A DNA stretch of 64,000 nucleotides from positions 1 through 64,000 of the forward strand of contig NZ_SMLC01000012.1 of NCBI RefSeq assembly GCF_004349245.1, read 5' to 3'. This document shows positions 1 to 64,000 of the stretch, piece after piece. Origin of the DNA: Actinomadura sp. 6K520. GTDB taxonomy: Bacteria; Actinomycetota; Actinomycetes; Streptosporangiales; Streptosporangiaceae. A program made the translations under genes and the position numbers. The notes beneath the pieces are model-generated. The model saw nothing but the letters and a program-made list of their open reading frames with translations. It was not told the DNA's origin and ran no database searches. How positions within the stretch are numbered: the first letter of the stretch is position 1; each line of letters starts with the position of its first letter.

Positions 1-222
1 ACTACGGCACCGAGCAGCCGTCCTGCTACGACTTCAAAGGCCCGGGCAACGGCAAGGGCCAGTGCATCAAGAACGAGGCCGCCTCGGTCTGGAACCGCAG
101 CGGCAAAACCGTCCGCGTCTACTACAACAGCAACTACGGCGGCACCTACCAGGACTTCAAGGCCGGCGCCAAGGGCAACCTCAACTCCAGCCTGAAGAAC
201 CAGAACGCCTCCCACCAGTTCT
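1..222 (+). repeat. Direct repeat copy A (I36 module coding DNA)
   Basis: Bases 1-222 match 935-1156 at a constant offset of 934 with about four mismatches (for example at 160, 190, 212 and 217). Identity stops sharply where the two proteins switch to different catalytic domains. The copy probably extends left of the window. Such near-identity between paralogues points to recent duplication or gene conversion. Confidence 0.9.
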
Positions 223-701
223 CGCCCTCGTCGCGCACGAGGATGACGACCGGCCTGTACAAGGCGAGCGGCGGCCGGATCACCTGCGGCTTCGACGGCT
301 ATACCTCCACCCCCGGCCGGCACGAGGGCATCGACATCGCCCGCGGCGTCGGCTCGGACGTGCACGCCCTGGTGGCCGGCAAGGTCATCTACATCGCGCG
401 CGGGGCCAACGGCAGCGGGGGGCTCTCCACGATCTCCATCTACAACGCCTCGCTGAACAAGACCGTGATCTACCTGCACTCCGCCCCGCGCTCCTCGCTG
501 GCGGTGGGCCAGTCGATCAGGCGCGGCCAGATCATCGCGGACGAGGCGTGGCGCGGGGTGTCGTCCAGTTCGGCCGCGCACACCCACGTCGAGATGCGCC
601 TCGGACGGCAGACCCGCGCGGCCAAGAGCGTCAACGACCCGCACCTGGACAACCCGAACCCGACCTCGTTCTGGCACGCCCGGGGCTACAACATCGCCTA
701 G
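1..701 (+). CDS. Secreted I36-module / M23 peptidase fusion (5' end outside window)
   Basis: The reading frame is open from base 3 and its start lies before the window. The first ~75 visible residues are the end of a peptidase-inhibitor family I36 module, rich in Tyr, Asn and Gly with two Cys. The rest is a LytM/M23 metallopeptidase domain: HEGIDIA carries the first zinc His and Asp, and HTHVEMRLG near the end carries the HxH motif, so the enzyme should cut peptidoglycan cross-bridges outside the cell. The I36 part is nearly identical in DNA to the matching part of the next gene, so the two are tandem paralogues with exchanged C-terminal domains. The signal peptide is not visible. The domain calls come from motifs; the substrate is inferred from the family. 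Confidence 0.85.
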   Translation, partial: YGTEQPSCYDFKGPGNGKGQCIKNEAASVWNRSGKTVRVYYNSNYGGTYQDFKAGAKGNLNSSLKNQNASHQFSPSSRTRMTTGLYKASGGRITCGFDGYTSTPGRHEGIDIARGVGSDVHALVAGKVIYIARGANGSGGLSTISIYNASLNKTVIYLHSAPRSSLAVGQSIRRGQIIADEAWRGVSSSSAAHTHVEMRLGRQTRAAKSVNDPHLDNPNPTSFWHARGYNIA

Positions 702-735
702 CGCGCCGCGTCCCCACCAGAACAGGAAGACGACT

Positions 736-1677
736 GTGTCGACACGAACAGCGCGACTGATCCCGCGGCTCACCGCGGCGACCGCCGCGGTGGCGCTCGG
801 CGGGACGGTGCTCGTCCCGGCGACGTCCGCCTCCGCGGCGAGCCGCAACGGTGTCTGTGAGAGCGGCGAGTTCTGCTACTACTACAACAGCAACAACGCG
901 GGGTCGGTCTCCGACTTCACGGGATCGATCGCCGACTACGGCACCGAGCAGCCGTCCTGCTACGACTTCAAAGGCCCGGGCAACGGCAAGGGCCAGTGCA
1001 TCAAGAACGAGGCCGCCTCGGTCTGGAACCGCAGCGGCAAAACCGTCCGCGTCTACTACAACAGCAACTACGGCGGCACCTACCAGGACTTCAAAGCCGG
1101 CGCCAAGGGCAACCTCAACTCCAACCTGAAGAACCAGAACGCCTCGCACCGGTTCTTGAGCTCCGGATCGACCGGCTGCAAGACCGACGGCACCCACAGC
1201 AGACTGCCCACGACGATCCTCGTGTACCGGGTCTCCCTCGACCGGGTGGACCGGGTGGCGTTCAAGACCTACGTCAAGAACGTCCTGCCCAACGAGTGGG
1301 TGTCGAGCTGGCCGCGGGAGTCTCTCAAGGCCGGGGCGATGGCCGTCAAGAGCTACGGCTGGTACTGGGCGCTGCACTCGACGCGCAAGACGTCGGACGG
1401 CCGGTGCTTCGACGTCTACGACACCACGTCGAGCCAGGTGTACCGGCCCGGCTCCGCGAAGGCGTCGACCAGCTCCGCGGTGGACGCGACGTGGGGCACC
1501 CGGATGACCCGCGGCGGAAAGATCCTCCAGGCCCACTACTGCTCCACGACGACGGCGTGCGGCGGATGGGTCACCGGAGACTGGATGTCGCAGTACGGCT
1601 CCCGCGACAAGGCCAACGCGGGCTGGGCCTACCCCAGGATCCTCAGGGCCTACTACAGCGGGATCGCCCTCTCCTGA
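736..1677 (+). CDS. Secreted I36-module / SpoIID-LytB domain protein
   Basis: This 313-residue protein starts at GTG 736 with AGGAAGA a few bases upstream. Residues 1-35 form a signal peptide (Arg-rich start, hydrophobic core, ASAAS end). Residues ~36-140 are an I36 peptidase-inhibitor-like module with paired Cys. Residues ~155-310 resemble SpoIID/LytB: KTYVKNVLPNEW, an ESLKAGAMAVKSYGWYW segment, and YCSTTTACGG. SpoIID proteins act on glycan strands (lytic transglycosylase) or enhance amidases, so the protein probably remodels cell wall alongside the M23 protein just upstream. The two genes are 34 bases apart and likely co-transcribed. The domain assignment is firm; enzymatic activity is inferred. 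Confidence 0.88.
   Translation: MSTRTARLIPRLTAATAAVALGGTVLVPATSASAASRNGVCESGEFCYYYNSNNAGSVSDFTGSIADYGTEQPSCYDFKGPGNGKGQCIKNEAASVWNRSGKTVRVYYNSNYGGTYQDFKAGAKGNLNSNLKNQNASHRFLSSGSTGCKTDGTHSRLPTTILVYRVSLDRVDRVAFKTYVKNVLPNEWVSSWPRESLKAGAMAVKSYGWYWALHSTRKTSDGRCFDVYDTTSSQVYRPGSAKASTSSAVDATWGTRMTRGGKILQAHYCSTTTACGGWVTGDWMSQYGSRDKANAGWAYPRILRAYYSGIALS
935..1156 (+). repeat. Direct repeat copy B (I36 module coding DNA)
   Basis: This is the partner of the repeat at 1-222 and encodes the central and C-terminal part of the I36 module of the SpoIID fusion protein. Synonymous and non-synonymous sites are equally conserved, unlike the remainder of the two genes. Confidence 0.9.
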
Positions 1678-1691
1678 TCCCGCGCTCCCCG

Positions 1692-1723
1692 GTTCCCCGC
1701 CGCGCCCCGCCGCGGCGGGGAAC
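1692..1723. terminator. Bidirectional hairpin terminator
   Basis: GTTCCCCGCCGCG at 1692-1704 pairs perfectly with CGCGGCGGGGAAC at 1711-1723 around a six-base loop. It lies between the convergent stops at 1677 and 1723 and there is no T-tract, as is usual in high-GC actinomycetes. Confidence 0.75.
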
Positions 1724-2730
1724 TACCGTTCCTCGACGATGACCTGGAAGTTGACGGGCCGGTTTCCGGGAAACGCGACCTTTCCCGAGGCGTCCACCAT
1801 CTTGAACCGCACATAGCAGAGGCCCGGCTTCTTCGGCGTGGTGATCTGGGTCCGGATGTCGACCATCTTTCCCGGCTGCGTGTCATTGATCGGCACGTCG
1901 GAGATGGTCTGGCATTGATCGGCCTGCTGCGGGACGTCGAGGCGACGCAGCGAATACCCCTCCCACGGCACTTTCCCGGCGTTCTTGAGCCGCCACACCT
2001 TGGTCACGGTCCTGCCTCCGCCGACGCGCGTGCAGTCGGGCAGGGTGATGTCCGCTATGAAAGCGGCCGCGTCGCCCTTGTGCGTGGGCGGCGCCGGCGG
2101 CGGATTGGTCGCCTTGACCGGGCAGTCGGCCGGCGACAGCGCGGCCTTCGACCGGCTGTCGACCGGCTTCAGCCCGTCCCCGCCGGCCTCGGGACCGCGA
2201 TCGACGGCGACCGCGACGACGATCACCGTCCCCGCGCCGACGACCACCGCGGCCAACATGCCCAGCCGCCCGACCCGAAACCGCCCCCGCGCGGCGGCGA
2301 GGTTCGGCTGCCCATCGTCGGCGGCCTCTTCCGGAGGCATGGGCACGGACACCGAGGTGGCCGAGGGCGCCGGGGAGCCGATGTCGACGTCCACGGCACG
2401 CGGTTCCACGGCGCTTGCGGCCGCGAGCTCACCGGCCGGACGAGCGACCTCCGCCTTGCGTGCGCTCACCGACCTGACCGCCTGGTTCGCCGCCTCCCAG
2501 CGCTCGCGGAACGCGTCCGGATCCGCGCCGCACGCCTTGACGAACTCTACGGTGGTCCCCCAGCTCGGGAGCCGGTTTCCCTTCGTGGCCTCGTGCAACG
2601 TCGTGTGCGAGATCGCCCCGGATCTCCCGGACATCTCCCGGAAGGGTGGATTGCCGACCGAATTGCGCAGTTCCCGCAGCGCCGCCGCGAAGTCCTCGAT
2701 CGCCTCCGCCTGTGCACGCATGTCGTCCAC
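1723..2730 (-). CDS. HTH / transmembrane / NBR1-Ig-like domain protein
   Basis: The protein has up to 335 residues from GTG 2730; ATG 2721 is an alternative start. Residues ~5-70 are a helix-turn-helix region of the kind found in actinomycete XRE-like proteins (SGRSGAISHTTLHEATKG, then LPSWGTTVEFVKACG). A linker is followed by one membrane helix at about 155-175 (LGMLAAVVVGAGTVIVVAVAV). After an extracellular linker, residues ~225-335 are an NBR1-type Ig-like domain (VTKVWRLKNAGKVPWEGY, then CYVRFKMVDASGKVAFPGN). The order suggests a membrane-anchored DNA-binding or adaptor protein with an outside beta-sandwich. The ligand is unknown. It converges on the cell-wall pair. Confidence 0.8.
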   Translation of the reverse strand: MDDMRAQAEAIEDFAAALRELRNSVGNPPFREMSGRSGAISHTTLHEATKGNRLPSWGTTVEFVKACGADPDAFRERWEAANQAVRSVSARKAEVARPAGELAAASAVEPRAVDVDIGSPAPSATSVSVPMPPEEAADDGQPNLAAARGRFRVGRLGMLAAVVVGAGTVIVVAVAVDRGPEAGGDGLKPVDSRSKAALSPADCPVKATNPPPAPPTHKGDAAAFIADITLPDCTRVGGGRTVTKVWRLKNAGKVPWEGYSLRRLDVPQQADQCQTISDVPINDTQPGKMVDIRTQITTPKKPGLCYVRFKMVDASGKVAFPGNRPVNFQVIVEER

Positions 2731-2853
2731 CGGGTGAAGCTAACAGCGCTCCGGCCTCCCCTCAACCTCGAACGGCCTATCAGTGATCATCTGTAACCAC
2801 TTGATTCCCGGGGAGACTTCACTTGTTCAGCGACGGGCACGGCGGAATTGGGG

Positions 2854-3006
2854 TCAGGGCTCCGGGTTCTGCATGAGAGCCAGGACGGCTCCGGACGGGT
2901 CCCTGATCACGCAACCAGCGGGTAGTTCGTCGCCGTCGGTGATGGACCGCCACACCTGGTCGGCGGTGGCGTCGATCTCTATCTCGTGGTGGTGCTCGCG
3001 CGTCAT
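2854..3006 (-). pseudogene. Chimeric remnant: SRPBCC N-terminus joined to a VOC C-terminus
   Basis: From ATG 3006, about 50 codons read first like the start of an AHSA1/SRPBCC protein (EIEIDATADQVWRSITDGDE), then switch within a few residues to the last strand of a glyoxalase/VOC protein (IRDPSGAVLALMQNPEP). Neither fold can form. The simplest reading is a deletion that fused two neighbouring genes. The frame stays open upstream to 3414, but that part runs through a large palindrome and does not look like protein. The family matches are by eye. Confidence 0.5.
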
Positions 3007-3214
3007 GGCGTCCTCCGCGGCGGCCTCGGCGGCCGCCTGCTCGGCCGTCTTGGTGATCACGGGATGCGCACCGATCACCACCCGGTGCCGCCGCACACGG
3101 GCCTCGTCGGGCCGGTGATAGTCGGGGTAGGCGCTGGAGCAGCGGTCGGCGTCGACCGCCCGTCCTGGGCGTCGGCGCGCCGCCAGGACGCCCATCGGGC
3201 GGCCCCGGAATATC

Positions 3215-3398
3215 GGCGCGGGCCCGGCAGACGACTGACCGTCCCTCAGCCAAGACCACCGGCCGGTCCCGGGAATCGGGCGATCCGCGCAGAGGTCATC
3301 GGTCGCGGTGATGACCTCTTTGCGGATCGGCTGTTTCTGTCCCGACGCGGGCCGGATTGGCTGAGGGACGAACGAGCACGACAGCCCGGTGCCCGCGC
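3215..3398. repeat. Large nested imperfect inverted repeat (~180 bp)
   Basis: The core arms are 3281-3300 and 3310-3329, pairing at about 18 of 20 positions around a nine-base loop; the innermost ten pairs (AGAGGTCATC with GATGACCTCT) are perfect. An outer perfect 13-bp pair, GTCCCTCAGCCAA at 3241-3253 and TTGGCTGAGGGAC at 3357-3369, encloses it. Weaker matches (GGCGCGGGC near 3215 with its complement near 3390) extend the arms. No transposase or target-site duplication is evident. It could be a miniature element, a structured RNA or the end of a lost mobile element. Confidence 0.75.
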
Positions 3399-3489
3399 CC
3401 CTGCGGAACCACACGGGCCCCTGCCTCGACCGGTTCGGAAGACCGTTGCCTGGCAGTCATCGATTCAAGGCTCGTCTAGGAGTGCGGTC

Positions 3490-3819
3490 ATGGGCATCAT
3501 CGCCTGGATCATCCTCGGCCTGATAGCCGGGGCGATCGCCAAAGCACTGGTCCCCGGCAGGGACCCCCAAGGACTGATCATCACCACCCTGATCGGTGTC
3601 GCCGGAGCACTGCTGGGAGGCTTCCTGGCCACCCGGCTGTTCGACGTCGACGGCGTCCAGGGATTCTTCGACCTCTCCACCTGGATCACCGCCATCGCCG
3701 GAGCGGCGGTCCTACTGGTCGCCTACCACCTCGTCACCTCGCGCGGCGGCCGGGGTGGCGGACGCGGGAACGGTCGCGGTTCCGGCCGGCGTCCCGGCAG
3801 TTGGGCAGGCCGCAGATAA
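3490..3819 (+). CDS. GlsB/YeaQ/YmgE family small membrane protein
   Basis: This 109-residue protein starts at ATG 3490 with AGGAG at 3478-3482. It has the transglycosylase-associated (PF04226) layout: helix 1 at ~3-20 (IIAWIILGLIAGAIAKAL), the VPGRDPQG loop, helix 2 at ~30-47 with GVAGALLGGF, and helix 3 at ~62-80. The tail is rich in Gly and Arg and probably disordered. The family is widespread and often stress-induced; its biochemical role is not established despite the name. It is isolated, with the kinase gene 161 bases downstream. Confidence 0.88.
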   Translation: MGIIAWIILGLIAGAIAKALVPGRDPQGLIITTLIGVAGALLGGFLATRLFDVDGVQGFFDLSTWITAIAGAAVLLVAYHLVTSRGGRGGGRGNGRGSGRRPGSWAGRR

Positions 3820-3980
3820 CACGGCCCAGGAGCGGTGGCGGATCTCCAACGGAGTCCCCCGCGAGCCGGCACCGCGGCTCCCCGAAGTACGGCTCCTGGC
3901 GCCGCCGCCGGCAGAATCGCCGTCCTCGGCGCCGTCCGAGGCGTTCAGCGACACGCGGCGGGGCAGGGAGTTGGGACATC

Positions 3981-4814
3981 ATGGAGCCGCTGCGACCCGG
4001 CGACCCGGCATGGCTCGGTGGTCTTCGGATCCTCGGGCGGCTGGGCACGGGCGGTCAGGCCGTGGTCTATCTCGCCGAGACCGGCGGTGGGGAGCCGGTC
4101 GCGGTCAAGGTGATGCACCGCGGCGATGACGAGCGGGCGCGGGCAAGGTTCGTCCGCGAGGCGGCCACCGCACGGCGCGTGGCGAGTTCCTGCACCGCCG
4201 CCGTGCTGGCCGCCGAGGTGGAGGGGGAGCGTCCCTTCATCGTGTGCGAGTACGTCGCCGGGCCCTCGCTGCGGGACCTGATCCGCCGGCAGGGTCCGCG
4301 CCGCGGTGGTGAGCTGGACCGGCTGGCGCTGGGCGCGGCCACCGCCCTGGCGGCCATTCATCATGCCGGCATCGTGCACCGCGACTTCAAGCCGGCCAAC
4401 GTGCTGCTCGGCCCGGACGGCCCCCGGGTGATCGACTTCGGGATCGCACGGGCCCTGGACACGAGCACGAGCGCCACCAGCCAGGTGATCGGCACACCCT
4501 CTTACATGGCCCCTGAGCAGTTCTTCGGGGAACGCGCCGGACCGGCAGCCGACATGTTCGCCTGGGCCACCACGATGGCCTACGCGGCGAACGGATCACC
4601 CGCGTTCGGTGATGACACGATTCCGGCTGTGATGCAGCGGATCCTCAACGAGGATCCCGAACTCGGACGCCTGTCGGGACGGCTGCGCACCTTGACGGCG
4701 GCGTGCCTGGCGAAGGATCCGGCCCTGCGGCCCGACGCCGGCCAGGTGATGCGCGACCTGCCCTCGGCCGCGTGCCGGCTCACGGCACGCGCTCGCGCCG
4801 GGAAGAGCCGCTGA
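3981..4814 (+). CDS. Cytosolic Ser/Thr protein kinase, catalytic domain only
   Basis: ATG 3981 has GGGAG 10 bases upstream and gives 277 residues. All core kinase motifs are present: glycine loop GRLGTGGQAVVY, VAVKVM (ATP Lys), HRDFKPANV catalytic loop (Phe replaces the usual Leu), DFGIARAL and the activation-segment end YMAPEQF. The protein ends right after the kinase C-lobe with a basic tail and has no membrane helix, PASTA or WD40 part, so it is a short soluble Hanks-type kinase. It resembles the kinase half of the large protein at 42446-46135. Upstream frame extension to 3801 is not protein-like. Its target is unknown. Confidence 0.9.
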   Translation: MEPLRPGDPAWLGGLRILGRLGTGGQAVVYLAETGGGEPVAVKVMHRGDDERARARFVREAATARRVASSCTAAVLAAEVEGERPFIVCEYVAGPSLRDLIRRQGPRRGGELDRLALGAATALAAIHHAGIVHRDFKPANVLLGPDGPRVIDFGIARALDTSTSATSQVIGTPSYMAPEQFFGERAGPAADMFAWATTMAYAANGSPAFGDDTIPAVMQRILNEDPELGRLSGRLRTLTAACLAKDPALRPDAGQVMRDLPSAACRLTARARAGKSR

Positions 4815-5013
4815 CGGTCCCTGCCTTCGCAGGTCGCAAAATCTCTACCGGCGGTTATCGCTCCCGCTGATCGAGCTTGCTCGCATCGCTCGTTACGGCC
4901 CGCTGGAAGGCGAGGTCAACTGGTAATAGGCGCCATCCACGCGCCCGAACTCGGCCGACCGCGTTGAGGCCGGTCCCTTACCCGTCAAAGAGCCTCCCTT
5001 GGAGTTGAAGACC

Positions 5014-5154
5014 GTGACCACGATCGTGCCCGGATACAACACCCACACGGGCGTGCCAATCATCGCCAAAGACCACGAATCCAACTTCCCGCATCGCCGG
5101 ACGCCGCTTTACCCGCACACCGTCGGCCCCGCACGTTGCGAACTGGAGTACTAA
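5014..5154 (+). CDS. Putative 46-residue protein
   Basis: GTG 5014 has GGAG nine bases upstream and reads 46 codons to TAA 5152-5154. The product starts MTTIVPGYNTHTGVPII and ends ARCELEY, with a His-rich middle (KDHESNFPHRRTPLYPH) and one Cys. No family is recognised. It ends 42 bases before the zinc-finger gene on the same strand, so the two may be co-transcribed. The Shine-Dalgarno and the balanced composition favour a real gene, but the length makes this uncertain. Confidence 0.4.
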   Translation: MTTIVPGYNTHTGVPIIAKDHESNFPHRRTPLYPHTVGPARCELEY

Positions 5155-5196
5155 TCCAACGGCAGCGCGCCGCGGTGCCCGGAAAGGGGGCTCTCG

Positions 5197-5514
5197 ATGA
5201 ACCACAAGATGAGAGTCCAAGCCATGACCCTGAGCATGCCCACCAGCCCGAACGGATCGGCACCACGTTGCGAACATGGGGACGGGCTGATTCCCGTCAC
5301 TCCACGATCGCGCGGCTGCACGGTGTGCGAGGCGCGAGGAACCACGTGGACGGCCCTCCGGATCTGCCTGACCTGCGGTTGGGTAGCGTGCTCCGACGAC
5401 TCGCCGCACCGGCACGCCCAGGCGCATTACCAGGAGACCGACCATCCGCTCGCCGCCAAGATGGACCCGGGATCCACCTGGAGATGGTGCTACGTCCACG
5501 AACGCCTGGTCTGA
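5197..5514 (+). CDS. UBP-type zinc-finger protein
   Basis: This 105-residue protein carries a zf-UBP (PF02148) signature: C..H pair near residue 25, CTVCEARGTTW, LRICLTCGWVACSDDSPHRH, then H..H in AQAHYQETDHPLA. These residues bind zinc in the ubiquitin-hydrolase finger family. In bacteria the domain occurs alone as a small protein of unknown role; ubiquitin binding should not be assumed. Start ATG 5197 follows GGAAAGGGGG at a suitable distance; internal Met codons at 5209 and 5224 are alternatives. Confidence 0.82.
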   Translation: MNHKMRVQAMTLSMPTSPNGSAPRCEHGDGLIPVTPRSRGCTVCEARGTTWTALRICLTCGWVACSDDSPHRHAQAHYQETDHPLAAKMDPGSTWRWCYVHERLV

Positions 5515-5825
5515 CTCGACCCATGCCGCCCGCGTGGATATCCGGAATATTCAGAAATGATTTCTGGAGAGATGCACTGGAGCGCGAAACTGTTCCATTT
5601 TCCTGCCGGGCAAACGGCCATCAGCACAAGTGATGAAGTGTGCACGGATCGCCTGTGTCCGCAATCAGGCCGCAGGAGTCAAGCTGGAAACGGCCGGTCA
5701 CTGCAGGGGCTGCGCCGGCGTGGTCCAGGGCAGTCCGCTCCTCCCCGAGCCGGACGGCCCTGGACCAGCAGCCCACCCGTGGACGAGGACATCGCGATCG
5801 CAGATCGACGCGGGTGAAACCAGAA
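5515..5825. other. Intergenic region of 311 bp
   Basis: No convincing gene is seen. A perfect palindrome lies at 5552-5566 within an AT-richer stretch (about 5535-5600), which could be the control region of the downstream gene. The rest is GC-rich and non-descript. Confidence 0.5.
5552..5566. promoter_or_regulatory. 15-bp perfect palindrome
   Basis: CAGAAAT-G-ATTTCTG is a perfect 7-bp inverted repeat with one central base, standing out in an AT-richer patch. It has the size of a dimeric repressor site. The cognate regulator is unknown. Confidence 0.35.
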
Positions 5826-6512
5826 ATGAGCTTCATGACCACCACAAGGCACGCCTCCGCGGTCCAGGTCCCGACAAGCCGCAACGCTCCCACCACGCCG
5901 GACCGAGCCGTCCACGCCCCGCAGCACATCCCCTCGACCGCGGACGCCGTCCGCCGTTCACCGGCGGTGATGTCCGTCGGCCTGCCCGCTCCGGCACCCC
6001 AAAGCGTCCTCCAGGCGCGGGCATACCTGACTTCCCGTTACGCGACCGGCGTGGAGGAGTTCCTCTGGGAGGCCGGAGAACGGCCGATGCCCGACCGCGC
6101 CGCGATCGATGCGGTCATCACCGCAGGCGACCAAGCCCAGTACGGCACCGGCGAGAGCCTCGCGTCGGCGGAGGTCGTGGCAGCACTGGTGGTGCTGAGC
6201 GCCGCCCGCCTGAACCTGGACCAGACCGAGGTTCGCCTACTGAAGGCCGCGCAAGCCTCGGGCCTGGGCTTCGAGCAGATCGCCGCCGTCCTCGACCTCA
6301 GCGTCGAGGATGCCGAGGAACGCTACCGGCGACTCAAACCCCGCCTGGACGAACCCACCGCGAGACCGTCCCCACCGCCCCCGGCCGCACCGCCACGAGA
6401 CCCGGTCACCCGCCGGCCGCGCAGACCGGCAAGGGATCAGCCGACCTGGGACGAGTTGGACGACGAAGACGCGGAACCCTGGCCCCGTCGTGCCCACCGG
6501 AACTGGCCATGA
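5826..6512 (+). CDS. Hypothetical protein with helical HTH-like core
   Basis: About 228 residues from ATG 5826; ATG 5835 or 5970 are alternatives. The first ~50 residues are low complexity. Residues ~60-180 are helical and include LLKAAQASGLGFEQIAAVLDLSVEDAEERYRRL, which looks like a sigma-4/HTH-type helix-turn-helix (given here as one region; key turn residues are AVLDLSVEDAEE). The C-terminus is Pro/Arg-rich, then acidic (DELDDEDAEPW). I do not recognise a named family. Similar small proteins accompany PRC-barrel genes, and a PRC-barrel stump overlaps its stop codon, so the two probably formed an operon. Confidence 0.6.
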   Translation: MSFMTTTRHASAVQVPTSRNAPTTPDRAVHAPQHIPSTADAVRRSPAVMSVGLPAPAPQSVLQARAYLTSRYATGVEEFLWEAGERPMPDRAAIDAVITAGDQAQYGTGESLASAEVVAALVVLSAARLNLDQTEVRLLKAAQASGLGFEQIAAVLDLSVEDAEERYRRLKPRLDEPTARPSPPPPAAPPRDPVTRRPRRPARDQPTWDELDDEDAEPWPRRAHRNWP

Positions 6513-6617
6513 TGATCCGGCTGGCCGATATCCGGGAATGGCGTGCCCACGCCGTCCTCGACTCCGGCGGACACAAGATCGGCACACTGGAGCCGGTCTG
6601 CGTGGACGGCCGCGAGG
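6509..6617 (+). pseudogene. PRC-barrel protein, 5' stump
   Basis: ATG 6509 overlaps the upstream stop. The first ~36 codons match the start of actinomycete PRC-barrel proteins (IREWRAHAVLDSGGHKIGTL, then EPVCVDGREV). The match ends near 6617, exactly where the opposite-strand yihY gene ends, after which the frame reads as Arg-rich antisense. The barrel would be less than half complete. This looks like a deletion joint rather than a functional gene. Confidence 0.6.
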
Positions 6618-7598
6618 TCAGTCCGGGTCGGCGCGTGCGGGTGGGTCGAAGTCGACGTCGACGTTCTCGAAGCCTTTGTGGCGTTCGGTCTCGGCGTAGG
6701 AGGTGTAGGCACGGCGGTCCGCGGAGGTCAGCTCAACGTTGTCGGTGAAGGGCGTCAGCAGGCTGCGGGGCCACAGCCTCCGCTCCCGGACGACGTTGAA
6801 CTCGGCGCTCAGCACGAAGGTGAGCGCGCCCAGATAGATCCACGTCAGCAGGCCGAGCACGATGCCGAACATGCCGTAGGTGGCGCTGGCGCCCTTGAGC
6901 ATGTGGCCGAGCAGGAACGTCCCGGCCCACTGGATGACCTGCCAGACGAGCGCCGCGCCGATCGCCCCTGCCCGGACCTGCGCGATGGTGAGCCGCCGGG
7001 CGGTCAGCACCCGGAACGCCACCGTGAACAGCACGACGTTGAGGGCAACGGCCACCACGATGGCCACCGCCCGCACACCGGCGCCGAAGACACCACCGGA
7101 CGCGGTCACCGCCGACAGCAGCGTGGTCGCCAGGATCGCCGCGCCGCCGACCGCCAGCAGCACCAGGCTGCGCACCCTGGCGGCGACGGGGTTCGGCCGG
7201 GAGTTGCGCGGAACTCCCCACATTTTGTTCAGGGCGTTCTGCGCGGCCTGTACGACGCCCAGGCCGCCGTACAGACCGCTCACGACTCCCGCGGCCAGGG
7301 CCAGGTTGCTGCCGCGGAAGGATCCGATGTTCGCGCCGATCTGGTCACCGATGACCGGGAACTGCGCAAGTGCCGAATCCAGTACGCGCTGCTGCAGCCC
7401 GGGGCTGCCCTCCAACGCGAACCCCAGCCCGGTGACCAGCAACAGCAGCAGCGGAAACAGCGACAGGAACCCGTAGAAGGTGATCAACGCCGTCAGGTAC
7501 GGGCCCTGGTCGTCCGCGAACTTGTACACCACCGCCAGCGGCAGACCCGCCCAACGATGCCGCCGCTGATAGGCGTCCACGCGGCCGACCACTCCCAC
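6618..7598 (-). CDS. YihY/BrkB family inner-membrane protein
   Basis: The best start is GTG 7598, behind GGAAGGGG; this gives about 326 residues. Six hydrophobic segments are visible, beginning with ALITFYGFLSLFPLLLLLV, whose Phe-Tyr-x-x-(x)-Ser-Leu-Phe-Pro pattern typifies the family, and ending with YGMFGIVLGLLTWIYLGA. The C-terminus is cytosolic and charged. The family was once called ribonuclease BN but is now seen as a membrane protein of unclear transport role. The frame stays open upstream to 7748 through non-conserved sequence overlapping the reductase remnant. Confidence 0.85.
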   Translation of the reverse strand: MGVVGRVDAYQRRHRWAGLPLAVVYKFADDQGPYLTALITFYGFLSLFPLLLLLVTGLGFALEGSPGLQQRVLDSALAQFPVIGDQIGANIGSFRGSNLALAAGVVSGLYGGLGVVQAAQNALNKMWGVPRNSRPNPVAARVRSLVLLAVGGAAILATTLLSAVTASGGVFGAGVRAVAIVVAVALNVVLFTVAFRVLTARRLTIAQVRAGAIGAALVWQVIQWAGTFLLGHMLKGASATYGMFGIVLGLLTWIYLGALTFVLSAEFNVVRERRLWPRSLLTPFTDNVELTSADRRAYTSYAETERHKGFENVDVDFDPPARADPD

Positions 7599-7689
7599 AT
7601 GGCACCCCTTCCCCCAACAGCGCTCGCCCAGTCGCCCTCGTCCGGCTCGCATGAAGCGGCGGACGATGGCATCGGCGAGCGGCCCCCGG

Positions 7690-8000
7690 CGGTGAAAACC
7701 ACCTGCGGTACGGCATGGTGGTCGGCGGTGGCCGCATACGCGGTCCACGGCCGTGCCCGGACATCGGCGCCGGCCGCGCGGGCGGCGATCACGTCGCCGA
7801 CCACGCGGGCGGCGTACTTGCCCTGATGGGTCAGCGGTGCGCGCCCGGTGACATCGCCGGCCGCGTAGAGCCAGCCGCCGGGGACGGCGTGCACCAGCCC
7901 GGAGTCGTCCACGTCGAGCGGATCGCCGGGGAGCAGCCCGAGCGTCTCCATCCCGAGCTCGTCGGTGGCCGGCCTGCGCCCGGTGGCCACAACATCAAAT
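7690..8000 (-). pseudogene. Pyridine nucleotide-disulfide oxidoreductase, internal fragment
   Basis: About 104 codons match the end of the NAD/FAD domains of mercuric-reductase-like flavoproteins: FDVVATGRRPATDELG, then GWLYAAGDVTGRAPLTHQGKY, the second FAD-binding motif with GD. The match stops at VPQVVFT, where the dimerisation domain should follow with EVASVG. The N-terminal Rossmann fold and redox-active CxxxxC are absent. Both ends are lost, so it cannot be active. It lies downstream of the MFS gene on the same strand, where this enzyme commonly sits in related sulfur or metal operons. Confidence 0.8.
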
Positions 8001-8105
8001 GTCTCCTGTGGCACGCGTTGAGCGCACACCAAGGACCCGCATAACGCAACTCCACGCGCCCGGACGGGACCGGCTGACCTGCGCGGCGCCGGTCATCGAC
8101 GAGCG

Positions 8106-9410
8106 TCACGGGCGGTTCGCGGCCGCGTTCGAGGGTGTGCCGGCGTGGTGTTCGGTGATCCAGCGGGCGGCGAGCAGCCCGGAGCCGGCGGTGAGGACGG
8201 CGGCGGCGATGACGGTGGCGTTGAGGCCGAGGGTGTCGGCGAGGACGCCGGCGACCAGGGCGCCGGCGGCGTAGCCGATGTCGCGCCAGAACCGGTAGGC
8301 GCCGAGCGCGTTGGCGCGCCAGGTGGGGTGGGCGTGGTCGGACACCGAGGCGATGAGAGCGGGGTACACCATGGCGGTGCCGATGCCGAGCGCGACGGCC
8401 GACAGGATTCCCGCCAGCAGTGGCCGGTCCAGCAGGGCCAGGGCGAGGACGAATCCGGCGGCCTGGACGAGCATGCCGGTGACGATGAGGGGTTTGCGGC
8501 CGATGCGGTCGGCGAGGTGGCCGGTGGGGATCTGCCCGAGGCCCCACAGCAGCGGGTAGAGGCCCTTGATGAGGCCGACGGCGGCCAGGCCGAGGCCGTG
8601 GTCGGTGAACAGCAGGGGGAAGACGCCCCAGGTGAGGCCGTCGTTGAGGTTGTTGACCAGTCCGGCTTGGCTGGCGCCGCGCAGGGAGCGGTGGCGCCAG
8701 GAGGTGAGGACGAACGTGGCGGTGAGCCCGGCCGGTTTCCCGGCCGCGTCTCCGCCCAGTGCGGATTCGGGGTGCTGGGCGAGTTCGAGGGCGACGTGCG
8801 CGGCGGTGTCCCGCACGATCAGCGACAGGGCCAGGCCGGCGGCCACGAAGACGACACCGATGAGTTCGGGTGCGGGGCGCAGGCCGTAGGCGGTGGCGAG
8901 GTAGCCGGTGGCCAGGGCGGTGGCGCCGACGGCGACGTATCCGGCGGCCTCGTTCAGGCCGGTGGCCAGGCCGCGGCGGGCGGGGCCGACCAGGTCGATC
9001 TTCATGTTGACCGTCATCGACCAGGCCAGGCCCTGGTTGACGCCCAGCAGGACGTTGGCGGCCACGATCCAGCCCCAGGACGGCGCCCACGCCAGGACGA
9101 ACGGCACGGGGACGCCGATCAGCCAGCCGGCGACCAGGAGCTGCTTGCGGCGGAACCGGGCGGTCAGCGCTCCGGCGGCGAGGTTGGTCAGCGCCTTGGT
9201 GACGCCGAAGGCGATGATGAAGGAGAACACCGCCAGGTCGCTGGTGAGCCCGAAGACCTCGGTGCCGATGAGCGGGACGGTCGTGCGTTCGAGGCCGACC
9301 AGGGCGCCGACGCAGACGTTGACGATGACCAGCAGGGTGAACTGCGGCCAGTTCTCGGCCAGCCCCAGCCGGACCGGGCGGCCTGGCGGCGTCGAGCCGG
9401 GAGCGCTCAC
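8106..9410 (-). CDS. MFS transporter, 12 TM
   Basis: This 434-residue major facilitator protein starts at GTG 9410, overlapping the stop of the MBL-rhodanese gene (GTGA). Hydrophobic segments run throughout, and the loop motif HLADRIGRKPLIV in the second half is the classic MFS motif A (G/HxxxDRxGRR). The amino-terminal half has an equivalent loop ALTARFRRKQLLV. Such transporters regularly accompany MBL-rhodanese genes in actinomycetes, suggesting movement of a sulfur or toxic anion species, but the substrate is unknown. Translational coupling indicates one operon with the gene before it. Confidence 0.88.
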   Translation of the reverse strand: MSAPGSTPPGRPVRLGLAENWPQFTLLVIVNVCVGALVGLERTTVPLIGTEVFGLTSDLAVFSFIIAFGVTKALTNLAAGALTARFRRKQLLVAGWLIGVPVPFVLAWAPSWGWIVAANVLLGVNQGLAWSMTVNMKIDLVGPARRGLATGLNEAAGYVAVGATALATGYLATAYGLRPAPELIGVVFVAAGLALSLIVRDTAAHVALELAQHPESALGGDAAGKPAGLTATFVLTSWRHRSLRGASQAGLVNNLNDGLTWGVFPLLFTDHGLGLAAVGLIKGLYPLLWGLGQIPTGHLADRIGRKPLIVTGMLVQAAGFVLALALLDRPLLAGILSAVALGIGTAMVYPALIASVSDHAHPTWRANALGAYRFWRDIGYAAGALVAGVLADTLGLNATVIAAAVLTAGSGLLAARWITEHHAGTPSNAAANRP

Positions 9411-10786
9411 GCCGTGTTCCCTCCGGGTCCTTGGTCCAGCCGCAGGCCGTGGGCGGCGGCGTAGTCGGCGGGGCCGCCGTCCAGGACGGTCACGTCGGTG
9501 CGTCCGGCCCGTTCCAGGAGGCTTGCGGCGGTCATGGCGCGTTCGCCGTGCCCGCAGGCCACCACCGCGCCCGCGGGGACCGCGGCCGCGCGGCCGGTCA
9601 GGTCGCCGAGTTCGACACCGAAGGCGCCGGGCACGTGCCCGGTGGCGAATTCGGCCTGCTGGCGCACATCGATGTAGGGGCCGCCGGGGGCCCGGTCGGC
9701 GGGGACGAACGCGGTGGTGGCCACGAGACGCCCGGCGGCGGTCCAGGCGGGCATGCCTCCGGACAGGTGCCCGGCGAGCCGCTCGTAGCCGATCTTGTAG
9801 GCGGGCCAGACGATATCGGCGGTGTCCTGGCCCGGCGCGGTGACGAACGCCAGCGGCGCGTCGTCGGGCAGCAGCCATCCCAGCCAGGTGGCGAACTGGT
9901 CGCGCAGCGGGATCGAGATCGCGCCGGGCACGTGCCCGGCGGCGTAGTCGGCGGCGGGTCGCACGTCGACGACGTGGCCGCCGGCCGCCGGCAGCGCCTC
10001 GACCTGCCGGGCGTCCAGCTCCGGCAGGCGCGGCGTGCCCGCCGGCACGGCCGGGCCGCGCCGGTTGACCTCGGTCAGGCGGGCGAAGTAGGCCGGATAG
10101 GAGCCCAGGCTCGCCACCAGGTCGCGGACGAAGGCGTCCTCGCCGGGTGCGGCCAGCAGCGGGTTGGTGCGCTTCTGGGCGCCGATGGTGCTGGTGCGCT
10201 CGGCGCCGGGCGGGGCCGAGCAGAACGAGCCCGCGCCGTGGGTGGGCCAGACGGCGACCTCGTCGGGCAGCGTCGCCAGGCGGCGCAGCGACCGGTACTG
10301 GGCGCGGGTCAGCGCCTCGGTGCGGTCGGCGCCCAGCAGGTCGGTGCGCGCGGCGGAGTCCACGATCAGTGACCCGCCGGTGAACACCCCCAGTTCCCGT
10401 GTCCCGTCCAGCAGCAGAAAGGACAGGTGCTCGTCGGTGTGCCCGGGGGTGGCGAGCGCCCGCAGCACCAGCCCGCCCAGCTCGACCTCGTCGCCGTCGG
10501 CCAGCCCGCGGTGCGGGAAGGCGCGGCGCCCGGCGGCCGAGGCGAGCACGGTGGCGCCGGTGTCATGCGCGAGCTGCACGGCGCCGGACACGAAGTCGGC
10601 GTGCAGATGGGTATCGGCCGCGTACGCGACCAGCAGCCCGCGCCGCCCGGCCGCGGCGTGCAGGGCGCGCAGGTCACGCGCGGCGTCGACGGCCAGGGCG
10701 CGGCCGTCGCCGAGGTCGAGAAGGTAGGCGCTGTTGCCCAGGCCCTCATCGACCAGCGGAATCAGGTGGTCCTCGGCGAAGCCCAC
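9407..10786 (-). CDS. MBL-fold persulfide-dioxygenase-like protein with two rhodanese domains
   Basis: The start GTG 10786 has GGAGGG seven bases upstream and gives 459 residues. Residues ~1-235 are a metallo-beta-lactamase domain of the ETHE1/PDO type: DTHLHADFVSG, GHTDEHLSFLL and the late His of WPTHGAGSF. Residues ~265-355 form a first rhodanese domain whose active-site position reads AFVTAPGQDT without Cys, so it is probably structural. Residues ~370-455 form a second rhodanese with catalytic loop VACGHGERAM. The layout fits a glutathione- or thiol-persulfide dioxygenase coupled to sulfur transfer, in detoxification of sulfide-derived persulfides. Activity is inferred. Confidence 0.88.
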   Translation of the reverse strand: MGFAEDHLIPLVDEGLGNSAYLLDLGDGRALAVDAARDLRALHAAAGRRGLLVAYAADTHLHADFVSGAVQLAHDTGATVLASAAGRRAFPHRGLADGDEVELGGLVLRALATPGHTDEHLSFLLLDGTRELGVFTGGSLIVDSAARTDLLGADRTEALTRAQYRSLRRLATLPDEVAVWPTHGAGSFCSAPPGAERTSTIGAQKRTNPLLAAPGEDAFVRDLVASLGSYPAYFARLTEVNRRGPAVPAGTPRLPELDARQVEALPAAGGHVVDVRPAADYAAGHVPGAISIPLRDQFATWLGWLLPDDAPLAFVTAPGQDTADIVWPAYKIGYERLAGHLSGGMPAWTAAGRLVATTAFVPADRAPGGPYIDVRQQAEFATGHVPGAFGVELGDLTGRAAAVPAGAVVACGHGERAMTAASLLERAGRTDVTVLDGGPADYAAAHGLRLDQGPGGNTA

Positions 10787-10851
10787 GGGTGGTCCCTCCG
10801 ATCCGGGTGGTGCGGTTCGGGTGGCGCGCGGTGGCACCTGACCACAATATT

Positions 10852-10865
10852 CCATGGATCTATGG
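10852..10865. promoter_or_regulatory. Near-palindrome upstream of the MBL-rhodanese gene
   Basis: CCATGGATCTATGG is a 14-bp dyad with one mismatched pair, in an AT-rich patch next to AATATT and upstream of the GTG at 10786. It resembles ArsR-type operators, and an ArsR-rhodanese remnant follows at 10876. It may be an orphan site. Confidence 0.35.
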
Positions 10866-10875
10866 AGGATGCACC

Positions 10876-10962
10876 AGCGAACTGCCCGAGGGCGCCGAGA
10901 TCGTGGTGTGCCGCCGCGGCGAGTACCGCGTACCGGCCTACGACGCCGTCCGGCTGATCAGC
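10876..10962 (+). pseudogene. Rhodanese-tail remnant of an ArsR-rhodanese fusion
   Basis: About 29 codons read SELPEGAEIVV then CRRGEYRVPAYDAVRLIS. This lines up with the C-terminus of ArsR-rhodanese regulators, where the usual text is YCRGxYCVxAxxAVxLL. The catalytic Cys and the second Cys are both Arg here, each reachable by one base change (TGC to CGC), and the Tyr before the loop is Cys. No start or HTH part remains. The last bases overlap the marR stop. This is a decayed fragment. Confidence 0.6.
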
Positions 10963-11428
10963 AGGACTCCTGGCCGAGTCGCACCAGCAGGTGATCCACC
11001 GTGGCGACGAACCCCTCCAGGTCGGACGCCGCGACCCCCTCGAACAGCCGGGCGGCGCCCTGGTCGTACTCGTCCCGCAGACCGCTCATGGTCGCGGTGC
11101 CCTTGTCGGTGAGCGCGACCAGCGTCGCCCGGCGGTCGTTCGGATGACGGCCGCGCGCCACGAACCCGTCGGCCTCCAGCGCGTCCACCAGGCCGGTCAC
11201 GTTCCGCGGCGACACGCCGATCGCGTCGGCCAGCGCCCGCTGCGTCATCGGCCCCCGCTCGTTCAGGTTCCACAGCACCGTCGCGCGGGCCCGCGACAGC
11301 CCCCGCGCGGCCATGCCCTCCTCCATGTACTGGTGCGTCACCACCGCCAGCGAGAACAGCTTCTCCAGCGCCGCGCCCGCCGCCGCGTCCGAAAATGCGG
11401 AACCATCATCATTGTGAAGTCGCTTCAC
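10958..11428 (-). CDS. MarR family transcriptional regulator
   Basis: From GTG 11428 the protein has 156 residues. The winged helix-turn-helix is clear: ARATVLWNLNERGPMTQRAL, ADAIGVSPRNVTGLVDALEA, then the wing GRHPNDRRATLVALTDKG. Helices at both ends form the dimer interface. The gene diverges from a methyltransferase gene with 63 bases between their starts, and a strong palindrome overlaps the proposed start codon, so autorepression and control of the methyltransferase are likely. A later start would truncate the first dimer helix, so I prefer 11428. Confidence 0.88.
   Translation of the reverse strand: MKRLHNDDGSAFSDAAAGAALEKLFSLAVVTHQYMEEGMAARGLSRARATVLWNLNERGPMTQRALADAIGVSPRNVTGLVDALEADGFVARGRHPNDRRATLVALTDKGTATMSGLRDEYDQGAARLFEGVAASDLEGFVATVDHLLVRLGQESC
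11414..11428. promoter_or_regulatory. MarR operator palindrome
   Basis: GTGAAGTCGCTTCAC is a perfect 6-bp dyad around TCG, and the symmetry extends three more bases each side (ATT / TAT, nearly perfect). It lies between marR and the divergent methyltransferase and covers the proposed marR start. Confidence 0.75.
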
Positions 11429-11491
11429 TATGTCGTAACCTCCGTAGAGAGCGTAGCGCCCGCCCCCCGCGAACCGAAGGAGACGGCAACG

Positions 11492-12166
11492 ATGAACCAC
11501 ACGACCGGCCGGGTGAGCCGCAAGATCAGGAGGCGGGGACATCCGGTGTTCGCCCGGTGCTACGCCCGCGTCGCCCCGGCCATGGACGACGGCGGCGTCA
11601 CCGAGCACCGCCGGGCCCTGCTCGCCGGCACCACCGGACGCGTCCTCGAAGTCGGCGCCGGCACCGGTGCGAACTTCCCCCACTACCCGCCCGGGGTCAC
11701 CGAAGTGATCGCCGTTGAACCCGAACCGCACCTACGGCACCTGGCCGAGACCGCCGCCGCGACCGCCCCGGTCCCGGTCACCGTCACCGACGGCGTCGCC
11801 GAGCACCTGGCCGCACCCGACCGCGGCTTCGACGCCGTGGTCGCCTGCCTGATGCTGTGCTCGGTCCGCGACCGCGACGCCGCCCTCGCCGAGATGCTGC
11901 GCGTGCTGCGGCCCGGCGGACGGCTGCACTTCTTCGAGCACGTCCGCGCCGAAGGGCCCGGACTGCGCCGCACCCAGCGCGTCCTGGACGCCACCGTGTG
12001 GCCGCTGCTCAACGGCGGTTGCCACCTCGCCACCGACACCGCCGCCGCCATCGGGCGAGCCGGGTTCACCGACGTGCGGGCACGGAAGGTGAACTGGCCC
12101 CGAACCCGGCCGACGCTTCCGTTCGCCCCGCACATCCTCGGCACCGCCACCCGCCCCGCCACTTAG
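11492..12166 (+). CDS. SAM-dependent methyltransferase (class I)
   Basis: ATG 11492 follows AAGGAGAC at ideal distance and gives 224 residues. The SAM-binding motif I is LEVGAGTGANFPHYP, motif II has AVEPEPHLRHLA with the acidic residue, and motif III is LRPGGRLHFFEHV. The sequence resembles the UbiE/METTL7-like group that methylates small thiols or other small molecules; the acceptor is unknown here. Divergent MarR control through the shared palindrome suggests induction by a small toxic compound. Confidence 0.88.
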   Translation: MNHTTGRVSRKIRRRGHPVFARCYARVAPAMDDGGVTEHRRALLAGTTGRVLEVGAGTGANFPHYPPGVTEVIAVEPEPHLRHLAETAAATAPVPVTVTDGVAEHLAAPDRGFDAVVACLMLCSVRDRDAALAEMLRVLRPGGRLHFFEHVRAEGPGLRRTQRVLDATVWPLLNGGCHLATDTAAAIGRAGFTDVRARKVNWPRTRPTLPFAPHILGTATRPAT

Positions 12167-12475
12167 GAGCACGGCACCGCCGCGCTGCGCGTGGCCACGG
12201 TCGAATATCGACGGTGCCGGTGGCCTTTCAGCCGCGCGGCTTTCCGCGGCGGCCTCCCTGGTCGACGGCGCGCACCTGGCCGCCCCTGGAGACGACGAAC
12301 GGCGTGGCCGCCCGGAGATGGCCCCGGGTGAGCCGCACCGCCTCCACATGGTCACCGTTCTCGATCGCCCGGCTGATGCGCAGACAACCGCTGACCGCCT
12401 CCGTGCGGCCCCGGACCTCCGGCTCGGCGGCCGCCCGGGGTCCATCGCACGGGCGGCGCTCGTCCATGAACGACG
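12167..12475. other. Intergenic region of ~310 bp
   Basis: A minus-strand reading frame at 12228-12467 (79 codons from ATG 12467) contains a helical stretch, ENGDHVEAVRLTRGHLR, faintly like the C-terminus of a GntR/FCD regulator. It has no clear start signal or upstream domain. I treat it as a possible remnant and see nothing else here. Confidence 0.3.
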
Positions 12476-12916
12476 TCACGCCGGGGTCGTCGGCGTCGGC
12501 GGGATGCGGGTGAAGGTCATGTCCATCCAGTCGGTCCAGTCCGAGCCGTTCTCCGCGCGTTCCCATCTGGCCGCCATGGTGGAGCCGGTGACCGTGAGCG
12601 TCGCGCGCTCGGTCGCGCTCGCGAACGTCCAGACGTCGTCGTCCACGGTGGCGTGCATGGTGCCGAACGCGCCCCGGCTGTCGAACGAACGCATGGGCCA
12701 CGTCCCGGTCACCGGGTCGTAGGGGCCGATCATCTCGATGACCTCGAGCTCTTCGTCGCCCATGCGCACATCGGCGCGGTGGAGCAGGAACGCTCCGCCG
12801 GTCATCCACTCGTAGGTGTCGGTTCCGCTGATCTCCACCGCCGGGCCGGACACCGTCCGTCCCGCCGTGCGCCAGCTCCCTACCAGGGGGTCCAGGCGCG
12901 CGTTCTCGGGGGTCAT
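12476..12916 (-). CDS. DUF1579-type small beta-barrel protein
   Basis: This 146-residue protein has the pattern of DUF1579/lipocalin-like proteins: LVGSWRTAGRT near the start, GTDTYEWMTGGAFLLHRADV, then a conserved IGPYDPVTGTWPMRSFDSRG and WTFASATERATLTV. These proteins form small beta-barrels of unknown ligand. The gene diverges from an ArsR-SRPBCC operon, with a shared operator between them, which is a common arrangement for ArsR regulators paired with AHSA1-like genes. Confidence 0.8.
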   Translation of the reverse strand: MTPENARLDPLVGSWRTAGRTVSGPAVEISGTDTYEWMTGGAFLLHRADVRMGDEELEVIEMIGPYDPVTGTWPMRSFDSRGAFGTMHATVDDDVWTFASATERATLTVTGSTMAARWERAENGSDWTDWMDMTFTRIPPTPTTPA

Positions 12917-12936
12917 GGTCCTCTTCTCCTGGATCT

Positions 12937-12964
12937 ATGTAAGATGTTGCTTAAATACTTACAT
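12937..12964. promoter_or_regulatory. ArsR-type operator
   Basis: ATGTAAG at 12937-12943 and CTTACAT at 12958-12964 form a perfect 7-bp inverted repeat with 14-base spacing. An inner pair TAAG/CTTA (12940-12943 and 12950-12953) shares the left arm. It sits in an AT-rich island between the divergent DUF1579 and arsR genes and probably binds the neighbouring ArsR. Confidence 0.65.
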
Positions 12965-13000
12965 GCTGGCTTTCGGGCAGGCAACCGAGGAGGCCCACCG

Positions 13001-13312
13001 GTGGACGAGGTGTTGCGGGCGGTCGCCGATCCGACCCGCCGCACGATCCTGATGCTGGTGCGCGACGGGGAGATGCCGGCGGGCGAGATCGCCGCGCACT
13101 GCCCCGGCATCAGCCGCCCGGCCGTTTCCCAGCACCTGCGGGTGCTGGTCACGGCCGGCCTGCTGGACGTCCGGCGCGCGGGCAACCGCCGCCTCTACCG
13201 GCTGAGGACGGCGGGCCTCGCCGAGGCGGCGGAGTTCTTCGACACGTTCTGGTCCGGTCCGCTCGCGCGCCTGAAGCAGGCGGCCGAACAGGAAGAGGGG
13301 GGACGATCGTGA
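13001..13312 (+). CDS. ArsR family regulator (SRPBCC-linked type)
   Basis: GTG 13001 follows GAGGAGG and gives 103 residues. The winged helix is complete: VADPTRRTILMLVRDGEMPA, then ISRPAVSQHLRVLVTAGLLD and the wing RRAGNRRLYRL. There are no Cys residues in the metal-site positions, so it is not a classical metal sensor. Its stop overlaps the GTG of the next gene (GTGA), a coupling seen in many ArsR-AHSA1 operons, where the SRPBCC protein may bind or modify the inducer. Confidence 0.88.
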   Translation: MDEVLRAVADPTRRTILMLVRDGEMPAGEIAAHCPGISRPAVSQHLRVLVTAGLLDVRRAGNRRLYRLRTAGLAEAAEFFDTFWSGPLARLKQAAEQEEGGRS

Positions 13313-13731
13313 ACGCGACGATCGAGCGGACCGTGTGGATCGATGCGCCGCCGGAGACGGTCTGGCGGTTCTTCACCGACCCCGCGCGGCTGGCGCAGTG
13401 GTGGGGACGGGCCGAGGTCGACGCCCGGCCCGGCGGCGTCCTGACGGTTTCCATGCCGGACGGGCCGCGCCCGGTGATGCGCGGGGAGTTCGTGGAGATC
13501 CTCCCGCACGAGCGGATCGTCTTCACCTTCGGCTGGGAGCCGGCGCCGGAGGCGCCCGCCATCCCGCCCGGAGGGTCACGGGTAGAGGTGACCCTGGCGC
13601 CCGCGGACGGCGGGACGAGCCTCACGCTCCGGCACAGCGGCCTCCCGCTCCCCCTGGAAGACGAGACCGGCGACGGGTGGACGGGCCTGCTGCGGCGGCT
13701 GAGGGAACGGGCGGGTCCGGTCGGTTCGTGA
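13309..13731 (+). CDS. SRPBCC / AHSA1-like protein
   Basis: This 140-residue protein starts at GTG 13309 inside the arsR stop. It has the START-like helix-grip pattern: RTVWIDAPPETVWRFFTDP, ARLAQWWG, a basic-acidic beta sheet, FTFGWE, and a final helix with GDGWTGLLRRL. The fold has a hydrophobic ligand cavity. The role is inferred from context as partner of the ArsR regulator. Confidence 0.87.
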   Translation: MNATIERTVWIDAPPETVWRFFTDPARLAQWWGRAEVDARPGGVLTVSMPDGPRPVMRGEFVEILPHERIVFTFGWEPAPEAPAIPPGGSRVEVTLAPADGGTSLTLRHSGLPLPLEDETGDGWTGLLRRLRERAGPVGS

Positions 13732-13795
13732 AGGTGCTTGCGAGAAGCGCCGATGCCGCTTCCGAAGAACCCGGGGACGTAGCGGTGGATGCGCG

Positions 13796-13966
13796 GGTGT
13801 CACCGCGCAGGCCGCCGCCCAGCTCGCCGTCACCTGCCTGCCGGCCATGAACACCGTGTTCGGCACCGCCCCCATCGGCGGGCAGGTGTGGCTGCGCATC
13901 CGGGCCATCGCCGCGGTGGCCGGTCTCGTGGTCGCCGCGCACAAGCGGCTGTCGCGGCCCGCATGA
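13796..13966 (+). pseudogene. P-type ATPase C-terminal remnant
   Basis: An open stretch of ~56 codons ending at TGA 13964-13966 reads AQLAVTCLPAMNTVFGTAP followed by a hydrophobic helix and a short basic tail (AHKRLSRPA). This is the usual ending of calcium/magnesium-type P-type ATPases, where the last two helices carry a (V/L)YxPxxxxxFGTxPL pattern. No start, phosphorylation motif or other domain exists upstream, where SRPBCC coding ends at 13731. It is a tail left by a deletion. Confidence 0.65.
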
Positions 13967-14130
13967 ACACCGCGGTTCTCGCCGTTGACGCGACGTCCCT
14001 CTTTTTTCGCTAAAGCAGTCTTTGCTTTTCGCGCGGTTACTCGACTACCCGCCGGAAACAACGAGCCGAGACCGAAAAGGAATGGCGCGAAAGCCTCTCT
14101 CATGATCGGTCCTTACGAAGGGAGTCCCGA

Positions 14131-15003
14131 ATGCGCAGACTGGTGACGGCCGTCCTGGCCGCGACCGCCTTCGCCGCGGCAACGGCGACCGCCGCCTTCG
14201 CGACGACCGCACAGGCCCCCCGCCAACCGCATGCGGCCGCGCAGGCGACGGCGACCGTCCGGGTCCTGCACGGAATTCCCGGCCTGACCGTGGACGTCTT
14301 CGCGAACGGCGAGGAAGTGCTGGCGGACTTCACGCCCGGCTCGCTCAGCGACCCGCTGCAACTTCCCGCGGGCAGCTACGACATCGCGGTGTTCCAGGCG
14401 GGCCAGGGGCCCGGCGGCACACCGGCCGTCGAGCGGACCGTCGAGGTGACCGGGGGAACGGACGTCACGCTGACGGCCAACCTCGACGAAAGCGGGAGCC
14501 CGGCGCTCAACGCCTACGTCAACGACGTCTCCAGGGTTCCGGCGGGCCAGGGCAGGCTGACCGTCCGGCACGTCGCCGCCGCCCCCGCCGTGGACGTGCG
14601 GGCCGACGGCTCCGCGATCGTGCGGAACCTGACCAATCCCGACGAGGCCGTCACCGAGGTACCGGCGGGAACGGTCAGCGCGGACGTCACCCTCGCGGGA
14701 ACCGACACCGTCGTGATCGGGCCGACCCCGCTGACCGTCGCCGAGGGCGCCAACACCATCGTCTACGCGTGGGGCAGCGCGGAGGAGGAGAACCTCAGGC
14801 TCGCCGTGCAGACCATCACCGGCCTGCAGTCCGCTCCCGGCGGGGTCCCCGGCGGAACCGGCGGTCAGGCGGCCGGCCTCGACGGCGGTGCTCCCGGCTG
14901 GCTGGCCGGCGCGACCGGGCTGGCGTTCCTGGTGATGGTCGGCGCGGGCGCGCGGCTGCTCGTCCTGCGCCGGCGCGGTGCCCTGCGCGGCGACCCGCGC
15001 TGA
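14131..15003 (+). CDS. DUF4397 surface protein with C-terminal membrane anchor
   Basis: This 290-residue protein has a signal peptide at 1-27, then two DUF4397 repeats (~40-130 and ~135-225). The first opens with VRVLHGIPGLTVDVFANGE and the second with LTVRHVAAAPAVDVRADG. A Gly/Pro-rich stretch leads to a membrane helix at ~255-278 and a basic tail RRRGALRGDPR. No clear LPxTG-type motif is seen before the helix. It precedes a class F sortase by 17 bases. The pair is common in actinomycetes and suggests the sortase acts on this protein or on a sibling elsewhere. Confidence 0.87.
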   Translation: MRRLVTAVLAATAFAAATATAAFATTAQAPRQPHAAAQATATVRVLHGIPGLTVDVFANGEEVLADFTPGSLSDPLQLPAGSYDIAVFQAGQGPGGTPAVERTVEVTGGTDVTLTANLDESGSPALNAYVNDVSRVPAGQGRLTVRHVAAAPAVDVRADGSAIVRNLTNPDEAVTEVPAGTVSADVTLAGTDTVVIGPTPLTVAEGANTIVYAWGSAEEENLRLAVQTITGLQSAPGGVPGGTGGQAAGLDGGAPGWLAGATGLAFLVMVGAGARLLVLRRRGALRGDPR

Positions 15004-15020
15004 ACGGCCGGCGCCGGCCG

Positions 15021-15671
15021 ATGACCGGATCAGCGCGCCTGCTGCTCGTCCTCGCCGGCGCCGGTCTGCTCGGGACCGGCGCCGGCGGGGCCGCGCTGTG
15101 GGATGCGGCCACCGGGGACGGGCTCACCGAGACCGGTCAGCGGCCCCCGTTCGACCGCACCGCCGCGACGGGTGGGGACCCGGCCGCGGCCGGTACGGCC
15201 GGGCGGGGGCCCGCGGCACCCGCCCGGCCGGTGGAACTCACGGTGCCGTCCGTCGGGCTTCACACGGCGGTAGTGCCGATGGGCGTCGACCGGCGCGGCG
15301 CCATGGCGCTTCCCGGCGACGTGTCCCGCGTCGGCTGGTACCGGTACGGGACCCGCCCCGGCTCGCGTGCCGGGTCGGCGGTTCTCGCCGGGCACGTCGA
15401 CTCCCGGCGCCGCGGGCTCGGCGCCCTGGCCGCCCTGCGCCGGGTCTCGCCCGGCGACCGGCTGGCCGTCCGCCTCGCCGACGGCCGCACCGTCAGGTAC
15501 CGCGCGGTCGCCCGGGAGGTCATCGGCAAGGGGGCGATGCCGCTGGAGGAGCTGTTCTCCCGCGACGGCGGCCCCCGCCTCACCGTCATCACCTGCGGCG
15601 GCCCCTTCGACTCCCGGACGGGGCGCTACCGCGACAACCTCGTGATCACGGCCGTCCCGGTCGGGGGGTGA
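15021..15671 (+). CDS. Class F sortase
   Basis: ATG 15021 gives 216 residues. An N-terminal membrane segment (LLLVLAGAGLLGTGAGGAAL) is followed by a Pro/Ala linker and the sortase domain from ~75. Catalytic residues are visible: His in SAVLAGHVDS, Cys in LTVITCGGPF and Arg in TGRYRDNLVITA. Class F sortases are short and common in actinobacteria, usually beside a DUF4397 or chaplin-like substrate gene. Transpeptidation onto the cell wall is the expected role; the substrate motif is not identified in the neighbour. Confidence 0.92.
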   Translation: MTGSARLLLVLAGAGLLGTGAGGAALWDAATGDGLTETGQRPPFDRTAATGGDPAAAGTAGRGPAAPARPVELTVPSVGLHTAVVPMGVDRRGAMALPGDVSRVGWYRYGTRPGSRAGSAVLAGHVDSRRRGLGALAALRRVSPGDRLAVRLADGRTVRYRAVAREVIGKGAMPLEELFSRDGGPRLTVITCGGPFDSRTGRYRDNLVITAVPVGG

Positions 15672-15704
15672 GCCGGGCCGACGGTGCCCGTCCCGGGGAC
15701 CGGG

Positions 15705-16697
15705 TCAGGTGGAGTCGCGGACGATGAGTTCGGTGGGGAAGATCACCGGGTCGGCCTTGGCGTCCACTCCGTGCACGAGCATCTGGACGATCGTGCCGGC
15801 GACCTCGGCTATCGGCTGCCGGACGGTGGTCAGCGGCGGATCGGTGAAGCGGGCGGCGTCGATGTCGTCGAAGCCGACGACGGCGACGTCGTCGGGGACG
15901 CGGCGGCCCGCCTTGCGCAGGGTGTACAGGGCCCCGATCGCCATCAGGTCGCTCGCGGCGAACACCGCGTCGAGGCCGGGATCGTCCTCCAGGAGCTGGC
16001 TCATCGCGGCCGCCCCCGACTCGCGGGTGAAGTCCCCGATGGCGGCCAGCGACCGGCGGCCGCTGTCGGACAGGAGCTCGCGGTAGCCGGCCAGCCGGTC
16101 CAGCGCCGCGGACATGTCGGGCGGGCCGCTGATGGTGGCGATGCGCCGCCGGCCCCTGGACAGGAGGTGCTGCACGGCGGCCCGCGCGCCCCCGACGTTG
16201 TCGGCGTCGCAGTACGGGGGGCTGGCCGTGGACACCGGCCGGCCGTGCGACACCACGGGGACGCCCGTCCGCAGGAGCGCCGCGGGCAGGGGGTCCGCGC
16301 CGTGCAGGGACAGCAGGATGACGCCGTCCACGTGGCCGCCCGCGACGTACCGCTCGACCCTCGCCTGCCCGCGCGGCGAGGACGGCATCATGAGCACGAC
16401 CTGTCTGTCGGCGGCCTCCAGCTCCTGGCTCACCGTACGGATGACCTGGGAGAAGAAGGGGTCGTCGGAGAAGACGCGGGCGGGCGGCTCGGAGACCACC
16501 AGCCCGATCGATCCCGTCCGCTGGGTGACCAGGCTGCGGGCCGCCGAGTTCGGGACGTAGCCGAGTTCCTCCACCGCGCGCAGTACGGCCGTGCGGATCT
16601 CGGGGTTCACGGTGTCCGATCCGTTGACCACGCGTGACACCGTGGCGCGGGACACCCCTGCCCTGGCCGCCACGGCCTCCAGCGTGGGACGTTTCAT
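15705..16697 (-). CDS. LacI family repressor of the beta-glucan locus
   Basis: ATG 16697 overlaps the GH1 stop (ATGA) and gives 330 residues. The HTH is PTLEAVAARAGVSRATVSRV and the hinge helix follows with NSAARSLVTQRTG. The rest is a periplasmic-binding-like effector domain (GSIGLVVSEPP, DADNVGG, FAASDLMAIGALYTLRKAG, VVGFDDIDAARFTDPPLTTV). As the last gene of the sugar operon it should repress the operon and the divergent GH16 through the three GAGAG/CTCTC operators at 21324-21467. The inducer is probably a short beta-glucoside such as laminaribiose, by analogy with related loci. Confidence 0.92.
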   Translation of the reverse strand: MKRPTLEAVAARAGVSRATVSRVVNGSDTVNPEIRTAVLRAVEELGYVPNSAARSLVTQRTGSIGLVVSEPPARVFSDDPFFSQVIRTVSQELEAADRQVVLMMPSSPRGQARVERYVAGGHVDGVILLSLHGADPLPAALLRTGVPVVSHGRPVSTASPPYCDADNVGGARAAVQHLLSRGRRRIATISGPPDMSAALDRLAGYRELLSDSGRRSLAAIGDFTRESGAAAMSQLLEDDPGLDAVFAASDLMAIGALYTLRKAGRRVPDDVAVVGFDDIDAARFTDPPLTTVRQPIAEVAGTIVQMLVHGVDAKADPVIFPTELIVRDST

Positions 16698-18094
16698 GCC
16701 GGCTTTCCCCCGAGTCCGTTGCGGGCGATGACGTCGCGGAACCACCGCGCGCTGTCCTTGGGCTGGCGGCGTCCGTCGGCGTAGTCGACGTAGACGATGC
16801 CGAACCTCTTGCCGTAGCCCTCGGCCCACTCGAAATTGTCCAGAAGCGACCATACGAGATACCCGCGCAGGTCCGCACCGGCGGCGACCGCGGCGTGCGC
16901 GGCGCGCAGGTGCCCGTCGAGGTACCGGATGCGGGCGTCGTCGCGCACCCGCCCGTCCGCGTCGGGGACGTCGTGGAACGCGGCGCCGTTCTCGGTGACG
17001 ACGAGGGGCACGCCCGGGTGGTCGCGGCTGAGCCGGATCAGCAGGTCGCCCAGGCCGTCCGGGACGATGGGCCAGCCCATCGCGGTGAGCGGCGGCCCGG
17101 CCGGCGGGAACGCGATGCCCGCGGAGCCGGGGTAGGCGGGGTTCGGCGGGGCGCCGGGGACGGCCGCCACGTAGGTCGGGTTGTAGTAGTTGATGCCGAG
17201 CGAGTCGATCGGCTCGGCGATCACGGCCAGGTCGTCGCCGCGGATGTGGTCGAGTCCCCCGTTCCGGGCCGCCACCGCCAGCACCGGCTCGGCGTACGCG
17301 CCGCGCAGCACCGGGTCGAGGAACTGCCGGTTCAGCATCGCGTCCACCAGGTCGGCGGCGGCCGTGTCCCGCTCGGAGGTGCCGCCGGCGACGATCGGGG
17401 CGAGGTTGAGGGTCAGCGAGACGCGGCCGGCCCCGCCGTCCCGCAGCCGCCGCGCGGCCAGGCCGTGCGCCACGAGCAGGTGGTGCGCGGCGCGGAACGC
17501 GTCGGCGGCGCTGGTCCGGCCGGGGGCGTGCACGCCCGCTCCGTAGCCGAGGTACGCGGCCACCCAAGGCTCGTTGACCGTCGTCCAGGTGTCGACGCGG
17601 TCGGCGAGGCGGGCGTGCACGATGCCGGCGTAGTCCGCGAACCGCAGCGCGGTGTCGCGGGCCGTCCAGCCGCCGCGGTCCTCCAGTGCCTGCGGCAGGT
17701 CCCAGTGGTAGAGGGTGGCGTACGGCGTGATCCCGGCCTGGAGCAGCTCGTCGGCCAGCCGGTCGTAGAAGCCGATGCCGCGGGGGTTGACCGGGCCGGA
17801 GCCGTCGGGCTGCACCCGCGGCCAGGCCACCGAGAAGCGGTAGGCGGGCAGCCCCAGGCCGGCCATCAGGCCGATGTCGTCGCGGTACCGGTGGTAGTGG
17901 TCGCATGCCACGTCGCCGGTGTGCCCGCCCGCGACCTTGCCCGGGACACGGCTGAAGGTGTCCCAGATCGAGGGGCCGCGTCCGTCCTCCCGTGCCGCGC
18001 CCTCGATCTGGTACGCCGCGGTGGCGGCTCCCCAGACGAAACCGGGTGGGAAGGTGAGGGGCCGGTCGTCGGTCCGGGGCGTGGTGGCCGTCAT
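16694..18094 (-). CDS. GH1 family beta-glucosidase
   Basis: ATG 18094 gives 466 residues, the normal length for GH1. The N-terminus FPPGFVWGAATAAYQIEGA is the family signature. Acid/base Glu is in TTVNEPWVAAY and the nucleophile Glu is in PLVVTENGAAF. The C-terminal LVWSLLDNFEWAEGY and KDSARWFRDVI are conserved too. No signal peptide is present, so the enzyme is cytosolic and hydrolyses imported oligosaccharides to glucose. It follows the two permease genes by 38 bases and is coupled to lacI. Confidence 0.94.
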   Translation of the reverse strand: MTATTPRTDDRPLTFPPGFVWGAATAAYQIEGAAREDGRGPSIWDTFSRVPGKVAGGHTGDVACDHYHRYRDDIGLMAGLGLPAYRFSVAWPRVQPDGSGPVNPRGIGFYDRLADELLQAGITPYATLYHWDLPQALEDRGGWTARDTALRFADYAGIVHARLADRVDTWTTVNEPWVAAYLGYGAGVHAPGRTSAADAFRAAHHLLVAHGLAARRLRDGGAGRVSLTLNLAPIVAGGTSERDTAAADLVDAMLNRQFLDPVLRGAYAEPVLAVAARNGGLDHIRGDDLAVIAEPIDSLGINYYNPTYVAAVPGAPPNPAYPGSAGIAFPPAGPPLTAMGWPIVPDGLGDLLIRLSRDHPGVPLVVTENGAAFHDVPDADGRVRDDARIRYLDGHLRAAHAAVAAGADLRGYLVWSLLDNFEWAEGYGKRFGIVYVDYADGRRQPKDSARWFRDVIARNGLGGKPA

Positions 18095-18132
18095 CGTTCT
18101 GGCTGGTCTCTCCGGTGGTGTGGGGTGGCTCG

Positions 18133-19014
18133 TCATGCTTTGAGGGCGCCGTCCATGATCCCGCTGATGATCTGCCGCCCGAACAGGACGAAGACGGCGA
18201 GCAGCGGCAGCGTGGCCACCGCGGTGCCGGTGAACATCAGCGAGTAGTCGGTGTAGTAGGCGCCGTTCAGCAGGTTGAGGGAGTACTGGACGGTGGGGTT
18301 GTCGGGGTCGAGCACGGCCAGCGGCCAGATGAACTCGTTCCAGGTCTGCATGAAGGTGAACAGGCCGAGGACGGCCATGGCGGGCCGCAGGACGGGCAGG
18401 ACCACGTTCCAGTAGATGCGGAAGGTCGAGCAGCCGTCGATGCGGGCGGCCTCGATGAGCTCGTCGGGGACGGCCTGCATCGTGTACTGCCGCATCATGA
18501 ACACGCCGAACCCGGTGACCAGGAACGGCACGATGACGGCCTGGAGCTTCCCCGTCCAGCCGATCTCGGCCATCAGCATGTACAGCGGGATGATGCCCAT
18601 CTGCACCGGCACCATCATGGTCGCCAGCATGACCAGCAGCAGCGCGCCGCGGCCGCGGAAGCGCAGCTTGGCGAAGGCGAATCCGGCGAGCGAGGCGAAC
18701 AGCAGCGTGGAGACGGTGACCGTGCTGGCGGCGATGGCGGAGTTGAGCAGCCCGAGGGTGAAGTGCGCCTGCTCGTTGCCGAACAGCCGGGACAGGTTGC
18801 GGCCGAGCTCGCCGCCCGGGACGAGCGGCGGCGGCGTCGAGCCGACGACGTCGTTCGTGCGGGTCGCGACGACGAGCATCCAGTAGATGGGGAACACCGA
18901 CAGCACGATCGTCGCCAGCAGCGTGATCCGGGTGAGGGGCCCGGCGTGCCACAGCCCCGCGACGGCGCCGCCGCGCCTCGCCCGGGGCCTCCCGGGCGTC
19001 TTCTGGATCATCAT
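18133..19014 (-). CDS. ABC sugar permease, MalG-like (CUT1)
   Basis: This 293-residue permease starts at ATG 19014, overlapping the previous stop. Six membrane helices are visible, beginning with ITLLATIVLSVFPIYWMLVV. The EAA loop that contacts the ATPase is ELIEAARIDGCSTFRIYWNVV, in line with the EAA-G-P pattern (given in part: EAARIDGCS, VLPVLRP). It ends SGIMDGALKA, a typical CUT1 ending. No ATPase gene is in the locus, so a shared MsiK-type ATPase encoded elsewhere is expected. Confidence 0.93.
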   Translation of the reverse strand: MMIQKTPGRPRARRGGAVAGLWHAGPLTRITLLATIVLSVFPIYWMLVVATRTNDVVGSTPPPLVPGGELGRNLSRLFGNEQAHFTLGLLNSAIAASTVTVSTLLFASLAGFAFAKLRFRGRGALLLVMLATMMVPVQMGIIPLYMLMAEIGWTGKLQAVIVPFLVTGFGVFMMRQYTMQAVPDELIEAARIDGCSTFRIYWNVVLPVLRPAMAVLGLFTFMQTWNEFIWPLAVLDPDNPTVQYSLNLLNGAYYTDYSLMFTGTAVATLPLLAVFVLFGRQIISGIMDGALKA

Positions 19015-19982
19015 TTGGTTCCTCCCATGCGGCGCAGCCACACGAAGTTGAGGAGGGATCCGAGCAGGATGAGCATGAAGATCATCCAGGAGACGGCGGA
19101 CGCGTAGCCGTAGTCGAACCGCCGGAAAGCGTTCTCGAACATGTACATGGTGACCGTCTGGAACTGCCGCAGCGATCCCCCGGCCATGTCGCCGTTGCCG
19201 AACAGCAGCGGTTCGGTGAACAGCTGGAACCCGCCGATCGTGGAGACGATCGCGGTGAAGATGATGGTCGGCCGCAGCATCGGCAGCGTGATCGACCAGA
19301 ACTGGCGGACGCGGGAGGCCCCGTCGATCGCCGCGGCCTCGTACAGGTCGCGCGGGACGGACTGCATCGCGGCCAGGTAGATCAGCGCGTTGTAGCCCGT
19401 CCACCGCCAGTCGACCATCACCGAGATCGCCAGCCAGGACGTCCAGCGCCGCGCGGTCCAGTCGAGGTTCTCCACCCCGAACCAGCCGAGCACCCAGTTG
19501 ACCATGCCGAAGTCCCGGCTGAACAGCTGGCCGAAGACGATGGCCACCGCGGCGATCGAGGTGACCATCGGGACGAGCACGCCCATCCGCACCAGCGTCC
19601 GCGCGCGCATCCGCTGGTTGAGCGCGTTCGCCAGCACCAGCGCGAGCAGCAGTTGCGGGACGGTGGCGATGACGAACATGCCGAGGGTGTTGCGGACCGC
19701 GTTCCAGAACTGCGGGTCGGTCAGGACGAGCCGGAAGTTCTCCAGGCCCACGAACTCGCGGGTGCCGAGCAGTTCCCAGTCGTGCAGGGCCACCCAGACC
19801 GTGTAGCCCATCGGGAAGAGCCCGAAGAGGAAGAACAGCAGGAAGTACGGGGAGATGAACAGGTAGGGCGAGAACTTCACGTCCCACCGGGCGAGCACGG
19901 TGCGCGGCCCGCGGCGCGGGGGCGGGGCCCCGGGCGGCCGGACCGCCCGGGATCCCGCGCGGGAGCCGATGGAGACCGTCAT
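19011..19982 (-). CDS. ABC sugar permease, MalF-like (CUT1)
   Basis: ATG 19982 overlaps the binding-protein stop (ATGA) and gives 323 residues. After a Pro/Arg-rich cytosolic start, six helices follow, beginning at YLFISPYFLLFFLFGLFPM. The EAA loop reads DLYEAAAIDGASRVRQFWSI then LPMLRPT. It forms the heterodimeric channel with the MalG-like partner encoded immediately downstream. Confidence 0.93.
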   Translation of the reverse strand: MTVSIGSRAGSRAVRPPGAPPPRRGPRTVLARWDVKFSPYLFISPYFLLFFLFGLFPMGYTVWVALHDWELLGTREFVGLENFRLVLTDPQFWNAVRNTLGMFVIATVPQLLLALVLANALNQRMRARTLVRMGVLVPMVTSIAAVAIVFGQLFSRDFGMVNWVLGWFGVENLDWTARRWTSWLAISVMVDWRWTGYNALIYLAAMQSVPRDLYEAAAIDGASRVRQFWSITLPMLRPTIIFTAIVSTIGGFQLFTEPLLFGNGDMAGGSLRQFQTVTMYMFENAFRRFDYGYASAVSWMIFMLILLGSLLNFVWLRRMGGTK

Positions 19983-21280
19983 CGAGCCTCGCGTTCGGCG
20001 TCGTCGAGTGCCTTCTTCCATGCCGCGTCGGGTGCCAGCCTGCCCTGCTCCAGCGCGAGCAGCGCGTCCTCGAAGCGCTGCTGCACCGGGTTGGTGTCGG
20101 CGCCCAGGTAGAGCGGCTTGATCGCCTTCGCGCCGCGGGCGTAGATCTGCCCGACCGGGGCGTCGTTGAAGTACTCGTTCTTGAACGACGTCACCGCGGG
20201 GTCGTCCAGCGCCTGCGGGGACGACGGCAGGTTGTTGCGCGCCTTGAACGCGGCGATCTGGCTCTCGACGCTGGTGAGGTACTTCGCCAGCTCGGCCGCC
20301 TCCTTGGCGTGCCGGCTCTGCTTGGGCACCGCCAGGAACGAGCCGCCGCGGCTGCCCGAGCCGCCCGGGATCGCCGCGACGTCCCACTTGCCGGACGCCT
20401 CCGCACCGGCGTTCTCCTTGATGACGCCGAGCATCCAGGACGGGCACGCGATGGTCGCGAACCCGGCCTGCTTGAAGCCGGAGCCCCAGCTGGGCTCGAA
20501 CGACTTCAGCCCGGCCGACAGCCCGGCCTGCTGGATCCGCAGGGTCGTGTCCCACGCGCTCCTGACCGGGGGGTTGCTGCCGGCCACGAGCTTGCCGGAG
20601 GTGTCGAAGAACGTGTAGCCGGCGCTTTGGCTCGCGGTCTGGGCGAGGATCGTGTTGAAGAGGTTCACCGAGCCGTCGACGAACTTGGAGTCCCGCACCT
20701 CGGCGGCGTACTTCCGGCCGGTGGCGATGTAGGCGTCCCAGGTCGGCCAGAGCTCGCCGACCTCGTCGCGGTCGGTCGGCAGGCCCGCCTTCTCGAACAG
20801 GTCGGTGCGGTAGCACATGGCGAGGCCGCCGATGTCGGTGCCCAGGCCGACCAGGTACTTCCCGTCGGAGCTGAGCGCCTGCTTCCACTTCCAGTCGAGG
20901 AACCCGCCCTTGAGGGAGCCCGCCCCGTGGTCGAGCAGGTTCACGAACTTGTCGGGGCCGGCCATGAACTTGGTGAGGATGCCCTCCTCGATGGCGACGA
21001 CGTCGCCGGCGCCGCTGCCCGCGGCGATCCACTGCTCCAGGCGGGGCAGGTACTCGTCGAGCTGCACCACGTTGCGGTGCTTGATCTTGATGCCGGGGTG
21101 GGCGGCCTCGTACCGCTTGAACAGCTCCTCGTAGCCGAAGGTGCTGAAGGTGTCGACGGTCAGCGTGACCGTACCGTCCGAGCCGGCGTCGGAGCCCGCG
21201 TCTCCGCAGGCGGAGAGGCCGAGCGCCAGGACGGCGACGGAGATGAGGCCGGAGGCGAGACGGCGGTGAGATCTGCGCAT
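19979..21280 (-). CDS. Sugar-binding lipoprotein of the ABC importer
   Basis: ATG 21280, behind GAGGAC, gives 433 residues. The signal peptide ends in lipobox LSAC (LALGLSACGDAG), so the mature protein is lipid-anchored. The body fits family 1 extracellular solute-binding proteins (TVDTFSTFGYEELFKRYEAA, IPGGSGSRGGSFLAVPKQS, AAELAKYLTS). It should capture beta-gluco-oligosaccharides released by the secreted GH16. It is the first gene of the five-gene operon and is preceded by the operator cluster. Confidence 0.92.
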   Translation of the reverse strand: MRRSHRRLASGLISVAVLALGLSACGDAGSDAGSDGTVTLTVDTFSTFGYEELFKRYEAAHPGIKIKHRNVVQLDEYLPRLEQWIAAGSGAGDVVAIEEGILTKFMAGPDKFVNLLDHGAGSLKGGFLDWKWKQALSSDGKYLVGLGTDIGGLAMCYRTDLFEKAGLPTDRDEVGELWPTWDAYIATGRKYAAEVRDSKFVDGSVNLFNTILAQTASQSAGYTFFDTSGKLVAGSNPPVRSAWDTTLRIQQAGLSAGLKSFEPSWGSGFKQAGFATIACPSWMLGVIKENAGAEASGKWDVAAIPGGSGSRGGSFLAVPKQSRHAKEAAELAKYLTSVESQIAAFKARNNLPSSPQALDDPAVTSFKNEYFNDAPVGQIYARGAKAIKPLYLGADTNPVQQRFEDALLALEQGRLAPDAAWKKALDDAEREAR

Positions 21281-21323
21281 GGCTGTCCTCGGGGGTGGTT
21301 TCGGGATCAACCAGATCGGTTGA

Positions 21324-21335
21324 GAGAGCGCTCTC
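21324..21335. promoter_or_regulatory. LacI operator 1 (GAGAGCGCTCTC)
   Basis: A perfect 12-bp palindrome with the central CG typical of LacI-family sites, 44 bases before the binding-protein start. A TTGACA-like -35 box for the minus strand lies at 21362-21367. Confidence 0.85.
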
Positions 21336-21368
21336 GCAGAGGATGGCTTCACCTGGCAGGACTGTCAA

Positions 21369-21381
21369 GAGAGCGGCTCTC
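21369..21381. promoter_or_regulatory. LacI operator 2 (GAGAG-CGG-CTCTC)
   Basis: The same half-sites as the neighbouring operators, spaced by three bases rather than two. It immediately adjoins the TTGACA-like box and may be a weaker or auxiliary site. Confidence 0.65.
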
Positions 21382-21453
21382 TCGTCTGTACCAGGGAAAA
21401 ATCAGGAGAGACATAACTCCTGTTCAACGGTGATTCCTGCCTGGAAGCATGAA

Positions 21454-21467
21454 AGAGAGCGCTCTCT
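21454..21467. promoter_or_regulatory. LacI operator 3 (AGAGAGCGCTCTCT)
   Basis: A perfect 14-bp palindrome just before TTGACG at 21473-21478, a candidate -35 box for the GH16 gene. Together with the other two sites it lets one repressor silence both divergent arms. Confidence 0.85.
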
Positions 21468-21562
21468 GACTCTTGACGGGTCCGCGAGAACGAACGACAT
21501 TGGCCCCACCAGAGGGCAGGCACCCCCGCGCCTGCTCCACCCCAACTCTGGAGGCCCCCGCC

Positions 21563-22954
21563 ATGACCCCATCGAGACGTCCACGCCGCTGGCGCAGGTG
21601 CGCTCTCGCCGTGGCCGCCGCCGCGCTCCCGGCGGCGGTCGCGACCGCCGCCCTGTCACCGGCGGCCGGCGCGTCCGTCCCACCGCCCCCGGACGGCTGG
21701 AGCCTGGTCTGGAGCGACGACTTCGACGGCCCGGCCGGCGCGCCCCCCTCGTCCGCGAACTGGATCATCGATACCGGCCACGGCTACCCGGGCGGTCCCG
21801 CCAACTGGGGCACCGGCGAGATCCAGCGCTACACCGCCGACCCCGCCAACCTCGGCCTGGACGGCGGCGGCAACCTGCGGATCACCCCGGTCAAGTCCGC
21901 CTCGGGAGAATGGACGTCGGCGCGCATCGAGACCCAGCGCACGAATTTCAAGCCCGCCGACGGCCGCGTCCTGCGCATCGAGGGACGCCTGCAGATGCCC
22001 AATGTCACCGGCAACCAGGCTCTCGGCTACTGGCCGGCGTTCTGGGCCCTCGGCTCCCCGTACCGGGGCAACTACCAGAACTGGCCGGCGATCGGCGAGT
22101 TCGACATCATGGAGAACGTCAACGGGATCAACTCGGTCTGGGGCGTCCTGCACTGCGGCACCAATCCCGGCGGGCCGTGCAACGAGAGCAGCGGGATCGG
22201 CGCGAGCCGCACCTGCCCCGGGGCGTCCTGCCAGTCGGCGATGCACACCTACCGCTTCGAGTGGGACCGCAGCGTCAGCCCCAACCAGCTTCGCTGGTAC
22301 GTGGACGGCCAGCAGTACCACAGCGTCAGCCAGAACCAGTTCGACTCCACCACGTGGGCGAACATGACCGGGCACGCCGGCTACTTCCTGCTGCTCAACG
22401 TGGCCATGGGCGGCGCGTTCCCCAACGGCGTCGCCGGGCACGGCACGCCCACCGCGGACACCGTCTCGGGCCGCCCGATGCTCGTCGACTACGTCGCGGT
22501 CTGGCAGAGCGGCGGCGGCACCACACCCCCGCCGGGGGACACCGTCGACGCCCGCTCCACCATCCAGGCCGAGAGCCGCCAGGCCCAGTCGGGCACGCAG
22601 CTGGAGACGACGACCGACTCCGGAGGCGGCCAGAACGTCAGCCACGTCGGCAACGGCGACTGGCTGCGCTACGACGACGTCGACTTCGGCGGCACCCCGG
22701 CGACGCAGTTCAAGGCCAGGGTCGCCTCGGGTGCGGCGGCAGGGGTCAGCGGCCTGGTGCAGGTCCGGCTGGACAGCCCGACAGGCCAGGTGCTCGGCAG
22801 CTTCGCGGTCGGTAACACCGGCGGCTGGCAGAGCTGGCGGACGGTGCCCGCCAACATCTCCGGCGTGACCGGCACCCGCACCGTCTACGTCACCTTCAGC
22901 AGCGGCCAGCCGGCCGACTTCGTCAACCTCAACTGGTTCACCTTCTCCAGCTGA
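21563..22954 (+). CDS. Secreted GH16 beta-glucanase with CBM6
   Basis: ATG 21563 follows GGAGG and gives 463 residues. An Arg-rich signal peptide ends near AGAS (residues 1-36). The GH16 domain spans ~40-315; the catalytic stretch is IGEFDIMENVNG with both Glu residues, and WPAFWALG and TYRFEWDR fit laminarinases (endo-beta-1,3-glucanases). A Thr/Pro linker leads to a family 6 carbohydrate-binding module at ~330-463 (IQAESRQAQSGTQLE, VGNGDWLRYDDVDFG, VNLNWFTF). It should cut beta-1,3-glucan outside the cell and feed the divergent ABC importer and GH1. Confidence 0.93.
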   Translation: MTPSRRPRRWRRCALAVAAAALPAAVATAALSPAAGASVPPPPDGWSLVWSDDFDGPAGAPPSSANWIIDTGHGYPGGPANWGTGEIQRYTADPANLGLDGGGNLRITPVKSASGEWTSARIETQRTNFKPADGRVLRIEGRLQMPNVTGNQALGYWPAFWALGSPYRGNYQNWPAIGEFDIMENVNGINSVWGVLHCGTNPGGPCNESSGIGASRTCPGASCQSAMHTYRFEWDRSVSPNQLRWYVDGQQYHSVSQNQFDSTTWANMTGHAGYFLLLNVAMGGAFPNGVAGHGTPTADTVSGRPMLVDYVAVWQSGGGTTPPPGDTVDARSTIQAESRQAQSGTQLETTTDSGGGQNVSHVGNGDWLRYDDVDFGGTPATQFKARVASGAAAGVSGLVQVRLDSPTGQVLGSFAVGNTGGWQSWRTVPANISGVTGTRTVYVTFSSGQPADFVNLNWFTFSS

Positions 22955-22965
22955 GGACCGCCGCC

Positions 22966-23002
22966 GACCGCCGCCGAGCCCGCCGAGGACTCGGCGGCGG
23001 TC
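22966..23002 (+). terminator. Terminator after GH16
   Basis: GACCGCCGCCGAG at 22966-22978 pairs perfectly with CTCGGCGGCGGTC at 22990-23002 around an 11-base loop, 12 bases after the stop codon. Confidence 0.85.
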
Positions 23003-23291
23003 CCGGTGCCATTCCGGACCGGTACGCGTGCTGTGGCCTGACGTTTCCCGGCCGGCACGAAGGTGATTCCTCCCATTAGGGGAATCGGGCCTGAAGTTGG
23101 TCTTTTTATATCAAAAGGGACGGTGATTTACTGAAGCATCTCCCCTTACTCCCGGGTCTTCGTGCATCATGGGTTCCGCCCTATTTCGGGGGTTCGTGCG
23201 TTTCGAGGTCCACATCCGGGTTGAGGCCCACTGTCCGCCGGGCTTGCGCACGGTTCCCATCAGCCAGCCCCTCGCTCAAAGGACAGGATGG
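23003..23291. other. Promoter region of the conservon
   Basis: No gene is seen. The stretch 23085-23140 is the most AT-rich in this part of the window (TCTTTTTATATCAAAAGG at 23101-23118) and should contain the cvn promoter. A small dyad with ATTCC and GGAAT arms lies at 23066-23085. No clear -35/-10 pair with proper spacing could be fixed. Confidence 0.45.
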
Positions 23292-24944
23292 ATGCCGGTA
23301 CACGCAGGCCGACTCCGCATCGAGCGCGCCCCACTGGAACGCGCACTCCTGGTATGGCTCATCGTGGCCATCGTCGGCGGCGGCGCCTGGCTGGCCACTC
23401 TCTTCGCCGTCGGCCCGCAGTCCCGCTCCCTGGTCGCGGGCGGCGGCGGAATCATGGTCCTCGCCCTCAGCGCCGCCATCGGGGTCGCCGCGTACCTCGC
23501 CGCGGACAACCGGCGGCTGCAAGGCCGGCTGGCGCAGGTCGCCGTCCAGGACGACCGGCTGGAGAGGCAGCTCGCGGAACTGGTCGACGGGCCGCTGCCC
23601 ACCCTGGTCGCCCGGCTGGCCGACGGCGCCCGGCCGGAGGAGGTGCTGGTCGGCTTCCCGCCGGTGACCGACCGGACCCTCGGGCGGCTGCTGCGCATCG
23701 TCGTGGACGGCCTCGCGGCCGGTCAACGCGCGGAGGCGCGGGTGCGGGCGGAGTCGGCCGCACTGGAGGCGGAGGTGGGCTGGCTCGCCGACACCGCGCT
23801 GCCCGCCCTGGCCACCCGGATCAGGCACGACCGGGCCGGTGTCCCCGCCGTCCTGGCCGAACTCGCGGACCCCGCCCACGACACGACACGGCGCGTCCTG
23901 CACCGGGTCGCCGAGGACCTCGCCGCGGGCGAGCGGACCAGCGCCGCCGCGCTGGCCGCCTGCGCGAGCGCCGCCGCGCGGATCCAGGCGCGGACGACCC
24001 GGATGCTCGGTGAGCTGCGCGACCTGGAGGACCGCTACGGCGACGACAAGGTCTTCGGCGACCTGCTCGGCCTCGACCACGACGTCTCCCAGCTGGGACG
24101 GCTGGCCGACAGCATCGCGCTGCTCAGCGGCGGCCGGTCGGGGCGGCGCTGGACCAAGCCGATCGTGATGGAGAGCGTGCTGCGCGGCGCCATGGGCCGG
24201 ATCGGTGCGTACCAGCGCATCCAGTACCACCTGACCAGTACCGCCGCGGTCGCCGGCTTCGCCGCGGAGGGCGTGATCCACGCGCTGGCGGAGCTGATGG
24301 ACAACGCCGCCAACTTCTCCCCGCAGGGCAGCGCCGTGCACGTGTACGTCGAGGAAGAGGACGCGGGAATCCTGGTCACGATCGAGGACGCCGGCCTCGG
24401 CATGCGGCAGCGCGAACGGCAGCGCGCCGAACGGCTCGTCTCCGAGGCCGCCGATCTCAGCTCGCTGCCCGGCACCAGGCTCGGCCTGGCCGTCGTCGGG
24501 CGACTCGCCCGCAAGCACGGCCTGCGGGTCAGCTTCCGCCCGTCCTCGCGCGGCGGCATCGGCGTGATCGTGCTGATCCCCGCCAAGCTCGTCGTCTACA
24601 CCCCGCCCGGCGCCGGGGACGCGGCGGACGAGGCCGTCCCCGCCGCCCGCCGGCCGGCGGAGCCGGAGCGCGAGGTCACGGTGCCCCAGCTGGACGGCGC
24701 GGAATCCGATGATCTGGTCCTGCCCAAACGCAGGCGGGGCGCCGCCCTCGCGAGCGCGCCCGCGGGACGGCCCGCGGCGCGCGAACCCCGTCCCCGCGAC
24801 ACGGGGAACCGGTTCGCCGCGTTCCGCCAGTCCGCGGCCGGCGCCCCGGCCGCCATCGCCGCCGAGCCGGACGGGACCGAGCCGGACGGGACCGAGCCGG
24901 ACGGGACCGGGCCGGACGGGACCGGGCCCGCCGCGGACGAGTGA
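23292..24944 (+). CDS. cvnA: CvnA sensor histidine kinase-like membrane protein
   Basis: From ATG 23292 the protein has about 550 residues. Two membrane helices (LLVWLIVAIVGGGAWLATLF and GGIMVLALSAAIGVAAYLAA) are followed by a long coiled region, a DHDVSQLGRLADSIALLSGG segment in place of a classic phosphoacceptor helix, and an HATPase domain (HALAELMDNAANFSP with the N box, VTIEDAGLGM, LGLAVVGRLARKHG). The C-terminus is disordered with four 5-residue repeats. In conservons CvnA pairs with a roadblock protein, a DUF742 protein and a Ras-like GTPase at the membrane, resembling a receptor-GTPase system. A start upstream at 23169 is possible but lacks protein character. Confidence 0.92.
   Translation: MPVHAGRLRIERAPLERALLVWLIVAIVGGGAWLATLFAVGPQSRSLVAGGGGIMVLALSAAIGVAAYLAADNRRLQGRLAQVAVQDDRLERQLAELVDGPLPTLVARLADGARPEEVLVGFPPVTDRTLGRLLRIVVDGLAAGQRAEARVRAESAALEAEVGWLADTALPALATRIRHDRAGVPAVLAELADPAHDTTRRVLHRVAEDLAAGERTSAAALAACASAAARIQARTTRMLGELRDLEDRYGDDKVFGDLLGLDHDVSQLGRLADSIALLSGGRSGRRWTKPIVMESVLRGAMGRIGAYQRIQYHLTSTAAVAGFAAEGVIHALAELMDNAANFSPQGSAVHVYVEEEDAGILVTIEDAGLGMRQRERQRAERLVSEAADLSSLPGTRLGLAVVGRLARKHGLRVSFRPSSRGGIGVIVLIPAKLVVYTPPGAGDAADEAVPAARRPAEPEREVTVPQLDGAESDDLVLPKRRRGAALASAPAGRPAAREPRPRDTGNRFAAFRQSAAGAPAAIAAEPDGTEPDGTEPDGTGPDGTGPAADE
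24864..24923 (+). repeat. 15-bp tandem repeat (x4) in cvnA
   Basis: The unit GAGCCGGACGGGACC occurs three times at 24864, 24879 and 24894, followed by a GGG-variant at 24909. It encodes EPDGT three times and GPDGT once near the CvnA C-terminus. The unit is a multiple of three, so copy-number changes would keep the frame. Confidence 0.92.
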
Positions 24945-25036
24945 GCTCCGCGCCATGCCCCCCGCGTGAACGACGGACAGCAGGACTTACAGATGGGAGG
25001 AGGGGCGTCCCGGACCACCGGCCGCCCTGGGAACCG

Positions 25037-25450
25037 ATGAACACCGATCAGCGTGATCTTGACTGGTTGCTCGCGGGCCTCGTGGACCGCGCACCGGGTG
25101 CCCGGCACGTCCTGGTGCTGTCCAGCGACGGCCTCAAGATCTGCTTCACGGCCGGACTCGACGAGGACAGGGCGGACCAGCTCGCCGCCATCGCGTCCGG
25201 CATCCAGAGCCTGTCGCTGAGCGCGTCCGCCGAGTTCGGCGAGGGTCTCGGAGCGGGTCAGTCCATGGTGGAGTTCGCCGGCGGCGTCCTGCTCATCGTC
25301 CCGGCGGGCCAGGGCGCGCACCTGGCCGTGGTCGCGGACGAGATCGCCGACGTCGGCCTGGTGGGGCACTGCATGAACGAGCTGGTCGAGCAGATCGGCG
25401 GGTACCTGACGGCCGCGCCACGCAGACTCGAGCACGACGTCCGCCCATGA
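25037..25450 (+). CDS. cvnB: CvnB roadblock/LC7 protein
   Basis: ATG 25037 gives 137 residues with a single roadblock/LC7 domain: DLDWLLAGLVDRAPGARHVL, LSSDGLKICFTAG, then GGVLLIVPAGQGAHLAVVA. In conservons CvnB may act as a regulator of the GTPase CvnD and as a scaffold. It lies 92 bases after cvnA, and its stop overlaps the cvnC start. Confidence 0.93.
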   Translation: MNTDQRDLDWLLAGLVDRAPGARHVLVLSSDGLKICFTAGLDEDRADQLAAIASGIQSLSLSASAEFGEGLGAGQSMVEFAGGVLLIVPAGQGAHLAVVADEIADVGLVGHCMNELVEQIGGYLTAAPRRLEHDVRP

Positions 25451-25812
25451 ACCGGCGCCCTCTCGACAGGGAGGACCCCGACCGGCTCTACACCGTGACC
25501 CGGGGACGCTCCGAGGCGAGCGACGACACGCTCGATCTGGTGGCGCTGATCGTCGCCGAGGACGAGCCCGAGCCCGGCATGCAGTCCGAGCACGCCACGA
25601 TCCTGCGGCTCTGCCGCGGCAACCCCGTCGCGGTCGTCGAGCTGTCCGCCCGGATGCGGCTGCCGGTGAGCGTGCTGAAGATCCTGCTGCTCGACCTGCG
25701 CGACATGGGCCGCATCACCGTCCGCCATCCGTCCTCGGCCGCCGCCCCAGCCGCGTACGCGGCCGACCTGGAAACGCTGAAGCAGGTGCTCGTTGGACTC
25801 GAAAGCATTTGA
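25447..25812 (+). CDS. cvnC: CvnC DUF742 protein
   Basis: This 121-residue protein starts within the cvnB stop (ATGA). It has the DUF742 layout: RPLDREDPDRLYTVTRGRS, ILRLCRGNPVAVVELSARM and LPVSVLKILLLDLRDMGRI, a winged-helix-like core. Its role in the conservon is adaptor-like. It overlaps the GTPase gene by 20 bases. Confidence 0.93.
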   Translation: MNRRPLDREDPDRLYTVTRGRSEASDDTLDLVALIVAEDEPEPGMQSEHATILRLCRGNPVAVVELSARMRLPVSVLKILLLDLRDMGRITVRHPSSAAAPAAYAADLETLKQVLVGLESI

Positions 25813-26437
25813 CCCGACGCCGGGCGCGCAGCCCGGCGAGCGGCTCGCCGGGACGCCGCTGCGGCAGACCGCCCGGGACGCGTTGAAGATCGTGATCGTC
25901 GGCGGGTTCGGCGTGGGCAAGACCACCATGGTCGGCTCGGTGAGCGAGATCAAGCCGCTCAGCACCGAGGAGACCATGACGCGGGCCGGGATCGGGATCG
26001 ACGACCCCGGCCGGGTCGAGAGCAAGCGCACCACCACGGTCGCCTTCGACTTCGGCCGCATCTCGCTGGACGAGCAGCGAGTGCTCTACCTGTTCGGGGC
26101 GCCCGGGCAGGAGCGGTTCTGGTTCCTGTGGGACCAGCTCTTCGCCGGAAGCCTCGGCGCCATCGTCCTGGTGGACACGCGCCGGCTGGAGGAGTGCTTC
26201 TACAGCGTCGACCGCCTTGAGGCGCACGCCATGCCGTTCGTGGTGGCGGTCAACCGGTTCGACGGCCCGCGGCCGTCACTCGGCCGGGTCCGGGACGCGC
26301 TCTCCCTCGACGACGGCATCCCGCTGGTCGAGTGCGACGCCCGCTCCCGGGACTCCGCCAAGTCCGTGCTCATCACGCTCGTCCGGCACCTCACCCACCT
26401 CCGCGAACCATCCGCCGTCCAGGGGGTCGCACCGTGA
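25793..26437 (+). CDS. cvnD: CvnD Ras-like GTPase
   Basis: The protein has 214 residues if it starts at TTG 25793 within the end of cvnC; no ATG or GTG lies at a better place. The G1 P-loop is VGGFGVGKTTMVGS, G3 is FGAPGQERFWF, and the G4 region reads VAVNRFDG (NKxD-like with Arg for Lys). This is the usual conservon GTPase (ATP/GTP-binding, MglA-like). Translation appears coupled to cvnC, and the next P450 gene starts within its stop. Confidence 0.92.
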   Translation: MDSKAFDPTPGAQPGERLAGTPLRQTARDALKIVIVGGFGVGKTTMVGSVSEIKPLSTEETMTRAGIGIDDPGRVESKRTTTVAFDFGRISLDEQRVLYLFGAPGQERFWFLWDQLFAGSLGAIVLVDTRRLEECFYSVDRLEAHAMPFVVAVNRFDGPRPSLGRVRDALSLDDGIPLVECDARSRDSAKSVLITLVRHLTHLREPSAVQGVAP

Positions 26438-27714
26438 CCGAATCATCCATCCCGTCGTCCGCACCCGCCGGGGACGCCCCGCGGGACGACACCGCCGTGC
26501 GGCTGTACGGGGCCGCCGTCACCCGGGACCCCGCCGCGTTCTACCGTGAACTGCGCCGGGACCACGGCCCCGTCGTCCCGGTCCTGCTGGACGGCGACGT
26601 CCCCGCGTGGTTCGTCGTCGGCTACCGGGAGGTCAACCACATCACCAGCAACCCCATGCTGTTCGCGCGCGACTGCCGGCGCTGGAACGCCTGGGACCGG
26701 GTCCCCGACGACTGGCCGCTCATGCCGTATGTCGGATGGACGCCGTCAGTGATGTTCGCCGAGGGGGAGGAGCACCAGCGGCGGGCGGGCGCGATCGGGG
26801 ACGCTCTCGACGCCGTCCACCGCACCGAACTCGCCGCCGTCTGCGAGGAACTCGCCGACGGGCTCATCGACGAGTTCGCCGGGAACGGGGAGGCCGACCT
26901 CGTCGCGCAGTACTCCCACCGCATCCCGCTGCTGGTCATCGCCCGCCTCTTCGGGCTGCCCGACTCCGATGTGCCCACCCTCGTCCAGGACGTCGCCGAG
27001 TCCCTCGACGCCGACGAGAAGGCCGTCGCGGCGCATCAGCGCATCCAGCAGCGCATGGCGGACCTGGTGGCCGAGCGGCGGCTGCGCCCGGGGCCGGACT
27101 TCCCGTCCCGGCTGCTGGCGCATCCGGCCGGGCTCGGCGACGAAGAGGTGATCATCGATCTGCTGGTGGTGATGGCCGCCGCGCAGCAGCCCACCGGCAA
27201 CTGGATCGGCAACGCCCTGCGGCTGATGCTGGTCGACGACCATTTCTCCATGACGTTCCAGGGCGGCAGGAGCAGCGTCGACCAGGCGCTCACCCAGGTG
27301 CTCTGGGAGGACACCCCCACCCAGAACTTCATCGGCCGCTGGGCGGTGCACGGCTGCCGGCTCGGGGGACGCGACATCCGCGCCGGTGACCTGCTGGTCA
27401 TGGGCTTGGCCGCGGCGAACGCCGATCCCCAGGTGCGGCCCGAGAGCGGCGCCGTCACCGGCAACCGCGCCCACCTGTCGTTCGGGCACGGCGAGCACGG
27501 CTGCCCGTTCCCGGCCCCGGAGCACGCCGAGGTGATCGCGCGGACGGCCATCGAGGTGCTGCTCGACCGCCTGCCGGACATCGAGCTGGCCGTCCCGCCG
27601 GACGACCTGGAGTGGCGGCCGTCCTTCTGGATGCGGGGGCTGCACACGCTCCCCGTCACCTTCAGTCCGGCCGCCCACGGGCTCGGCGCGGTGCCGTTCA
27701 CCCCACCGGCGTGA
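26434..27714 (+). CDS. Conservon-linked cytochrome P450, CYP157-like, without EXXR
   Basis: GTG 26434 overlaps the cvnD stop and gives 426 residues. The haem loop is FGHGEHGCPFPAPEHA, with the axial Cys but Phe in place of the Gly usually two residues after it. The K-helix position, where almost all P450s have ExxR, reads QALTQVLWED. This matches what is known of CYP157 enzymes of Streptomyces conservons, which carry EQSLW-like sequences. The I-helix AAAQQPTGNW also departs from the AGxxT pattern. It is the fifth gene of the conservon and probably serves as a redox or ligand-sensing part rather than a normal monooxygenase. Function is inferred. Confidence 0.88.
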   Translation: MTESSIPSSAPAGDAPRDDTAVRLYGAAVTRDPAAFYRELRRDHGPVVPVLLDGDVPAWFVVGYREVNHITSNPMLFARDCRRWNAWDRVPDDWPLMPYVGWTPSVMFAEGEEHQRRAGAIGDALDAVHRTELAAVCEELADGLIDEFAGNGEADLVAQYSHRIPLLVIARLFGLPDSDVPTLVQDVAESLDADEKAVAAHQRIQQRMADLVAERRLRPGPDFPSRLLAHPAGLGDEEVIIDLLVVMAAAQQPTGNWIGNALRLMLVDDHFSMTFQGGRSSVDQALTQVLWEDTPTQNFIGRWAVHGCRLGGRDIRAGDLLVMGLAAANADPQVRPESGAVTGNRAHLSFGHGEHGCPFPAPEHAEVIARTAIEVLLDRLPDIELAVPPDDLEWRPSFWMRGLHTLPVTFSPAAHGLGAVPFTPPA

Positions 27715-28915
27715 ACTCCAGCGGCAGGAGCGCGGGGCCGCGGGTGAACACACCGCGCTCGACCGGATCGGCCCCCTCCGCCAGCCGGACGTCGGGCATG
27801 GCGTCCAGCAGCATGTTCGTCCCGACCTCGACCTCCGTCTTGGCGAGCAGCGCGCCGACGCAGAAGTGCCGGCCGAGCGCGAACGCCAGATGGTCGGCCG
27901 CGGCGGAGAACGCGCTCGTGGTCGTCAGGTCGTCCCGGAAGATGTCGAAACGGCCGGGGTCCCGGTAGCGCTCGGGGTCCCGGTTGGCCGCGCCGATCAG
28001 GCAGGTGACCGTGCTGCCGGCGGGAATCGTCCCGCCGGCCACCGGCACGTCCGCGGCCGGCTGCCGCATGATCATGTGGACGGGCGGCGAGTAGCGCAGC
28101 GTCTCGGCGAAGGCCCGCGGGATCAGCGCACGGTCCCGCTGCACCGCCGCGAGCTGGTCCGGATGCGTGAGCAGGTTCGCGAACAGCGCGGAGACGGCCT
28201 TGTCGGTCGTCTCACCGCCCGCGGCCAGGAGCAGGCTGACGAACGCCTTGATGTCCTCGTCGCTCATCCGCGTCCCGTCGATCTCCGCCAGGCACAGCCG
28301 CGACAGCAGGTCGTCCCCGGGCTCCTCGCGGCGGCGGGCGATGATCGGCAGCATGTAGGCGGCGAGTTCCTCCCGCGTCCGGAGCCCGGCCTCCGCGACC
28401 TCCGGATCCTGGGCGAGGTTCCCCAGGAAAGCGATGATCGAGGTGTACCACCGCTGGAACCGCGCGTGATCCGCCTGATCGAGCCCGAGCATGTCGACGA
28501 TGACGTTGATCGGGAAGTGCGTGCTGAACTGCCCGACCAGCTCCACCTTTCCCGCGGTGCGGAACTCGTCGATCAGGGTGCGCGCGTTCCGCTCGATCAC
28601 CGGGAGGAATTTCTCCCGCAGCTCGTCACCCCGGAACGCGGGCGCCACCAGGCCCCGCCGTACCGCGTGCTCCCGACCGCTGAGCTGCAGAATCGTCCGC
28701 CCGTGCACGGGTTCGAGCTGCCAGTCGTAATTCGCGGTCGTGAACACCGGCTCCCGGAAGGCCCGCGCCACGTCCTCGTATCGCGAGATCACGTAGCTCT
28801 GCATCCCCTCATGCCAGAAGAGCGGCGCTTTCTCGCGCAGCACTTCATAGGCGCTGTAGGGGTCGGCGGCAAAGTCCTCCGACAAGATATCGGGAAGCTC
28901 GGGACTCGTGGACAT
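27698..28915 (-). CDS. Cytochrome P450, canonical
   Basis: This 405-residue P450 has all standard motifs: I-helix LLLAAGGETTDKAVSAL, K-helix ETLR, and haem loop FALGRHFCVGALLAKTE. N-terminal SEDFAADPYSAYEVLREKAP is typical of soluble bacterial class I P450s. It converges with the CYP157-like gene, overlapping by 17 bases, a layout also seen in conservons that carry two P450 genes. Its substrate is unknown; ferredoxin partners are not encoded nearby. Confidence 0.92.
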   Translation of the reverse strand: MSTSPELPDILSEDFAADPYSAYEVLREKAPLFWHEGMQSYVISRYEDVARAFREPVFTTANYDWQLEPVHGRTILQLSGREHAVRRGLVAPAFRGDELREKFLPVIERNARTLIDEFRTAGKVELVGQFSTHFPINVIVDMLGLDQADHARFQRWYTSIIAFLGNLAQDPEVAEAGLRTREELAAYMLPIIARRREEPGDDLLSRLCLAEIDGTRMSDEDIKAFVSLLLAAGGETTDKAVSALFANLLTHPDQLAAVQRDRALIPRAFAETLRYSPPVHMIMRQPAADVPVAGGTIPAGSTVTCLIGAANRDPERYRDPGRFDIFRDDLTTTSAFSAAADHLAFALGRHFCVGALLAKTEVEVGTNMLLDAMPDVRLAEGADPVERGVFTRGPALLPLEFTPVG

Positions 28916-29106
28916 TCTACTCCCATGAACGTGGTTCGGTAACCATTGCCGAGATTAGGAACCCGCCGGAAGAAAGTCCAGCTAAATGGGGTTTCGGACA
29001 CACCCCCGACTGACCGAAACCGAACCTCCGCCCGGCGCACACCGTCCGCCTGGACGCGCGCAAGACCCGGGCCCGTTCGGAGTCGTGGCGCATGGCCGGA
29101 AAAGGG

Positions 29107-29137
29107 TTGGACGGGGCGACGCTCGCGCTTGTAGTTT
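29107..29137 (+). promoter_or_regulatory. Candidate promoter of the rox leader and rox-like gene
   Basis: TTGGAC at 29107-29112 and TTGTAG at 29129-29134 are separated by 16 bases; TAGTTT at 29132-29137 is an alternative -10. The leader ORF begins about 40 bases downstream. No rifamycin-associated inverted element could be recognised. Confidence 0.4.
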
Positions 29138-29174
29138 GCAGTCGACCGTGACACGACCCGAGGAGGTGAGCACC

Positions 29175-29228
29175 GTGAACGCTGTTTCGATGTGGGTGCT
29201 CCCCCTTCCCTTCACGGCCGGCGATTGA
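29175..29228 (+). CDS. 17-residue leader ORF upstream of the rox-like gene
   Basis: GTG 29175 is preceded by AGGAGGTGAG at 29161-29170, one of the strongest Shine-Dalgarno sequences in the window. It encodes MNAVSMWVLPLPFTAGD and stops 54 bases before the rox-like start. The size, position and strong ribosome site fit a regulatory leader peptide that controls a resistance gene by ribosome pausing (WVLPLPF is hydrophobic with two Pro). A small secreted or modified peptide is possible but less likely. Not recognised from any known leader. Confidence 0.5.
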   Translation: MNAVSMWVLPLPFTAGD

Positions 29229-31984
<2,756 letters not shown>

Positions 31985-31998
31985 CTCGACCGAGTCTA

Positions 31999-32010
31999 GA
32001 AAGCGCTTTC
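31999..32010. promoter_or_regulatory. LacI-type operator GAAAGCGCTTTC
   Basis: A perfect 12-bp palindrome with the central CG of LacI/GalR sites lies 15 bases before the beta-helix gene. It shares AGCGCT with the glucan-locus operators but has different outer bases, so a different repressor is likely. No lacI gene adjoins. Confidence 0.65.
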
Positions 32011-32098
32011 ATCCGTATTCAACCGGGTGCGCTCCGGCATGCTCAACCCGCCTTCCACGGCTTTCACACCCGGCCGCCGACGACGTCCGGTCCGCACG

Positions 32099-33103
32099 TC
32101 ACCAGCTGATTCCGGCCGCGACCGGCAGGTGGTCGCTGCCGGTGGCCGGCAGGACCCACGCGCTTCTCGGTGCCACGCCGCGGACCAGGATCTGGTCGAT
32201 CCGCACCACCGGGAACCTCGCCGGCCAGGTGAAGCCGAAGCCGTCCCCGGCCTCGCCGTGGGCCGAGCGCATCCGCGAGGTGATGGCGTCGAACGCGCGG
32301 TCGTCCATGCTCCCGTTCAGGTCGCCGAGCAGCACCACCCGCTCGTTCCGCTCGGCGGCGACGGCCTCGCCGAGGGCCCTCGCGCCTCTGTCGCGGTGGA
32401 CCGTCCAGAAGCCCGCCCTGGGGTTCACGCGTGCGGATCCCAGGTGGGCCACGTACACCGCCAGCGGGCCGCGGTCGGTGGTGACCGTGGTGCGCAGCGC
32501 CCGGTTGTAGCCCATCTTGACGTCGGCCGGTTTGGTGGCCGCCAGCGGCCCGTAGTCCATCTGGATGTCCACCGGCCGGGTGTCCGACAGCGGCAGCCTG
32601 CTCCACAGCCCGACCGTGCCCTGCACCGTGTGGTACGGGTACGCCCGGGCCAGTTCCTTCTCGTACGTGCGCCTGGCCTGCTCGGTCAGCTCCTCCAGGG
32701 CCAGCACGTCCACCCGGGAGGCGGCCAGGGCGCGGGCGGTGGCGGCCGGGTCGGGGTTGCCGGCGCCGACGTTGTGGCTGGCCACGGTGAGGTCGCTGCC
32801 CGAACGGGACTTGTCGCCGAGCAGCCCGCCGAAGAGGCTCAGCCACGCCAGGACCGGCAGCAGCAGCGCGGCCGTCGCGGAGGCGGAGCGGCGCCACAGC
32901 GCCCCGGCCAGCAGCACCGGGACGAACAGGCCGGACCATGGCAGGAAGGTCTCCACCAGGCTGCCGAGGTTCCCGATCCGGTTCGGGATCCTCGCGTGCA
33001 GCGCGATGAGCAGGCCCAGCAGCAGGGCCAGGGCCGCGAAGACCAGGCCGCGCTTCCAGGGCTCCGGCCGGAAGGCGGCCCCGATGCCCGCGCCGCCGTT
33101 CAC
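32099..33103 (-). CDS. Membrane-anchored EEP-family phosphatase, VanJ-like
   Basis: GTG 33103 overlaps the vanY-like stop and gives 334 residues. Three N-terminal membrane helices (~18-36, ~50-68, ~72-92) lead to an extracellular endonuclease/exonuclease/phosphatase domain: VASHNVGAGNPD, VDVLALEELTEQ, VVLLGDLNGSMDD and ATGSDHLPVAAGIS, the complete Asn/Glu/Asp/His set. This is the layout of VanJ of Streptomyces coelicolor, implicated in teicoplanin resistance and undecaprenyl-pyrophosphate dephosphorylation. Coupling to the VanY-like gene and the VanRS-like pair supports a cell-wall role. Confidence 0.82.
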   Translation of the reverse strand: MNGGAGIGAAFRPEPWKRGLVFAALALLLGLLIALHARIPNRIGNLGSLVETFLPWSGLFVPVLLAGALWRRSASATAALLLPVLAWLSLFGGLLGDKSRSGSDLTVASHNVGAGNPDPAATARALAASRVDVLALEELTEQARRTYEKELARAYPYHTVQGTVGLWSRLPLSDTRPVDIQMDYGPLAATKPADVKMGYNRALRTTVTTDRGPLAVYVAHLGSARVNPRAGFWTVHRDRGARALGEAVAAERNERVVLLGDLNGSMDDRAFDAITSRMRSAHGEAGDGFGFTWPARFPVVRIDQILVRGVAPRSAWVLPATGSDHLPVAAGISW

Positions 33104-33777
33104 CGCCGCATCCTCGGGTCCTGGGAGGGGTCGGCGAACATGCGCGGGCAACCGCGATGGACCGCATCGGTACGCAGCTCGTAGTGCCAGGGCTCGTTCC
33201 GGTAGATCTGGCACAGCCCGTACCGGGCACCGTGCTCGGACAGCCATGCCGTGGCGTCGGAGTGCCCGATGTCGACCGCGTCTCCCGACACGTGCAGAGA
33301 GGTCGCCGGGGTGGCGACCCACCGGGCGGCGGCGGCTTCGGACCCGTACTCGGAGACCGCCCGGCGGAACAGCCGCTCCTGGTACTCCGCGGAGCGCCAG
33401 CCGCTGTTGACGTAGAACTCGACGCCGTCGCCGGCGGCCTCGGCCGCGGCCCGGCGGAGGGCCGCGAGGAGGTCTGGGTCGAGGTTGGTCACGGCCGGGA
33501 CCCCGTCGTCGAAGACCGTCACGCCGTAGGGGACGACACCGTCGGCCTCGCCCACCGCACCTCGGCGCTTGGGAGGTGGCTTCGAGGGTGGTGCGGGCGA
33601 GGACGGCAAGGGGGACGCGACCGAGGAGGACCACAGCGGTTCGGGCGAGGAAGGTGCGGCATTCCATGATCGGTGGCCGAGAGCCGCGGCGATGGCCGCT
33701 ATGCCGAGTACCAGGCCGACGGCGAGGAACCGGCGAATCCGGCGGGACCTTGGGCGCGGTGGTGGGGTTGCGGTCAT
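33100..33777 (-). CDS. D-Ala-D-Ala carboxypeptidase, VanY-like
   Basis: ATG 33777 gives 225 residues. One N-terminal membrane helix (FLAVGLVLGIAAIAAALG) and a Ser/Pro linker precede a VanY/M15B domain: VNSGWRSAEYQERLF, SLHVSGDAVDIG (His and Asp zinc ligands) and NEPWHYEL (catalytic Glu and His). The enzyme should trim the terminal D-Ala from peptidoglycan stem peptides, removing the glycopeptide target. It is divergent from the response regulator with 87 bases between and coupled to the VanJ-like gene. Confidence 0.9.
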   Translation of the reverse strand: MTATPPPRPRSRRIRRFLAVGLVLGIAAIAAALGHRSWNAAPSSPEPLWSSSVASPLPSSPAPPSKPPPKRRGAVGEADGVVPYGVTVFDDGVPAVTNLDPDLLAALRRAAAEAAGDGVEFYVNSGWRSAEYQERLFRRAVSEYGSEAAAARWVATPATSLHVSGDAVDIGHSDATAWLSEHGARYGLCQIYRNEPWHYELRTDAVHRGCPRMFADPSQDPRMRR

Positions 33778-33864
33778 ACCGCCAGTGAAGGCGGGGCGGT
33801 GTTGCCGGCACGTATGGGGATTTCGATACGCCGACGATATGCACCGGCTCTTAGCATCGAGAGC

Positions 33865-34560
33865 ATGCGCGTGCTGATCGTCGAGGACGAACCGTTTCTG
33901 GCGGAAGCCGTCCGCGACGGCCTGCGCCTGGAAGCGATCGCGGCCGACCTCGCGGGGGACGGCGACACCGCACTGGAACTGCTGAACGTCAACGCCTACG
34001 ACATCGCCGTCCTCGACCGCGACATCCCCGGACCCTCCGGAGACGAGATCGCCGAGCACATCGTCGCCACCGGCAGCGGCATGCCGATCCTGATGCTCAC
34101 CGCCGCCGACCGGATCGACGACAAGGCCACGGGGTTCCGGCTGGGGGCCGACGACTACCTCACCAAACCGTTCGAGCTGCGCGAGCTCGTCCTGCGGCTG
34201 CGGGCCCTGGCCCGCCGGCGCGCGCACGCCCGGCCCCCGGTCAGCCAGGTCGCGGGCCTGCGGCTCGACCCCTTCCGCCGGGAGGTGTTCCGCGACGGGC
34301 GCTATGTCGCGCTCACCCGCAAGCAGTTCGCCGTGCTGGAGGTCCTCGTCGCGGCCGAAGGCGGTGTCGTCAGCGCCGAGGAACTGCTGGAGCGGGCCTG
34401 GGACGCCAACGCCGACCCCTTCACCAACGCCGTCCGCATCACCGTCTCCGCGTTGCGCAAACGACTGGGCGAACCCTGGCTGATCGCCACGGTGCCCGGC
34501 GTCGGCTACCGGATCGACACCGGCACGGACCCCGGCCATCCCGGCGGCACCGGTGAATAG
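33865..34560 (+). CDS. OmpR-type response regulator, VanR-like
   Basis: ATG 33865 gives 231 residues. The receiver has acidic EDEP near the start, phosphoacceptor Asp in IAVLDRDIPGPSGD, Thr in LMLTAADR and Lys in YLTKPFELREL. The C-terminal winged helix has LTRKQFAVLEVLVAAEGGVV and VRITVSALRKRLGEP with the final GVGYRID. It overlaps the kinase gene by eight bases. Divergence from the VanY/VanJ-like genes makes them the likely targets. Confidence 0.92.
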   Translation: MRVLIVEDEPFLAEAVRDGLRLEAIAADLAGDGDTALELLNVNAYDIAVLDRDIPGPSGDEIAEHIVATGSGMPILMLTAADRIDDKATGFRLGADDYLTKPFELRELVLRLRALARRRAHARPPVSQVAGLRLDPFRREVFRDGRYVALTRKQFAVLEVLVAAEGGVVSAEELLERAWDANADPFTNAVRITVSALRKRLGEPWLIATVPGVGYRIDTGTDPGHPGGTGE

Positions 34561-35722
34561 GCGCCCGGGGCTCAGCGCCCGGCTGAAACTCACCCTCAGC
34601 TACGCCGGATTCCTTTTGGTGGCCGGTGCTCTCCTGCTGGCCGTGGTGTGGGTGTTCGTGCTGCGCTGGGTCCCCGACGTGGAACTCGGACGCATTCAGC
34701 AGCGGTCCGGTGTCGTGATCATCACCGGGCCGAACCGCTCCGACCTCCTGCGCGGCTTCGCCCCCGCCGCGGCCGCGGCGCTGGCCTTCCTCCTGGTGTT
34801 CGGCCTAGTGGGCGGATGGATCCTCGCCGGCCGGATGCTCGCACCGCTCAACCGGATCGCGGAAGCCGCACGGACGGCCGCGAACGGGTCCCTGTCCCAC
34901 CGGATCAGGCTGCCGGGCCGCGGGGACGAGTTCCGCGAGCTCGCCGACGTGTTCGACGCGATGCTCGACCGGCTCGAAGCCCACGTCGCCGAACAGCAGC
35001 GGTTCGCCGCGAACGCCTCCCACGAACTGCGCACCCCGCTGGCCATCTCCAAGGCCCTCCTCGACGCCGCCCGCGACGACCCCGCGGGGGACCGGGGCGA
35101 ACTCGTCGAGCGCCTCCAGACGATCAACACGCGGGCGATCGACCTGACCGAGGCCCTCCTGCTGCTCGGCCGCGCCGACCGCAAGACCTTCACCCGCGAG
35201 GTGGTCGACCTGTCCCTCCTCGCCGAGGAGGCCGCCGAAACGCTGCTTCCCCATGCCGAGAAGCGCCGGATCACGCTCGACGTCACCGGCGGGAAGGCAC
35301 AGATCCTCGGGTCAGCGGAACTCGTCCTGCGGATGGTGAGCAATCTCGTCCAGAACGCCATCGTCCACAACCTCCCGGCTGGCGGCACCGTGACGGTCCA
35401 CACCGAGTCGCGGGACGACGAGAGCGTGCTGCGCGTCGAGAACACCGGCCGGCCGGTCCCGCCCGACCTGCTGCCGACGATCACCGAACCGTTCCAACGC
35501 GGGACGCAGCGCATCCGCACCGACGAGCACGCGGGCGTCGGCCTCGGCCTGGCAATCGTGCACAGCATCGTCCGCGCGCACGACGGCGCCCTCGACCTCA
35601 CCCCCCGCCCCGCCGGCGGCCTCCGCGCCACGATCCGGTTCCCCGGCGCCACGCGGGGAGATCTCCCGGTTACGGGGGAGATTTCGGGAGGACGTCCAGC
35701 AGGCGGGTTGCGGCTTCGGTGA
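34553..35722 (+). CDS. Sensor histidine kinase, VanS-like
   Basis: GTG 34553 gives 389 residues. Two membrane helices (LSYAGFLLVAGALLLAVVWV and AALAFLLVFGLVGGWILAG) flank a very short extracellular loop of ~40 residues, as in VanS-type sensors. HAMP, then H box FAANASHELRTPLAISKALL, N box LVQNAIVHN and G box VGLGLAIVHSIV follow. The last ~20 residues (after ATIRFPG) look unrelated to the family and run into the jetD stump region on the other strand, so its natural 3' end may have been replaced by the deletion there. Confidence 0.9.
   Translation: MNRRPGLSARLKLTLSYAGFLLVAGALLLAVVWVFVLRWVPDVELGRIQQRSGVVIITGPNRSDLLRGFAPAAAAALAFLLVFGLVGGWILAGRMLAPLNRIAEAARTAANGSLSHRIRLPGRGDEFRELADVFDAMLDRLEAHVAEQQRFAANASHELRTPLAISKALLDAARDDPAGDRGELVERLQTINTRAIDLTEALLLLGRADRKTFTREVVDLSLLAEEAAETLLPHAEKRRITLDVTGGKAQILGSAELVLRMVSNLVQNAIVHNLPAGGTVTVHTESRDDESVLRVENTGRPVPPDLLPTITEPFQRGTQRIRTDEHAGVGLGLAIVHSIVRAHDGALDLTPRPAGGLRATIRFPGATRGDLPVTGEISGGRPAGGLRLR
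35661..35682. terminator. Small dyad between convergent 3' ends
   Basis: ATCTCCC at 35661-35667 pairs with GGGAGAT at 35676-35682. It lies inside the last codons of the kinase gene and covers the TAA of the jetD stump. It may be a weak bidirectional terminator. Confidence 0.35.
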
Positions 35723-35819
35723 GGGGGATCGCTTCCTGCTCGATCCGGCGGAACGGGGTCGGGCCCGCGGTCGCGATGGCGTCGTAGGCGGCCGGCCGCG
35801 TCGTGCCAGCCGGGGTCAT
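35670..35819 (-). pseudogene. jetD: jetD stump (DUF3322/DUF2220 Wadjet nuclease, internally deleted)
   Basis: ATG 35819 overlaps the jetC stop (ATGA), exactly where jetD should begin, but the frame holds only 49 codons. After MTPAGTTRP it reads AAYDAIATAGPTPFRRIEQE followed by AIPLTEAATRLL. This agrees with the C-terminus of JetD/DUF2220 proteins, where a conserved (R)xEQExI/V segment is followed by a last helix. A normal JetD has roughly 380-420 residues, so the arm domains, CAP and Toprim nuclease core are gone. An in-frame internal deletion explains both the kept start and the kept tail. The tail match is from memory of the family and needs an alignment. Confidence 0.65.
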
Positions 35820-38800
35820 GGGTCGGGGACGGCCACGATGGGTTTCGCCCAGGAGCGGCCCTCGGGGTTCTTGACGATCAGGTATTCGGCGTCCACGTGC
35901 GGTTCGATCGCGCTGTGCTTGTCGTTGGGGGCGCCGATGATCAGCTGGAAGCCCAGGCCCCGCCAGGCGCCGATGGCCCGGCCGGTGAAGTGCGCGTCCG
36001 CCTTGATCAGCGCCTCGTCGAGGAAGACGGGGGCGTAGCGCGGCCGTTCGGCGCCCGCGTCGCCGAGCTGGTAGCGGAGCGCGGCGCCCACGATGAACGC
36101 GACGAGTTCCTGGGACTCGCCGCCCGACTTCTCCCCGATGTGGTCGTAGACCGCGACGTGCTCGCCCGCGAGGTCGCACTTCTCCGCGCTGATCCGGACG
36201 TGGTTGCGCACGTCGATCAGGTCGGCGAAGTCGGGCGCGCCGCGGCGGATGTGGTCGATGACCTTGGCCATCCGGTGGTAGGCGCGCTCCCGGTCGGCGT
36301 CCGTGGCCGCCTTGTCGATGAGGGCGCGGACGTCGCGCAGCTCCTTGCGGAAGCGGGCTCGCACCGCGGAGTGGCTTTCCTGCGGGTCGATGCGCAGCCG
36401 GTGGTGGTCGTCCGCGAACGGCAGTTCCGCGAGGATGCGGTTGACCGGGTCGATCCGGTCGCGGATCTCCCGGACCGCGGCCGCGAGCTCGCTGTCCAGG
36501 CTGGTCAGGTCGTTGCCGGAGAGCTTGAGCAGGCTGTCGCGCCACTCGGACTCCAGCTCGTGCAGGCCGCTGGTCTCCAGGTCGGTGAGCAGGCGGTCGA
36601 AGTCGCGGTAGGAGGCGTCCGGGTCGGTGCCGAGGTTCGGGTTCGGCCAGCGCTCCACGAACGTCGAGAACGTGGCCTGCAGCGCATTCCGGGACCGGCC
36701 GATCTCCTCCTCCGCCGACTTGCGGTCGTCGTTCATCCGTTCGACGCCGCGCCGGTGCGCGGCGTCGAAGTCCGCCAGCGCCGTCGCGGGGTCGGTGCCG
36801 TCCGGGGCGGCGCCGAACAGCCCGGCGAGGTAGTCGCGATGTTCCGGGCTCACCTCGGTGCCGGTCGCCGCGGCGGTGTCCAGTGCCCGCTGGGCGCCGT
36901 CCACCTCGTCGACGATCGACTCCCAATCCTGGGCGAGGCGCTCCACCTGCTGCTTCTGTCCGCCCACGCGCTCGGTGAGCTTCCTGATCTCCTCCTTGAG
37001 CTCGTCCGACTCCACCTGCATTCGGTCGATCTCCGGGTTCCCCGCGCGGACCTCGGTGACGACCTCCTCCCAGCGTTTCCGCTCGGCGACGACCGATTCG
37101 ACGTCCACCTGGTCCCAGGACAGTTCGGTGACGGTCTGGTAGGCGGTGCGTCTCTCCTCGAACGAGTTGAGGGCCTGCTCCGCCTCCATCGCGCGGGTGA
37201 CGGCGTCGTCATGACGTTCGCGGGCGCGGCCGATCCGGTGGGCGAGGTCGGCGAGCAGCCGGGTGTTGCTGAAACCCAGCAGGTTGGCGCGGCCGTGGCC
37301 GCCGTGCGCGCCCCGGCCGCGCTGCGACGTCTGGCCGGTGATCGTGAGCGCCTTGTCGTGCTGCCCCAGCAGCCTGGGCGTCTCGACGCAGACGAAGTTG
37401 AAACCGCGGACGAGTTCGCTCTTGAGCCAGGCGGTGAACGGCGACGGCCGGTAGTCGAGCCGGCCCGGGAGCCTCTTGTCGTCCAGCCCGATCTCGTCGC
37501 GCATGCCGGTGCGGACGCCCTCGAAATGGATGCGCCGGGCGAGCGGCACCGCGTTGATCGCCTCGCGGAACGCGTTCAGCCGGCCGGCGTCGATCAGCAT
37601 CCGGGTGGCGAACCCGCCGAGCGCCAGGTTGAACGCCTCCCGCCACGTCTCGTACTCCGTGCGCACCTCGATCAGCTCACCGACGAACGGCAGGTCGTCG
37701 GGGGTGAGGCCGGCGGCGTCGGCCAGCCGGTCGCGGGCGGCGTGCAGGTCGGTGGGGATGTTGCCGCGGCGGGCCTTGACCGCCTTGTGCTCGGCGCGCA
37801 GGTCGGCCAGTTCGCGTTCGGCCGCCTTGAGCTCCGCGGTCGCCTCGGCGAACTCGTGCTGGGCGGTCCTGCGCGCCTGGGAGTCGGCCAGCGCCCGGCG
37901 CGCGGTGTCGACCAGTGCGGCGAAGTCCTCGCCGGTCGACACGGAGGCGCCGATGGTGCCGAGGACCCGGTCCAGCCGCTCCCGTGCGCGTTCGACGTCG
38001 GCCAGCCGCCGCTCCACGTTGCGGATCTCGCGGAGCGCGGTGTCCAGCCGGTCGCCGCCGGAGGCGCGCAGGGTGTCGATGACCGCCTCCCGCCGGGACT
38101 CCGCCGCCTTGATCAGCGCGGCCGTCTCCCGGACCTCCGCCTCGGCGCGGCGGCGCCGCGCGGTCAGGTCCTCCTCGGCCGCGCGCAGCAGGTCGAGCCG
38201 GCTTTCGTGCCGCCACAGCGCCGCGGGGGACGCCGGGTCGGCGAACGATCCGACGTCCGCGATCACCCGCAGCCGGGCCGCCGCGCGGTCGGCGGCGTCC
38301 CGGTGGTCGCGGATCGGGGCCAGCGCCCGCACCTGCCGGCGGGCGGTGATCATCCGCTCCCGGGTACCGGACAGCTCGTCGAACTGCTGCACCACATCGT
38401 CCGCGGTGGCCAGGGTCGACGGCTCCTCCAGGACCATCGTCTTGTACAGCGCGTCGACCGTGGTGATCTGCTGCCCGGCCTGGATCCTGCCGAGCAGCCC
38501 GACCGCCTTGTGCCCGTCGCCGGCGGCGCCGATGCCCAGCGCGGTGTGCAGCCGGGCGGTGAAGTCCCGGTCGGTGTCGAAGCAGGTCAGGCCGGTCGCG
38601 GTCACCGCGGCACGGGACAGCCTGCCGCCCGCGGGGCCGTCCAGCTCGCGCAGGTCGTAGGCGTCGTCGCGGGTGGCGCGGACCGGGACGACGTCGTCGA
38701 GGGTGCGCGCGGACGACGGCACGTACCAGGCCCGCAGCGCGGTGAACATCGCACCGCCCTGGTCGGCCCAGGTCATCGCGATCGCCGACCAGGTGTCGCG

Positions 38801-39160
38801 GCCGTCCCCGCGCAGCACCCGCAGCCTCGTCTCGCCGTCCGCCCGCGCCTCGTCGAGCTTCCCGCGGGCGTAGGAGAGGATGTTGCGCTGGTCCTTGCCC
38901 CGGGGCCGGCCGACCACCCCGCCGTTGGACGCCCCGTTGAACGGCGTGGTGTGCGGCATCAGCAGCGCGATGTAGGAGTCCATCAGCGTCGACTTGCCCG
39001 ACCCGGAGCCGCCGCTGAACAGGGTCGCGCCGGGCGCGAACCGGATGCGGTGATATCCGTCGTAACCACCCCAGTTGACCAGCTGCAGGTCCCGCGCCAC
39101 CCACTGCTGCCCCCGCGACGCCGCCGGGATCAGCCCGAACAAGGTGTCGATCATGCTCAT
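35816..39160 (-). CDS. jetC: JetC SMC-like ATPase of a type I Wadjet system
   Basis: ATG 39160 overlaps the jetB stop (ATGA) and gives 1114 residues, the normal JetC size. Residues ~1-60 have the adenine-binding [13 protein letters not shown] and Walker [17 protein letters not shown]. Two long coiled-coil arms (~290-480 and ~640-800) flank a hinge-like globular part. The C-terminal head has signature [15 protein letters not shown], Walker [15 protein letters not shown] and a switch IIGAPND. JetC forms the MukB-like motor that extrudes DNA loops and recognises plasmids. All ATPase motifs are intact, although the nuclease partner is lost. Confidence 0.95.
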
Positions 39161-39828
39161 GGCGCGGCCCCGTTCCGCTCCCGCAGCCACCCGCTCAGCT
39201 CGGTGAGTCTCTCGATGCTCAGGACGACCTCGACCAGCGGCGTGATGCGGTACCGTCCCGCGGACTCCTCCGCGAGGAGCCCCTCGCTGACCAGCCGCTG
39301 CACGGCGTTCTGTATCTCGCGCTGGCTGCGGGCGAGGTTGTGGTCGTCCGGGTCGAAGTAGGTCAGAACGGTCTGCTCCAGCTCCTCGATGTCGACCCGC
39401 GCGGACGACTCACCGGCGCCGCGTTCCCGCTGGAACACGGTCCGCAGGTGGACCAGGACCAGGGTCTCGGCCCGGTTGTAGGGGTCGTCCCTCAGCAGGA
39501 TCGGCACCTCCAGCTCCGCCGAGCGCACCTGCTGCTTGTAGGCGATGCCCCGGTCGTGGTCGACCACGAGCCGGACGAACAGGTCGTGCAGCCGCGACTC
39601 GATGATCTGCTGGTTCTCCAGCAGGGTCCGCCACTGCGCGGGATGCTTCTCGGCCAGCAGGAACCTGCGTTGCAGGAGCCGTACCAGCACGCGCCGCACG
39701 TCGACGTCCAGCGTTCCCGTGTCCCCGGCGAACAGTTCGGCCGGGTCGTCCTCCATCGCGACCGGCTCGATGAAGCCGGCGTCCGTGCCGGCCGGCCGGT
39801 CTTCCTCCACACTCTCCGTTTCACTCAT
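39157..39828 (-). CDS. jetB: JetB (DUF4194) accessory winged-helix subunit
   Basis: This 223-residue protein has an acidic N-terminus and a double winged-helix body typical of DUF4194 (MukE-like): [34 protein letters not shown], then [20 protein letters not shown] and [20 protein letters not shown]. It bridges the kleisin-like JetA to the SMC heads. The start overlaps the end of jetA by eight bases and its stop overlaps jetC, so all three are translationally coupled. Confidence 0.93.
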
Positions 39829-41335
39829 CGTCGTTTCCCGCCGTCCCGTCCTTGGCGCGGGCCGGGGCCGGGTTCGCCGCCAGCACGCCGCCGAACGCGA
39901 GCCGCCGCCCGGTCCCGTCCGGCCGGACCGCGTCGACCACCGCGACCTCGGCCGTGTCGGTCATGCCGAGGCCATGCGCGATCTCCAGCAGGCCGAGCAG
40001 ATCCACCGGCCGCCGTATCCGCTCGGCCGCCGCGCGGAACGCGGCCGCGATGTCGACCTCGTCCTCGTCGCCCGCGAACGCCGCCAGATGCGCGTGCAGT
40101 TCGGCGTACTGGGGACCGCCCCACGCCCGGGTGTCCGCGGACGGCACGTCCGCTGCCTCGTCCCACTCCTGCAGGGGCGTGGGCGGCTGGGCCGGACGCG
40201 GATCGCTCGTGGTCTGCCGCAGATGCCCGACGTCGGCCACGGGCAGGCGGCGCAGCGGGTCCACGGGCGCGCCGCGGCGCGACCCGGGCACCCAGCTGTG
40301 GAATCCGGACATCACGTCCCGCAGCAACTCGTCCACCTGCCGGTCCCGCATCGGGTCGTGGTTGCGCACCTGGGTGGTGATGACGTGCGACGCCTGCCGC
40401 TGCGCGGCCAGCACCTCCTTGACGCCCTGCTCGATCCGGCGCGCGATCTCGGCGAGTTCCCGGCGCTGCTGCTCCGGCATCAGCTCGGTGAACCGGTGCC
40501 GCAGCACGGTGCGCAGCAGCCCCCACAGGTCGTCGATCCGCGCCGGGTCGCCGATCAGGCGCAGCGCCCCGGCGAACGCGCGGCCCTCCGGTGTCGCGTC
40601 CATGATCTGCCGGCCGCGCTCCAGGTACTCGCGCAGCACCTCCCCGGTCGGCCGCACGTCCTGCCGCAGGTCGGCGACGACGTCCCGCTGCATCGCCTTG
40701 ATCGACTCGGCGACGCGGGCGAAGTCGGCGGGCAGTTCCCGCGCCAGATGCAGCACGTTCTCCGCCGCCTCCAGGAGCTGGTCGTCGGCGACGGAGTCGA
40801 CGGTGCCGCCCCGTTCGAGCCGCTCCAGCTCCCGGCGGCGCTGGTCGATCTCCGTCTGGAGGCGCGCCATCCGGGCCATCACGTCCGGGTCGGCGTCCTG
40901 CGCGAGCCGCTCGACCGCCTCCAGCAGCGTCCGGACCCGGGACTCCGACACCCTGGTCCGCGCGCCGCCGACCCGGCCGGCCACCTCCAGCGCCCCGACA
41001 CCGTGCGCGGACAGCCGGTACACCTCGACGTCGTCGGAGACCTGCCGCACCAGCCAGCCCGCCTGCACCCACTGCCGGCACAGGTCACGGGCGTTCCCCG
41101 ACGGCAGCGGCTGGTCGCCCTCGTGGCCGTAGCCCGCGGCCCGCAGCTGGTCGAGGGCGTCGGCGAGCTCCGCGTGGGCGTCCGCCACCGCCACCGTCGG
41201 CCGCTCCGGCGTGAACATCATCGCCAGCACCGTCACCACGAACGGCGCGTAGGTCCGGTGGAGCAGATCGAGCATCGGGTTCTGGAACGCCCGAAGCGCA
41301 CCCTGATACGCGCCCTCCACGCCTCGTGTAGCCAT
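39821..41335 (-). CDS. jetA: JetA (DUF3375) kleisin-like subunit
   Basis: ATG 41335 gives 504 residues matching DUF3375/MukF-like JetA: N-terminal winged-helix part ([49 protein letters not shown]), a long helical middle ([16 protein letters not shown]) and a C-terminal helical/WHD tail. It is the first jet gene and would join the SMC heads as the kleisin. Length and motif order are normal, with no sign of decay. Confidence 0.93.
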
Positions 41336-41390
41336 CGCCGAACAGCGTACGACGGTCCGGGCGGCGGAGCGTCCTTCGCGCGGGTGGCCG

Positions 41391-42119
41391 CTACTCCCCG
41401 CCGTCCCCGTCCCCGTCGCCGTCGCCGTCGCCGTCGCCGGGCCAGCCCGTTTCGCCGTCCGCGGCGCCGTCCTCGTCCGGCCAGCCGTCCGACTGCTCGT
41501 TCTCGACCGTCCATGGCGCGGCCTCCGCCTCGGCGGCGTCGCCCTTCCGCACCGCGAACGCCCAGACCGGCTCCCCGGGGCCGCCTCCGCGGACCGGCCG
41601 CAGCCGTGCCGGGCCCCGCACCGCGGGGGCGTCGAACAGGTCGACCTGGACCGGGCCCGCGGGCAGCCTCGCGGCGTCCTCGACGCGTGCGAACGCCAGC
41701 CGGACGAAATGCAGCCGCCCGTCCACGGGAGCGACGACCGTCCGCACCGGGACGTCGCTCACCGACCGCACTTGCCGCAGCGCCACACCCCGCACGACGC
41801 GCACCACCTCGCCATGCTCCGCCCGCCGCCAGGCCCGCCGGATACCGACGAGAGCGGGCATTTCGCGGGCGGTCGTGTAGCCGACCACGATAATGATCAG
41901 CACCGCGGCGGGGACGGCCACCAGCCCCCACTTCGGGAAGGCGCCTTCCGCGACATATTCCCGCAGCCAGAGGATCAGGACCAACACCACCAACCCGATG
42001 GGGGCCGCGGCGCGGCCGAGGGCCGATGCGGGCGCCGGTGCACGGCGCTTACTCGCACGCCGCGCGACGCGAAAGGCCGTTCGCTCGTACCGCGCCGCCC
42101 GAACTCGTCCTTCAACCAT
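41391..42119 (-). CDS. Two-helix membrane protein upstream of jetA
   Basis: This 242-residue protein begins with a basic cytosolic segment, then two membrane helices (IGLVVLVLILWLREY and GLVAVPAAVLIIIVVGYTT), then a cytosolic domain of ~130 residues with strands such as RLHFVRLAFARVEDAARLP. It ends in an acidic Asp-Gly tail encoded by simple-sequence DNA (41400-41440). I do not recognise a family. It lies 55 bases upstream of jetA on the same strand with no terminator between, so it could be the first gene of the Wadjet operon. Confidence 0.7.
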   Translation of the reverse strand: MVEGRVRAARYERTAFRVARRASKRRAPAPASALGRAAAPIGLVVLVLILWLREYVAEGAFPKWGLVAVPAAVLIIIVVGYTTAREMPALVGIRRAWRRAEHGEVVRVVRGVALRQVRSVSDVPVRTVVAPVDGRLHFVRLAFARVEDAARLPAGPVQVDLFDAPAVRGPARLRPVRGGGPGEPVWAFAVRKGDAAEAEAAPWTVENEQSDGWPDEDGAADGETGWPGDGDGDGDGDGDGGE

Positions 42120-42445
42120 GGCACCCGACCTCTTTCCGGCCGCAGGGGATCCGCATCGGTTCTCCTACTCGTGAGTGGTCATGCCTCATGTCCGTAGACG
42201 TGCGGGGAGCCCACGGTGTTCGCCTGCCCGTGCCGTGACTTCACGGCGCCGGAAAGCGCCGGCAGCCGAATGTCAATGACCTGCGTACCATTTGTCGTGT
42301 AGGGGCCCCATAAGCAGACGTCCCGCCGAGCATTTCGTTTTTCGATCCGCGACTCCTGAATACTCTGCCGAACCAGGCGTCGTTTTGCACCGTCCCAGTA
42401 GACGTCCACAAGTTGATCAGGAGCGGGAAGCGAACGGGGGCGGGA
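42120..42445. other. Divergent intergenic region of 326 bp
   Basis: This holds the 5' regions of the membrane protein/jet operon and the WD40 kinase. A small hairpin (CGGCGC / GCGCCG, 42244-42249 and 42256-42261) is present. AT-richer DNA at 42265-42430 probably carries the kinase promoter; no boxes are clear enough to name. Confidence 0.45.
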
Positions 42446-45400
42446 ATGCCGGATCGGCTGGAGCCGGGAGATCCTCAGCAGATCGGTGAGTTCTGGCCTG
42501 CGGGCCGGCTGGGCGCGGGCGGCCAGGGCGTGGTGTACGACGCCTACGGGCCGGACGGGAGCCGGGTGGCGGTCAAGGTGCTGCACGGGGCGCAGGAGTC
42601 GCCCCGGGAACTGGAGCGGATGGCCGCCGAGGCGCGGGCCGCCCAGCGGGTCGCCTCGTTCTGCACCGCCCGGATCCTCCAGGTGCACCTGGAACCGCCG
42701 CGGCCCTACATCGTCAGCGAGTACATCGACGGGCTGAGCCTGCAGGACACCGTCAACGGCACGGGCGACCGGCCGGGCCGCCGGTTCGCCGGGGACGACC
42801 TGCACCGGCTCGGGATCGGCATCGCCACCGCGCTGGCGGCGATCCACCAGGCCAGGGTGGTGCACCGCGACCTCAAGCCCGGCAACGTGATGCTGGGCCC
42901 CGACGGTCCCCGGCTGATCGACTTCGGGATCGCGCGGGTGCTGGACACGCATTCGGCCACCGAGGGCGGGTTCGCCGGGACGCTGCGGTACACGGCGCCG
43001 GAGGTGTACGCGGGGCAGCGCGCCGGGGCCGAGGCCGACGTGTTCGCCTGGGGGGCGATCATGGTGTTCGCGGCCACCGGCGAGCACGCCTTCAAGGGCG
43101 GCGCGCTGCCCGAGATCGCCCATGCGATCCGCACCCACGAGCCGGACCTGACGGCGCTGCCGGACGCGCTGCGCCCGCTGGTGGCGGCGGCACTGGCCAA
43201 GGACCCGCTGGCCCGCCCGTCCGCGCGGGCGGTCCTGGCCGCGCTCACCCGCGACCCGCGGGAGGGGGCCGACGACCTGGCGGACCTGGTGGCCGCCGGG
43301 GCCGCGCAGGCGGGGCTGCGGTCCCGCTGGGAACCGGGCGACCCGGCGCTGGGCAAGGTCGCCGAGGACGCCTACGGCGGCCTGCCGCCGCATGCGCAGC
43401 GCCTGGTCCCGGAGGTGTTCCTGCGCTGCGTGGTGCCCGGTGAGGACGGGAGCCTGGCCACCCGCCCGGTCCCGGCCGCGGAGCTGTCGGACCGGGACGA
43501 TCCCGCCGAGGCGCGGGCGCTGGAGCAGGTGGTGCACGCGTTCCGGCCGCTGCTCGCGGTGACCGGCGGGCCCCCGGACGAGCAGATCGTCCTGGCGCGA
43601 CCGGCGGTGCTGCGGGCCTGGCCGCGGCTGCGGCGCTGGGCCGAGGACGAGCGCGCGGGGCTGGTGGTGCACCACCGCGTCCGGCAGGCCGCCCGCACCT
43701 GGGACGACCACGGGCGGCGCCGCGGCGACGTGCTGACCGGCGCGCACCTGGACGAGGCCGTGCACTGGGCGACCCTCGCCGGCCGCCGCCCGTCCCTCAA
43801 CCGGCTGGAGCGCGGGCTGCTGGACGCCAGCACCCGCGCCCGGACCGCGCGCAGCCGGCGCGTCCGCGCCGCCGCCGCCGTGCTCGCGGTGACCACGGTG
43901 GTGTCGCTGACGGCCACCGGGTGGGCGATCCGGGCGCAGCGGACCAGCGTCGAGCAGCGCGACATCGCGGCCTCCCGCCAGCTGGCCGCGCAGAGCCGGC
44001 AGTTCGGCGGCACCGCCCCGGACAAGGCGGCCCTGCTGGCCGCCGCCGCCCACGGCGTCCGGCGGACCCCCGAGAGCCGCGCCGCGCTGCTGAACATCGC
44101 CGCCAACCCGGCCCGCGGGGTGCTGCGCGATTACCGGGGCAACCCCCTCTCGGTCACGGCCGACCGCGACGGACGGCTGCTCGCCATCCGCAACGAGGAC
44201 CACACCATCGCGTTGTGGGATGTGCGGAGGCAGCGGCAGATCGGCGGCTTCCTCCGCTTGTTCCGACCCACCACGCCCTACGTGGCCACGTCGGTGGCGC
44301 TGAGCCCGGACGGCCGGACGCTGGCCGCCGCGGGGACCGAGGTCGACCACGACGGCGAGACCGTGCTGAAGCGGGCGGTGCGGCTCTGGGACGTGCGCAC
44401 CCGCCGGCCGCTGGGCGACCTGCCCGTACCGGGCCGGCCCGGTTCGGTGGTCTTCACCGCCGATGGGAAGAGCCTGGCCGTCGACAACGGTGCGGAGGTC
44501 GCGCTGTGGGACGTACGGACCCGGCGGCGGAGCGGTCCCGCGGTGGCCCACTCGCAGAACGAGACCCCCGACGCCTACGCCGTGATCGACCCCCACGCCA
44601 CGACCGTCGCCATCGGCGCGGAGACGGGCGACGGCCCGTCCGACACGGAGTTGTGGGATCTCACGACCGGCCGGCGCACGACCTCCTTCCCCGTGAAGGG
44701 CAAGGTGGTGGCGCTCGGCCCCGGCGGGCGGACCGTCGTCACGGTGGACCACTCGCTATCGGCCGATCGCTACAACGTCCGGCTGTGGGATGCGCGGACC
44801 GGCCGGCGGCAGGGCGGAGCCGTCCCGTCCCCCTCGGGCGAAGTGGGGCCGTTCAGTCCCGACGGGCGGGTCGTCGCCATCGGCACGCAACTGTGGGAGG
44901 TGGGCGGCACCCACGTCGGTTCGATCGGCGCGGACGTCGGTGACCCGATCAGCGTAGTCGCGTTCGCCGGCGCGGACACCGTGGCCTCCCTGGGCGAGTA
45001 CGGTTCCGGAAACGCGGTGCGGCTGTGGGACGTCGGCATTCACCAGCCCGATCACCGGCCCCTCCGCGTCGGACGCGCCGAAGAGGACGTCGTCCATGGC
45101 CTCAGCGCGGACGGACGGACCCTCGTCACCGACAACACCATGTCCGACGGGCCTCTCGCCCTCCGGACGTGGGACGTCACAGCCCGGCAGGAGACAGGGC
45201 CGGCCGTCCCCCTGTCGGCGGACACAGCGCGTACACCGCTGGCCGCCCCTCCTGACGGGATCGCGGTGGCCCCGGACGGGCGGACGTTCGTCACCGGCAA
45301 CTTGTACGGCCAGCTCAGGGTCTGGGATCCGGTGGCCCGGCGCGGGTTCGGCCTGGAGGGCGGCCCGGGAGGCCGTATCAGCGCGATGGCCATCAGCCCG

Positions 45401-46135
45401 GACGGGCGCCTCCTGGCCACCGGCGGAGGCGCGCGGAGCCAGGGGACCGACACGTCCGTCGACGGCAAGGTGCAATTGTGGGATCTCCGCACGCGCACGC
45501 TGCTCACCGAGCGGCCGCTCTTCTCCTCCGGCACGGAGGTGTCGGCGCTCGCCTTCAGCCGCGACGGCAGGACCCTGGCCGCCGGGATCGGCCGGACGGT
45601 CCGGCTCTGGAACGTCTCCGACCGCAGGGAGCTCGCCCCGCCGATCGGCGGGATCAACGGCCAGGCCGGGGTGCTCGCCTTCGGCCCCGACAACCGCACT
45701 CTCGCGATGGCCACCGGCAACACGACCGTGCTCTGGGACGTCCGCGACCGGCGCCAGATCGGCGCACCGATCACCGGCCACTCCGGGCAGGTGACGGCCC
45801 TGGCCTTCAGCCGCGACGGGACGACGCTGGCCACGGGCGGTGACGACCACGCCGTCAACCTCTGGAACCTCACGGACCAGAGCCGGATCGGCGCGCCCCT
45901 GGTGGGCCACACCGGGTCGGTGCGTTCGCTGGTCTTCAACGCGGACATGACGACCCTGACCACCAGCGACGACGAGGCGACCGTGCGGCGGTGGAACGTC
46001 GCCAGGCCCGCCGACCCCGTGGCGATCGCCTGCGCCATCGCCGGACGCACGCTCACCCGCGCCGAATGGGCCCAGTACGTCCCGCCCGGCATCGGCTACC
46101 GCGACGTATGCCCGTCCCTGGGCGAAGGCCGCTGA
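42446..46135 (+). CDS. Ser/Thr kinase fused to STAND-type winged helix and WD40 propellers
   Basis: ATG 42446 gives 1229 residues. Residues ~10-270 are a Hanks kinase (GRLGAGGQGVVYDAY, VAVKVLHG, HRDLKPGNVML, DFGIARVL, YTAPEVY). Residues ~300-460 resemble the helical/winged part that follows the NTPase of nSTAND1 proteins (RPAVLRAWPRLRRWAEDER, VVHHRVRQAARTW), but the NTPase itself is absent. A membrane helix follows at ~473-495 (AAAVLAVTTVVSLTATGWAI). The remaining ~700 residues hold about 14 WD motifs (IALWDVR, VRLWDVR, VQLWDLR, VNLWNL), enough for two seven-bladed propellers outside the membrane or on its far side. It would sense ligands or partners with the propellers and signal by phosphorylation. 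Confidence 0.9.
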   Translation: MPDRLEPGDPQQIGEFWPAGRLGAGGQGVVYDAYGPDGSRVAVKVLHGAQESPRELERMAAEARAAQRVASFCTARILQVHLEPPRPYIVSEYIDGLSLQDTVNGTGDRPGRRFAGDDLHRLGIGIATALAAIHQARVVHRDLKPGNVMLGPDGPRLIDFGIARVLDTHSATEGGFAGTLRYTAPEVYAGQRAGAEADVFAWGAIMVFAATGEHAFKGGALPEIAHAIRTHEPDLTALPDALRPLVAAALAKDPLARPSARAVLAALTRDPREGADDLADLVAAGAAQAGLRSRWEPGDPALGKVAEDAYGGLPPHAQRLVPEVFLRCVVPGEDGSLATRPVPAAELSDRDDPAEARALEQVVHAFRPLLAVTGGPPDEQIVLARPAVLRAWPRLRRWAEDERAGLVVHHRVRQAARTWDDHGRRRGDVLTGAHLDEAVHWATLAGRRPSLNRLERGLLDASTRARTARSRRVRAAAAVLAVTTVVSLTATGWAIRAQRTSVEQRDIAASRQLAAQSRQFGGTAPDKAALLAAAAHGVRRTPESRAALLNIAANPARGVLRDYRGNPLSVTADRDGRLLAIRNEDHTIALWDVRRQRQIGGFLRLFRPTTPYVATSVALSPDGRTLAAAGTEVDHDGETVLKRAVRLWDVRTRRPLGDLPVPGRPGSVVFTADGKSLAVDNGAEVALWDVRTRRRSGPAVAHSQNETPDAYAVIDPHATTVAIGAETGDGPSDTELWDLTTGRRTTSFPVKGKVVALGPGGRTVVTVDHSLSADRYNVRLWDARTGRRQGGAVPSPSGEVGPFSPDGRVVAIGTQLWEVGGTHVGSIGADVGDPISVVAFAGADTVASLGEYGSGNAVRLWDVGIHQPDHRPLRVGRAEEDVVHGLSADGRTLVTDNTMSDGPLALRTWDVTARQETGPAVPLSADTARTPLAAPPDGIAVAPDGRTFVTGNLYGQLRVWDPVARRGFGLEGGPGGRISAMAISPDGRLLATGGGARSQGTDTSVDGKVQLWDLRTRTLLTERPLFSSGTEVSALAFSRDGRTLAAGIGRTVRLWNVSDRRELAPPIGGINGQAGVLAFGPDNRTLAMATGNTTVLWDVRDRRQIGAPITGHSGQVTALAFSRDGTTLATGGDDHAVNLWNLTDQSRIGAPLVGHTGSVRSLVFNADMTTLTTSDDEATVRRWNVARPADPVAIACAIAGRTLTRAEWAQYVPPGIGYRDVCPSLGEGR

Positions 46136-46156
46136 GCCCGGATGACCGCACGCCGA

Positions 46157-47536
46157 TCACTCCTCGGGCAGGTCGCCGGTGACCACGAAACGGCGCGGCA
46201 CCTTGTACCGCGCGAACCGCGAGCGCAGCTCGTCCTCCACGCGGGCGGCCAGCGCCCGCGGGGCCGCGTCGCCGCTGGGGACGATGTGGGCGACGACGGT
46301 CTCACCGTGCCGCCCGCCGGGTTCGCCGCTGACGAGGACGTCGGCCACGCCGGGGATCCGGCGGATGGCGTCCTCGATCTCCTGGGGGTAGACGTGGTAG
46401 CCGGTGTTGATCATCCGGTCGAGCCGCCCGCGGAGATGGAGGTAGCCGTCCGCCAGGCGGCCGAGGTCGCCCAGCGAGCACCAGCCGTCGGCGTCGGCGT
46501 ACTCGGCGACCACCATCGGCGACCGGACGCGGACCTCCCCGGACGGCGCGACGCGCAGCTCGCCTGCCGCGGCGACGGGACGGCCGCAGCTGCCCGCCCG
46601 GGACATGTCGCCCCCGGCCACCGCCCGGTGGTCGGCCTGGTCGAGGACGGTGAGGGGCCAGCCGCCCTCCAGCCGTCCGTAGATCTGGACGAGGACGTCC
46701 CCGAGCAGGAGCGCGACGTCCCGCAGGTCCCCCGGTGGCAGGGGCGCCCCGCCGTAGAGCAGGCGGCGCAGCGGGCCCAGCCCGCCCGGCCGGCGCCGCA
46801 CCGCGGCGGCGAGCCGGGTGACCATGCCGGTGACCATCATCGTCGAGGTGACCGTGCCGGACCGGAGCAGGTCCAGGACGGCGTCCGCGTCGAACCCGCG
46901 CATGATCACCTGCGGCAGCCCCATGCGCAGGAACGGGAAGGTCCCGACGAGCCCGGTGCCGTGCATCAGCTGCTGGACGGTGAGGAAGCACTCGTCGGGC
47001 CCGAAGCCGGGGCCGTAGCCGCCATCGCGGTAGAGGGCGGTGTTGGCGGCCATCGTGGCCTCCCAGTTGCCGTACGAGATCGGCACCGCCATCAGTTCCC
47101 CGCTGCGGACGGCCCGCGGGTAGAGCAGCAGGGTGCGGTCCGCGGGGACCTCCGGCACGGGCGGCACCGGCGGGCCGGCCAGCGGCTCGTCGTCGTCGTG
47201 CACCAGCGCTCCGGGCCCGGCGTGCTCGCGGTCCGCCAGGACGGCGTCCGTCCCGGCGGCCGCCCAGATCGAGGCGGCCTCGGCGGGTGCCGCGCCGGGA
47301 TCGACGGGCACCCTGGTCGCGCCGAGCCACTCCACCGCGAGGGACGCTTCGACGGCCGCGATGGCGTTGCTGTGCCACAGCCCGATCCGCCCGCCCGCCA
47401 GGCCGCGCCCGGCCAGGGCCCCGGCGAGCCGGTCGACCCGCCCGGCGAGCTCCTCGCCGGTGCGCGTCCGGCCCGCGTCATCGCTGAGCAGCACGCGGGA
47501 TCCGGCGGCCAGGAGGGCGGCCCGGGCGGCGTTCAC
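46157..47536 (-). CDS. Degenerate AMP-binding enzyme (likely pseudoenzyme or partner subunit)
   Basis: GTG 47536 overlaps the upstream ligase stop and gives 459 residues. The ANL fold is recognisable (LAGRGLAGGRIGLWHSNAIA, LYGGAPLPPGDL, LHLRGRLDRMINTGYHVYPQ, EIEDAIRRIPGVADVLVSGE). However, the ATP-binding A3 loop, normally SGTTGxPKG, reads LLYPRAVRSGELMAVPIS. The protein also ends at VPRRFVVTGDLPEE, just before the A10 segment that carries the catalytic Lys. It is unlikely to make acyl-adenylates alone. It may assist the intact ligase encoded just upstream, or be decaying. Confidence 0.8.
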   Translation of the reverse strand: MNAARAALLAAGSRVLLSDDAGRTRTGEELAGRVDRLAGALAGRGLAGGRIGLWHSNAIAAVEASLAVEWLGATRVPVDPGAAPAEAASIWAAAGTDAVLADREHAGPGALVHDDDEPLAGPPVPPVPEVPADRTLLLYPRAVRSGELMAVPISYGNWEATMAANTALYRDGGYGPGFGPDECFLTVQQLMHGTGLVGTFPFLRMGLPQVIMRGFDADAVLDLLRSGTVTSTMMVTGMVTRLAAAVRRRPGGLGPLRRLLYGGAPLPPGDLRDVALLLGDVLVQIYGRLEGGWPLTVLDQADHRAVAGGDMSRAGSCGRPVAAAGELRVAPSGEVRVRSPMVVAEYADADGWCSLGDLGRLADGYLHLRGRLDRMINTGYHVYPQEIEDAIRRIPGVADVLVSGEPGGRHGETVVAHIVPSGDAAPRALAARVEDELRSRFARYKVPRRFVVTGDLPEE

Positions 47537-49092
47537 GAACCCGCCGCCAGCCGCTCGCGCAGGACGGCGCGCTGCACCTTCGCCCCGCCGAGCACGCAGG
47601 GCAGCTCGTCGACGACGAGGATCTCGGGCCGCTCGTGCGGGAACAGCCCCGGCGCGGCCGTGCGGTCGATGTCCTCCCGCAGGACGTGGTTGTCGGCGAA
47701 CCCCTCCTTGAGGACGACCGCGGCGACGACCCTGTCGTCCCCGAGCCCGACGACACCGCAGTTGGCGACCGCCGGGTGCTTCAGCACGGCCGCCTCCACG
47801 GCGTGCGGGTACACGCTCCCGGACGACGTCGGGATCGAGTCCGCGGCGCGGTCGACGTAGTAGAGGAAGCCGTCCTCGTCCAGATGGCCGACGTCGGCGG
47901 GCCGGAACCAGTCGCCGGGCAGGAAGGCGTCCGCGGTGCGATCGGGCATGCCCCAGTAATGGCCGATCGACATCGCGCTGCGGACGACGATCTCGCCCAG
48001 GCGGCCCGTGGGGACGCGCCGGCCGGCGTCGTCGACGATGGCGACCTCGAAGAACGGGGACGCGGGCCGTCCCACGCTGCTGACCCGCTCCGGGTTCTCG
48101 GCGACGTCCGAGGCGAGCAGGCGGGTGGTGACCGCGCCCTGTTCCGTCGAGCCGAACCCGTGGCACCACACCGGCCCCAGCAGGACGGCCGTGCGCTCCA
48201 GGATCTCGGGGGTCGCGAAGAACACCACCAGCCTGCGCAGGTGGTGGTCGATGCCGCCGTGCAGCTCGATGAGGTCGAGGATCGGGTCGAGCATCGGCGC
48301 CGGCAGCAGGAGGCCGGTGACGCCCTCGGAGACGATGACGTCCAGGACGTGGGCGGGGTCGAAGTCGGAGTCGTCCACCAGCACCGTCCGGGCCCCGCGG
48401 ACGAGGTACGGGTACAGCAGCTGGAAACCCGTGGCCCACTGCAGCGCGTGCGCGTGCAGCACGACGTCGGAGGGGCCGACCGGTTCGAGTCCCGGTGCGA
48501 ACGTGTCGACGTGGTGGAGGTTCTGGTCGATCACCGCCGCCCACGACCGGTGGCTGACCGTCCAGGGCTTGGGGCGGCCCGTGGTGCCGGACGTGGGCTG
48601 GATGAAGGCGGGTGAGTCCTCGTCCACGTCCAGGGGCTCGGCCACGGGAGATCCGGCCGCCAGCACGTCCGCCCACGGGGTCGCCCAGGAGGGCGTCCCC
48701 TCCCCCACCGCGATCAGCAGGAGGTCGCCGAGCCGGTCCAGGTGCGCCTCGACGGCCCCGGCGAACCGGGTGTCGAAGATCAGCCCGCGGGCGCCGACCT
48801 GCTCCAGCAGCTCCACGTGGGTGGCCATGTCGAAGTGGCTGTGCAGGACGACCCGGACGATGCCGGCCCGCTCGCATCCCAGCCAGGCGTGCACGACCTC
48901 GGCCCGGTTGTGGGAGAGCACGCCGACCCGCTCACCCACGCCCGCCCCGAGGGCGGCGAGGCCCGTGGCGACCCGGTTCGCCGACGCGTCGAGTTCCGTG
49001 AACGTCTGGGTTCCGCGGGCCGTGGTGAGCGCGGTCCTCCCGGCGAACCGCGCCGCCGCGTCGACCGGCAGCATCCCCGCTCTGATCAGCAT
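47533..49092 (-). CDS. Acyl-CoA synthetase / AMP-dependent ligase
   Basis: This 519-residue ANL enzyme has the core loop FIQPTSGTTGRPKPWTVSH, HGFGSTEQG, GDWFRPADVGHLDEDGFLYY and an A10-type Lys in CVLGGAKVQRAVLRERL. It should activate a carboxylic acid as AMP ester and pass it to CoA or a carrier. The segment around A8 (YYVDRAADSIPTSSGSVYPH) is unusual, with DSIPTSSG replacing the common DMIxxGG. The gene starts a two-gene operon divergent from an AraC regulator. The substrate is unknown. Confidence 0.88.
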   Translation of the reverse strand: MLIRAGMLPVDAAARFAGRTALTTARGTQTFTELDASANRVATGLAALGAGVGERVGVLSHNRAEVVHAWLGCERAGIVRVVLHSHFDMATHVELLEQVGARGLIFDTRFAGAVEAHLDRLGDLLLIAVGEGTPSWATPWADVLAAGSPVAEPLDVDEDSPAFIQPTSGTTGRPKPWTVSHRSWAAVIDQNLHHVDTFAPGLEPVGPSDVVLHAHALQWATGFQLLYPYLVRGARTVLVDDSDFDPAHVLDVIVSEGVTGLLLPAPMLDPILDLIELHGGIDHHLRRLVVFFATPEILERTAVLLGPVWCHGFGSTEQGAVTTRLLASDVAENPERVSSVGRPASPFFEVAIVDDAGRRVPTGRLGEIVVRSAMSIGHYWGMPDRTADAFLPGDWFRPADVGHLDEDGFLYYVDRAADSIPTSSGSVYPHAVEAAVLKHPAVANCGVVGLGDDRVVAAVVLKEGFADNHVLREDIDRTAAPGLFPHERPEILVVDELPCVLGGAKVQRAVLRERLAAGS

Positions 49093-49192
49093 CTTTCCTC
49101 CTCGTGAGGTCCGGCGATGCCCACGACGCTAAGCGGCGGCTCCGGGCGGTGGGCGGCCGTTGCGCGGACCGACAACCGATTTGGCACGCATC

Positions 49193-49211
49193 GACAAGTT
49201 CCGGGCTTGTC
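49193..49211. promoter_or_regulatory. Inverted repeat GACAAG-N7-CTTGTC
   Basis: A perfect 6-bp dyad lies between the divergent ligase operon and araC-type gene. It could be the operator for the adjacent regulator, although AraC proteins usually bind direct repeats. Confidence 0.4.
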
Positions 49212-49252
49212 TCCCCGAATCCACCGTCCTAGCGTTGGTTTTCGTGGGACGG

Positions 49253-50242
49253 GTGCTCTCCACCGAACAGGTAGCGCCGCGGGACCGGATCGCGTACTGG
49301 CACGAGGTCATCTGCTCGACCTTCATCAAGCTGGACGTGGCCCAGACCAGCGGCGGGAGCTTCCGCGGCATGGTGCGCGACCACGAGGTCGGGCCGATCC
49401 GGGCGACCCGCATCGTGACCGATCCGATGACCGCCGAGCGTTCCCGCCGCCATCTGCGCGCGGCGGAGGAGGACGTCTGCCTGCTCGCGCTGCAGCTGCG
49501 CGGCCGGACCATCGGCCACCAGGACGGGCGGCGGGCCGTCCTCGCACCGGGCGACCTGGCGCTGTTCGACAGCACGCGCCCCTACCTGGTGGACTTCCAG
49601 GGCCCGCGGTTCGACCACCTGGTGCTGCAGTTCCCCCGCGCCGCGCTCCGCGAGCGCGGCATCGAGGCGGACGGCGCCACGGCCCGGCGGATCGCGGTGG
49701 ACTCCATGATCGGCCGCCTGGTCTCCCCCTTCATCGTCAACGCCACCCGGGTGGCGGACGCGGCCGGCCCGGAGACCGGGGAGCGGCTCGCCGAGATGGC
49801 GCTGGACCTCGTCGCGACCGCGCTCGCCCCCTTCGGCGGGCTCGACCGCCCGCCCCCCGCGCCGGGGGAGGAACTATTGCACCGGGTCGAGCTCTACATG
49901 CAGCTGCACCTGTCCGACCCGGGCCTGTCCCCGCCCAAGGTCGCCGCGGCGCACAACATCTCGCTGCGCCAGCTCCACCGGCTGTTCGCCCGCGAAGGGA
50001 CCACGTTCGGGCGCCGGCTGCGCGAGGAGCGGCTGCGCCGCTGCTTCGACGACCTGGCCTCCCCGCTGCTCGCCGCACGGTCCATCGCGGAGATCGGCGC
50101 CCGCTGGGGCATGCCCGACGCGCCCGGCCTCAGCCGCGCCTTCCGCGCCCGCTACGGCATGAGCCCCCGCGAGCACCGGAGGGCCGCCCTCGCGATGTCC
50201 GGCACGGCACCGCACACCGCGCGGCCGGAGGTGCTCGCTTAG
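49253..50242 (+). CDS. AraC family regulator
   Basis: I place the start at GTG 49253 (329 residues); GTG 49244 and ATG 49160 are also in frame, but only the part from LSTEQVAPRDRIAYWHEV looks like the family. Residues ~1-180 match AraC-binding-like 2 domains (ALQLRGRTIGHQDGRRAVLA, GDLALFDSTRPY). The C-terminal double HTH has VAAAHNISLRQLHRLFAREG and IAEIGARWGMPDAPGLSRAF ending in YGMSPREHRR. It probably controls the divergent ligase pair. Confidence 0.88.
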   Translation: MLSTEQVAPRDRIAYWHEVICSTFIKLDVAQTSGGSFRGMVRDHEVGPIRATRIVTDPMTAERSRRHLRAAEEDVCLLALQLRGRTIGHQDGRRAVLAPGDLALFDSTRPYLVDFQGPRFDHLVLQFPRAALRERGIEADGATARRIAVDSMIGRLVSPFIVNATRVADAAGPETGERLAEMALDLVATALAPFGGLDRPPPAPGEELLHRVELYMQLHLSDPGLSPPKVAAAHNISLRQLHRLFAREGTTFGRRLREERLRRCFDDLASPLLAARSIAEIGARWGMPDAPGLSRAFRARYGMSPREHRRAALAMSGTAPHTARPEVLA

Positions 50243-50249
50243 GGCGATC

Positions 50250-50280
50250 GGGCGGCGGCCGTTCACCGGGGCCGCCGCCC
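50250..50280. terminator. Bidirectional hairpin terminator
   Basis: GGGCGGCGGCC at 50250-50260 pairs with GGCCGCCGCCC at 50270-50280 around a nine-base loop, between the convergent araC-type and SRPBCC genes. Confidence 0.75.
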
Positions 50281-50310
50281 CGGTGCCCGCCGCCGCCCGC
50301 ACCCGCTCCC

Positions 50311-50757
50311 TCAGTGCCAGTCGCTGATCCGCACGTCTCGCGGCGCCGGCGCGCCCTTGCCGGTCTCCAGAAGGGACTTCAGGCTCATCAGGTAGGTGGC
50401 CCACTTGGTGCTGCAGTGGTGCATGAACTCCACGGGCTCCTTCCACCCCTGGTGCTTGAACAGCACGATCGTGTAGTCGCCGCTCTTGCGCAGCTCCCAG
50501 TCGACCGTCGTCCCCAGCCATTCCTCGGGGCCCTCGGCGACGCGCCACACCACCCGCTCGGACGGCTTCACTTCGACGACCTCCATGTCGAAGCCGCCGA
50601 TCGGGGGGAACCGGAACTCCAGGACGCCGCCCGCGTCGCCGCTTCCCTTGGTGTCGTCCGTCCACCAGCCCGCGAGGCCCTCGACGGTCGTCAGCGCCTG
50701 GTACACCTCGTCCGGCGAGGCGTCCTCGATACCGATCCTGTGCAGGATGTCCACCAT
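50311..50757 (-). CDS. SRPBCC / AHSA1-like protein
   Basis: This 148-residue START-like protein reads HRIGIEDASPDEVYQALTTV, EGLAGWWTDDTKG, then VEVKPSERVVWRV and TVDWELRKSGDYTIVLFKHQ. The last helix contains YLMSLKSLLETGKG. It is the third gene of an SRPBCC-ArsR-SRPBCC operon, 12 bases after arsR. The role is probably ligand binding linked to the ArsR regulator; the ligand is unknown. Confidence 0.85.
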   Translation of the reverse strand: MVDILHRIGIEDASPDEVYQALTTVEGLAGWWTDDTKGSGDAGGVLEFRFPPIGGFDMEVVEVKPSERVVWRVAEGPEEWLGTTVDWELRKSGDYTIVLFKHQGWKEPVEFMHHCSTKWATYLMSLKSLLETGKGAPAPRDVRISDWH

Positions 50758-50769
50758 GTGCCCGTCTCC

Positions 50770-51138
50770 TTAATCCTGTACGTGCTGTGAGTCGTGCCGA
50801 GTGCGCTGGACCATCTCGGCGATCCGCTTGATCCGCTGCAGGCGGGCGTCCCAGGCCGCCCCGACCGAGGAGAGCTGTGCCACCGCGCGGGCGAGCTGGG
50901 CGTCGTCCACCTGGTACCTCTTCTCGCGTCCCTCCGGCCTGCCCCGCACCAGACCGGCGCGGTCCAGGACGACGAGGTGCTTGGCCACCGCCTGGCGCGT
51001 GACCGGCAGCCGCCGGCTCAGCGTGGTCGCGGTGCCCTCGCCCTCGCTGAGCAGGAGGTCGAGCATCCGGCGCCGGGTCGGATCACCGATCGCCGACCAC
51101 AGGTCGTCGTCGACCTGCTCGGCCGCCGGAACGCTCAC
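50770..51138 (-). CDS. ArsR family regulator
   Basis: GTG 51138 overlaps the upstream SRPBCC stop and gives 122 residues. The winged helix reads AIGDPTRRRMLDLLLSEGEG, TLSRRLPVTRQAVAKHLVVL and GRPEGREKRYQV. There are no Cys residues, so it is not a thiol metal sensor. Two palindromes upstream of the operon (51609-51625 and 51656-51670) are likely its operators. Confidence 0.88.
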   Translation of the reverse strand: MSVPAAEQVDDDLWSAIGDPTRRRMLDLLLSEGEGTATTLSRRLPVTRQAVAKHLVVLDRAGLVRGRPEGREKRYQVDDAQLARAVAQLSSVGAAWDARLQRIKRIAEMVQRTRHDSQHVQD

Positions 51139-51596
51139 GACCCGGCCGCCAGCGTCTCGGCGTAGGGCGCCAGCTGCGGGAGGTGGAGGTCCCACCCGCT
51201 GATGTGCTCCTTGTACTGCTGTTCGAGGACCGCGGCCTCCCAGCCCATCTCGCGGAAACCGGTCTCGGTCATCTTCAGCAGCGTGCCGCCGCCGGACGGG
51301 GCCAGGTCGAAGGTGACCAGCAGCGAGTTGCCCTCCACCGCGGTGTCGCCGGCCGGGTGCGTCCAGCGGAACGAGAACGTCCGCGGCGGCCGTGCGTCGA
51401 CGACGGTGAACCCCATGACCGTTCCGCCGGCGTCACGTTCGCCGAAGACGATCTCTCCCGTGCTCCCGGGGACCGCCTCGTACCGGGCTTCGTCCGGCCA
51501 CCACTCCGTGACGTGCTCGGGGCTGCTGACCACCTCGAACACGACCTCGGGCGCCGCCTCGACATAGATCTCCCGCTGAATCGTCCCGAACTCCAT
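51135..51596 (-). CDS. SRPBCC / AHSA1-like protein, first gene of operon
   Basis: ATG 51596 follows GAAGGAGAG and gives 153 residues. The START-like fold is visible in IYVEAAPEVVFEVVSSPEHV, TEWWPDEARYEA, FTVVDARPPRTFSFRWTHPA and the final helix FREMGWEAAVLEQQYKEH. It precedes arsR with GTGA coupling. Two SRPBCC genes flanking one ArsR suggest duplication with divergence, since their sequences differ markedly. Confidence 0.87.
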   Translation of the reverse strand: MEFGTIQREIYVEAAPEVVFEVVSSPEHVTEWWPDEARYEAVPGSTGEIVFGERDAGGTVMGFTVVDARPPRTFSFRWTHPAGDTAVEGNSLLVTFDLAPSGGGTLLKMTETGFREMGWEAAVLEQQYKEHISGWDLHLPQLAPYAETLAAGS

Positions 51597-51608
51597 GAAC
51601 TCTCCTTC

Positions 51609-51670
51609 TGCAACCTTTGATTGCACGTCAGCCTAGCCGCATGCGCCACCAACTCGCAACCATCGGTTGC
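51609..51670. promoter_or_regulatory. Paired ArsR operators
   Basis: TGCAA-N7-TTGCA lies at 51609-51625, and GCAACC-ATC-GGTTGC, a perfect dyad, lies at 51656-51670. Both share the GCAAC half-site and precede the SRPBCC-ArsR-SRPBCC operon, the first being 13 bases from the start codon. Confidence 0.7.
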
Positions 51671-51723
51671 ATTTCATCCCGGCGCCGACGGCGGCACGGT
51701 CGCCCGCGTCACCCTGGCCGAGG

Positions 51724-52326
51724 TCAGATCCAGCCCTGCTGCCAGGCGTGGTGGGCGGCGGCGTGGCGGGTGGAGACGTGGAGCTTGGTCATGGCGGCGG
51801 AGAGGTAGTTGCGGACCGTGCCCGGGGCCAGGTGGACCTGGGCGGCGATCTCGTTGACGGACGCGCCGGTGCGGGCCGCGCGAAGGACCTCCAGCTCGCG
51901 GTCGGTGAGGGGGCACTCGTCCTCGGTGAGGGCGGACGCGGCGATGTCGGGGTCGACGTAGCGGCGGCCCGCGGCGATGTCGCGGATGATCTCGGCGAGG
52001 CGGGCGGCGGGGGTCGTCTTGGGCACGAAGCCGCGCACCCCTGCGGCGAGGGCCCGGCGCAGCACCGCGGGACGCGCGTGCCGGGTGACCAGGACGATCT
52101 GCGCCGGCGTCGCGGCCAGGATCTCCTCGGCGGCGCGCAGCCCGTCGGCGGGCGGCATCTCCAGGTCCAGGACCGCGATGTCCGGGCGGTGCTCGCGGGC
52201 CAGGCGGACCGCGTCGGTGGACGTGGCCGCCTCCGCGACGACGACGAGGTCCGCTTCGAGCGCGAGCAGGGCCGCCAGGGCGCTCCGGAGCATCTCCTCG
52301 TCATCGGCGATCAGCAGCCGGATCAT
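51724..52326 (-). CDS. NarL/DesR-type response regulator
   Basis: ATG 52326 overlaps the kinase stop (ATGA) and gives 200 residues. The receiver has LLIADDEEMLRSAL, Asp in IAVLDLEMPPADG, VLVTRHARP and Lys in FVPKTTPAARL. The LuxR HTH is LTDRELEVLRAARTGASVNE, IAAQVHLAPGTVRNYLSAAM. This size and order match DesR-like regulators that work with DesK-type kinases. The target genes are not obvious; the small membrane proteins at 53735-54765 are divergent candidates. Confidence 0.92.
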   Translation of the reverse strand: MIRLLIADDEEMLRSALAALLALEADLVVVAEAATSTDAVRLAREHRPDIAVLDLEMPPADGLRAAEEILAATPAQIVLVTRHARPAVLRRALAAGVRGFVPKTTPAARLAEIIRDIAAGRRYVDPDIAASALTEDECPLTDRELEVLRAARTGASVNEIAAQVHLAPGTVRNYLSAAMTKLHVSTRHAAAHHAWQQGWI

Positions 52327-53567
52327 CGGCGCTCCTCCCCGGGGGCGGCCGCCCTCACCCGGTCGGCGCGCGGTTCCCCCGGCGGGACGGCGGGCAGCGA
52401 CGCCGTGACCTCGAACCGGCCGCCGTCGCGGGTCCAGGCGAGGTCGCCGCCCGCGGAGACCAGCCGTTCGGCGAGGGAGCGCAGACCGGTGCCGGACGCG
52501 CCGCCGCCGGTGGCGTCGAGGACGCCGTCGTTGCTCACCCGGAGGCGCGCGACGCCGTCGGTGACGCGGTAGTCGATCGACGCGTGGCGTGCCCGGCTGT
52601 GCCGGAGGAGATTGGTGGTGGCCTCCCTCATCACCAGTCCCAGCAGATGGCGGGCGGCCTCGGTGATGGCGGCGGTGACGGCGGCCGGGTCCGCGGTCGT
52701 GCGGGCGTCGATGCCCGCCGAGGCCAGGATGCGCGTGGCGTTGGCGATCTCCTCGTCCAGGCTGGTGCGGCGGTAGCCCCGCACCACGGCGCGCGTGTCG
52801 CGGAGTGCGTCCGTGGCCAGCCGCTGCACCTCCCTCATCTCGGCCGTGGCGCGTTCCGGGTCGGCTTCCGCGAGCCGGGCGGCCAGCTCGCTTTTCAGGG
52901 CGATGACCTGCAGGTGGTGGCCCTGGATGTCGTGCAGGTCGGCGGCGAAGCGCAGCCGCTCGTCCTTGACGGCCAGCTCCGCCGACAGCCGCCGCGCCTC
53001 GTCCAGCCGTCCGGTGATGTCCCAGGCCCACAGGGGGCCGAGCATCGCCCAGACGATGAAGGCCGTGATCCCGGGCGGGAACAGCGCCGCGTACACCAAC
53101 CGGCCGTCCCCGGCCGCCAGGCTGACGGCGCCGCCCGGCAGCGCCGCGAGGAGCAGCGCGCCGACGACCAGCCACCGCCGGGGCCGCCCGGCGAGATAGG
53201 TCGCCGCGACCGCCGTCATGATGGCGGGCGCGATGGGCCACAGCCCGTAGTCGCGCAGCGCGAGCGGGCCGGCGGCGAGCACGAGCGCGGCCAGTGCCCC
53301 GGCGGCCGGCCAGCCCGCCGGCGGGCGGGGACGGGACGGGTGCCCGCCGGCCGACAGGCGCCGGTTGAGGAGCGCCACGATCGCGGCCACCTCGACGACC
53401 AGCGCGGCGGCGCCGAGGACCCGCGGCCGGATCGGCACGTCGCCGTCCAGGATCCACTCGCCGGTGAACAGGATCAGGAGGGCCACGTTGGTCCCCGGGA
53501 CCGCCCACCAGGTGTAGCGGCGGAAACCCGCGAGGCCCGTCCCGCCCTCTCTCGCCTGGTCACGCAC
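52323..53567 (-). CDS. DesK-type sensor histidine kinase (HisKA_3)
   Basis: GTG 53567 gives 414 residues. Five or six membrane helices lie between ~20 and ~180 (WWAVPGTNVALLILFTGEWI, VLGAAALVVEVAAIVALL, VVGALLLAALPGGAVSLAAG). The H box is FAADLHDIQGHHLQVIALKS, and the ATPase lobe has VMREATTNLLRHSRAR and GTGLRSLAERLVSAGG. Membrane-embedded sensors of this form respond to lipid order or membrane-active compounds. The stop is coupled to the regulator gene. Confidence 0.92.
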   Translation of the reverse strand: MRDQAREGGTGLAGFRRYTWWAVPGTNVALLILFTGEWILDGDVPIRPRVLGAAALVVEVAAIVALLNRRLSAGGHPSRPRPPAGWPAAGALAALVLAAGPLALRDYGLWPIAPAIMTAVAATYLAGRPRRWLVVGALLLAALPGGAVSLAAGDGRLVYAALFPPGITAFIVWAMLGPLWAWDITGRLDEARRLSAELAVKDERLRFAADLHDIQGHHLQVIALKSELAARLAEADPERATAEMREVQRLATDALRDTRAVVRGYRRTSLDEEIANATRILASAGIDARTTADPAAVTAAITEAARHLLGLVMREATTNLLRHSRARHASIDYRVTDGVARLRVSNDGVLDATGGGASGTGLRSLAERLVSAGGDLAWTRDGGRFEVTASLPAVPPGEPRADRVRAAAPGEERR

Positions 53568-53734
53568 GCCGCCATTGTTTCAGCAGCGCACCATACGCGT
53601 CGTATGTCGTTTGTGATGAATGCGCATGACAGATGTCATTCGCATCGGTATCGGTCCGTCACTACTGGGGGCCTGCACGTTCTCGCAGGCTGAGGACGTC
53701 GGAAGGACCGACCGCGTAACGAGGAAGGACCGCC

Positions 53735-54193
53735 ATGCGACCTCAACCCGACAGCACGCTCACCCACGGGGCGGGCACCCGCCGGCACGGTGGCTGGGGG
53801 CATTTCGCGCAGCACTACGTGGAGATGCTCCTGGCGATGGCCGCCGGAATGCTGGTCTTCGGCGCGGCCGTCCGGGGCGTCCTGGCGCTCACGGGAGGGG
53901 AGCTGTCCATGGGGCGGCACCCCGAACTGGCGTCCCTGGAGATGGCGTTCGACATGTCGGCCGGGATGCTCATCTGGATGCGCGTCCGCGGCCACGCCTG
54001 GGCCGGCTCCCTGGAGATGTGCGCGGCGATGTTCGCGCCCCTCGCCGTCCTGCTCCCCCTCCTGTGGGTGGACGTCATCACCACCGACTCCCTGATGATG
54101 CTCGAACACGCGCTGATGCTCCCGCTCATGCTCCTGGTCATGCTCCGCCGCCGCGACGAGTTCGCCCACCGGTCCCCGAAGGGTTCGCGATGA
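53735..54193 (+). CDS. Small multi-helix membrane protein
   Basis: This 152-residue protein has four hydrophobic segments rich in Met and Leu (VEMLLAMAAGMLVFGAAVRG, LASLEMAFDMSAGMLIWMRV, GSLEMCAAMFAPLAVLLPLL, LMMLEHALMLPLMLLVML) separated by short His/Arg loops. Met and His abundance might hint at metal handling, but no family is recognised. It is coupled (ATGA) to the next membrane protein gene and divergent from the DesK-type kinase. Confidence 0.7.
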   Translation: MRPQPDSTLTHGAGTRRHGGWGHFAQHYVEMLLAMAAGMLVFGAAVRGVLALTGGELSMGRHPELASLEMAFDMSAGMLIWMRVRGHAWAGSLEMCAAMFAPLAVLLPLLWVDVITTDSLMMLEHALMLPLMLLVMLRRRDEFAHRSPKGSR

Positions 54194-54765
54194 CCGAAGT
54201 AGCGCAGGAGCACCGGGGAACGCTCTGGAAGGCGGCGCGCCGCTGGCCGACGGCGGTGGCGCTGGCCGCCGCGGCGCTCATCTGGGGCGGCGGCCTCGGC
54301 GACGTGGCCGGCGCGGTGTCCGGGCTCGGGCCCGTGATACTCCTGCTGGCCCTGGAGTACCTGATCCTCAACCAGATCGGCCGGCGCGCGGCGTCGTGGC
54401 CCGTGATCGGCGGCATCGTCGCGGCCGTCTTCGTGATCGAGCTGCTGGACGTCGTCGACCTGACCACCGTCGTCGTCGCCGTCGCGCTCGTCCTGCTGGT
54501 GTGGGGCGCCGTCAGGGGGACGCCGAACGGACGGCGCGCTTTCGGGGTCCAGGCCGCGGGAATGCTCGGTTTCGCGGCGCTAGCACTGGTGGGCATGGCG
54601 GTGGACCCCGACCTGGGCCGCTACCTGGTGGCGGCGGGCTGGCTCCTCCACGGGATCTGGGACTTCGTGCACCTGAAGCTCGGCAGGGTGGTGTCCCGCA
54701 CCTACGCCGAAGCCTGCGGCGTCATAGATGTGGCCGTCGCCGCCATGCTCCTCTTCCTCCTGTGA
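54190..54765 (+). CDS. Hypothetical membrane protein, about six helices
   Basis: ATG 54190 gives 191 residues with about six hydrophobic helices and very short loops. The last part, LVAAGWLLHGIWDFVHLKLG, with conserved-looking His and Asp residues, resembles DUF-type membrane proteins annotated near actinomycete two-component systems. No function is known. It is translated with the preceding membrane protein and may be a target or partner of the divergent two-component system. Confidence 0.7.
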   Translation: MTEVAQEHRGTLWKAARRWPTAVALAAAALIWGGGLGDVAGAVSGLGPVILLLALEYLILNQIGRRAASWPVIGGIVAAVFVIELLDVVDLTTVVVAVALVLLVWGAVRGTPNGRRAFGVQAAGMLGFAALALVGMAVDPDLGRYLVAAGWLLHGIWDFVHLKLGRVVSRTYAEACGVIDVAVAAMLLFLL

Positions 54766-54836
54766 GCCCGCCGGGCCGCACACGGAGCGGAGCACCGTGG
54801 CGACCCGGTTCACCGGCGACGGTTCATTCGAGAGCG

Positions 54837-55859
54837 CTAGCGCCAGCCCAGTTCGGGGGCCACGTGGGTCAGGATGCTCTCCAGGACGTGCGCGTTGTAG
54901 TCCACCCCCAGCTGGTTGGGGACGGTGAGCAGCAGCGTGTCCGCCGCCTGGATGGCCTCGTCCTCGGCGAGCTGCTTGACCAGCACGTCCGGTTCGGCCG
55001 CGTACGAGCGACCGAAGATCGCCCTGGTCTTCGCGTCGATCATGCCGATGTGGTCGCCGTCGTCGCCGTTCCGGCCGAAGTAGACGCGGTCCAGGTCGCT
55101 GGTCAACGCGAAGATGCTGCGGCTGACCGACACGCGCGGCTCGCGCTCGTGCCCGGCCTCCCGCCACGCCCGCCGGTACGCCTCGATCTGCTTGCGCTGC
55201 TGGACGTGCAGCGGCTCGCCGGTCTCGTCGTCCTTGAGCGTGGAGCTCTGCAGGTTCATCCCCAGCGTGGCCGCCCACACGCCGGTCGCGTTGGAACCCG
55301 AGCCCCACCAGATGCGGTCGCGCAGCCCCGCGGAATGCGGCTCGACGCGCAGCAGCCCGGGCGGATTGGGGAACATCGGCCGCGGGTTGGGCTTGGCGAA
55401 GCCCTTGCCCTGCAGCACCGTGAGCAGCACCTCGGTGTGCCTGCGCGCCATGTCGGCGTCGGTCTCGCCCTCGGCCGGCTCGTACCCGAAGTACCGCCAC
55501 CCGTCGATGACCTGCTCCGGTGACCCCCGGCTGATGCCGAGCTGCAGCCGCCCACCGGAGATCAGGTCGGCGGCCCCCGCGTCCTCGGCGAAGTACATCG
55601 GGTTCTCGTACCGCATGTCGATCACACCGGTGCCGATCTCGATGCGCGAGGTCTTCGCGCCGATCGCGGACAGCAGCGCGAACGGCGACGCGAGCTGCCT
55701 GGCGAAGTGGTGCACCCGGAAGTAGGCGCCGTCGGCCCCGAGCTCCTCCGCGGCCACGGCGAGGTCGATCGACTGCAGCAGCGCGTCCGCCGCCGACCGC
55801 GTCCGCGACCCCGCGCCGTCACTCCAGTGCCCGAACGACAGAAACCCGATCCTCTTCAC
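54837..55859 (-). CDS. LLM-class flavin-dependent oxidoreductase
   Basis: GTG 55859 gives 340 residues with the bacterial luciferase-like TIM barrel: RIGFLSFGHWSDGAG, AEELGADGAYFRVHHFARQL, IEIGTGVIDMRYENP, SGGRLQLGISRGSPEQVIDG. Length and the RGSPEQ loop match the common LLM group that uses FMN supplied by a separate reductase, or F420. The substrate is unknown. It lies alone between the membrane genes and the ABC exporter. Confidence 0.88.
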   Translation of the reverse strand: MKRIGFLSFGHWSDGAGSRTRSAADALLQSIDLAVAAEELGADGAYFRVHHFARQLASPFALLSAIGAKTSRIEIGTGVIDMRYENPMYFAEDAGAADLISGGRLQLGISRGSPEQVIDGWRYFGYEPAEGETDADMARRHTEVLLTVLQGKGFAKPNPRPMFPNPPGLLRVEPHSAGLRDRIWWGSGSNATGVWAATLGMNLQSSTLKDDETGEPLHVQQRKQIEAYRRAWREAGHEREPRVSVSRSIFALTSDLDRVYFGRNGDDGDHIGMIDAKTRAIFGRSYAAEPDVLVKQLAEDEAIQAADTLLLTVPNQLGVDYNAHVLESILTHVAPELGWR

Positions 55860-55947
55860 ACCCGTGCCAACCACCCCTGCACCCGCGACATTCCAGCGCC
55901 CACTCGGTCCGACCACCCTCCGAGCACCGACCGCCTCGGCTCCGGTG

Positions 55948-57600
55948 TCAGGCCCCGGTGTTGAGGTCGCGGCGGGCGAAGGTTCGCAGGGCCAGGGCGG
56001 TCAGGGCGGCGGCCAGGAGGGTCAGGACGCCGACGGCGGTGGTGGCGATCTCCTCGCCCGGATAGTCGCCGACGTGCGCGAACGGGGAGACGCGGACCGC
56101 GCCGTCCGGGAGGTCGAGGACGGGGGCGAAGAGCCCGGCGACGACGCCGTAGCCGAGGACGGCCCACAGGATCGGCAGCAGGCGCGGCAGCGCCCCGTAC
56201 AGCAGGCCGGCGGCGGCGAGGAGCAGCCACACGGCCGGGGTGTGGGCGACGTGGCCGAGCGCGGTCTTCCACAGCAGTGCGGCGTCGCCGGTGCCGATGG
56301 CCGCGGCGGCTCCGGTGCTCAGCCCCGCGACGAGCAGCAGCCACGGGACGCCGAGCGCGGTGACGGCGAGGTTGCCGCCGAGCCAGCCGGTGCGGCTGAC
56401 GGACGTGGCCAGGACGGGTTCGGTGCGCCCGGCGGTCTCCTCGGCCCGGACCGACTGCACGGCCAGCAGGGCGAACACGGTGACCGTGAACGCCATCGTC
56501 AGGCCCATGACACCGAGGTAACCCGCGATCAGGTTCTCGCCCCCGCCCATGACGGCGACCAGCTCCTCCGGGGCGTCGTCCAGCCCCTCGGCCAGGGGCT
56601 GGGCGAACGCACCGTAGGCCAGGCCGGCGACCAGCAGCGCGCTGCTCCAGCCGATGATGCCGGCGCGCTGGAGGCGGAAGGCCAGGGCGGGCGCGTCGCG
56701 GAGCCACGCGGCGGCGCGGGGCGGGCCGGGTAGCGGCGGGACGAGTCCCGCGTCGAGGTCGCGGCGTCCGGACAGGCGGTATCCGGCGGCGGCGGTCCCG
56801 GCGGCGCAGGCCAGCGAGAGGGCGAGCGGCCACCACCGGTCGAGCGCGTAGGGGCCGGTCTGCTGCGACCAGCCGAGCGGGGACAGCCACGACAGCCAGG
56901 ACGCCCAGCCGTCCTGGGCGGCCGCCATGTCGCCGAGGCCACGCAGGACGAACGCGGCCCCGAGGATCGCGCCGGTGAGCCCGGACGCGGCGCGCGGGTA
57001 GGCGAAGACCTGCACGGCGATCGAGGCGATGCCGCCGAACACCAGCCCGACGGCCCCGGCGGACGCGCCGAACAGGACCGACCCGGCGGTGGCGTGCCCG
57101 GCGGCGAGCAGGACCGCGGTGACCAGGGCGGCGATGGTCACGCTCATCAGCGCGGTGAGCAGCAGCGCGGCGGTGAGCTGGGCGGACCGTCCGACGACGT
57201 TCGCGCGGACCAGTTCGGCCCGTCCCGAGCGTTCCTCGGCGCGGGTGTGCCGGGTGACGGTCAGCAGCGCCATCAGCGCCGCGCCGAGCATGATGTACAG
57301 GCCGTACTGCCCCGACAGGAACCGTTCAACGGTGATGGCGTCGTAGCCGTAACCGGGGCCGCCGAAGATCGCCCCGGCGGGGCTGGTGGAGAACCCGCTG
57401 ACCGCCTCCAGGTCCTCGGTCGTGGTGTAGACCGCGCCCAGCGCGGCACTGAAGTAGCCCATGAACAGGGCGATGCCGAGGGTCCAGGCGGGGAACCGGA
57501 TGCGGTCGCGGCGAAGCATGAACCGCAGCAGCGTGCCCGTGCCCGTCAGCGGTCCCACCGACGCGGCGGGAGCGGCCGCGGGGAGTGTCGTCGCGGTCAT
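55948..57600 (-). CDS. ABC-2 type exporter permease, fused double half
   Basis: ATG 57600 overlaps the ATPase stop and gives 550 residues with about twelve membrane helices in two similar halves. Conserved pieces recur in both halves: [20 protein letters not shown] in the first and [20 protein letters not shown] in the second, showing an internal duplication. This family (polyketide antibiotic-type exporter permease) pairs with the neighbouring ATPase. Its substrate is probably an antibiotic or lipid-like compound, judged from the family. Confidence 0.9.
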
Positions 57601-58517
57601 GACGCGCTCCGGGCGGTGACGCCGTCACCGGCGAGCTCGTCGCCGTAGTGGCGCAGCAGCAGTTGCTCCAGGGTCGGCGGATGCGCGGTGAGGGCGTGGA
57701 CGTCCAGCTCACCGAGGCGGCGGACGACGGCCGCCATGTTGTCGCCGTCGACGTCGAAGCGGATCCGCCCGTTCTCGGTGCGCAGGTCGTGGACGCCGGG
57801 CAGGCCCGCGAGGTCGCGGGCGTCCCGGTCGGTGGTCGCGGTGACGGTGGTGCGGGTGAGGTGCCGCAGCTCGGTCAGCGTGCCTGTCTCCACGATCCGG
57901 CCGCCCCGGATGATCGAGACGCGGTCGGCGAGCGCCTCGACCTGGGCGAGGATGTGGCTGGACAGCAGGACCGTCCGCCCGGCGTCGCGGGCCTCGCGGA
58001 TGCACTCCTGGAAGACGGCCTCCATGAGCGGGTCGAGGCCGGCGGTCGGCTCGTCGAGCAGCAGCAGGTCGGCGTCGCAGGCCAGCGCGGACACCAGCGC
58101 CACCTTCTGCCGGTTGCCCTTGGAGTAGGTGCGGCCCTTCTTGGTGGGGTCGAGGTCGAACCGCTCGCAGAGCTCGTCCCGGCGGGGCGCGTCGGTGCCG
58201 CCGCGCAGCCGGGCGAACAGGTCGATCGCCTCGCCGCCGGTGAGGTTCGGCCACAGCTCCACGTCGCCCGGGACGTAGGCCAGCCGGCGGTGCAGGCCGA
58301 CCGCGTCGTCCCAGGGGTCGCCGCCCAGCAGCCGGACCCGTCCCGCGTCGGCGCGGAGCACGCCGAGCAGGATCCGGATCGTGGTCGACTTCCCGGCGCC
58401 GTTCGGCCCGAGGAATCCGTGCACATGGCCGGTCTGCACGGACAGGTCGAGCCCGTCCAGCGCCTTCACTTTCCCGAAGGACTTGTGCAGGTCGTGGATA
58501 TCGATGGCAGGGGTCAT
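57597..58517 (-). CDS. ABC exporter ATPase
   Basis: This 306-residue ATPase has Walker [19 protein letters not shown], the signature [15 protein letters not shown] (divergent from LSGGQ, as is common in this drug-exporter group), Walker [16 protein letters not shown] and switch SSHI. A C-terminal regulatory part follows. It sits downstream of tetR and is coupled to the permease gene. Confidence 0.93.
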
Positions 58518-58554
58518 TGTTCAGCCCTCGCTGAAAAGCATGATGAAAAGTGCG

Positions 58555-58570
58555 GCCGAGCGCGCTCGGC
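58555..58570. promoter_or_regulatory. 16-bp perfect palindrome between tetR and the ABC genes
   Basis: GCCGAGCGCGCTCGGC is self-complementary without a loop. It lies in the 77-base gap between tetR and the ATPase gene and could be a second operator or, as RNA, a small hairpin that lowers read-through. Confidence 0.45.
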
Positions 58571-58594
58571 GGGGTGGTGAAATGGCGTGATGCG

Positions 58595-59272
58595 TCAGTC
58601 CTGGGCCCCGTCGCGGGGCGGGTCCGGGACGTACAGGAGGTACTCCTCCAGGAGCGACCGGTCGGTGTAGAGCCCCTCGGTGAACACTTCGAGCACGGGA
58701 ACCGTCACCTCCTCGATGTAGGCGCGCAGTGCCTTGCCGAAGGACGCCGGGTCGGCGTGCTCGGGGTGCATCGTGAGCCACATCAGGATGGAGCCCATCG
58801 ACTGGTACGCCATCACCCGCGCGCGGGCGACCGGGTCGCGGCTCGGCCGGATCACCCCGGCCGCCACCCCCGCCTCCAGGTACCGCGCCGCGTCGTCGAC
58901 CATCTGCTCGAACAGCTCGGCCGCCAGGTCACCGCCCTCGCGCATCGATCGCACGACGTACAGGACGACGGGCGCGAACCGCTCGACATCGGCCAGCTGC
59001 GCCAGGAGCCCGGCGGCGGTGCCGCCGGTCGTCGCCGCGCGTTTCTCCGCGACGATGACTTCGCGCACATGCTCGTCGCACGCGCGCCGCAGTCCCTGCT
59101 TCGAGCCGTAGTAGTGCACGACCAGGCCCGGCGACACCGCCGCGTCCTCGGCGATGGCCCGGACCCCGACGGTGAACCCGTCCCGGCCGAACCGCTCGAT
59201 CGCGGCATCCCGGATACGGGCGGCGGTTCCCAGGTCGCCGCCATCCGCCGAAGCCGCGCTCCACATGCTCAC
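58595..59272 (-). CDS. TetR family regulator of the ABC exporter
   Basis: This 225-residue repressor has the TetR HTH near the start: RIRDAAIERFGRDGFTVGVR then AIAEDAAVSPGLVVHYYGSK. The ligand domain is helical (ELFEQMVDDAARYLEAGVAA). It lies upstream of the ATPase and permease on the same strand, a standard autoregulated exporter layout, with a TetR-like dyad immediately upstream of its own start. Confidence 0.91.
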   Translation of the reverse strand: MSMWSAASADGGDLGTAARIRDAAIERFGRDGFTVGVRAIAEDAAVSPGLVVHYYGSKQGLRRACDEHVREVIVAEKRAATTGGTAAGLLAQLADVERFAPVVLYVVRSMREGGDLAAELFEQMVDDAARYLEAGVAAGVIRPSRDPVARARVMAYQSMGSILMWLTMHPEHADPASFGKALRAYIEEVTVPVLEVFTEGLYTDRSLLEEYLLYVPDPPRDGAQD

Positions 59273-59282
59273 GGAAACAGAT

Positions 59283-59298
59283 TAAACACTCGTTCAAT
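59283..59298. promoter_or_regulatory. TetR operator
   Basis: TTAAAC-ACTC-GTTCAA is a dyad with one mismatch, in AT-rich DNA 10 bases before the tetR start. Confidence 0.6.
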
Positions 59299-59397
59299 GA
59301 TCAGCAAGGGGGCTCGTGGATAACATGTTGATAAAACAGGGGGGACACCGTGTGCGGCCGCGCACCGCCACTCGAGACGCCGTGCCGCCGGTGGTTC

Positions 59398-59430
59398 GTG
59401 CCGCCTCCGGCGGGTCGCCGGAGGCGGCAC
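59398..59430. terminator. Terminator after the RidA-like gene
   Basis: GTGCCGCCTCCGGCG at 59398-59412 pairs perfectly with CGCCGGAGGCGGCAC at 59416-59430 around a three-base loop, 9 bases after the RidA stop on the minus strand. It also insulates tetR. Confidence 0.88.
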
Positions 59431-59439
59431 GGGGTTCCC

Positions 59440-59835
59440 TCACGCGGCGGCGGTGCCCTCCAGTTCGATCAGCAGGTCGGGGAGCGCCAGGCGGGTCACG
59501 CCGAGCATCGTGGTGGGCGGTGCCGCACCGGCGGCGCCCAGCCGCGACGCGAGGACGCCGTAGTGCTGGAAGAGCAGGTCGACGTCGGTCGTGTAGACGT
59601 TGAGCCGGACGAGGTTCCCGAGGGACATGCCGGCCTCGGCGAGCACGGCCTCCAGGTTGTCGAGGCTCAGCGCCACCTGCGCCGCCATGTCACCGGCGTG
59701 CTGGGGCTTGCCCTCGCCGCTCATCGCGGTCTGCCCGGCGCAGTACAGGGTCCGGGTGTGCCCGGAGACGACCTCGCCCTGGTTGTAGCCCATCTCCGCC
59801 GACCACGCCCACGGGTTGACCGCGGTTCGCTCCAT
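59440..59835 (-). CDS. RidA-family protein (YjgF/YER057c)
   Basis: ATG 59835, behind ACGGAG, gives 131 residues; GTG 59841 is also possible. RidA features are VSGHTRTLYCAGQTAMSGEG, MAAQVALSLDNLEAVLAEAG and VRLNVYTTDVD. The usual C-terminal Arg-Ile-Glu position reads LPDLLIELEGTAA, with Glu kept. Members hydrolyse reactive enamines/imines. It diverges from a WYL-type regulator, a pairing common in actinomycetes, so that regulator probably controls it. Confidence 0.88.
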   Translation of the reverse strand: MERTAVNPWAWSAEMGYNQGEVVSGHTRTLYCAGQTAMSGEGKPQHAGDMAAQVALSLDNLEAVLAEAGMSLGNLVRLNVYTTDVDLLFQHYGVLASRLGAAGAAPPTTMLGVTRLALPDLLIELEGTAAA

Positions 59836-59962
59836 TGCCACATCCGCTCCGTTTCGATTGATCGTGTGCGCCGACCGGCCCGGCGGCCGTCGGCTTCGGT
59901 CGCGTGATGAGCCTCCCAACGAATCACGACATCCTCTGTCATGTATTCGGTAGCGTCTTCTC

Positions 59963-60937
59963 ATGCGCGCCGACCGGTTGGTCTCGCTGGTGCTGCTGCT
60001 GCGCCGGCGCGGCCGGCTGTCGGCGGCGACGCTGGCCCGCGAGCTGGAGGTGTCCACCCGCACCGTCCTGCGCGACATCGAGGCGCTGTCCGCCGCGGGC
60101 GTCCCCGTCTACGCCGAACGGGGCCGGCACGGCGGGTTCGCGCTGCTGCCCGGGTTCCGGACCGAGCTCACCGGGCTGAACCACGACGAGGCGCTCGCCC
60201 TGCTGGTCGCCGGGTCGCGGCGCGGCGCGCAGGCGTTCGGGCTCGGCTCGGCGCTCGCGTCGGCCATGCTCAAGGTGGTGGACGCGCTGCCCGAAGGGCA
60301 CCGGGACACCGCCGCGGGCGCCGTCGAGCGACTGCTCATCGACCCCGAGACCGACCTCCTCTCGCGACGGCAGGCCGCCGAGGAGGTACCCGACGCCATC
60401 GTGGCCGAGATCCGGCGCGCGGTGTTCGCCGGGCACCGGCTGCGCATCCACTACGCGGCCGTCGACCAGGCCCCGAAGTGGCGCACGGTGGACCCGATCG
60501 GCCTGGTCACCGTGCGCGACCAGGGCTACCTGCTGGCCACGAGGTCCGGCGCGGACCGCACCTACCGGCTGTCCCGGGTCCGCGCCGCCGAGGAACTCGA
60601 CGAACCCGCCGAGCGGCCGGACCGGGTCGATCTGGAGCGGGCCTGGCAGGAGCGCGGCACCCGGTTCCGGGCCGGCGGCGACCAGGTCACCGTCCTGGTA
60701 CGGCTGGACCCGGCGCGGCGGGAGGAGCTGGTGGGCACCGCGCTGGCCGTCCGCGCCGAGGACACCGACGCGGACGGCCTGCTGCGGATGGAGGTGGCCT
60801 TCCAGGACGCGAGGCACGCCAGATGGGCGCTGTGGCAGCTCGCCGCGGACGCCGAAGCCCTGGAGCCGGAGTGGCTGCGCACCGCGCTGCGCGACCGCGC
60901 CGCCGCGATCGCGGCCCGCTACGGGGCACCGTCGTGA
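59963..60937 (+). CDS. YafY/WYL-domain transcriptional regulator
   Basis: ATG 59963 gives 324 residues. The N-terminal DeoR-like HTH reads SLVLLLRRRGRLSAATLARE and VSTRTVLRDIEALSAAGVPV; the WYL domain follows (~145-220) with HYAAVDQAPKWRTVDPIGLV and TYRLSRVRAAEEL, then a WCX extension. The family senses nucleic acids or small ligands. It is divergent from the ridA-like gene with 127 bases between and converges with the APC permease gene. Confidence 0.9.
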   Translation: MRADRLVSLVLLLRRRGRLSAATLARELEVSTRTVLRDIEALSAAGVPVYAERGRHGGFALLPGFRTELTGLNHDEALALLVAGSRRGAQAFGLGSALASAMLKVVDALPEGHRDTAAGAVERLLIDPETDLLSRRQAAEEVPDAIVAEIRRAVFAGHRLRIHYAAVDQAPKWRTVDPIGLVTVRDQGYLLATRSGADRTYRLSRVRAAEELDEPAERPDRVDLERAWQERGTRFRAGGDQVTVLVRLDPARREELVGTALAVRAEDTDADGLLRMEVAFQDARHARWALWQLAADAEALEPEWLRTALRDRAAAIAARYGAPS

Positions 60938-60943
60938 GCTCCG

Positions 60944-62254
60944 CTACGCGCGCCGCGCCAGGACGACCTTGCGGCCGACCAGGCCGGCGGCGAACATGGC
61001 CGCCGCGCCGAGGACCGAGCCCCAGGGCAGGGTGACGGCCAGGGTAAGGCAGCCCGCGGCGCCGAGCACGTTCAGCGCCCGCGGCCAGCGCCGGTCGCTC
61101 GCCGGCTGGGTGAAGGCGGCCGCGTTGGCGATGGCGTAGTAGACCAGCACGCCGAAGGAGGAGAACCCGATCACCTCGCGCAGGTCGGCCACGGCGACCA
61201 GCGCGCTGACCGCGACGGCGACGGCGATCTCGGCGCGATGGGGAACCCGGTGGCGGGGGTGGACGGCGGCGAGCCGGCCGGGCAGGTCGCGGTTGCGGGC
61301 CATCGCCAGTCCGGTGCGGCCGATGCCGGCGATGAGGGCCAGCAGCGCGCCGAGCGCCGCGAGCGCGGCTCCCACGCGGACCACCGGGGTGAGGAAGCCC
61401 GCGCCGGCGGCCTCGACGGCGGTGGTCAGCGGCGCGGTCGCCCCGGCGAGCCGGACCGGGCCGAGCGCCGCCAGCACGGCCACGCCGACGGCCGTGTAGA
61501 CCGCCACGGTGAGCAACAGCGCGATGGGGACGGCGCGGGGAATCGTGCGCCGGGGGTCGCGCACCTCCTCCCCCAGTGTCGCGATGCGCGCGTAGCCGGC
61601 GAAGGCGAAGAAGAGCAGCCCGGCCGCCTGCAGGACGCCGTGGACGCCCCCGGTGCCCAGCGCGGACCAGCCCCCGAGGCCGTCCGCGCCCGCGCCGTCC
61701 CCGGCGATGATCGCGAGCACCACGGCGGCCAGTGCGGTCAGGCTGGTGGCGACCAGGACGCGGGTGGCGAGCGCGGTCCGGGTCACGCCGCGGTAGTTGA
61801 GCGCGGCCAGGCCCGCCACGGCGGCGATCGCCGCCGCTCGCCGCGCCCACTCCGGGCCGGGGACGGCGTAGGCGGCGAAGGTGAGCGCCATCGCGGCGCA
61901 CGAGGCGGTCTTGCCGACCACGAACCCCCACCCGGCGGCGAACCCCCACCAGGGGCCGAGCCGTTCGCGGCCGTAGACGTAGGTACCGCCCGAGGTCGGA
62001 TAGGCCGCCGCCAACTGCGCCGAGGCCACCGCGTTGCAGTAGGCGACGACCGCCGCCAGCGCCAGCCCGAGCAGCAGGCCCGTACCGGCCGCCGCCGCGG
62101 CGGGGCCGTACACGGTGAACACCCCGGCCCCGATCATCGAGCCCAGGCCGATGACCACCGCGTCCCCGGTGCCCAGCCGGCGCGCGAGGCGGCCGGGAGC
62201 GGCGGGGTCCGGCGGCGGCGTCCCCGGCTCGGGATCCGTACGCCGCGGGGTCAT
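60944..62254 (-). CDS. APC superfamily amino-acid permease
   Basis: This 436-residue protein has about twelve helices and the APC start ALVIGLGSMIGAG-like signature (here VVIGLGSMIGAGVFTVYGPA). Other conserved parts are AYPTSGGTYVYGRERLGPWW and FFAFAGYARIATLGEEVRDP. It imports or exchanges amino acids or polyamines. It diverges from the arsR-arsC fusion with only 73 bases between starts, so it shares control with that gene although it is not an arsenite pump family. Confidence 0.91.
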   Translation of the reverse strand: MTPRRTDPEPGTPPPDPAAPGRLARRLGTGDAVVIGLGSMIGAGVFTVYGPAAAAAGTGLLLGLALAAVVAYCNAVASAQLAAAYPTSGGTYVYGRERLGPWWGFAAGWGFVVGKTASCAAMALTFAAYAVPGPEWARRAAAIAAVAGLAALNYRGVTRTALATRVLVATSLTALAAVVLAIIAGDGAGADGLGGWSALGTGGVHGVLQAAGLLFFAFAGYARIATLGEEVRDPRRTIPRAVPIALLLTVAVYTAVGVAVLAALGPVRLAGATAPLTTAVEAAGAGFLTPVVRVGAALAALGALLALIAGIGRTGLAMARNRDLPGRLAAVHPRHRVPHRAEIAVAVAVSALVAVADLREVIGFSSFGVLVYYAIANAAAFTQPASDRRWPRALNVLGAAGCLTLAVTLPWGSVLGAAAMFAAGLVGRKVVLARRA

Positions 62255-62280
62255 GCGTGTCCTCCGCTCCTCCGAATTAC

Positions 62281-62303
62281 ATCAAGCATGGTTGATCCAT
62301 CAA
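62281..62303. promoter_or_regulatory. ArsR-type operator (three alternating half-sites)
   Basis: ATCAA at 62281, TTGAT at 62292 and ATCAA at 62299 give two overlapping dyads (N6 and N2 spacing) between the divergent APC permease and ArsR-ArsC genes. This resembles known ArsR imperfect dyads with ATCAA half-sites. Confidence 0.65.
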
Positions 62304-62327
62304 TCCTTCTTGTTGTATCTTGCGGGT

Positions 62328-63092
62328 ATGTCGCGGTCCGGTCAAGCCGCCCTGCCGCCCTTCATCGGCCTGGTGGCCCACGAGGTGCGATGGCGGCTCC
62401 TCAGCGAGCTGGCGCGCAGCGATCTGCGCGTGCGGGAACTGGTCGCCCTGGTCGGCCAGCCGCAGAACCTGGTCTCCTACCATCTGCGGCTGCTGCGCTC
62501 CGGCGGCCTCGTCACCGCGCGCCGCAGCAGCCACGACGGCCGCGACAGCTACTACCACCTGGACCTGGAGCGCCTCGGGAACGGGCTGGCCGCCACCGGC
62601 GCCGCCCTGCACCCCGCCCTCGGCCCGGTCCCCGCTCCGGCCAGGCCCCGGGAAACCGTGTCCTCGGTGCTGTTCGCCTGCACCGGCAACAGCGCCCGCT
62701 CACCGATCGCCGAGGCCCTCCTGCACCGCCGCACCGGTGGCCGGGTCGAGGTGACGAGCGCCGGGAGCCACCCCAAACCGCGGCTGCATCCAGCGGCCGT
62801 GCGAGTGCTGCGCGAGCGGTACGGCATCGACGTCGCCGGCCGGCGTCCGCGGCCCCTGGACGACCTCACCGGCCGTGACTTCACCTACGTGATCACCCTG
62901 TGCGACAAGGTCCGCGAAGTCTGCCCCGAGTTCGGCGACCACTCCCGGCGGATCCACTGGAGCATCCCCGACCCCGCCGCCTCCGACGACGCAGGTCAGG
63001 CGGCCTTCGTCCGTACCGCGGCCGAGATCGACACCCGAATCGGCCACCTGCTGCCTCAGCTCGCCCAACCGGAACAGGAGATCCGCCCATGA
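62328..63092 (+). CDS. ArsR regulator fused to thioredoxin-type arsenate reductase
   Basis: ATG 62328 gives 254 residues. Residues ~1-95 are an ArsR winged helix (HEVRWRLLSELARSDLRVRE, LVGQPQNLVSYHLRLLRSGG) with no Cys, so the usual arsenite-binding thiols are missing from it. Residues ~108-245 are a low-molecular-weight phosphatase/ArsC domain: P-loop LFACTGNSARSPIAEALL (CX5R), a Cys pair in TLCDKVREVCPEFGD and the catalytic Asp in WSIPDPAA. The enzyme part appears complete. One protein therefore joins detoxification chemistry and DNA binding. Its stop is coupled to the VOC gene. Confidence 0.9.
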   Translation: MSRSGQAALPPFIGLVAHEVRWRLLSELARSDLRVRELVALVGQPQNLVSYHLRLLRSGGLVTARRSSHDGRDSYYHLDLERLGNGLAATGAALHPALGPVPAPARPRETVSSVLFACTGNSARSPIAEALLHRRTGGRVEVTSAGSHPKPRLHPAAVRVLRERYGIDVAGRRPRPLDDLTGRDFTYVITLCDKVREVCPEFGDHSRRIHWSIPDPAASDDAGQAAFVRTAAEIDTRIGHLLPQLAQPEQEIRP

Positions 63093-63490
63093 CCGCACCT
63101 GACCAGTTCGCCGGCGTCCGCTACCTCGTCGACGACGTCCAGGCCGCCGTCGACTTCTACACGGCCCACCTCGGGTTCACGGTCCGCATGAGCGCCGCGC
63201 CCGCCTTCGCCGACGTGGTCCGCGGGCCGCTGCGGCTGCTGCTGTCCGGCCCGGCCAGCTCCGGCACCCGCGCGACGCCCGACCCGGCCGAGCCCGGCCG
63301 CAACCGCGTCCACCTCGTCCTGGACGACCTCGACGCCGAGATCGACCGGCTCCGCGCGGCCGGGCTGACCTTCCGCACCGACGTCGTCGCCGGGCCCGGC
63401 GGCCGCCAGATCCTGCTCACCGACCCCGCGGGCAACCTCGTCGAACTCTTCGAACCCGCGAACCACCCACCCGCCCCGGCGACCCCTTAA
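63089..63490 (+). CDS. VOC (glyoxalase-like) protein
   Basis: ATG 63089 overlaps the arsR-arsC stop and gives 133 residues. The beta-alpha-beta-beta-beta repeats are clear: VRYLVDDVQAAVDFYTAHLG, VHLVLDDLDAEIDRLRAAG and LTDPAGNLVELFEP with the C-terminal metal Glu. It contains no Cys, which argues against the ArsI carbon-arsenic lyase type despite the context. It may bind a small ligand or act as a dioxygenase or isomerase. Confidence 0.87.
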   Translation: MTAPDQFAGVRYLVDDVQAAVDFYTAHLGFTVRMSAAPAFADVVRGPLRLLLSGPASSGTRATPDPAEPGRNRVHLVLDDLDAEIDRLRAAGLTFRTDVVAGPGGRQILLTDPAGNLVELFEPANHPPAPATP

Positions 63491-64000
63491 CCCTGGGTCA
63501 CCAGGCCCGATTCGTAGGCCAGGACGACCAGTTGGGCGCGGTCGCGGACGTGGAGTTTGGTCATGGCCCGGTTGATGTGGGTCTTGGCCGTCGCTGAGCT
63601 GATCACCATGCGGGCGGCGATCTGGTCGTTGGACAGGCCGTGCGCGACCAGTGCGACGGCCTCGCGTTCCCGGTGGGTCAGTTCCTCCAGGGCCGCCCCG
63701 GACGTCGTGAGCGGCTGGGCGACGTACCGGTCGATCAGCCGGCGGGTGATCGACGGTGCCAGCAACGCGTCGCCCCGGGCGGCCACGCGGACGGAGTGGA
63801 CGAGGTCCTCCGGCTGGATGTCCTTGACGAGGAAGCCGGCGGCGCCGGCGCGCAGCGCGTCCAGGACGTACTCGTCCAGGCCGTAGTTGGTCAGGATGAC
63901 CACGTGCACCCCGGCCAGGGCCGGGTCCGCGGCGATGCGCCGGGTCGCCTCGATGCCGTCCACGACCGGCATCCGGATGTCGATGAGCGCGATGTCCGGC
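63487..64000 (-). CDS. NarL-type response regulator (N-terminus outside window)
   Basis: The visible 171 codons cover the receiver from PDIALIDIRMPVVDG (phosphoacceptor Asp) through HVVILTNYGLDEYVLDAL and Lys in FLVKDIQPEDLV, then the LuxR HTH LTHREREAVALVAHGLSNDQ, IAARMVISSATAKTHINRAM. The frame runs out of the window upstream, so ~40 residues are missing. It overlaps the VOC gene end by four bases. A partner kinase should lie just beyond the window. Confidence 0.9.
   Translation of the reverse strand, partial: PDIALIDIRMPVVDGIEATRRIAADPALAGVHVVILTNYGLDEYVLDALRAGAAGFLVKDIQPEDLVHSVRVAARGDALLAPSITRRLIDRYVAQPLTTSGAALEELTHREREAVALVAHGLSNDQIAARMVISSATAKTHINRAMTKLHVRDRAQLVVLAYESGLVTQG

Follow-up and report, generated by a model that had tools for sequence, protein, structure and literature searches.

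An operon of the type I Wadjet family (jetABCD, equivalent to mksFEBG) in the soil actinobacterium Actinomadura sp. 6K520 has kept a complete SMC motor and lost its nuclease JetD. This agrees with the initial annotation of the locus, and is borne out by an intact jetD in related genomes, by a remnant of the gene and by purifying selection on jetABC. The window analyzed here comprises 64,000 nucleotides of contig NZ_SMLC01000012.1; its genome is referred to as G000, G-numbers denote genomes of the genus, and L-numbers denote named loci or genomes. In the interpretation that we favor as reasonably likely, the nuclease is a dispensable weapon, and JetABC is kept for a JetD-independent job, by analogy most likely an MksBEF-like loop extrusion on cellular DNA. 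The jetD gene would have been deleted in place, leaving its start codon and last ~39 codons, and the complex without JetD would presumably be unable to cleave plasmids. The SMC-kleisin-KITE assembly may instead use ATP to extrude loops in, or compact, the DNA of the chromosome or of a resident plasmid, beside the ordinary Smc-ScpAB, and lineages of this family would have dropped JetD repeatedly.

The three motor genes are co-directional, coupled homologues of type I Wadjet genes according to Pfam and PADLOC, and the PADLOC profiles JetA1, JetB1 and JetC1 were matched across almost the whole protein length. The kleisin gene jetA (DUF3375; 39,821–41,335, reverse strand) encodes a complete protein of 504 aa (Pfam PF11855, E = 8e-115; PADLOC JetA1 PDLC00464, E = 2.3e-213). 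Its stop codon is overlapped by jetB (39,157–39,828, reverse strand), which encodes a complete KITE protein of 223 aa (DUF4194; PF13835, E = 9e-43; PADLOC JetB1 PDLC00473, E = 6.1e-111). The SMC ATPase gene jetC (35,816–39,190, reverse strand) forms an open reading frame of 1124 aa from a GTG codon (PADLOC JetC1 PDLC00517, E = 0, residues 11–1123), but its true start is probably the ATG at 39,160 (MSMIDTLFG); this MSMIDTLFG block is sufficiently conserved for use as a search pattern. Walker A, the SGGES signature and Walker B were all found in JetC, so that the motifs together with the Pfam and PADLOC matches uphold the earlier description of jetABC as full length, coupled and equipped with the ATPase motifs. 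The best-scoring solved structures for the family were JetC, JetA and JetD/MksG from Wadjet systems. The MksBEFG system of C. glutamicum is an actinobacterial relative, and the best-scoring solved relative of the JetDs of the genus was 8b7f, which we take to be C. glutamicum MksG.

At the place of jetD, the window contains a stump of 49 codons (35,670–35,819, reverse strand), in which the original start, whose ATG overlaps the jetC stop (ATGA), is joined to the ~39 terminal codons of JetD. An intact JetD nuclease (CAP and Toprim) is absent from the operon. The stump had no Pfam match, and it matched PADLOC JetD1 at positions 353–383 of 398, i.e. at the C-terminal end (E = 2.5e-4), and profile A2, which represents the JetDs of the genus, at 35,682–35,795 (E = 8.1e-10). 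Aligned with intact JetDs, which have ~407 codons, it spans the final ~39 and holds no conserved residue from farther upstream; its reading frame is still intact and the JetD tail still recognizable. The stump is the leftover of a deleted type I jetD. The similarity to JetD ends that had been noted from the letters of the stump was therefore real, as seen in the alignment with intact JetD tails and in the PADLOC and A2 matches, and the objection that no such similarity exists fails. A deletion of internal codons had also been correctly recognized, but its size, put at ~340 codons, was too small: relative to G048, ~1.07 kb or ~360 jetD codons are gone. Collinearity with G048 and pairwise alignment place the junction approximately at 35,793–35,814 (reverse strand), the exact base being ambiguous.

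The stump is followed by a convergent sensor histidine kinase gene (HAMP, HisKA, HATPase_c; 34,553–35,722, forward strand), whose 3' end runs across the final 53 bases of the stump; the kinase homologue of G048 likewise shares bases with the 3' end of the complete jetD gene. An adjoining response regulator gene (Response_reg, Trans_reg_C; 33,673–34,560, forward strand) belongs to a flank that G022 and G048 share. Downstream of jetC, G000 and the JetD-bearing G048 are collinear at 86–89% identity (27–3885 aligns with 1107–4955), while upstream of jetA the two have nothing in common over the ~3.9 kb of G048 compared. G022 is collinear with G000 on either side and also lacks jetD, with different breakpoints. 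That the gap is an artefact of the window's draft genome (445 contigs, 97% complete) is extremely improbable: the fragmented draft and the upstream flank unlike that of G048 would allow it, but the downstream flank is collinear, the junction is coherent, and other assemblies, including the one-contig G095 and the 10-contig G026, show losses with other breakpoints. An assembly collapse at this position is thus unlikely.

Within the genus, 45 of 65 genomes lacked a jetC match at E ≤ 1e-20, i.e. the whole operon is often missing. Comparison across the genus revealed an intact JetD adjoining jetC, at the same place, in 14 of the 19 orthologous operons, and five operons (G000, G022, G047, G021 and G026) were JetD-less. 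The breakpoints vary among these genomes, and G021 and G022 have almost no or no jetD sequence left, with jetABC nevertheless full length. In jetABC trees, JetD-less and JetD-bearing genomes were paired with ultrafast bootstrap support of 100 each (G022 with JetD-bearing G048, and G000 with that pair; G021 with JetD-bearing G059; G047 with JetD-bearing G060), and the placement of G026 was weak. The losses in the genus are four or five separate events, since G000 and G022 may represent a single common loss that was eroded later. Recombination is likely at this locus, because the flank upstream of jetA is common to G000 and G022 but absent from G048, and the sites of the downstream flank give mixed signals (323 for G022 = G048, 290 for G000 = G022 and 186 for G000 = G048). 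JetD and JetC distances were correlated with r = 0.93 over 38 JetD-bearing taxa. Within 15 of the Actinomadura set, the correlation was only 0.49, alongside 0.80 for JetC and JetB, and some exchange of jetD is therefore possible.

JetD-less operons are widespread beyond the genus. A complete JetD after jetC was missing in 44 of 80 named actinobacterial loci, two of which are cut off by the end of the contig. Sixteen JetD-less clades were seen in a JetC tree with 84 sequences; this tree omitted L129 and L135 (contig ends), four duplicate genomes and L102, and retained L065 although it was taken as the same genome as L095, so that its 84 taxa with 45 JetD-less correspond to 83 and 44 distinct ones. 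Outside the genus, remnants of the JetD head were found in L065 and L066 and a remnant of the tail in L120/L158. Parsimony alone is no proof of loss, because Fitch reconstruction on the JetC tree accepts a JetD-less root (15 changes), and direct evidence in the form of a remnant or a syntenic gap is limited to G000, G022, G021, L065/L095, L066 and L120. With the distant JetC1 of L068 as query, 394 genomes of the class yielded 24 loci in 23 genomes; five had JetD nearby, one was the window's stump, and 18 had none (including L175, at a contig end). Among the 17 loci that are 34–38% identical to the window's jetC, three had JetD. PF09983 had no match in 17 of the 21 genomes searched out of these 23; since PF09983 (E ≤ 0.01) and A2 miss type II JetDs, no match here and below means no type I-like JetD. 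The idea that JetD-lessness is unique to the window's subfamily was rejected, as distant JetC1 loci are also mostly without JetD.

Purifying selection on jetABC is as strong after JetD loss as before, which answers the question of dN/dS raised in the initial annotation. In the genus, the five JetD-less terminal branches had an omega of 0.078 and the remaining branches one of 0.083 (2ΔlnL 0.8–0.9), and forcing omega = 1 on the JetD-less branches cost 471 lnL units and was rejected. With branch lengths fixed, the 95% confidence interval was 0.071–0.085 for the five branches together and 0.059–0.123 for G000; the latter permits at most ~4% of the terminal branch to have been neutral. The deletion in the window may be very recent, and its own jetABC may perhaps have had no time to decay. 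The two-ratio test used our own script, which gave 0.082 in a one-ratio check on the whole tree compared to 0.086 with IQ-TREE (GY+F3X4). In JetD-free clades, omega was 0.036 for 10 Microbacterium relatives (0.038 with L127, which was omitted for its frameshifted jetB), 0.038 for five Leucobacter and 0.072 for three Nocardia; it was near 0.04 in the clades with tree lengths of ~3–4.5 substitutions per codon. Distances of JetC and ScpA were correlated with r = 0.98 over 16 JetD-free Microbacteriaceae but only 0.56 within the 11 closest, and this tracking points to a long residence of jetABC in JetD-free Microbacteriaceae. A notion of stronger selection without JetD, to which the raw omega values pointed, was dropped, as ScpA omega is also lower in JetD-free clades (0.017–0.020 versus 0.028–0.033) and the JetABC/ScpA ratios overlap (2.1–3.6 in three JetD-free clades; 2.7 and 4.5, respectively, in two clades with JetD).

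Broken motor genes are rare on both sides, with a probable jetB frameshift in two of 44 JetD-less named loci (L127, L140) and a broken jetB or jetC in three of 36 JetD-bearing ones (L107, L111, L113). Unique changes at otherwise invariant sites were slightly more common on JetD-less tips (55 per 0.642 versus 136 per 1.96 branch length), with rate ratios of 1.27 for jetA, 1.02 for jetB and 1.27 for jetC. As regards a relaxed JetD interface, the N-terminal segment of JetB is still conserved in JetD-less operons. An N-terminal motif of JetB is reported as a JetD contact (PMC10586767); if the segment is equivalent to this motif, it would be expected to relax after the loss of JetD, and its conservation would then count against a JetD-independent role.

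No second type I JetD was found in the G000 draft, where A2 (E ≤ 0.01) and PDLC00520 (E ≤ 10) matched the stump alone. The sole intact JetD detected is of type II and belongs to its own operon: G000 carries a complete type II Wadjet with an intact JetD2 and jetA2-B2-C2, the JetD2 matching PF09983 at 14 bits (E = 0.108). ScpA of Smc-ScpAB is also present. Redundancy with a second Wadjet was rejected as a general cause of jetD loss, as in the genus JetD2 occurs in one of five JetD1-less and seven of 14 JetD1-bearing genomes. Among 38 JetD-less genomes, 33 had no A2 match; of the other five, one matched by its own stump and four by a JetD beside a different jetC. Clustering of the downstream ORFs of the 44 JetD-less loci (two had none, owing to contig ends) revealed no ORF common to all; the largest clusters comprised 7, 6, 5, 3 and 3 loci, some resembling wrong-strand frames. 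A replacement effector beside jetC was thus rejected, there being no conserved fourth gene.

We doubt that the operon is a disarmed defense relic, in which loss of jetD was favored (plasmids being allowed or self-damage avoided) and a functionless jetABC will decay. On this account omega should not have stayed as low as it did on the five JetD-less branches or in the long JetD-free clades, breakage of jetABC is not enriched without JetD, and G021 and G022 combine full-length motor genes with little or no jetD. A relic would fit the removal of the cutting subunit only, the in-frame, recognizable stump, which suits a recent event, and the frequent absence of the whole operon from the genus. Recent disarming, one of three options in the initial annotation, hence fails as a general account, as JetD-free clades keep a constrained jetABC, but may still fit this single genome. 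A second option, that JetABC remains defensive through a nuclease acting in trans, such as the type II JetD of G000 or an unrelated enzyme, is unlikely. The complete type II system and the conserved JetB segment, a possible effector contact, speak for it; it is disfavored by the rarity of JetD2 in the JetD1-less genomes of the genus, by the missing conserved neighbor after jetC, by the 33 genomes without an A2 match and by the four other JetDs, each of which adjoins its own jetC.

We give still less credence to a JetABC that guards a resident replicon, or handles incoming DNA by extrusion or silencing without cleavage. Its motor motifs are intact, and the published model places the JetABC motor upstream of, and distinct from, the JetD cut (PMC10586767), but the system described there needs all four subunits against plasmids. 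The third option, a role like that of MukBEF, is the best of those left. Since many related bacteria are also without JetD, the JetABC motor is probably useful in its own right, and a role on the chromosome is suggested by analogy.

The analogy is with the nuclease-free MksBEF of Pseudomonas aeruginosa, for which a role in chromosome organization and segregation is described (PMC7485682). The window likewise encodes all three subunits (SMC, kleisin, KITE), and the ATPase motifs are intact; searches of its genome yielded no type I JetD, ScpA is present, and jetABC is constrained without the nuclease. MukBEF is also a three-subunit complex without nuclease, but the sequence here is far from MukB (PF04310, 22.0 bits, below the cut-off of 23). 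With type I Wadjet the operon shares the jetA-jetB-jetC order, the coupling and the sequence family, and relatives keep the four-gene operon; it differs in that the defining effector is missing, jetD being reduced to 49 codons with the C-terminal tail only. JetABCD orthologues are described in Brevibacterium (PMC6579920). In C. glutamicum, MksG is present and MksBEFG is described as acting on plasmids and not folding the chromosome (PMC7083940, PMC10123090), and this JetD-bearing complex (PMC7083940) counts against a chromosome role here. Nuclease-free members of the Wadjet group have already been published (PMC7617805, PMC10586767): several are listed without MksG/JetD (PMC7617805), and a review proposes that chromosome organizers of the MksBEF/MukBEF type originated as Wadjet minus JetD (PMC10586767). 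The present case differs in that loss recurs among close species still holding JetD and that remnants are visible; in the literature, we came across no description of recent disarming in place that recurs while constraint continues.

Matches to jetABC alone are not grounds for a plasmid-defense annotation. Ordinary soil bacteria offer a means of testing what JetABC does on its own, as they include pairs of close species that differ in having JetD and have similar constrained motors. It is possible, albeit tentative, that actinobacterial JetABC is foremost a resident SMC complex with JetD as an option, armed operons hopping between distant hosts in the manner of defense genes and unarmed ones settling and being inherited with the chromosome. 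If true, these operons would form a natural series from a defense system to a house SMC complex.

The type I Wadjet operon of the window lies on the reverse strand and contains complete genes for the kleisin (jetA, 39821-41335), the KITE protein (jetB, 39157-39828) and the SMC ATPase (jetC, 35816-39190, probable start 39160), which match PADLOC JetA1, JetB1 and JetC1, respectively, over nearly their full lengths. The nuclease gene jetD is represented on the same strand by a stump of 49 codons (35670-35819), whose ATG overlaps the jetC stop. Pfam returned no match for the 49-codon stump, PADLOC recognized it as the C-terminus of JetD1 (E = 2.5e-4), and A2, a profile built from the type I JetDs of the genus, matched it at E = 8.1e-10. 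Approximately 39 C-terminal codons, including FRRIEQEAIPL, align with all 14 intact JetD tails of the genus, which confirms that this tail, as proposed in the initial annotation, is the end of a JetD. Relative to genome G048, whose downstream flank is collinear, ~1.07 kb are missing. The assembly is a draft (8.19 Mb, 445 contigs), and the closest named jetC relatives among the matches listed were those of Actinomadura livida JCM 3387 and Actinomadura sp. GC306 (93% and 92%, respectively), from which we assign the genome to Actinomadura. A large forward-strand ORF (42413-46135) lies upstream of jetA, was judged by reading to resemble a Ser/Thr kinase carrying WD repeats, and is kept beside the operon in genome G022.

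Among 65 genomes of the genus, jetC was detected (E ≤ 1e-20) in 20, comprising 19 orthologous genes (that of the window and others at 84-93% identity to it) and a single distant gene. Within the 12-18 kb examined around each operon, a full JetD (392-422 aa, some start codons being uncertain) was encoded directly 3' of jetC in 14 of the 19 orthologous operons, in keeping with the proposed loss of the gene from the window operon. JetD was lacking in the window genome (G000) and in G022, G047, G021 and G026, and the jetA, jetB and jetC reading frames are open in all five. G022 is collinear with G000 on both sides of the operon and, by reading, appears to retain a frameshifted jetD remnant made up of the first ~12 codons, a stretch around codons 58-69 and the final codons. 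The jetD of G021 has given way to ~150 bases relative to G059 (flank identity 88.5-91.5% downstream and 84-88% upstream), and no jetD remnant was found in G047 and G026 at E ≤ 1e-4. An A2 search matched 16 of the 65 genomes, 14 beside an orthologous jetC, one in the distant operon and one at the window stump; it gave no match in the other four JetD-less genomes and, among the 65, no complete type I JetD in any genome that lacks jetC. An additional isolated JetD tail of ~54 codons in G028 (locus L059, contig C20, match 241641-241808) shares 93% identity with the G012 JetD tail, is not accompanied by any match to jetA, jetB or jetC in the 3.2 kb examined, and is possibly a fossil of another copy.

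Both nucleotide and protein trees of concatenated jetABC paired the JetD-less operons of G022, G021 and G047 with the JetD-bearing operons of G048, G059 and G060, respectively, and joined the window operon to the G022/G048 pair, with a support of 100 each; the placement of G026 was weak. Taken at face value, this amounts to five losses among 19 operons. The flanks gave conflicting signals. G000 and G022 share their upstream flank, whereas G048, homologous to them in jetABC and in the downstream flank, has an unrelated region upstream of jetA (L025, 1-3950), a pattern indicative of recombination there. The 5435 aligned downstream columns yielded 323 agreements for G022 with G048, 290 for G000 with G022 and 186 for G000 with G048. 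Recombination at the operon is therefore likely from these alignments, and a single loss common to G000 and G022, eroded later, is possible, so that we count four or five losses in the genus.

In the family, jetC was found at E ≤ 1e-100 in 26 of 298 genomes, adding 12 loci, seven close (80-90%) and five distant. Two of the close loci (G190, G095) retain JetD heads only, with different ends, and at all five distant loci the match to JetD spans most of the protein. Scanning 84,980 species, each represented by one genome, yielded 162 relatives. Among the best 80 of these, JetD lay downstream of jetC in 36, and no complete JetD was seen in 44, including two on contigs that stop too early to show it (L129, L135) and one with only 828 bases after jetC (L128), where its absence was checked by a genome-wide A2 search. 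The JetC tree of 84 sequences (best-80 loci, window and family loci, leaving out L129, L135, L102 and four duplicate genomes) contained 16 JetD-less clades, the largest comprising 25 sequences from Microbacteriaceae and Tessaracoccus; three placements were weak, with a support of 0.22 for Paractinoplanes/MAG itself and of 0.27 and 0.58 for the parent nodes of C. massiliensis and A. macrotermitis, respectively. As a class-level control, a distant JetC1 query matched 23 of 394 genomes at 24 loci, all with adjoining jetA and jetB homologues. JetD was nearby in five, one was the window's own stump, and none was seen in 18, one of which (L175) stops at a contig end. At 34-38% identity to the window jetC, three of 17 class loci had JetD, and a search of 21 of the 23 genomes with the Pfam JetD model PF09983 gave no match in 17.

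A nuclease encoded elsewhere was sought with A2 in 38 of the 44 JetD-less genomes and two controls; L129 and L135 fell outside this search, and the remaining four are Actinomadura covered by the 65-genome search. Both controls and five of the 38 genomes matched, and 33 did not. In four of the five, JetD adjoins a different jetC; the fifth, Cellulomonas sp. URHE0023, carries a JetD tail stump directly 3' of jetC as in the window (L120/L158; ~160 bases 3' of jetC, L120 8500-8649), a remnant of the same type. PF09983 matched six of the 38, namely those five (with the stump scoring under the curated cut-off) and a short tail fragment in the Microbacterium genome G360 (L194, C11, 145492-145686; no jetC match beside it), and did not match in G021, G022, G026, G047, G095 or G190. 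Another Microbacterium (G348) has a short JetD-tail-like fragment below the PF09983 cut-off (L196, C33, 34475-34603), a locus that matched none of the queries. Neither search reports type II JetDs, the JetD2 of G000 reaching 14 bits only. The weak PF09983 match in G000 is this JetD2, part of a complete type II operon on the forward strand of L197 (C331, 64000-80000; jetA2 879-2438, jetB2 2458-3669, jetC2 3666-7814, jetD2 7811-9040), which is distinct from the type I system. Within the genus, JetD2 was present in one of five genomes lacking JetD1 versus seven of 14 carrying it, and type II Wadjet thus does not explain the losses.

Purifying selection, which if acting on jetC would favor a new role according to the initial annotation, is maintained on jetABC in the JetD-less branches. 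An in-house GY94-type codon model (F3x4, 1829 codons, 19 taxa) gave an overall omega of 0.082-0.083 (IQ-TREE GY+F3X4: 0.086, 1878 codons), with 0.078 on the five JetD-less terminal branches versus 0.083 elsewhere (two-ratio 2dlnL = 0.93; 0.81 after longer optimisation). Forcing omega = 1 on these branches cost 471 lnL units, and the 95% intervals with fixed branch lengths were 0.071-0.085 (all five together) and 0.059-0.123 (G000 by itself). Omega was 0.036 in JetD-free Microbacterium relatives (n = 10; 0.038 with L127), 0.038 in Leucobacter (n = 5) and 0.072 in Nocardia (n = 3), versus 0.077-0.126 in JetD-bearing clades. Because ScpA, the kleisin of ordinary Smc-ScpAB, is likewise more constrained in the JetD-free clades, we regard constraint without JetD as comparable, not stronger. 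Leaving aside stop codons at gene termini, probable frameshifts affected two of 44 JetD-less loci (jetB of L127 and L140) and three of 36 JetD-bearing loci (jetB of L107 and L111, jetC of L113), and jetABC is not preferentially broken where JetD is missing. In L113 (Jidongwangia harbinensis, jetC 4971-8338), the frameshift lies near the jetC end, jetD is open, and a sequencing error may be the cause. The JetB N-terminus (window 39700-39770; FIxPVxMExDPxxLFxGDxGxL) is largely kept in operons with and without JetD, varying for example in Leucobacter, and may do more than contact JetD.

JetC and ScpA distances were correlated in 16 JetD-free Microbacteriaceae (r = 0.98, Mantel p = 0.001), in the 11 closest of them (r = 0.56, p = 0.01) and in seven JetD-bearing taxa from Microbispora, Sphaerisporangium, Lentzea, Amycolatopsis and Nocardia (r = 0.85, p = 0.004). 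In these seven, JetC differs by 5-14% versus up to 46% for ScpA, which points to transfer between orders. Such transfer is likely, judging from these distances, for the JetD-bearing operons L087, L088, L092, L093 and L094 (JetC 9-14% different, host-genus ScpA up to 46%). JetC and ScpA divergence was similar in four JetD-bearing Nocardia (r = 0.59, p = 0.14), and the JetD-free Nocardia carnea trio shows divergences of 6-7% in JetC and 0.8% in ScpA. A contrast between mobile JetD-bearing and resident JetD-less operons is suggestive only.

In the Wadjet model, as described in PMC10586767, two JetABC motors finish loop extrusion on circular DNA, whereupon JetD is activated and cuts, and cutting needs all four subunits. 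Carried over to the window operon, this mechanism would allow no cutting without JetD. The intact ATPase motifs and the constraint argue for a JetABC motor that still runs. Its nearest precedent is the nuclease-free MksBEF of Pseudomonas aeruginosa; according to PMC7083940, however, the MksBEFG of C. glutamicum does not fold the chromosome, which counts against easy transfer of the P. aeruginosa role. Several Wadjet-group members without MksG/JetD, with a genome survey, are reported in PMC7617805, and a "Wadjet" of JetA-JetB-JetC only, in one actinobacterial genome, in PMC11719660. No report of recurrent recent loss of JetD in closely related species was found in the literature searched, which covered few subscription journals. 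JetD-less Wadjet operons are therefore already in print, the window operon being one more, to which an unusual evolutionary series of losses is attached. JetABC without type I JetD is frequent in the sampled Actinobacteria and hence no peculiarity of one species.
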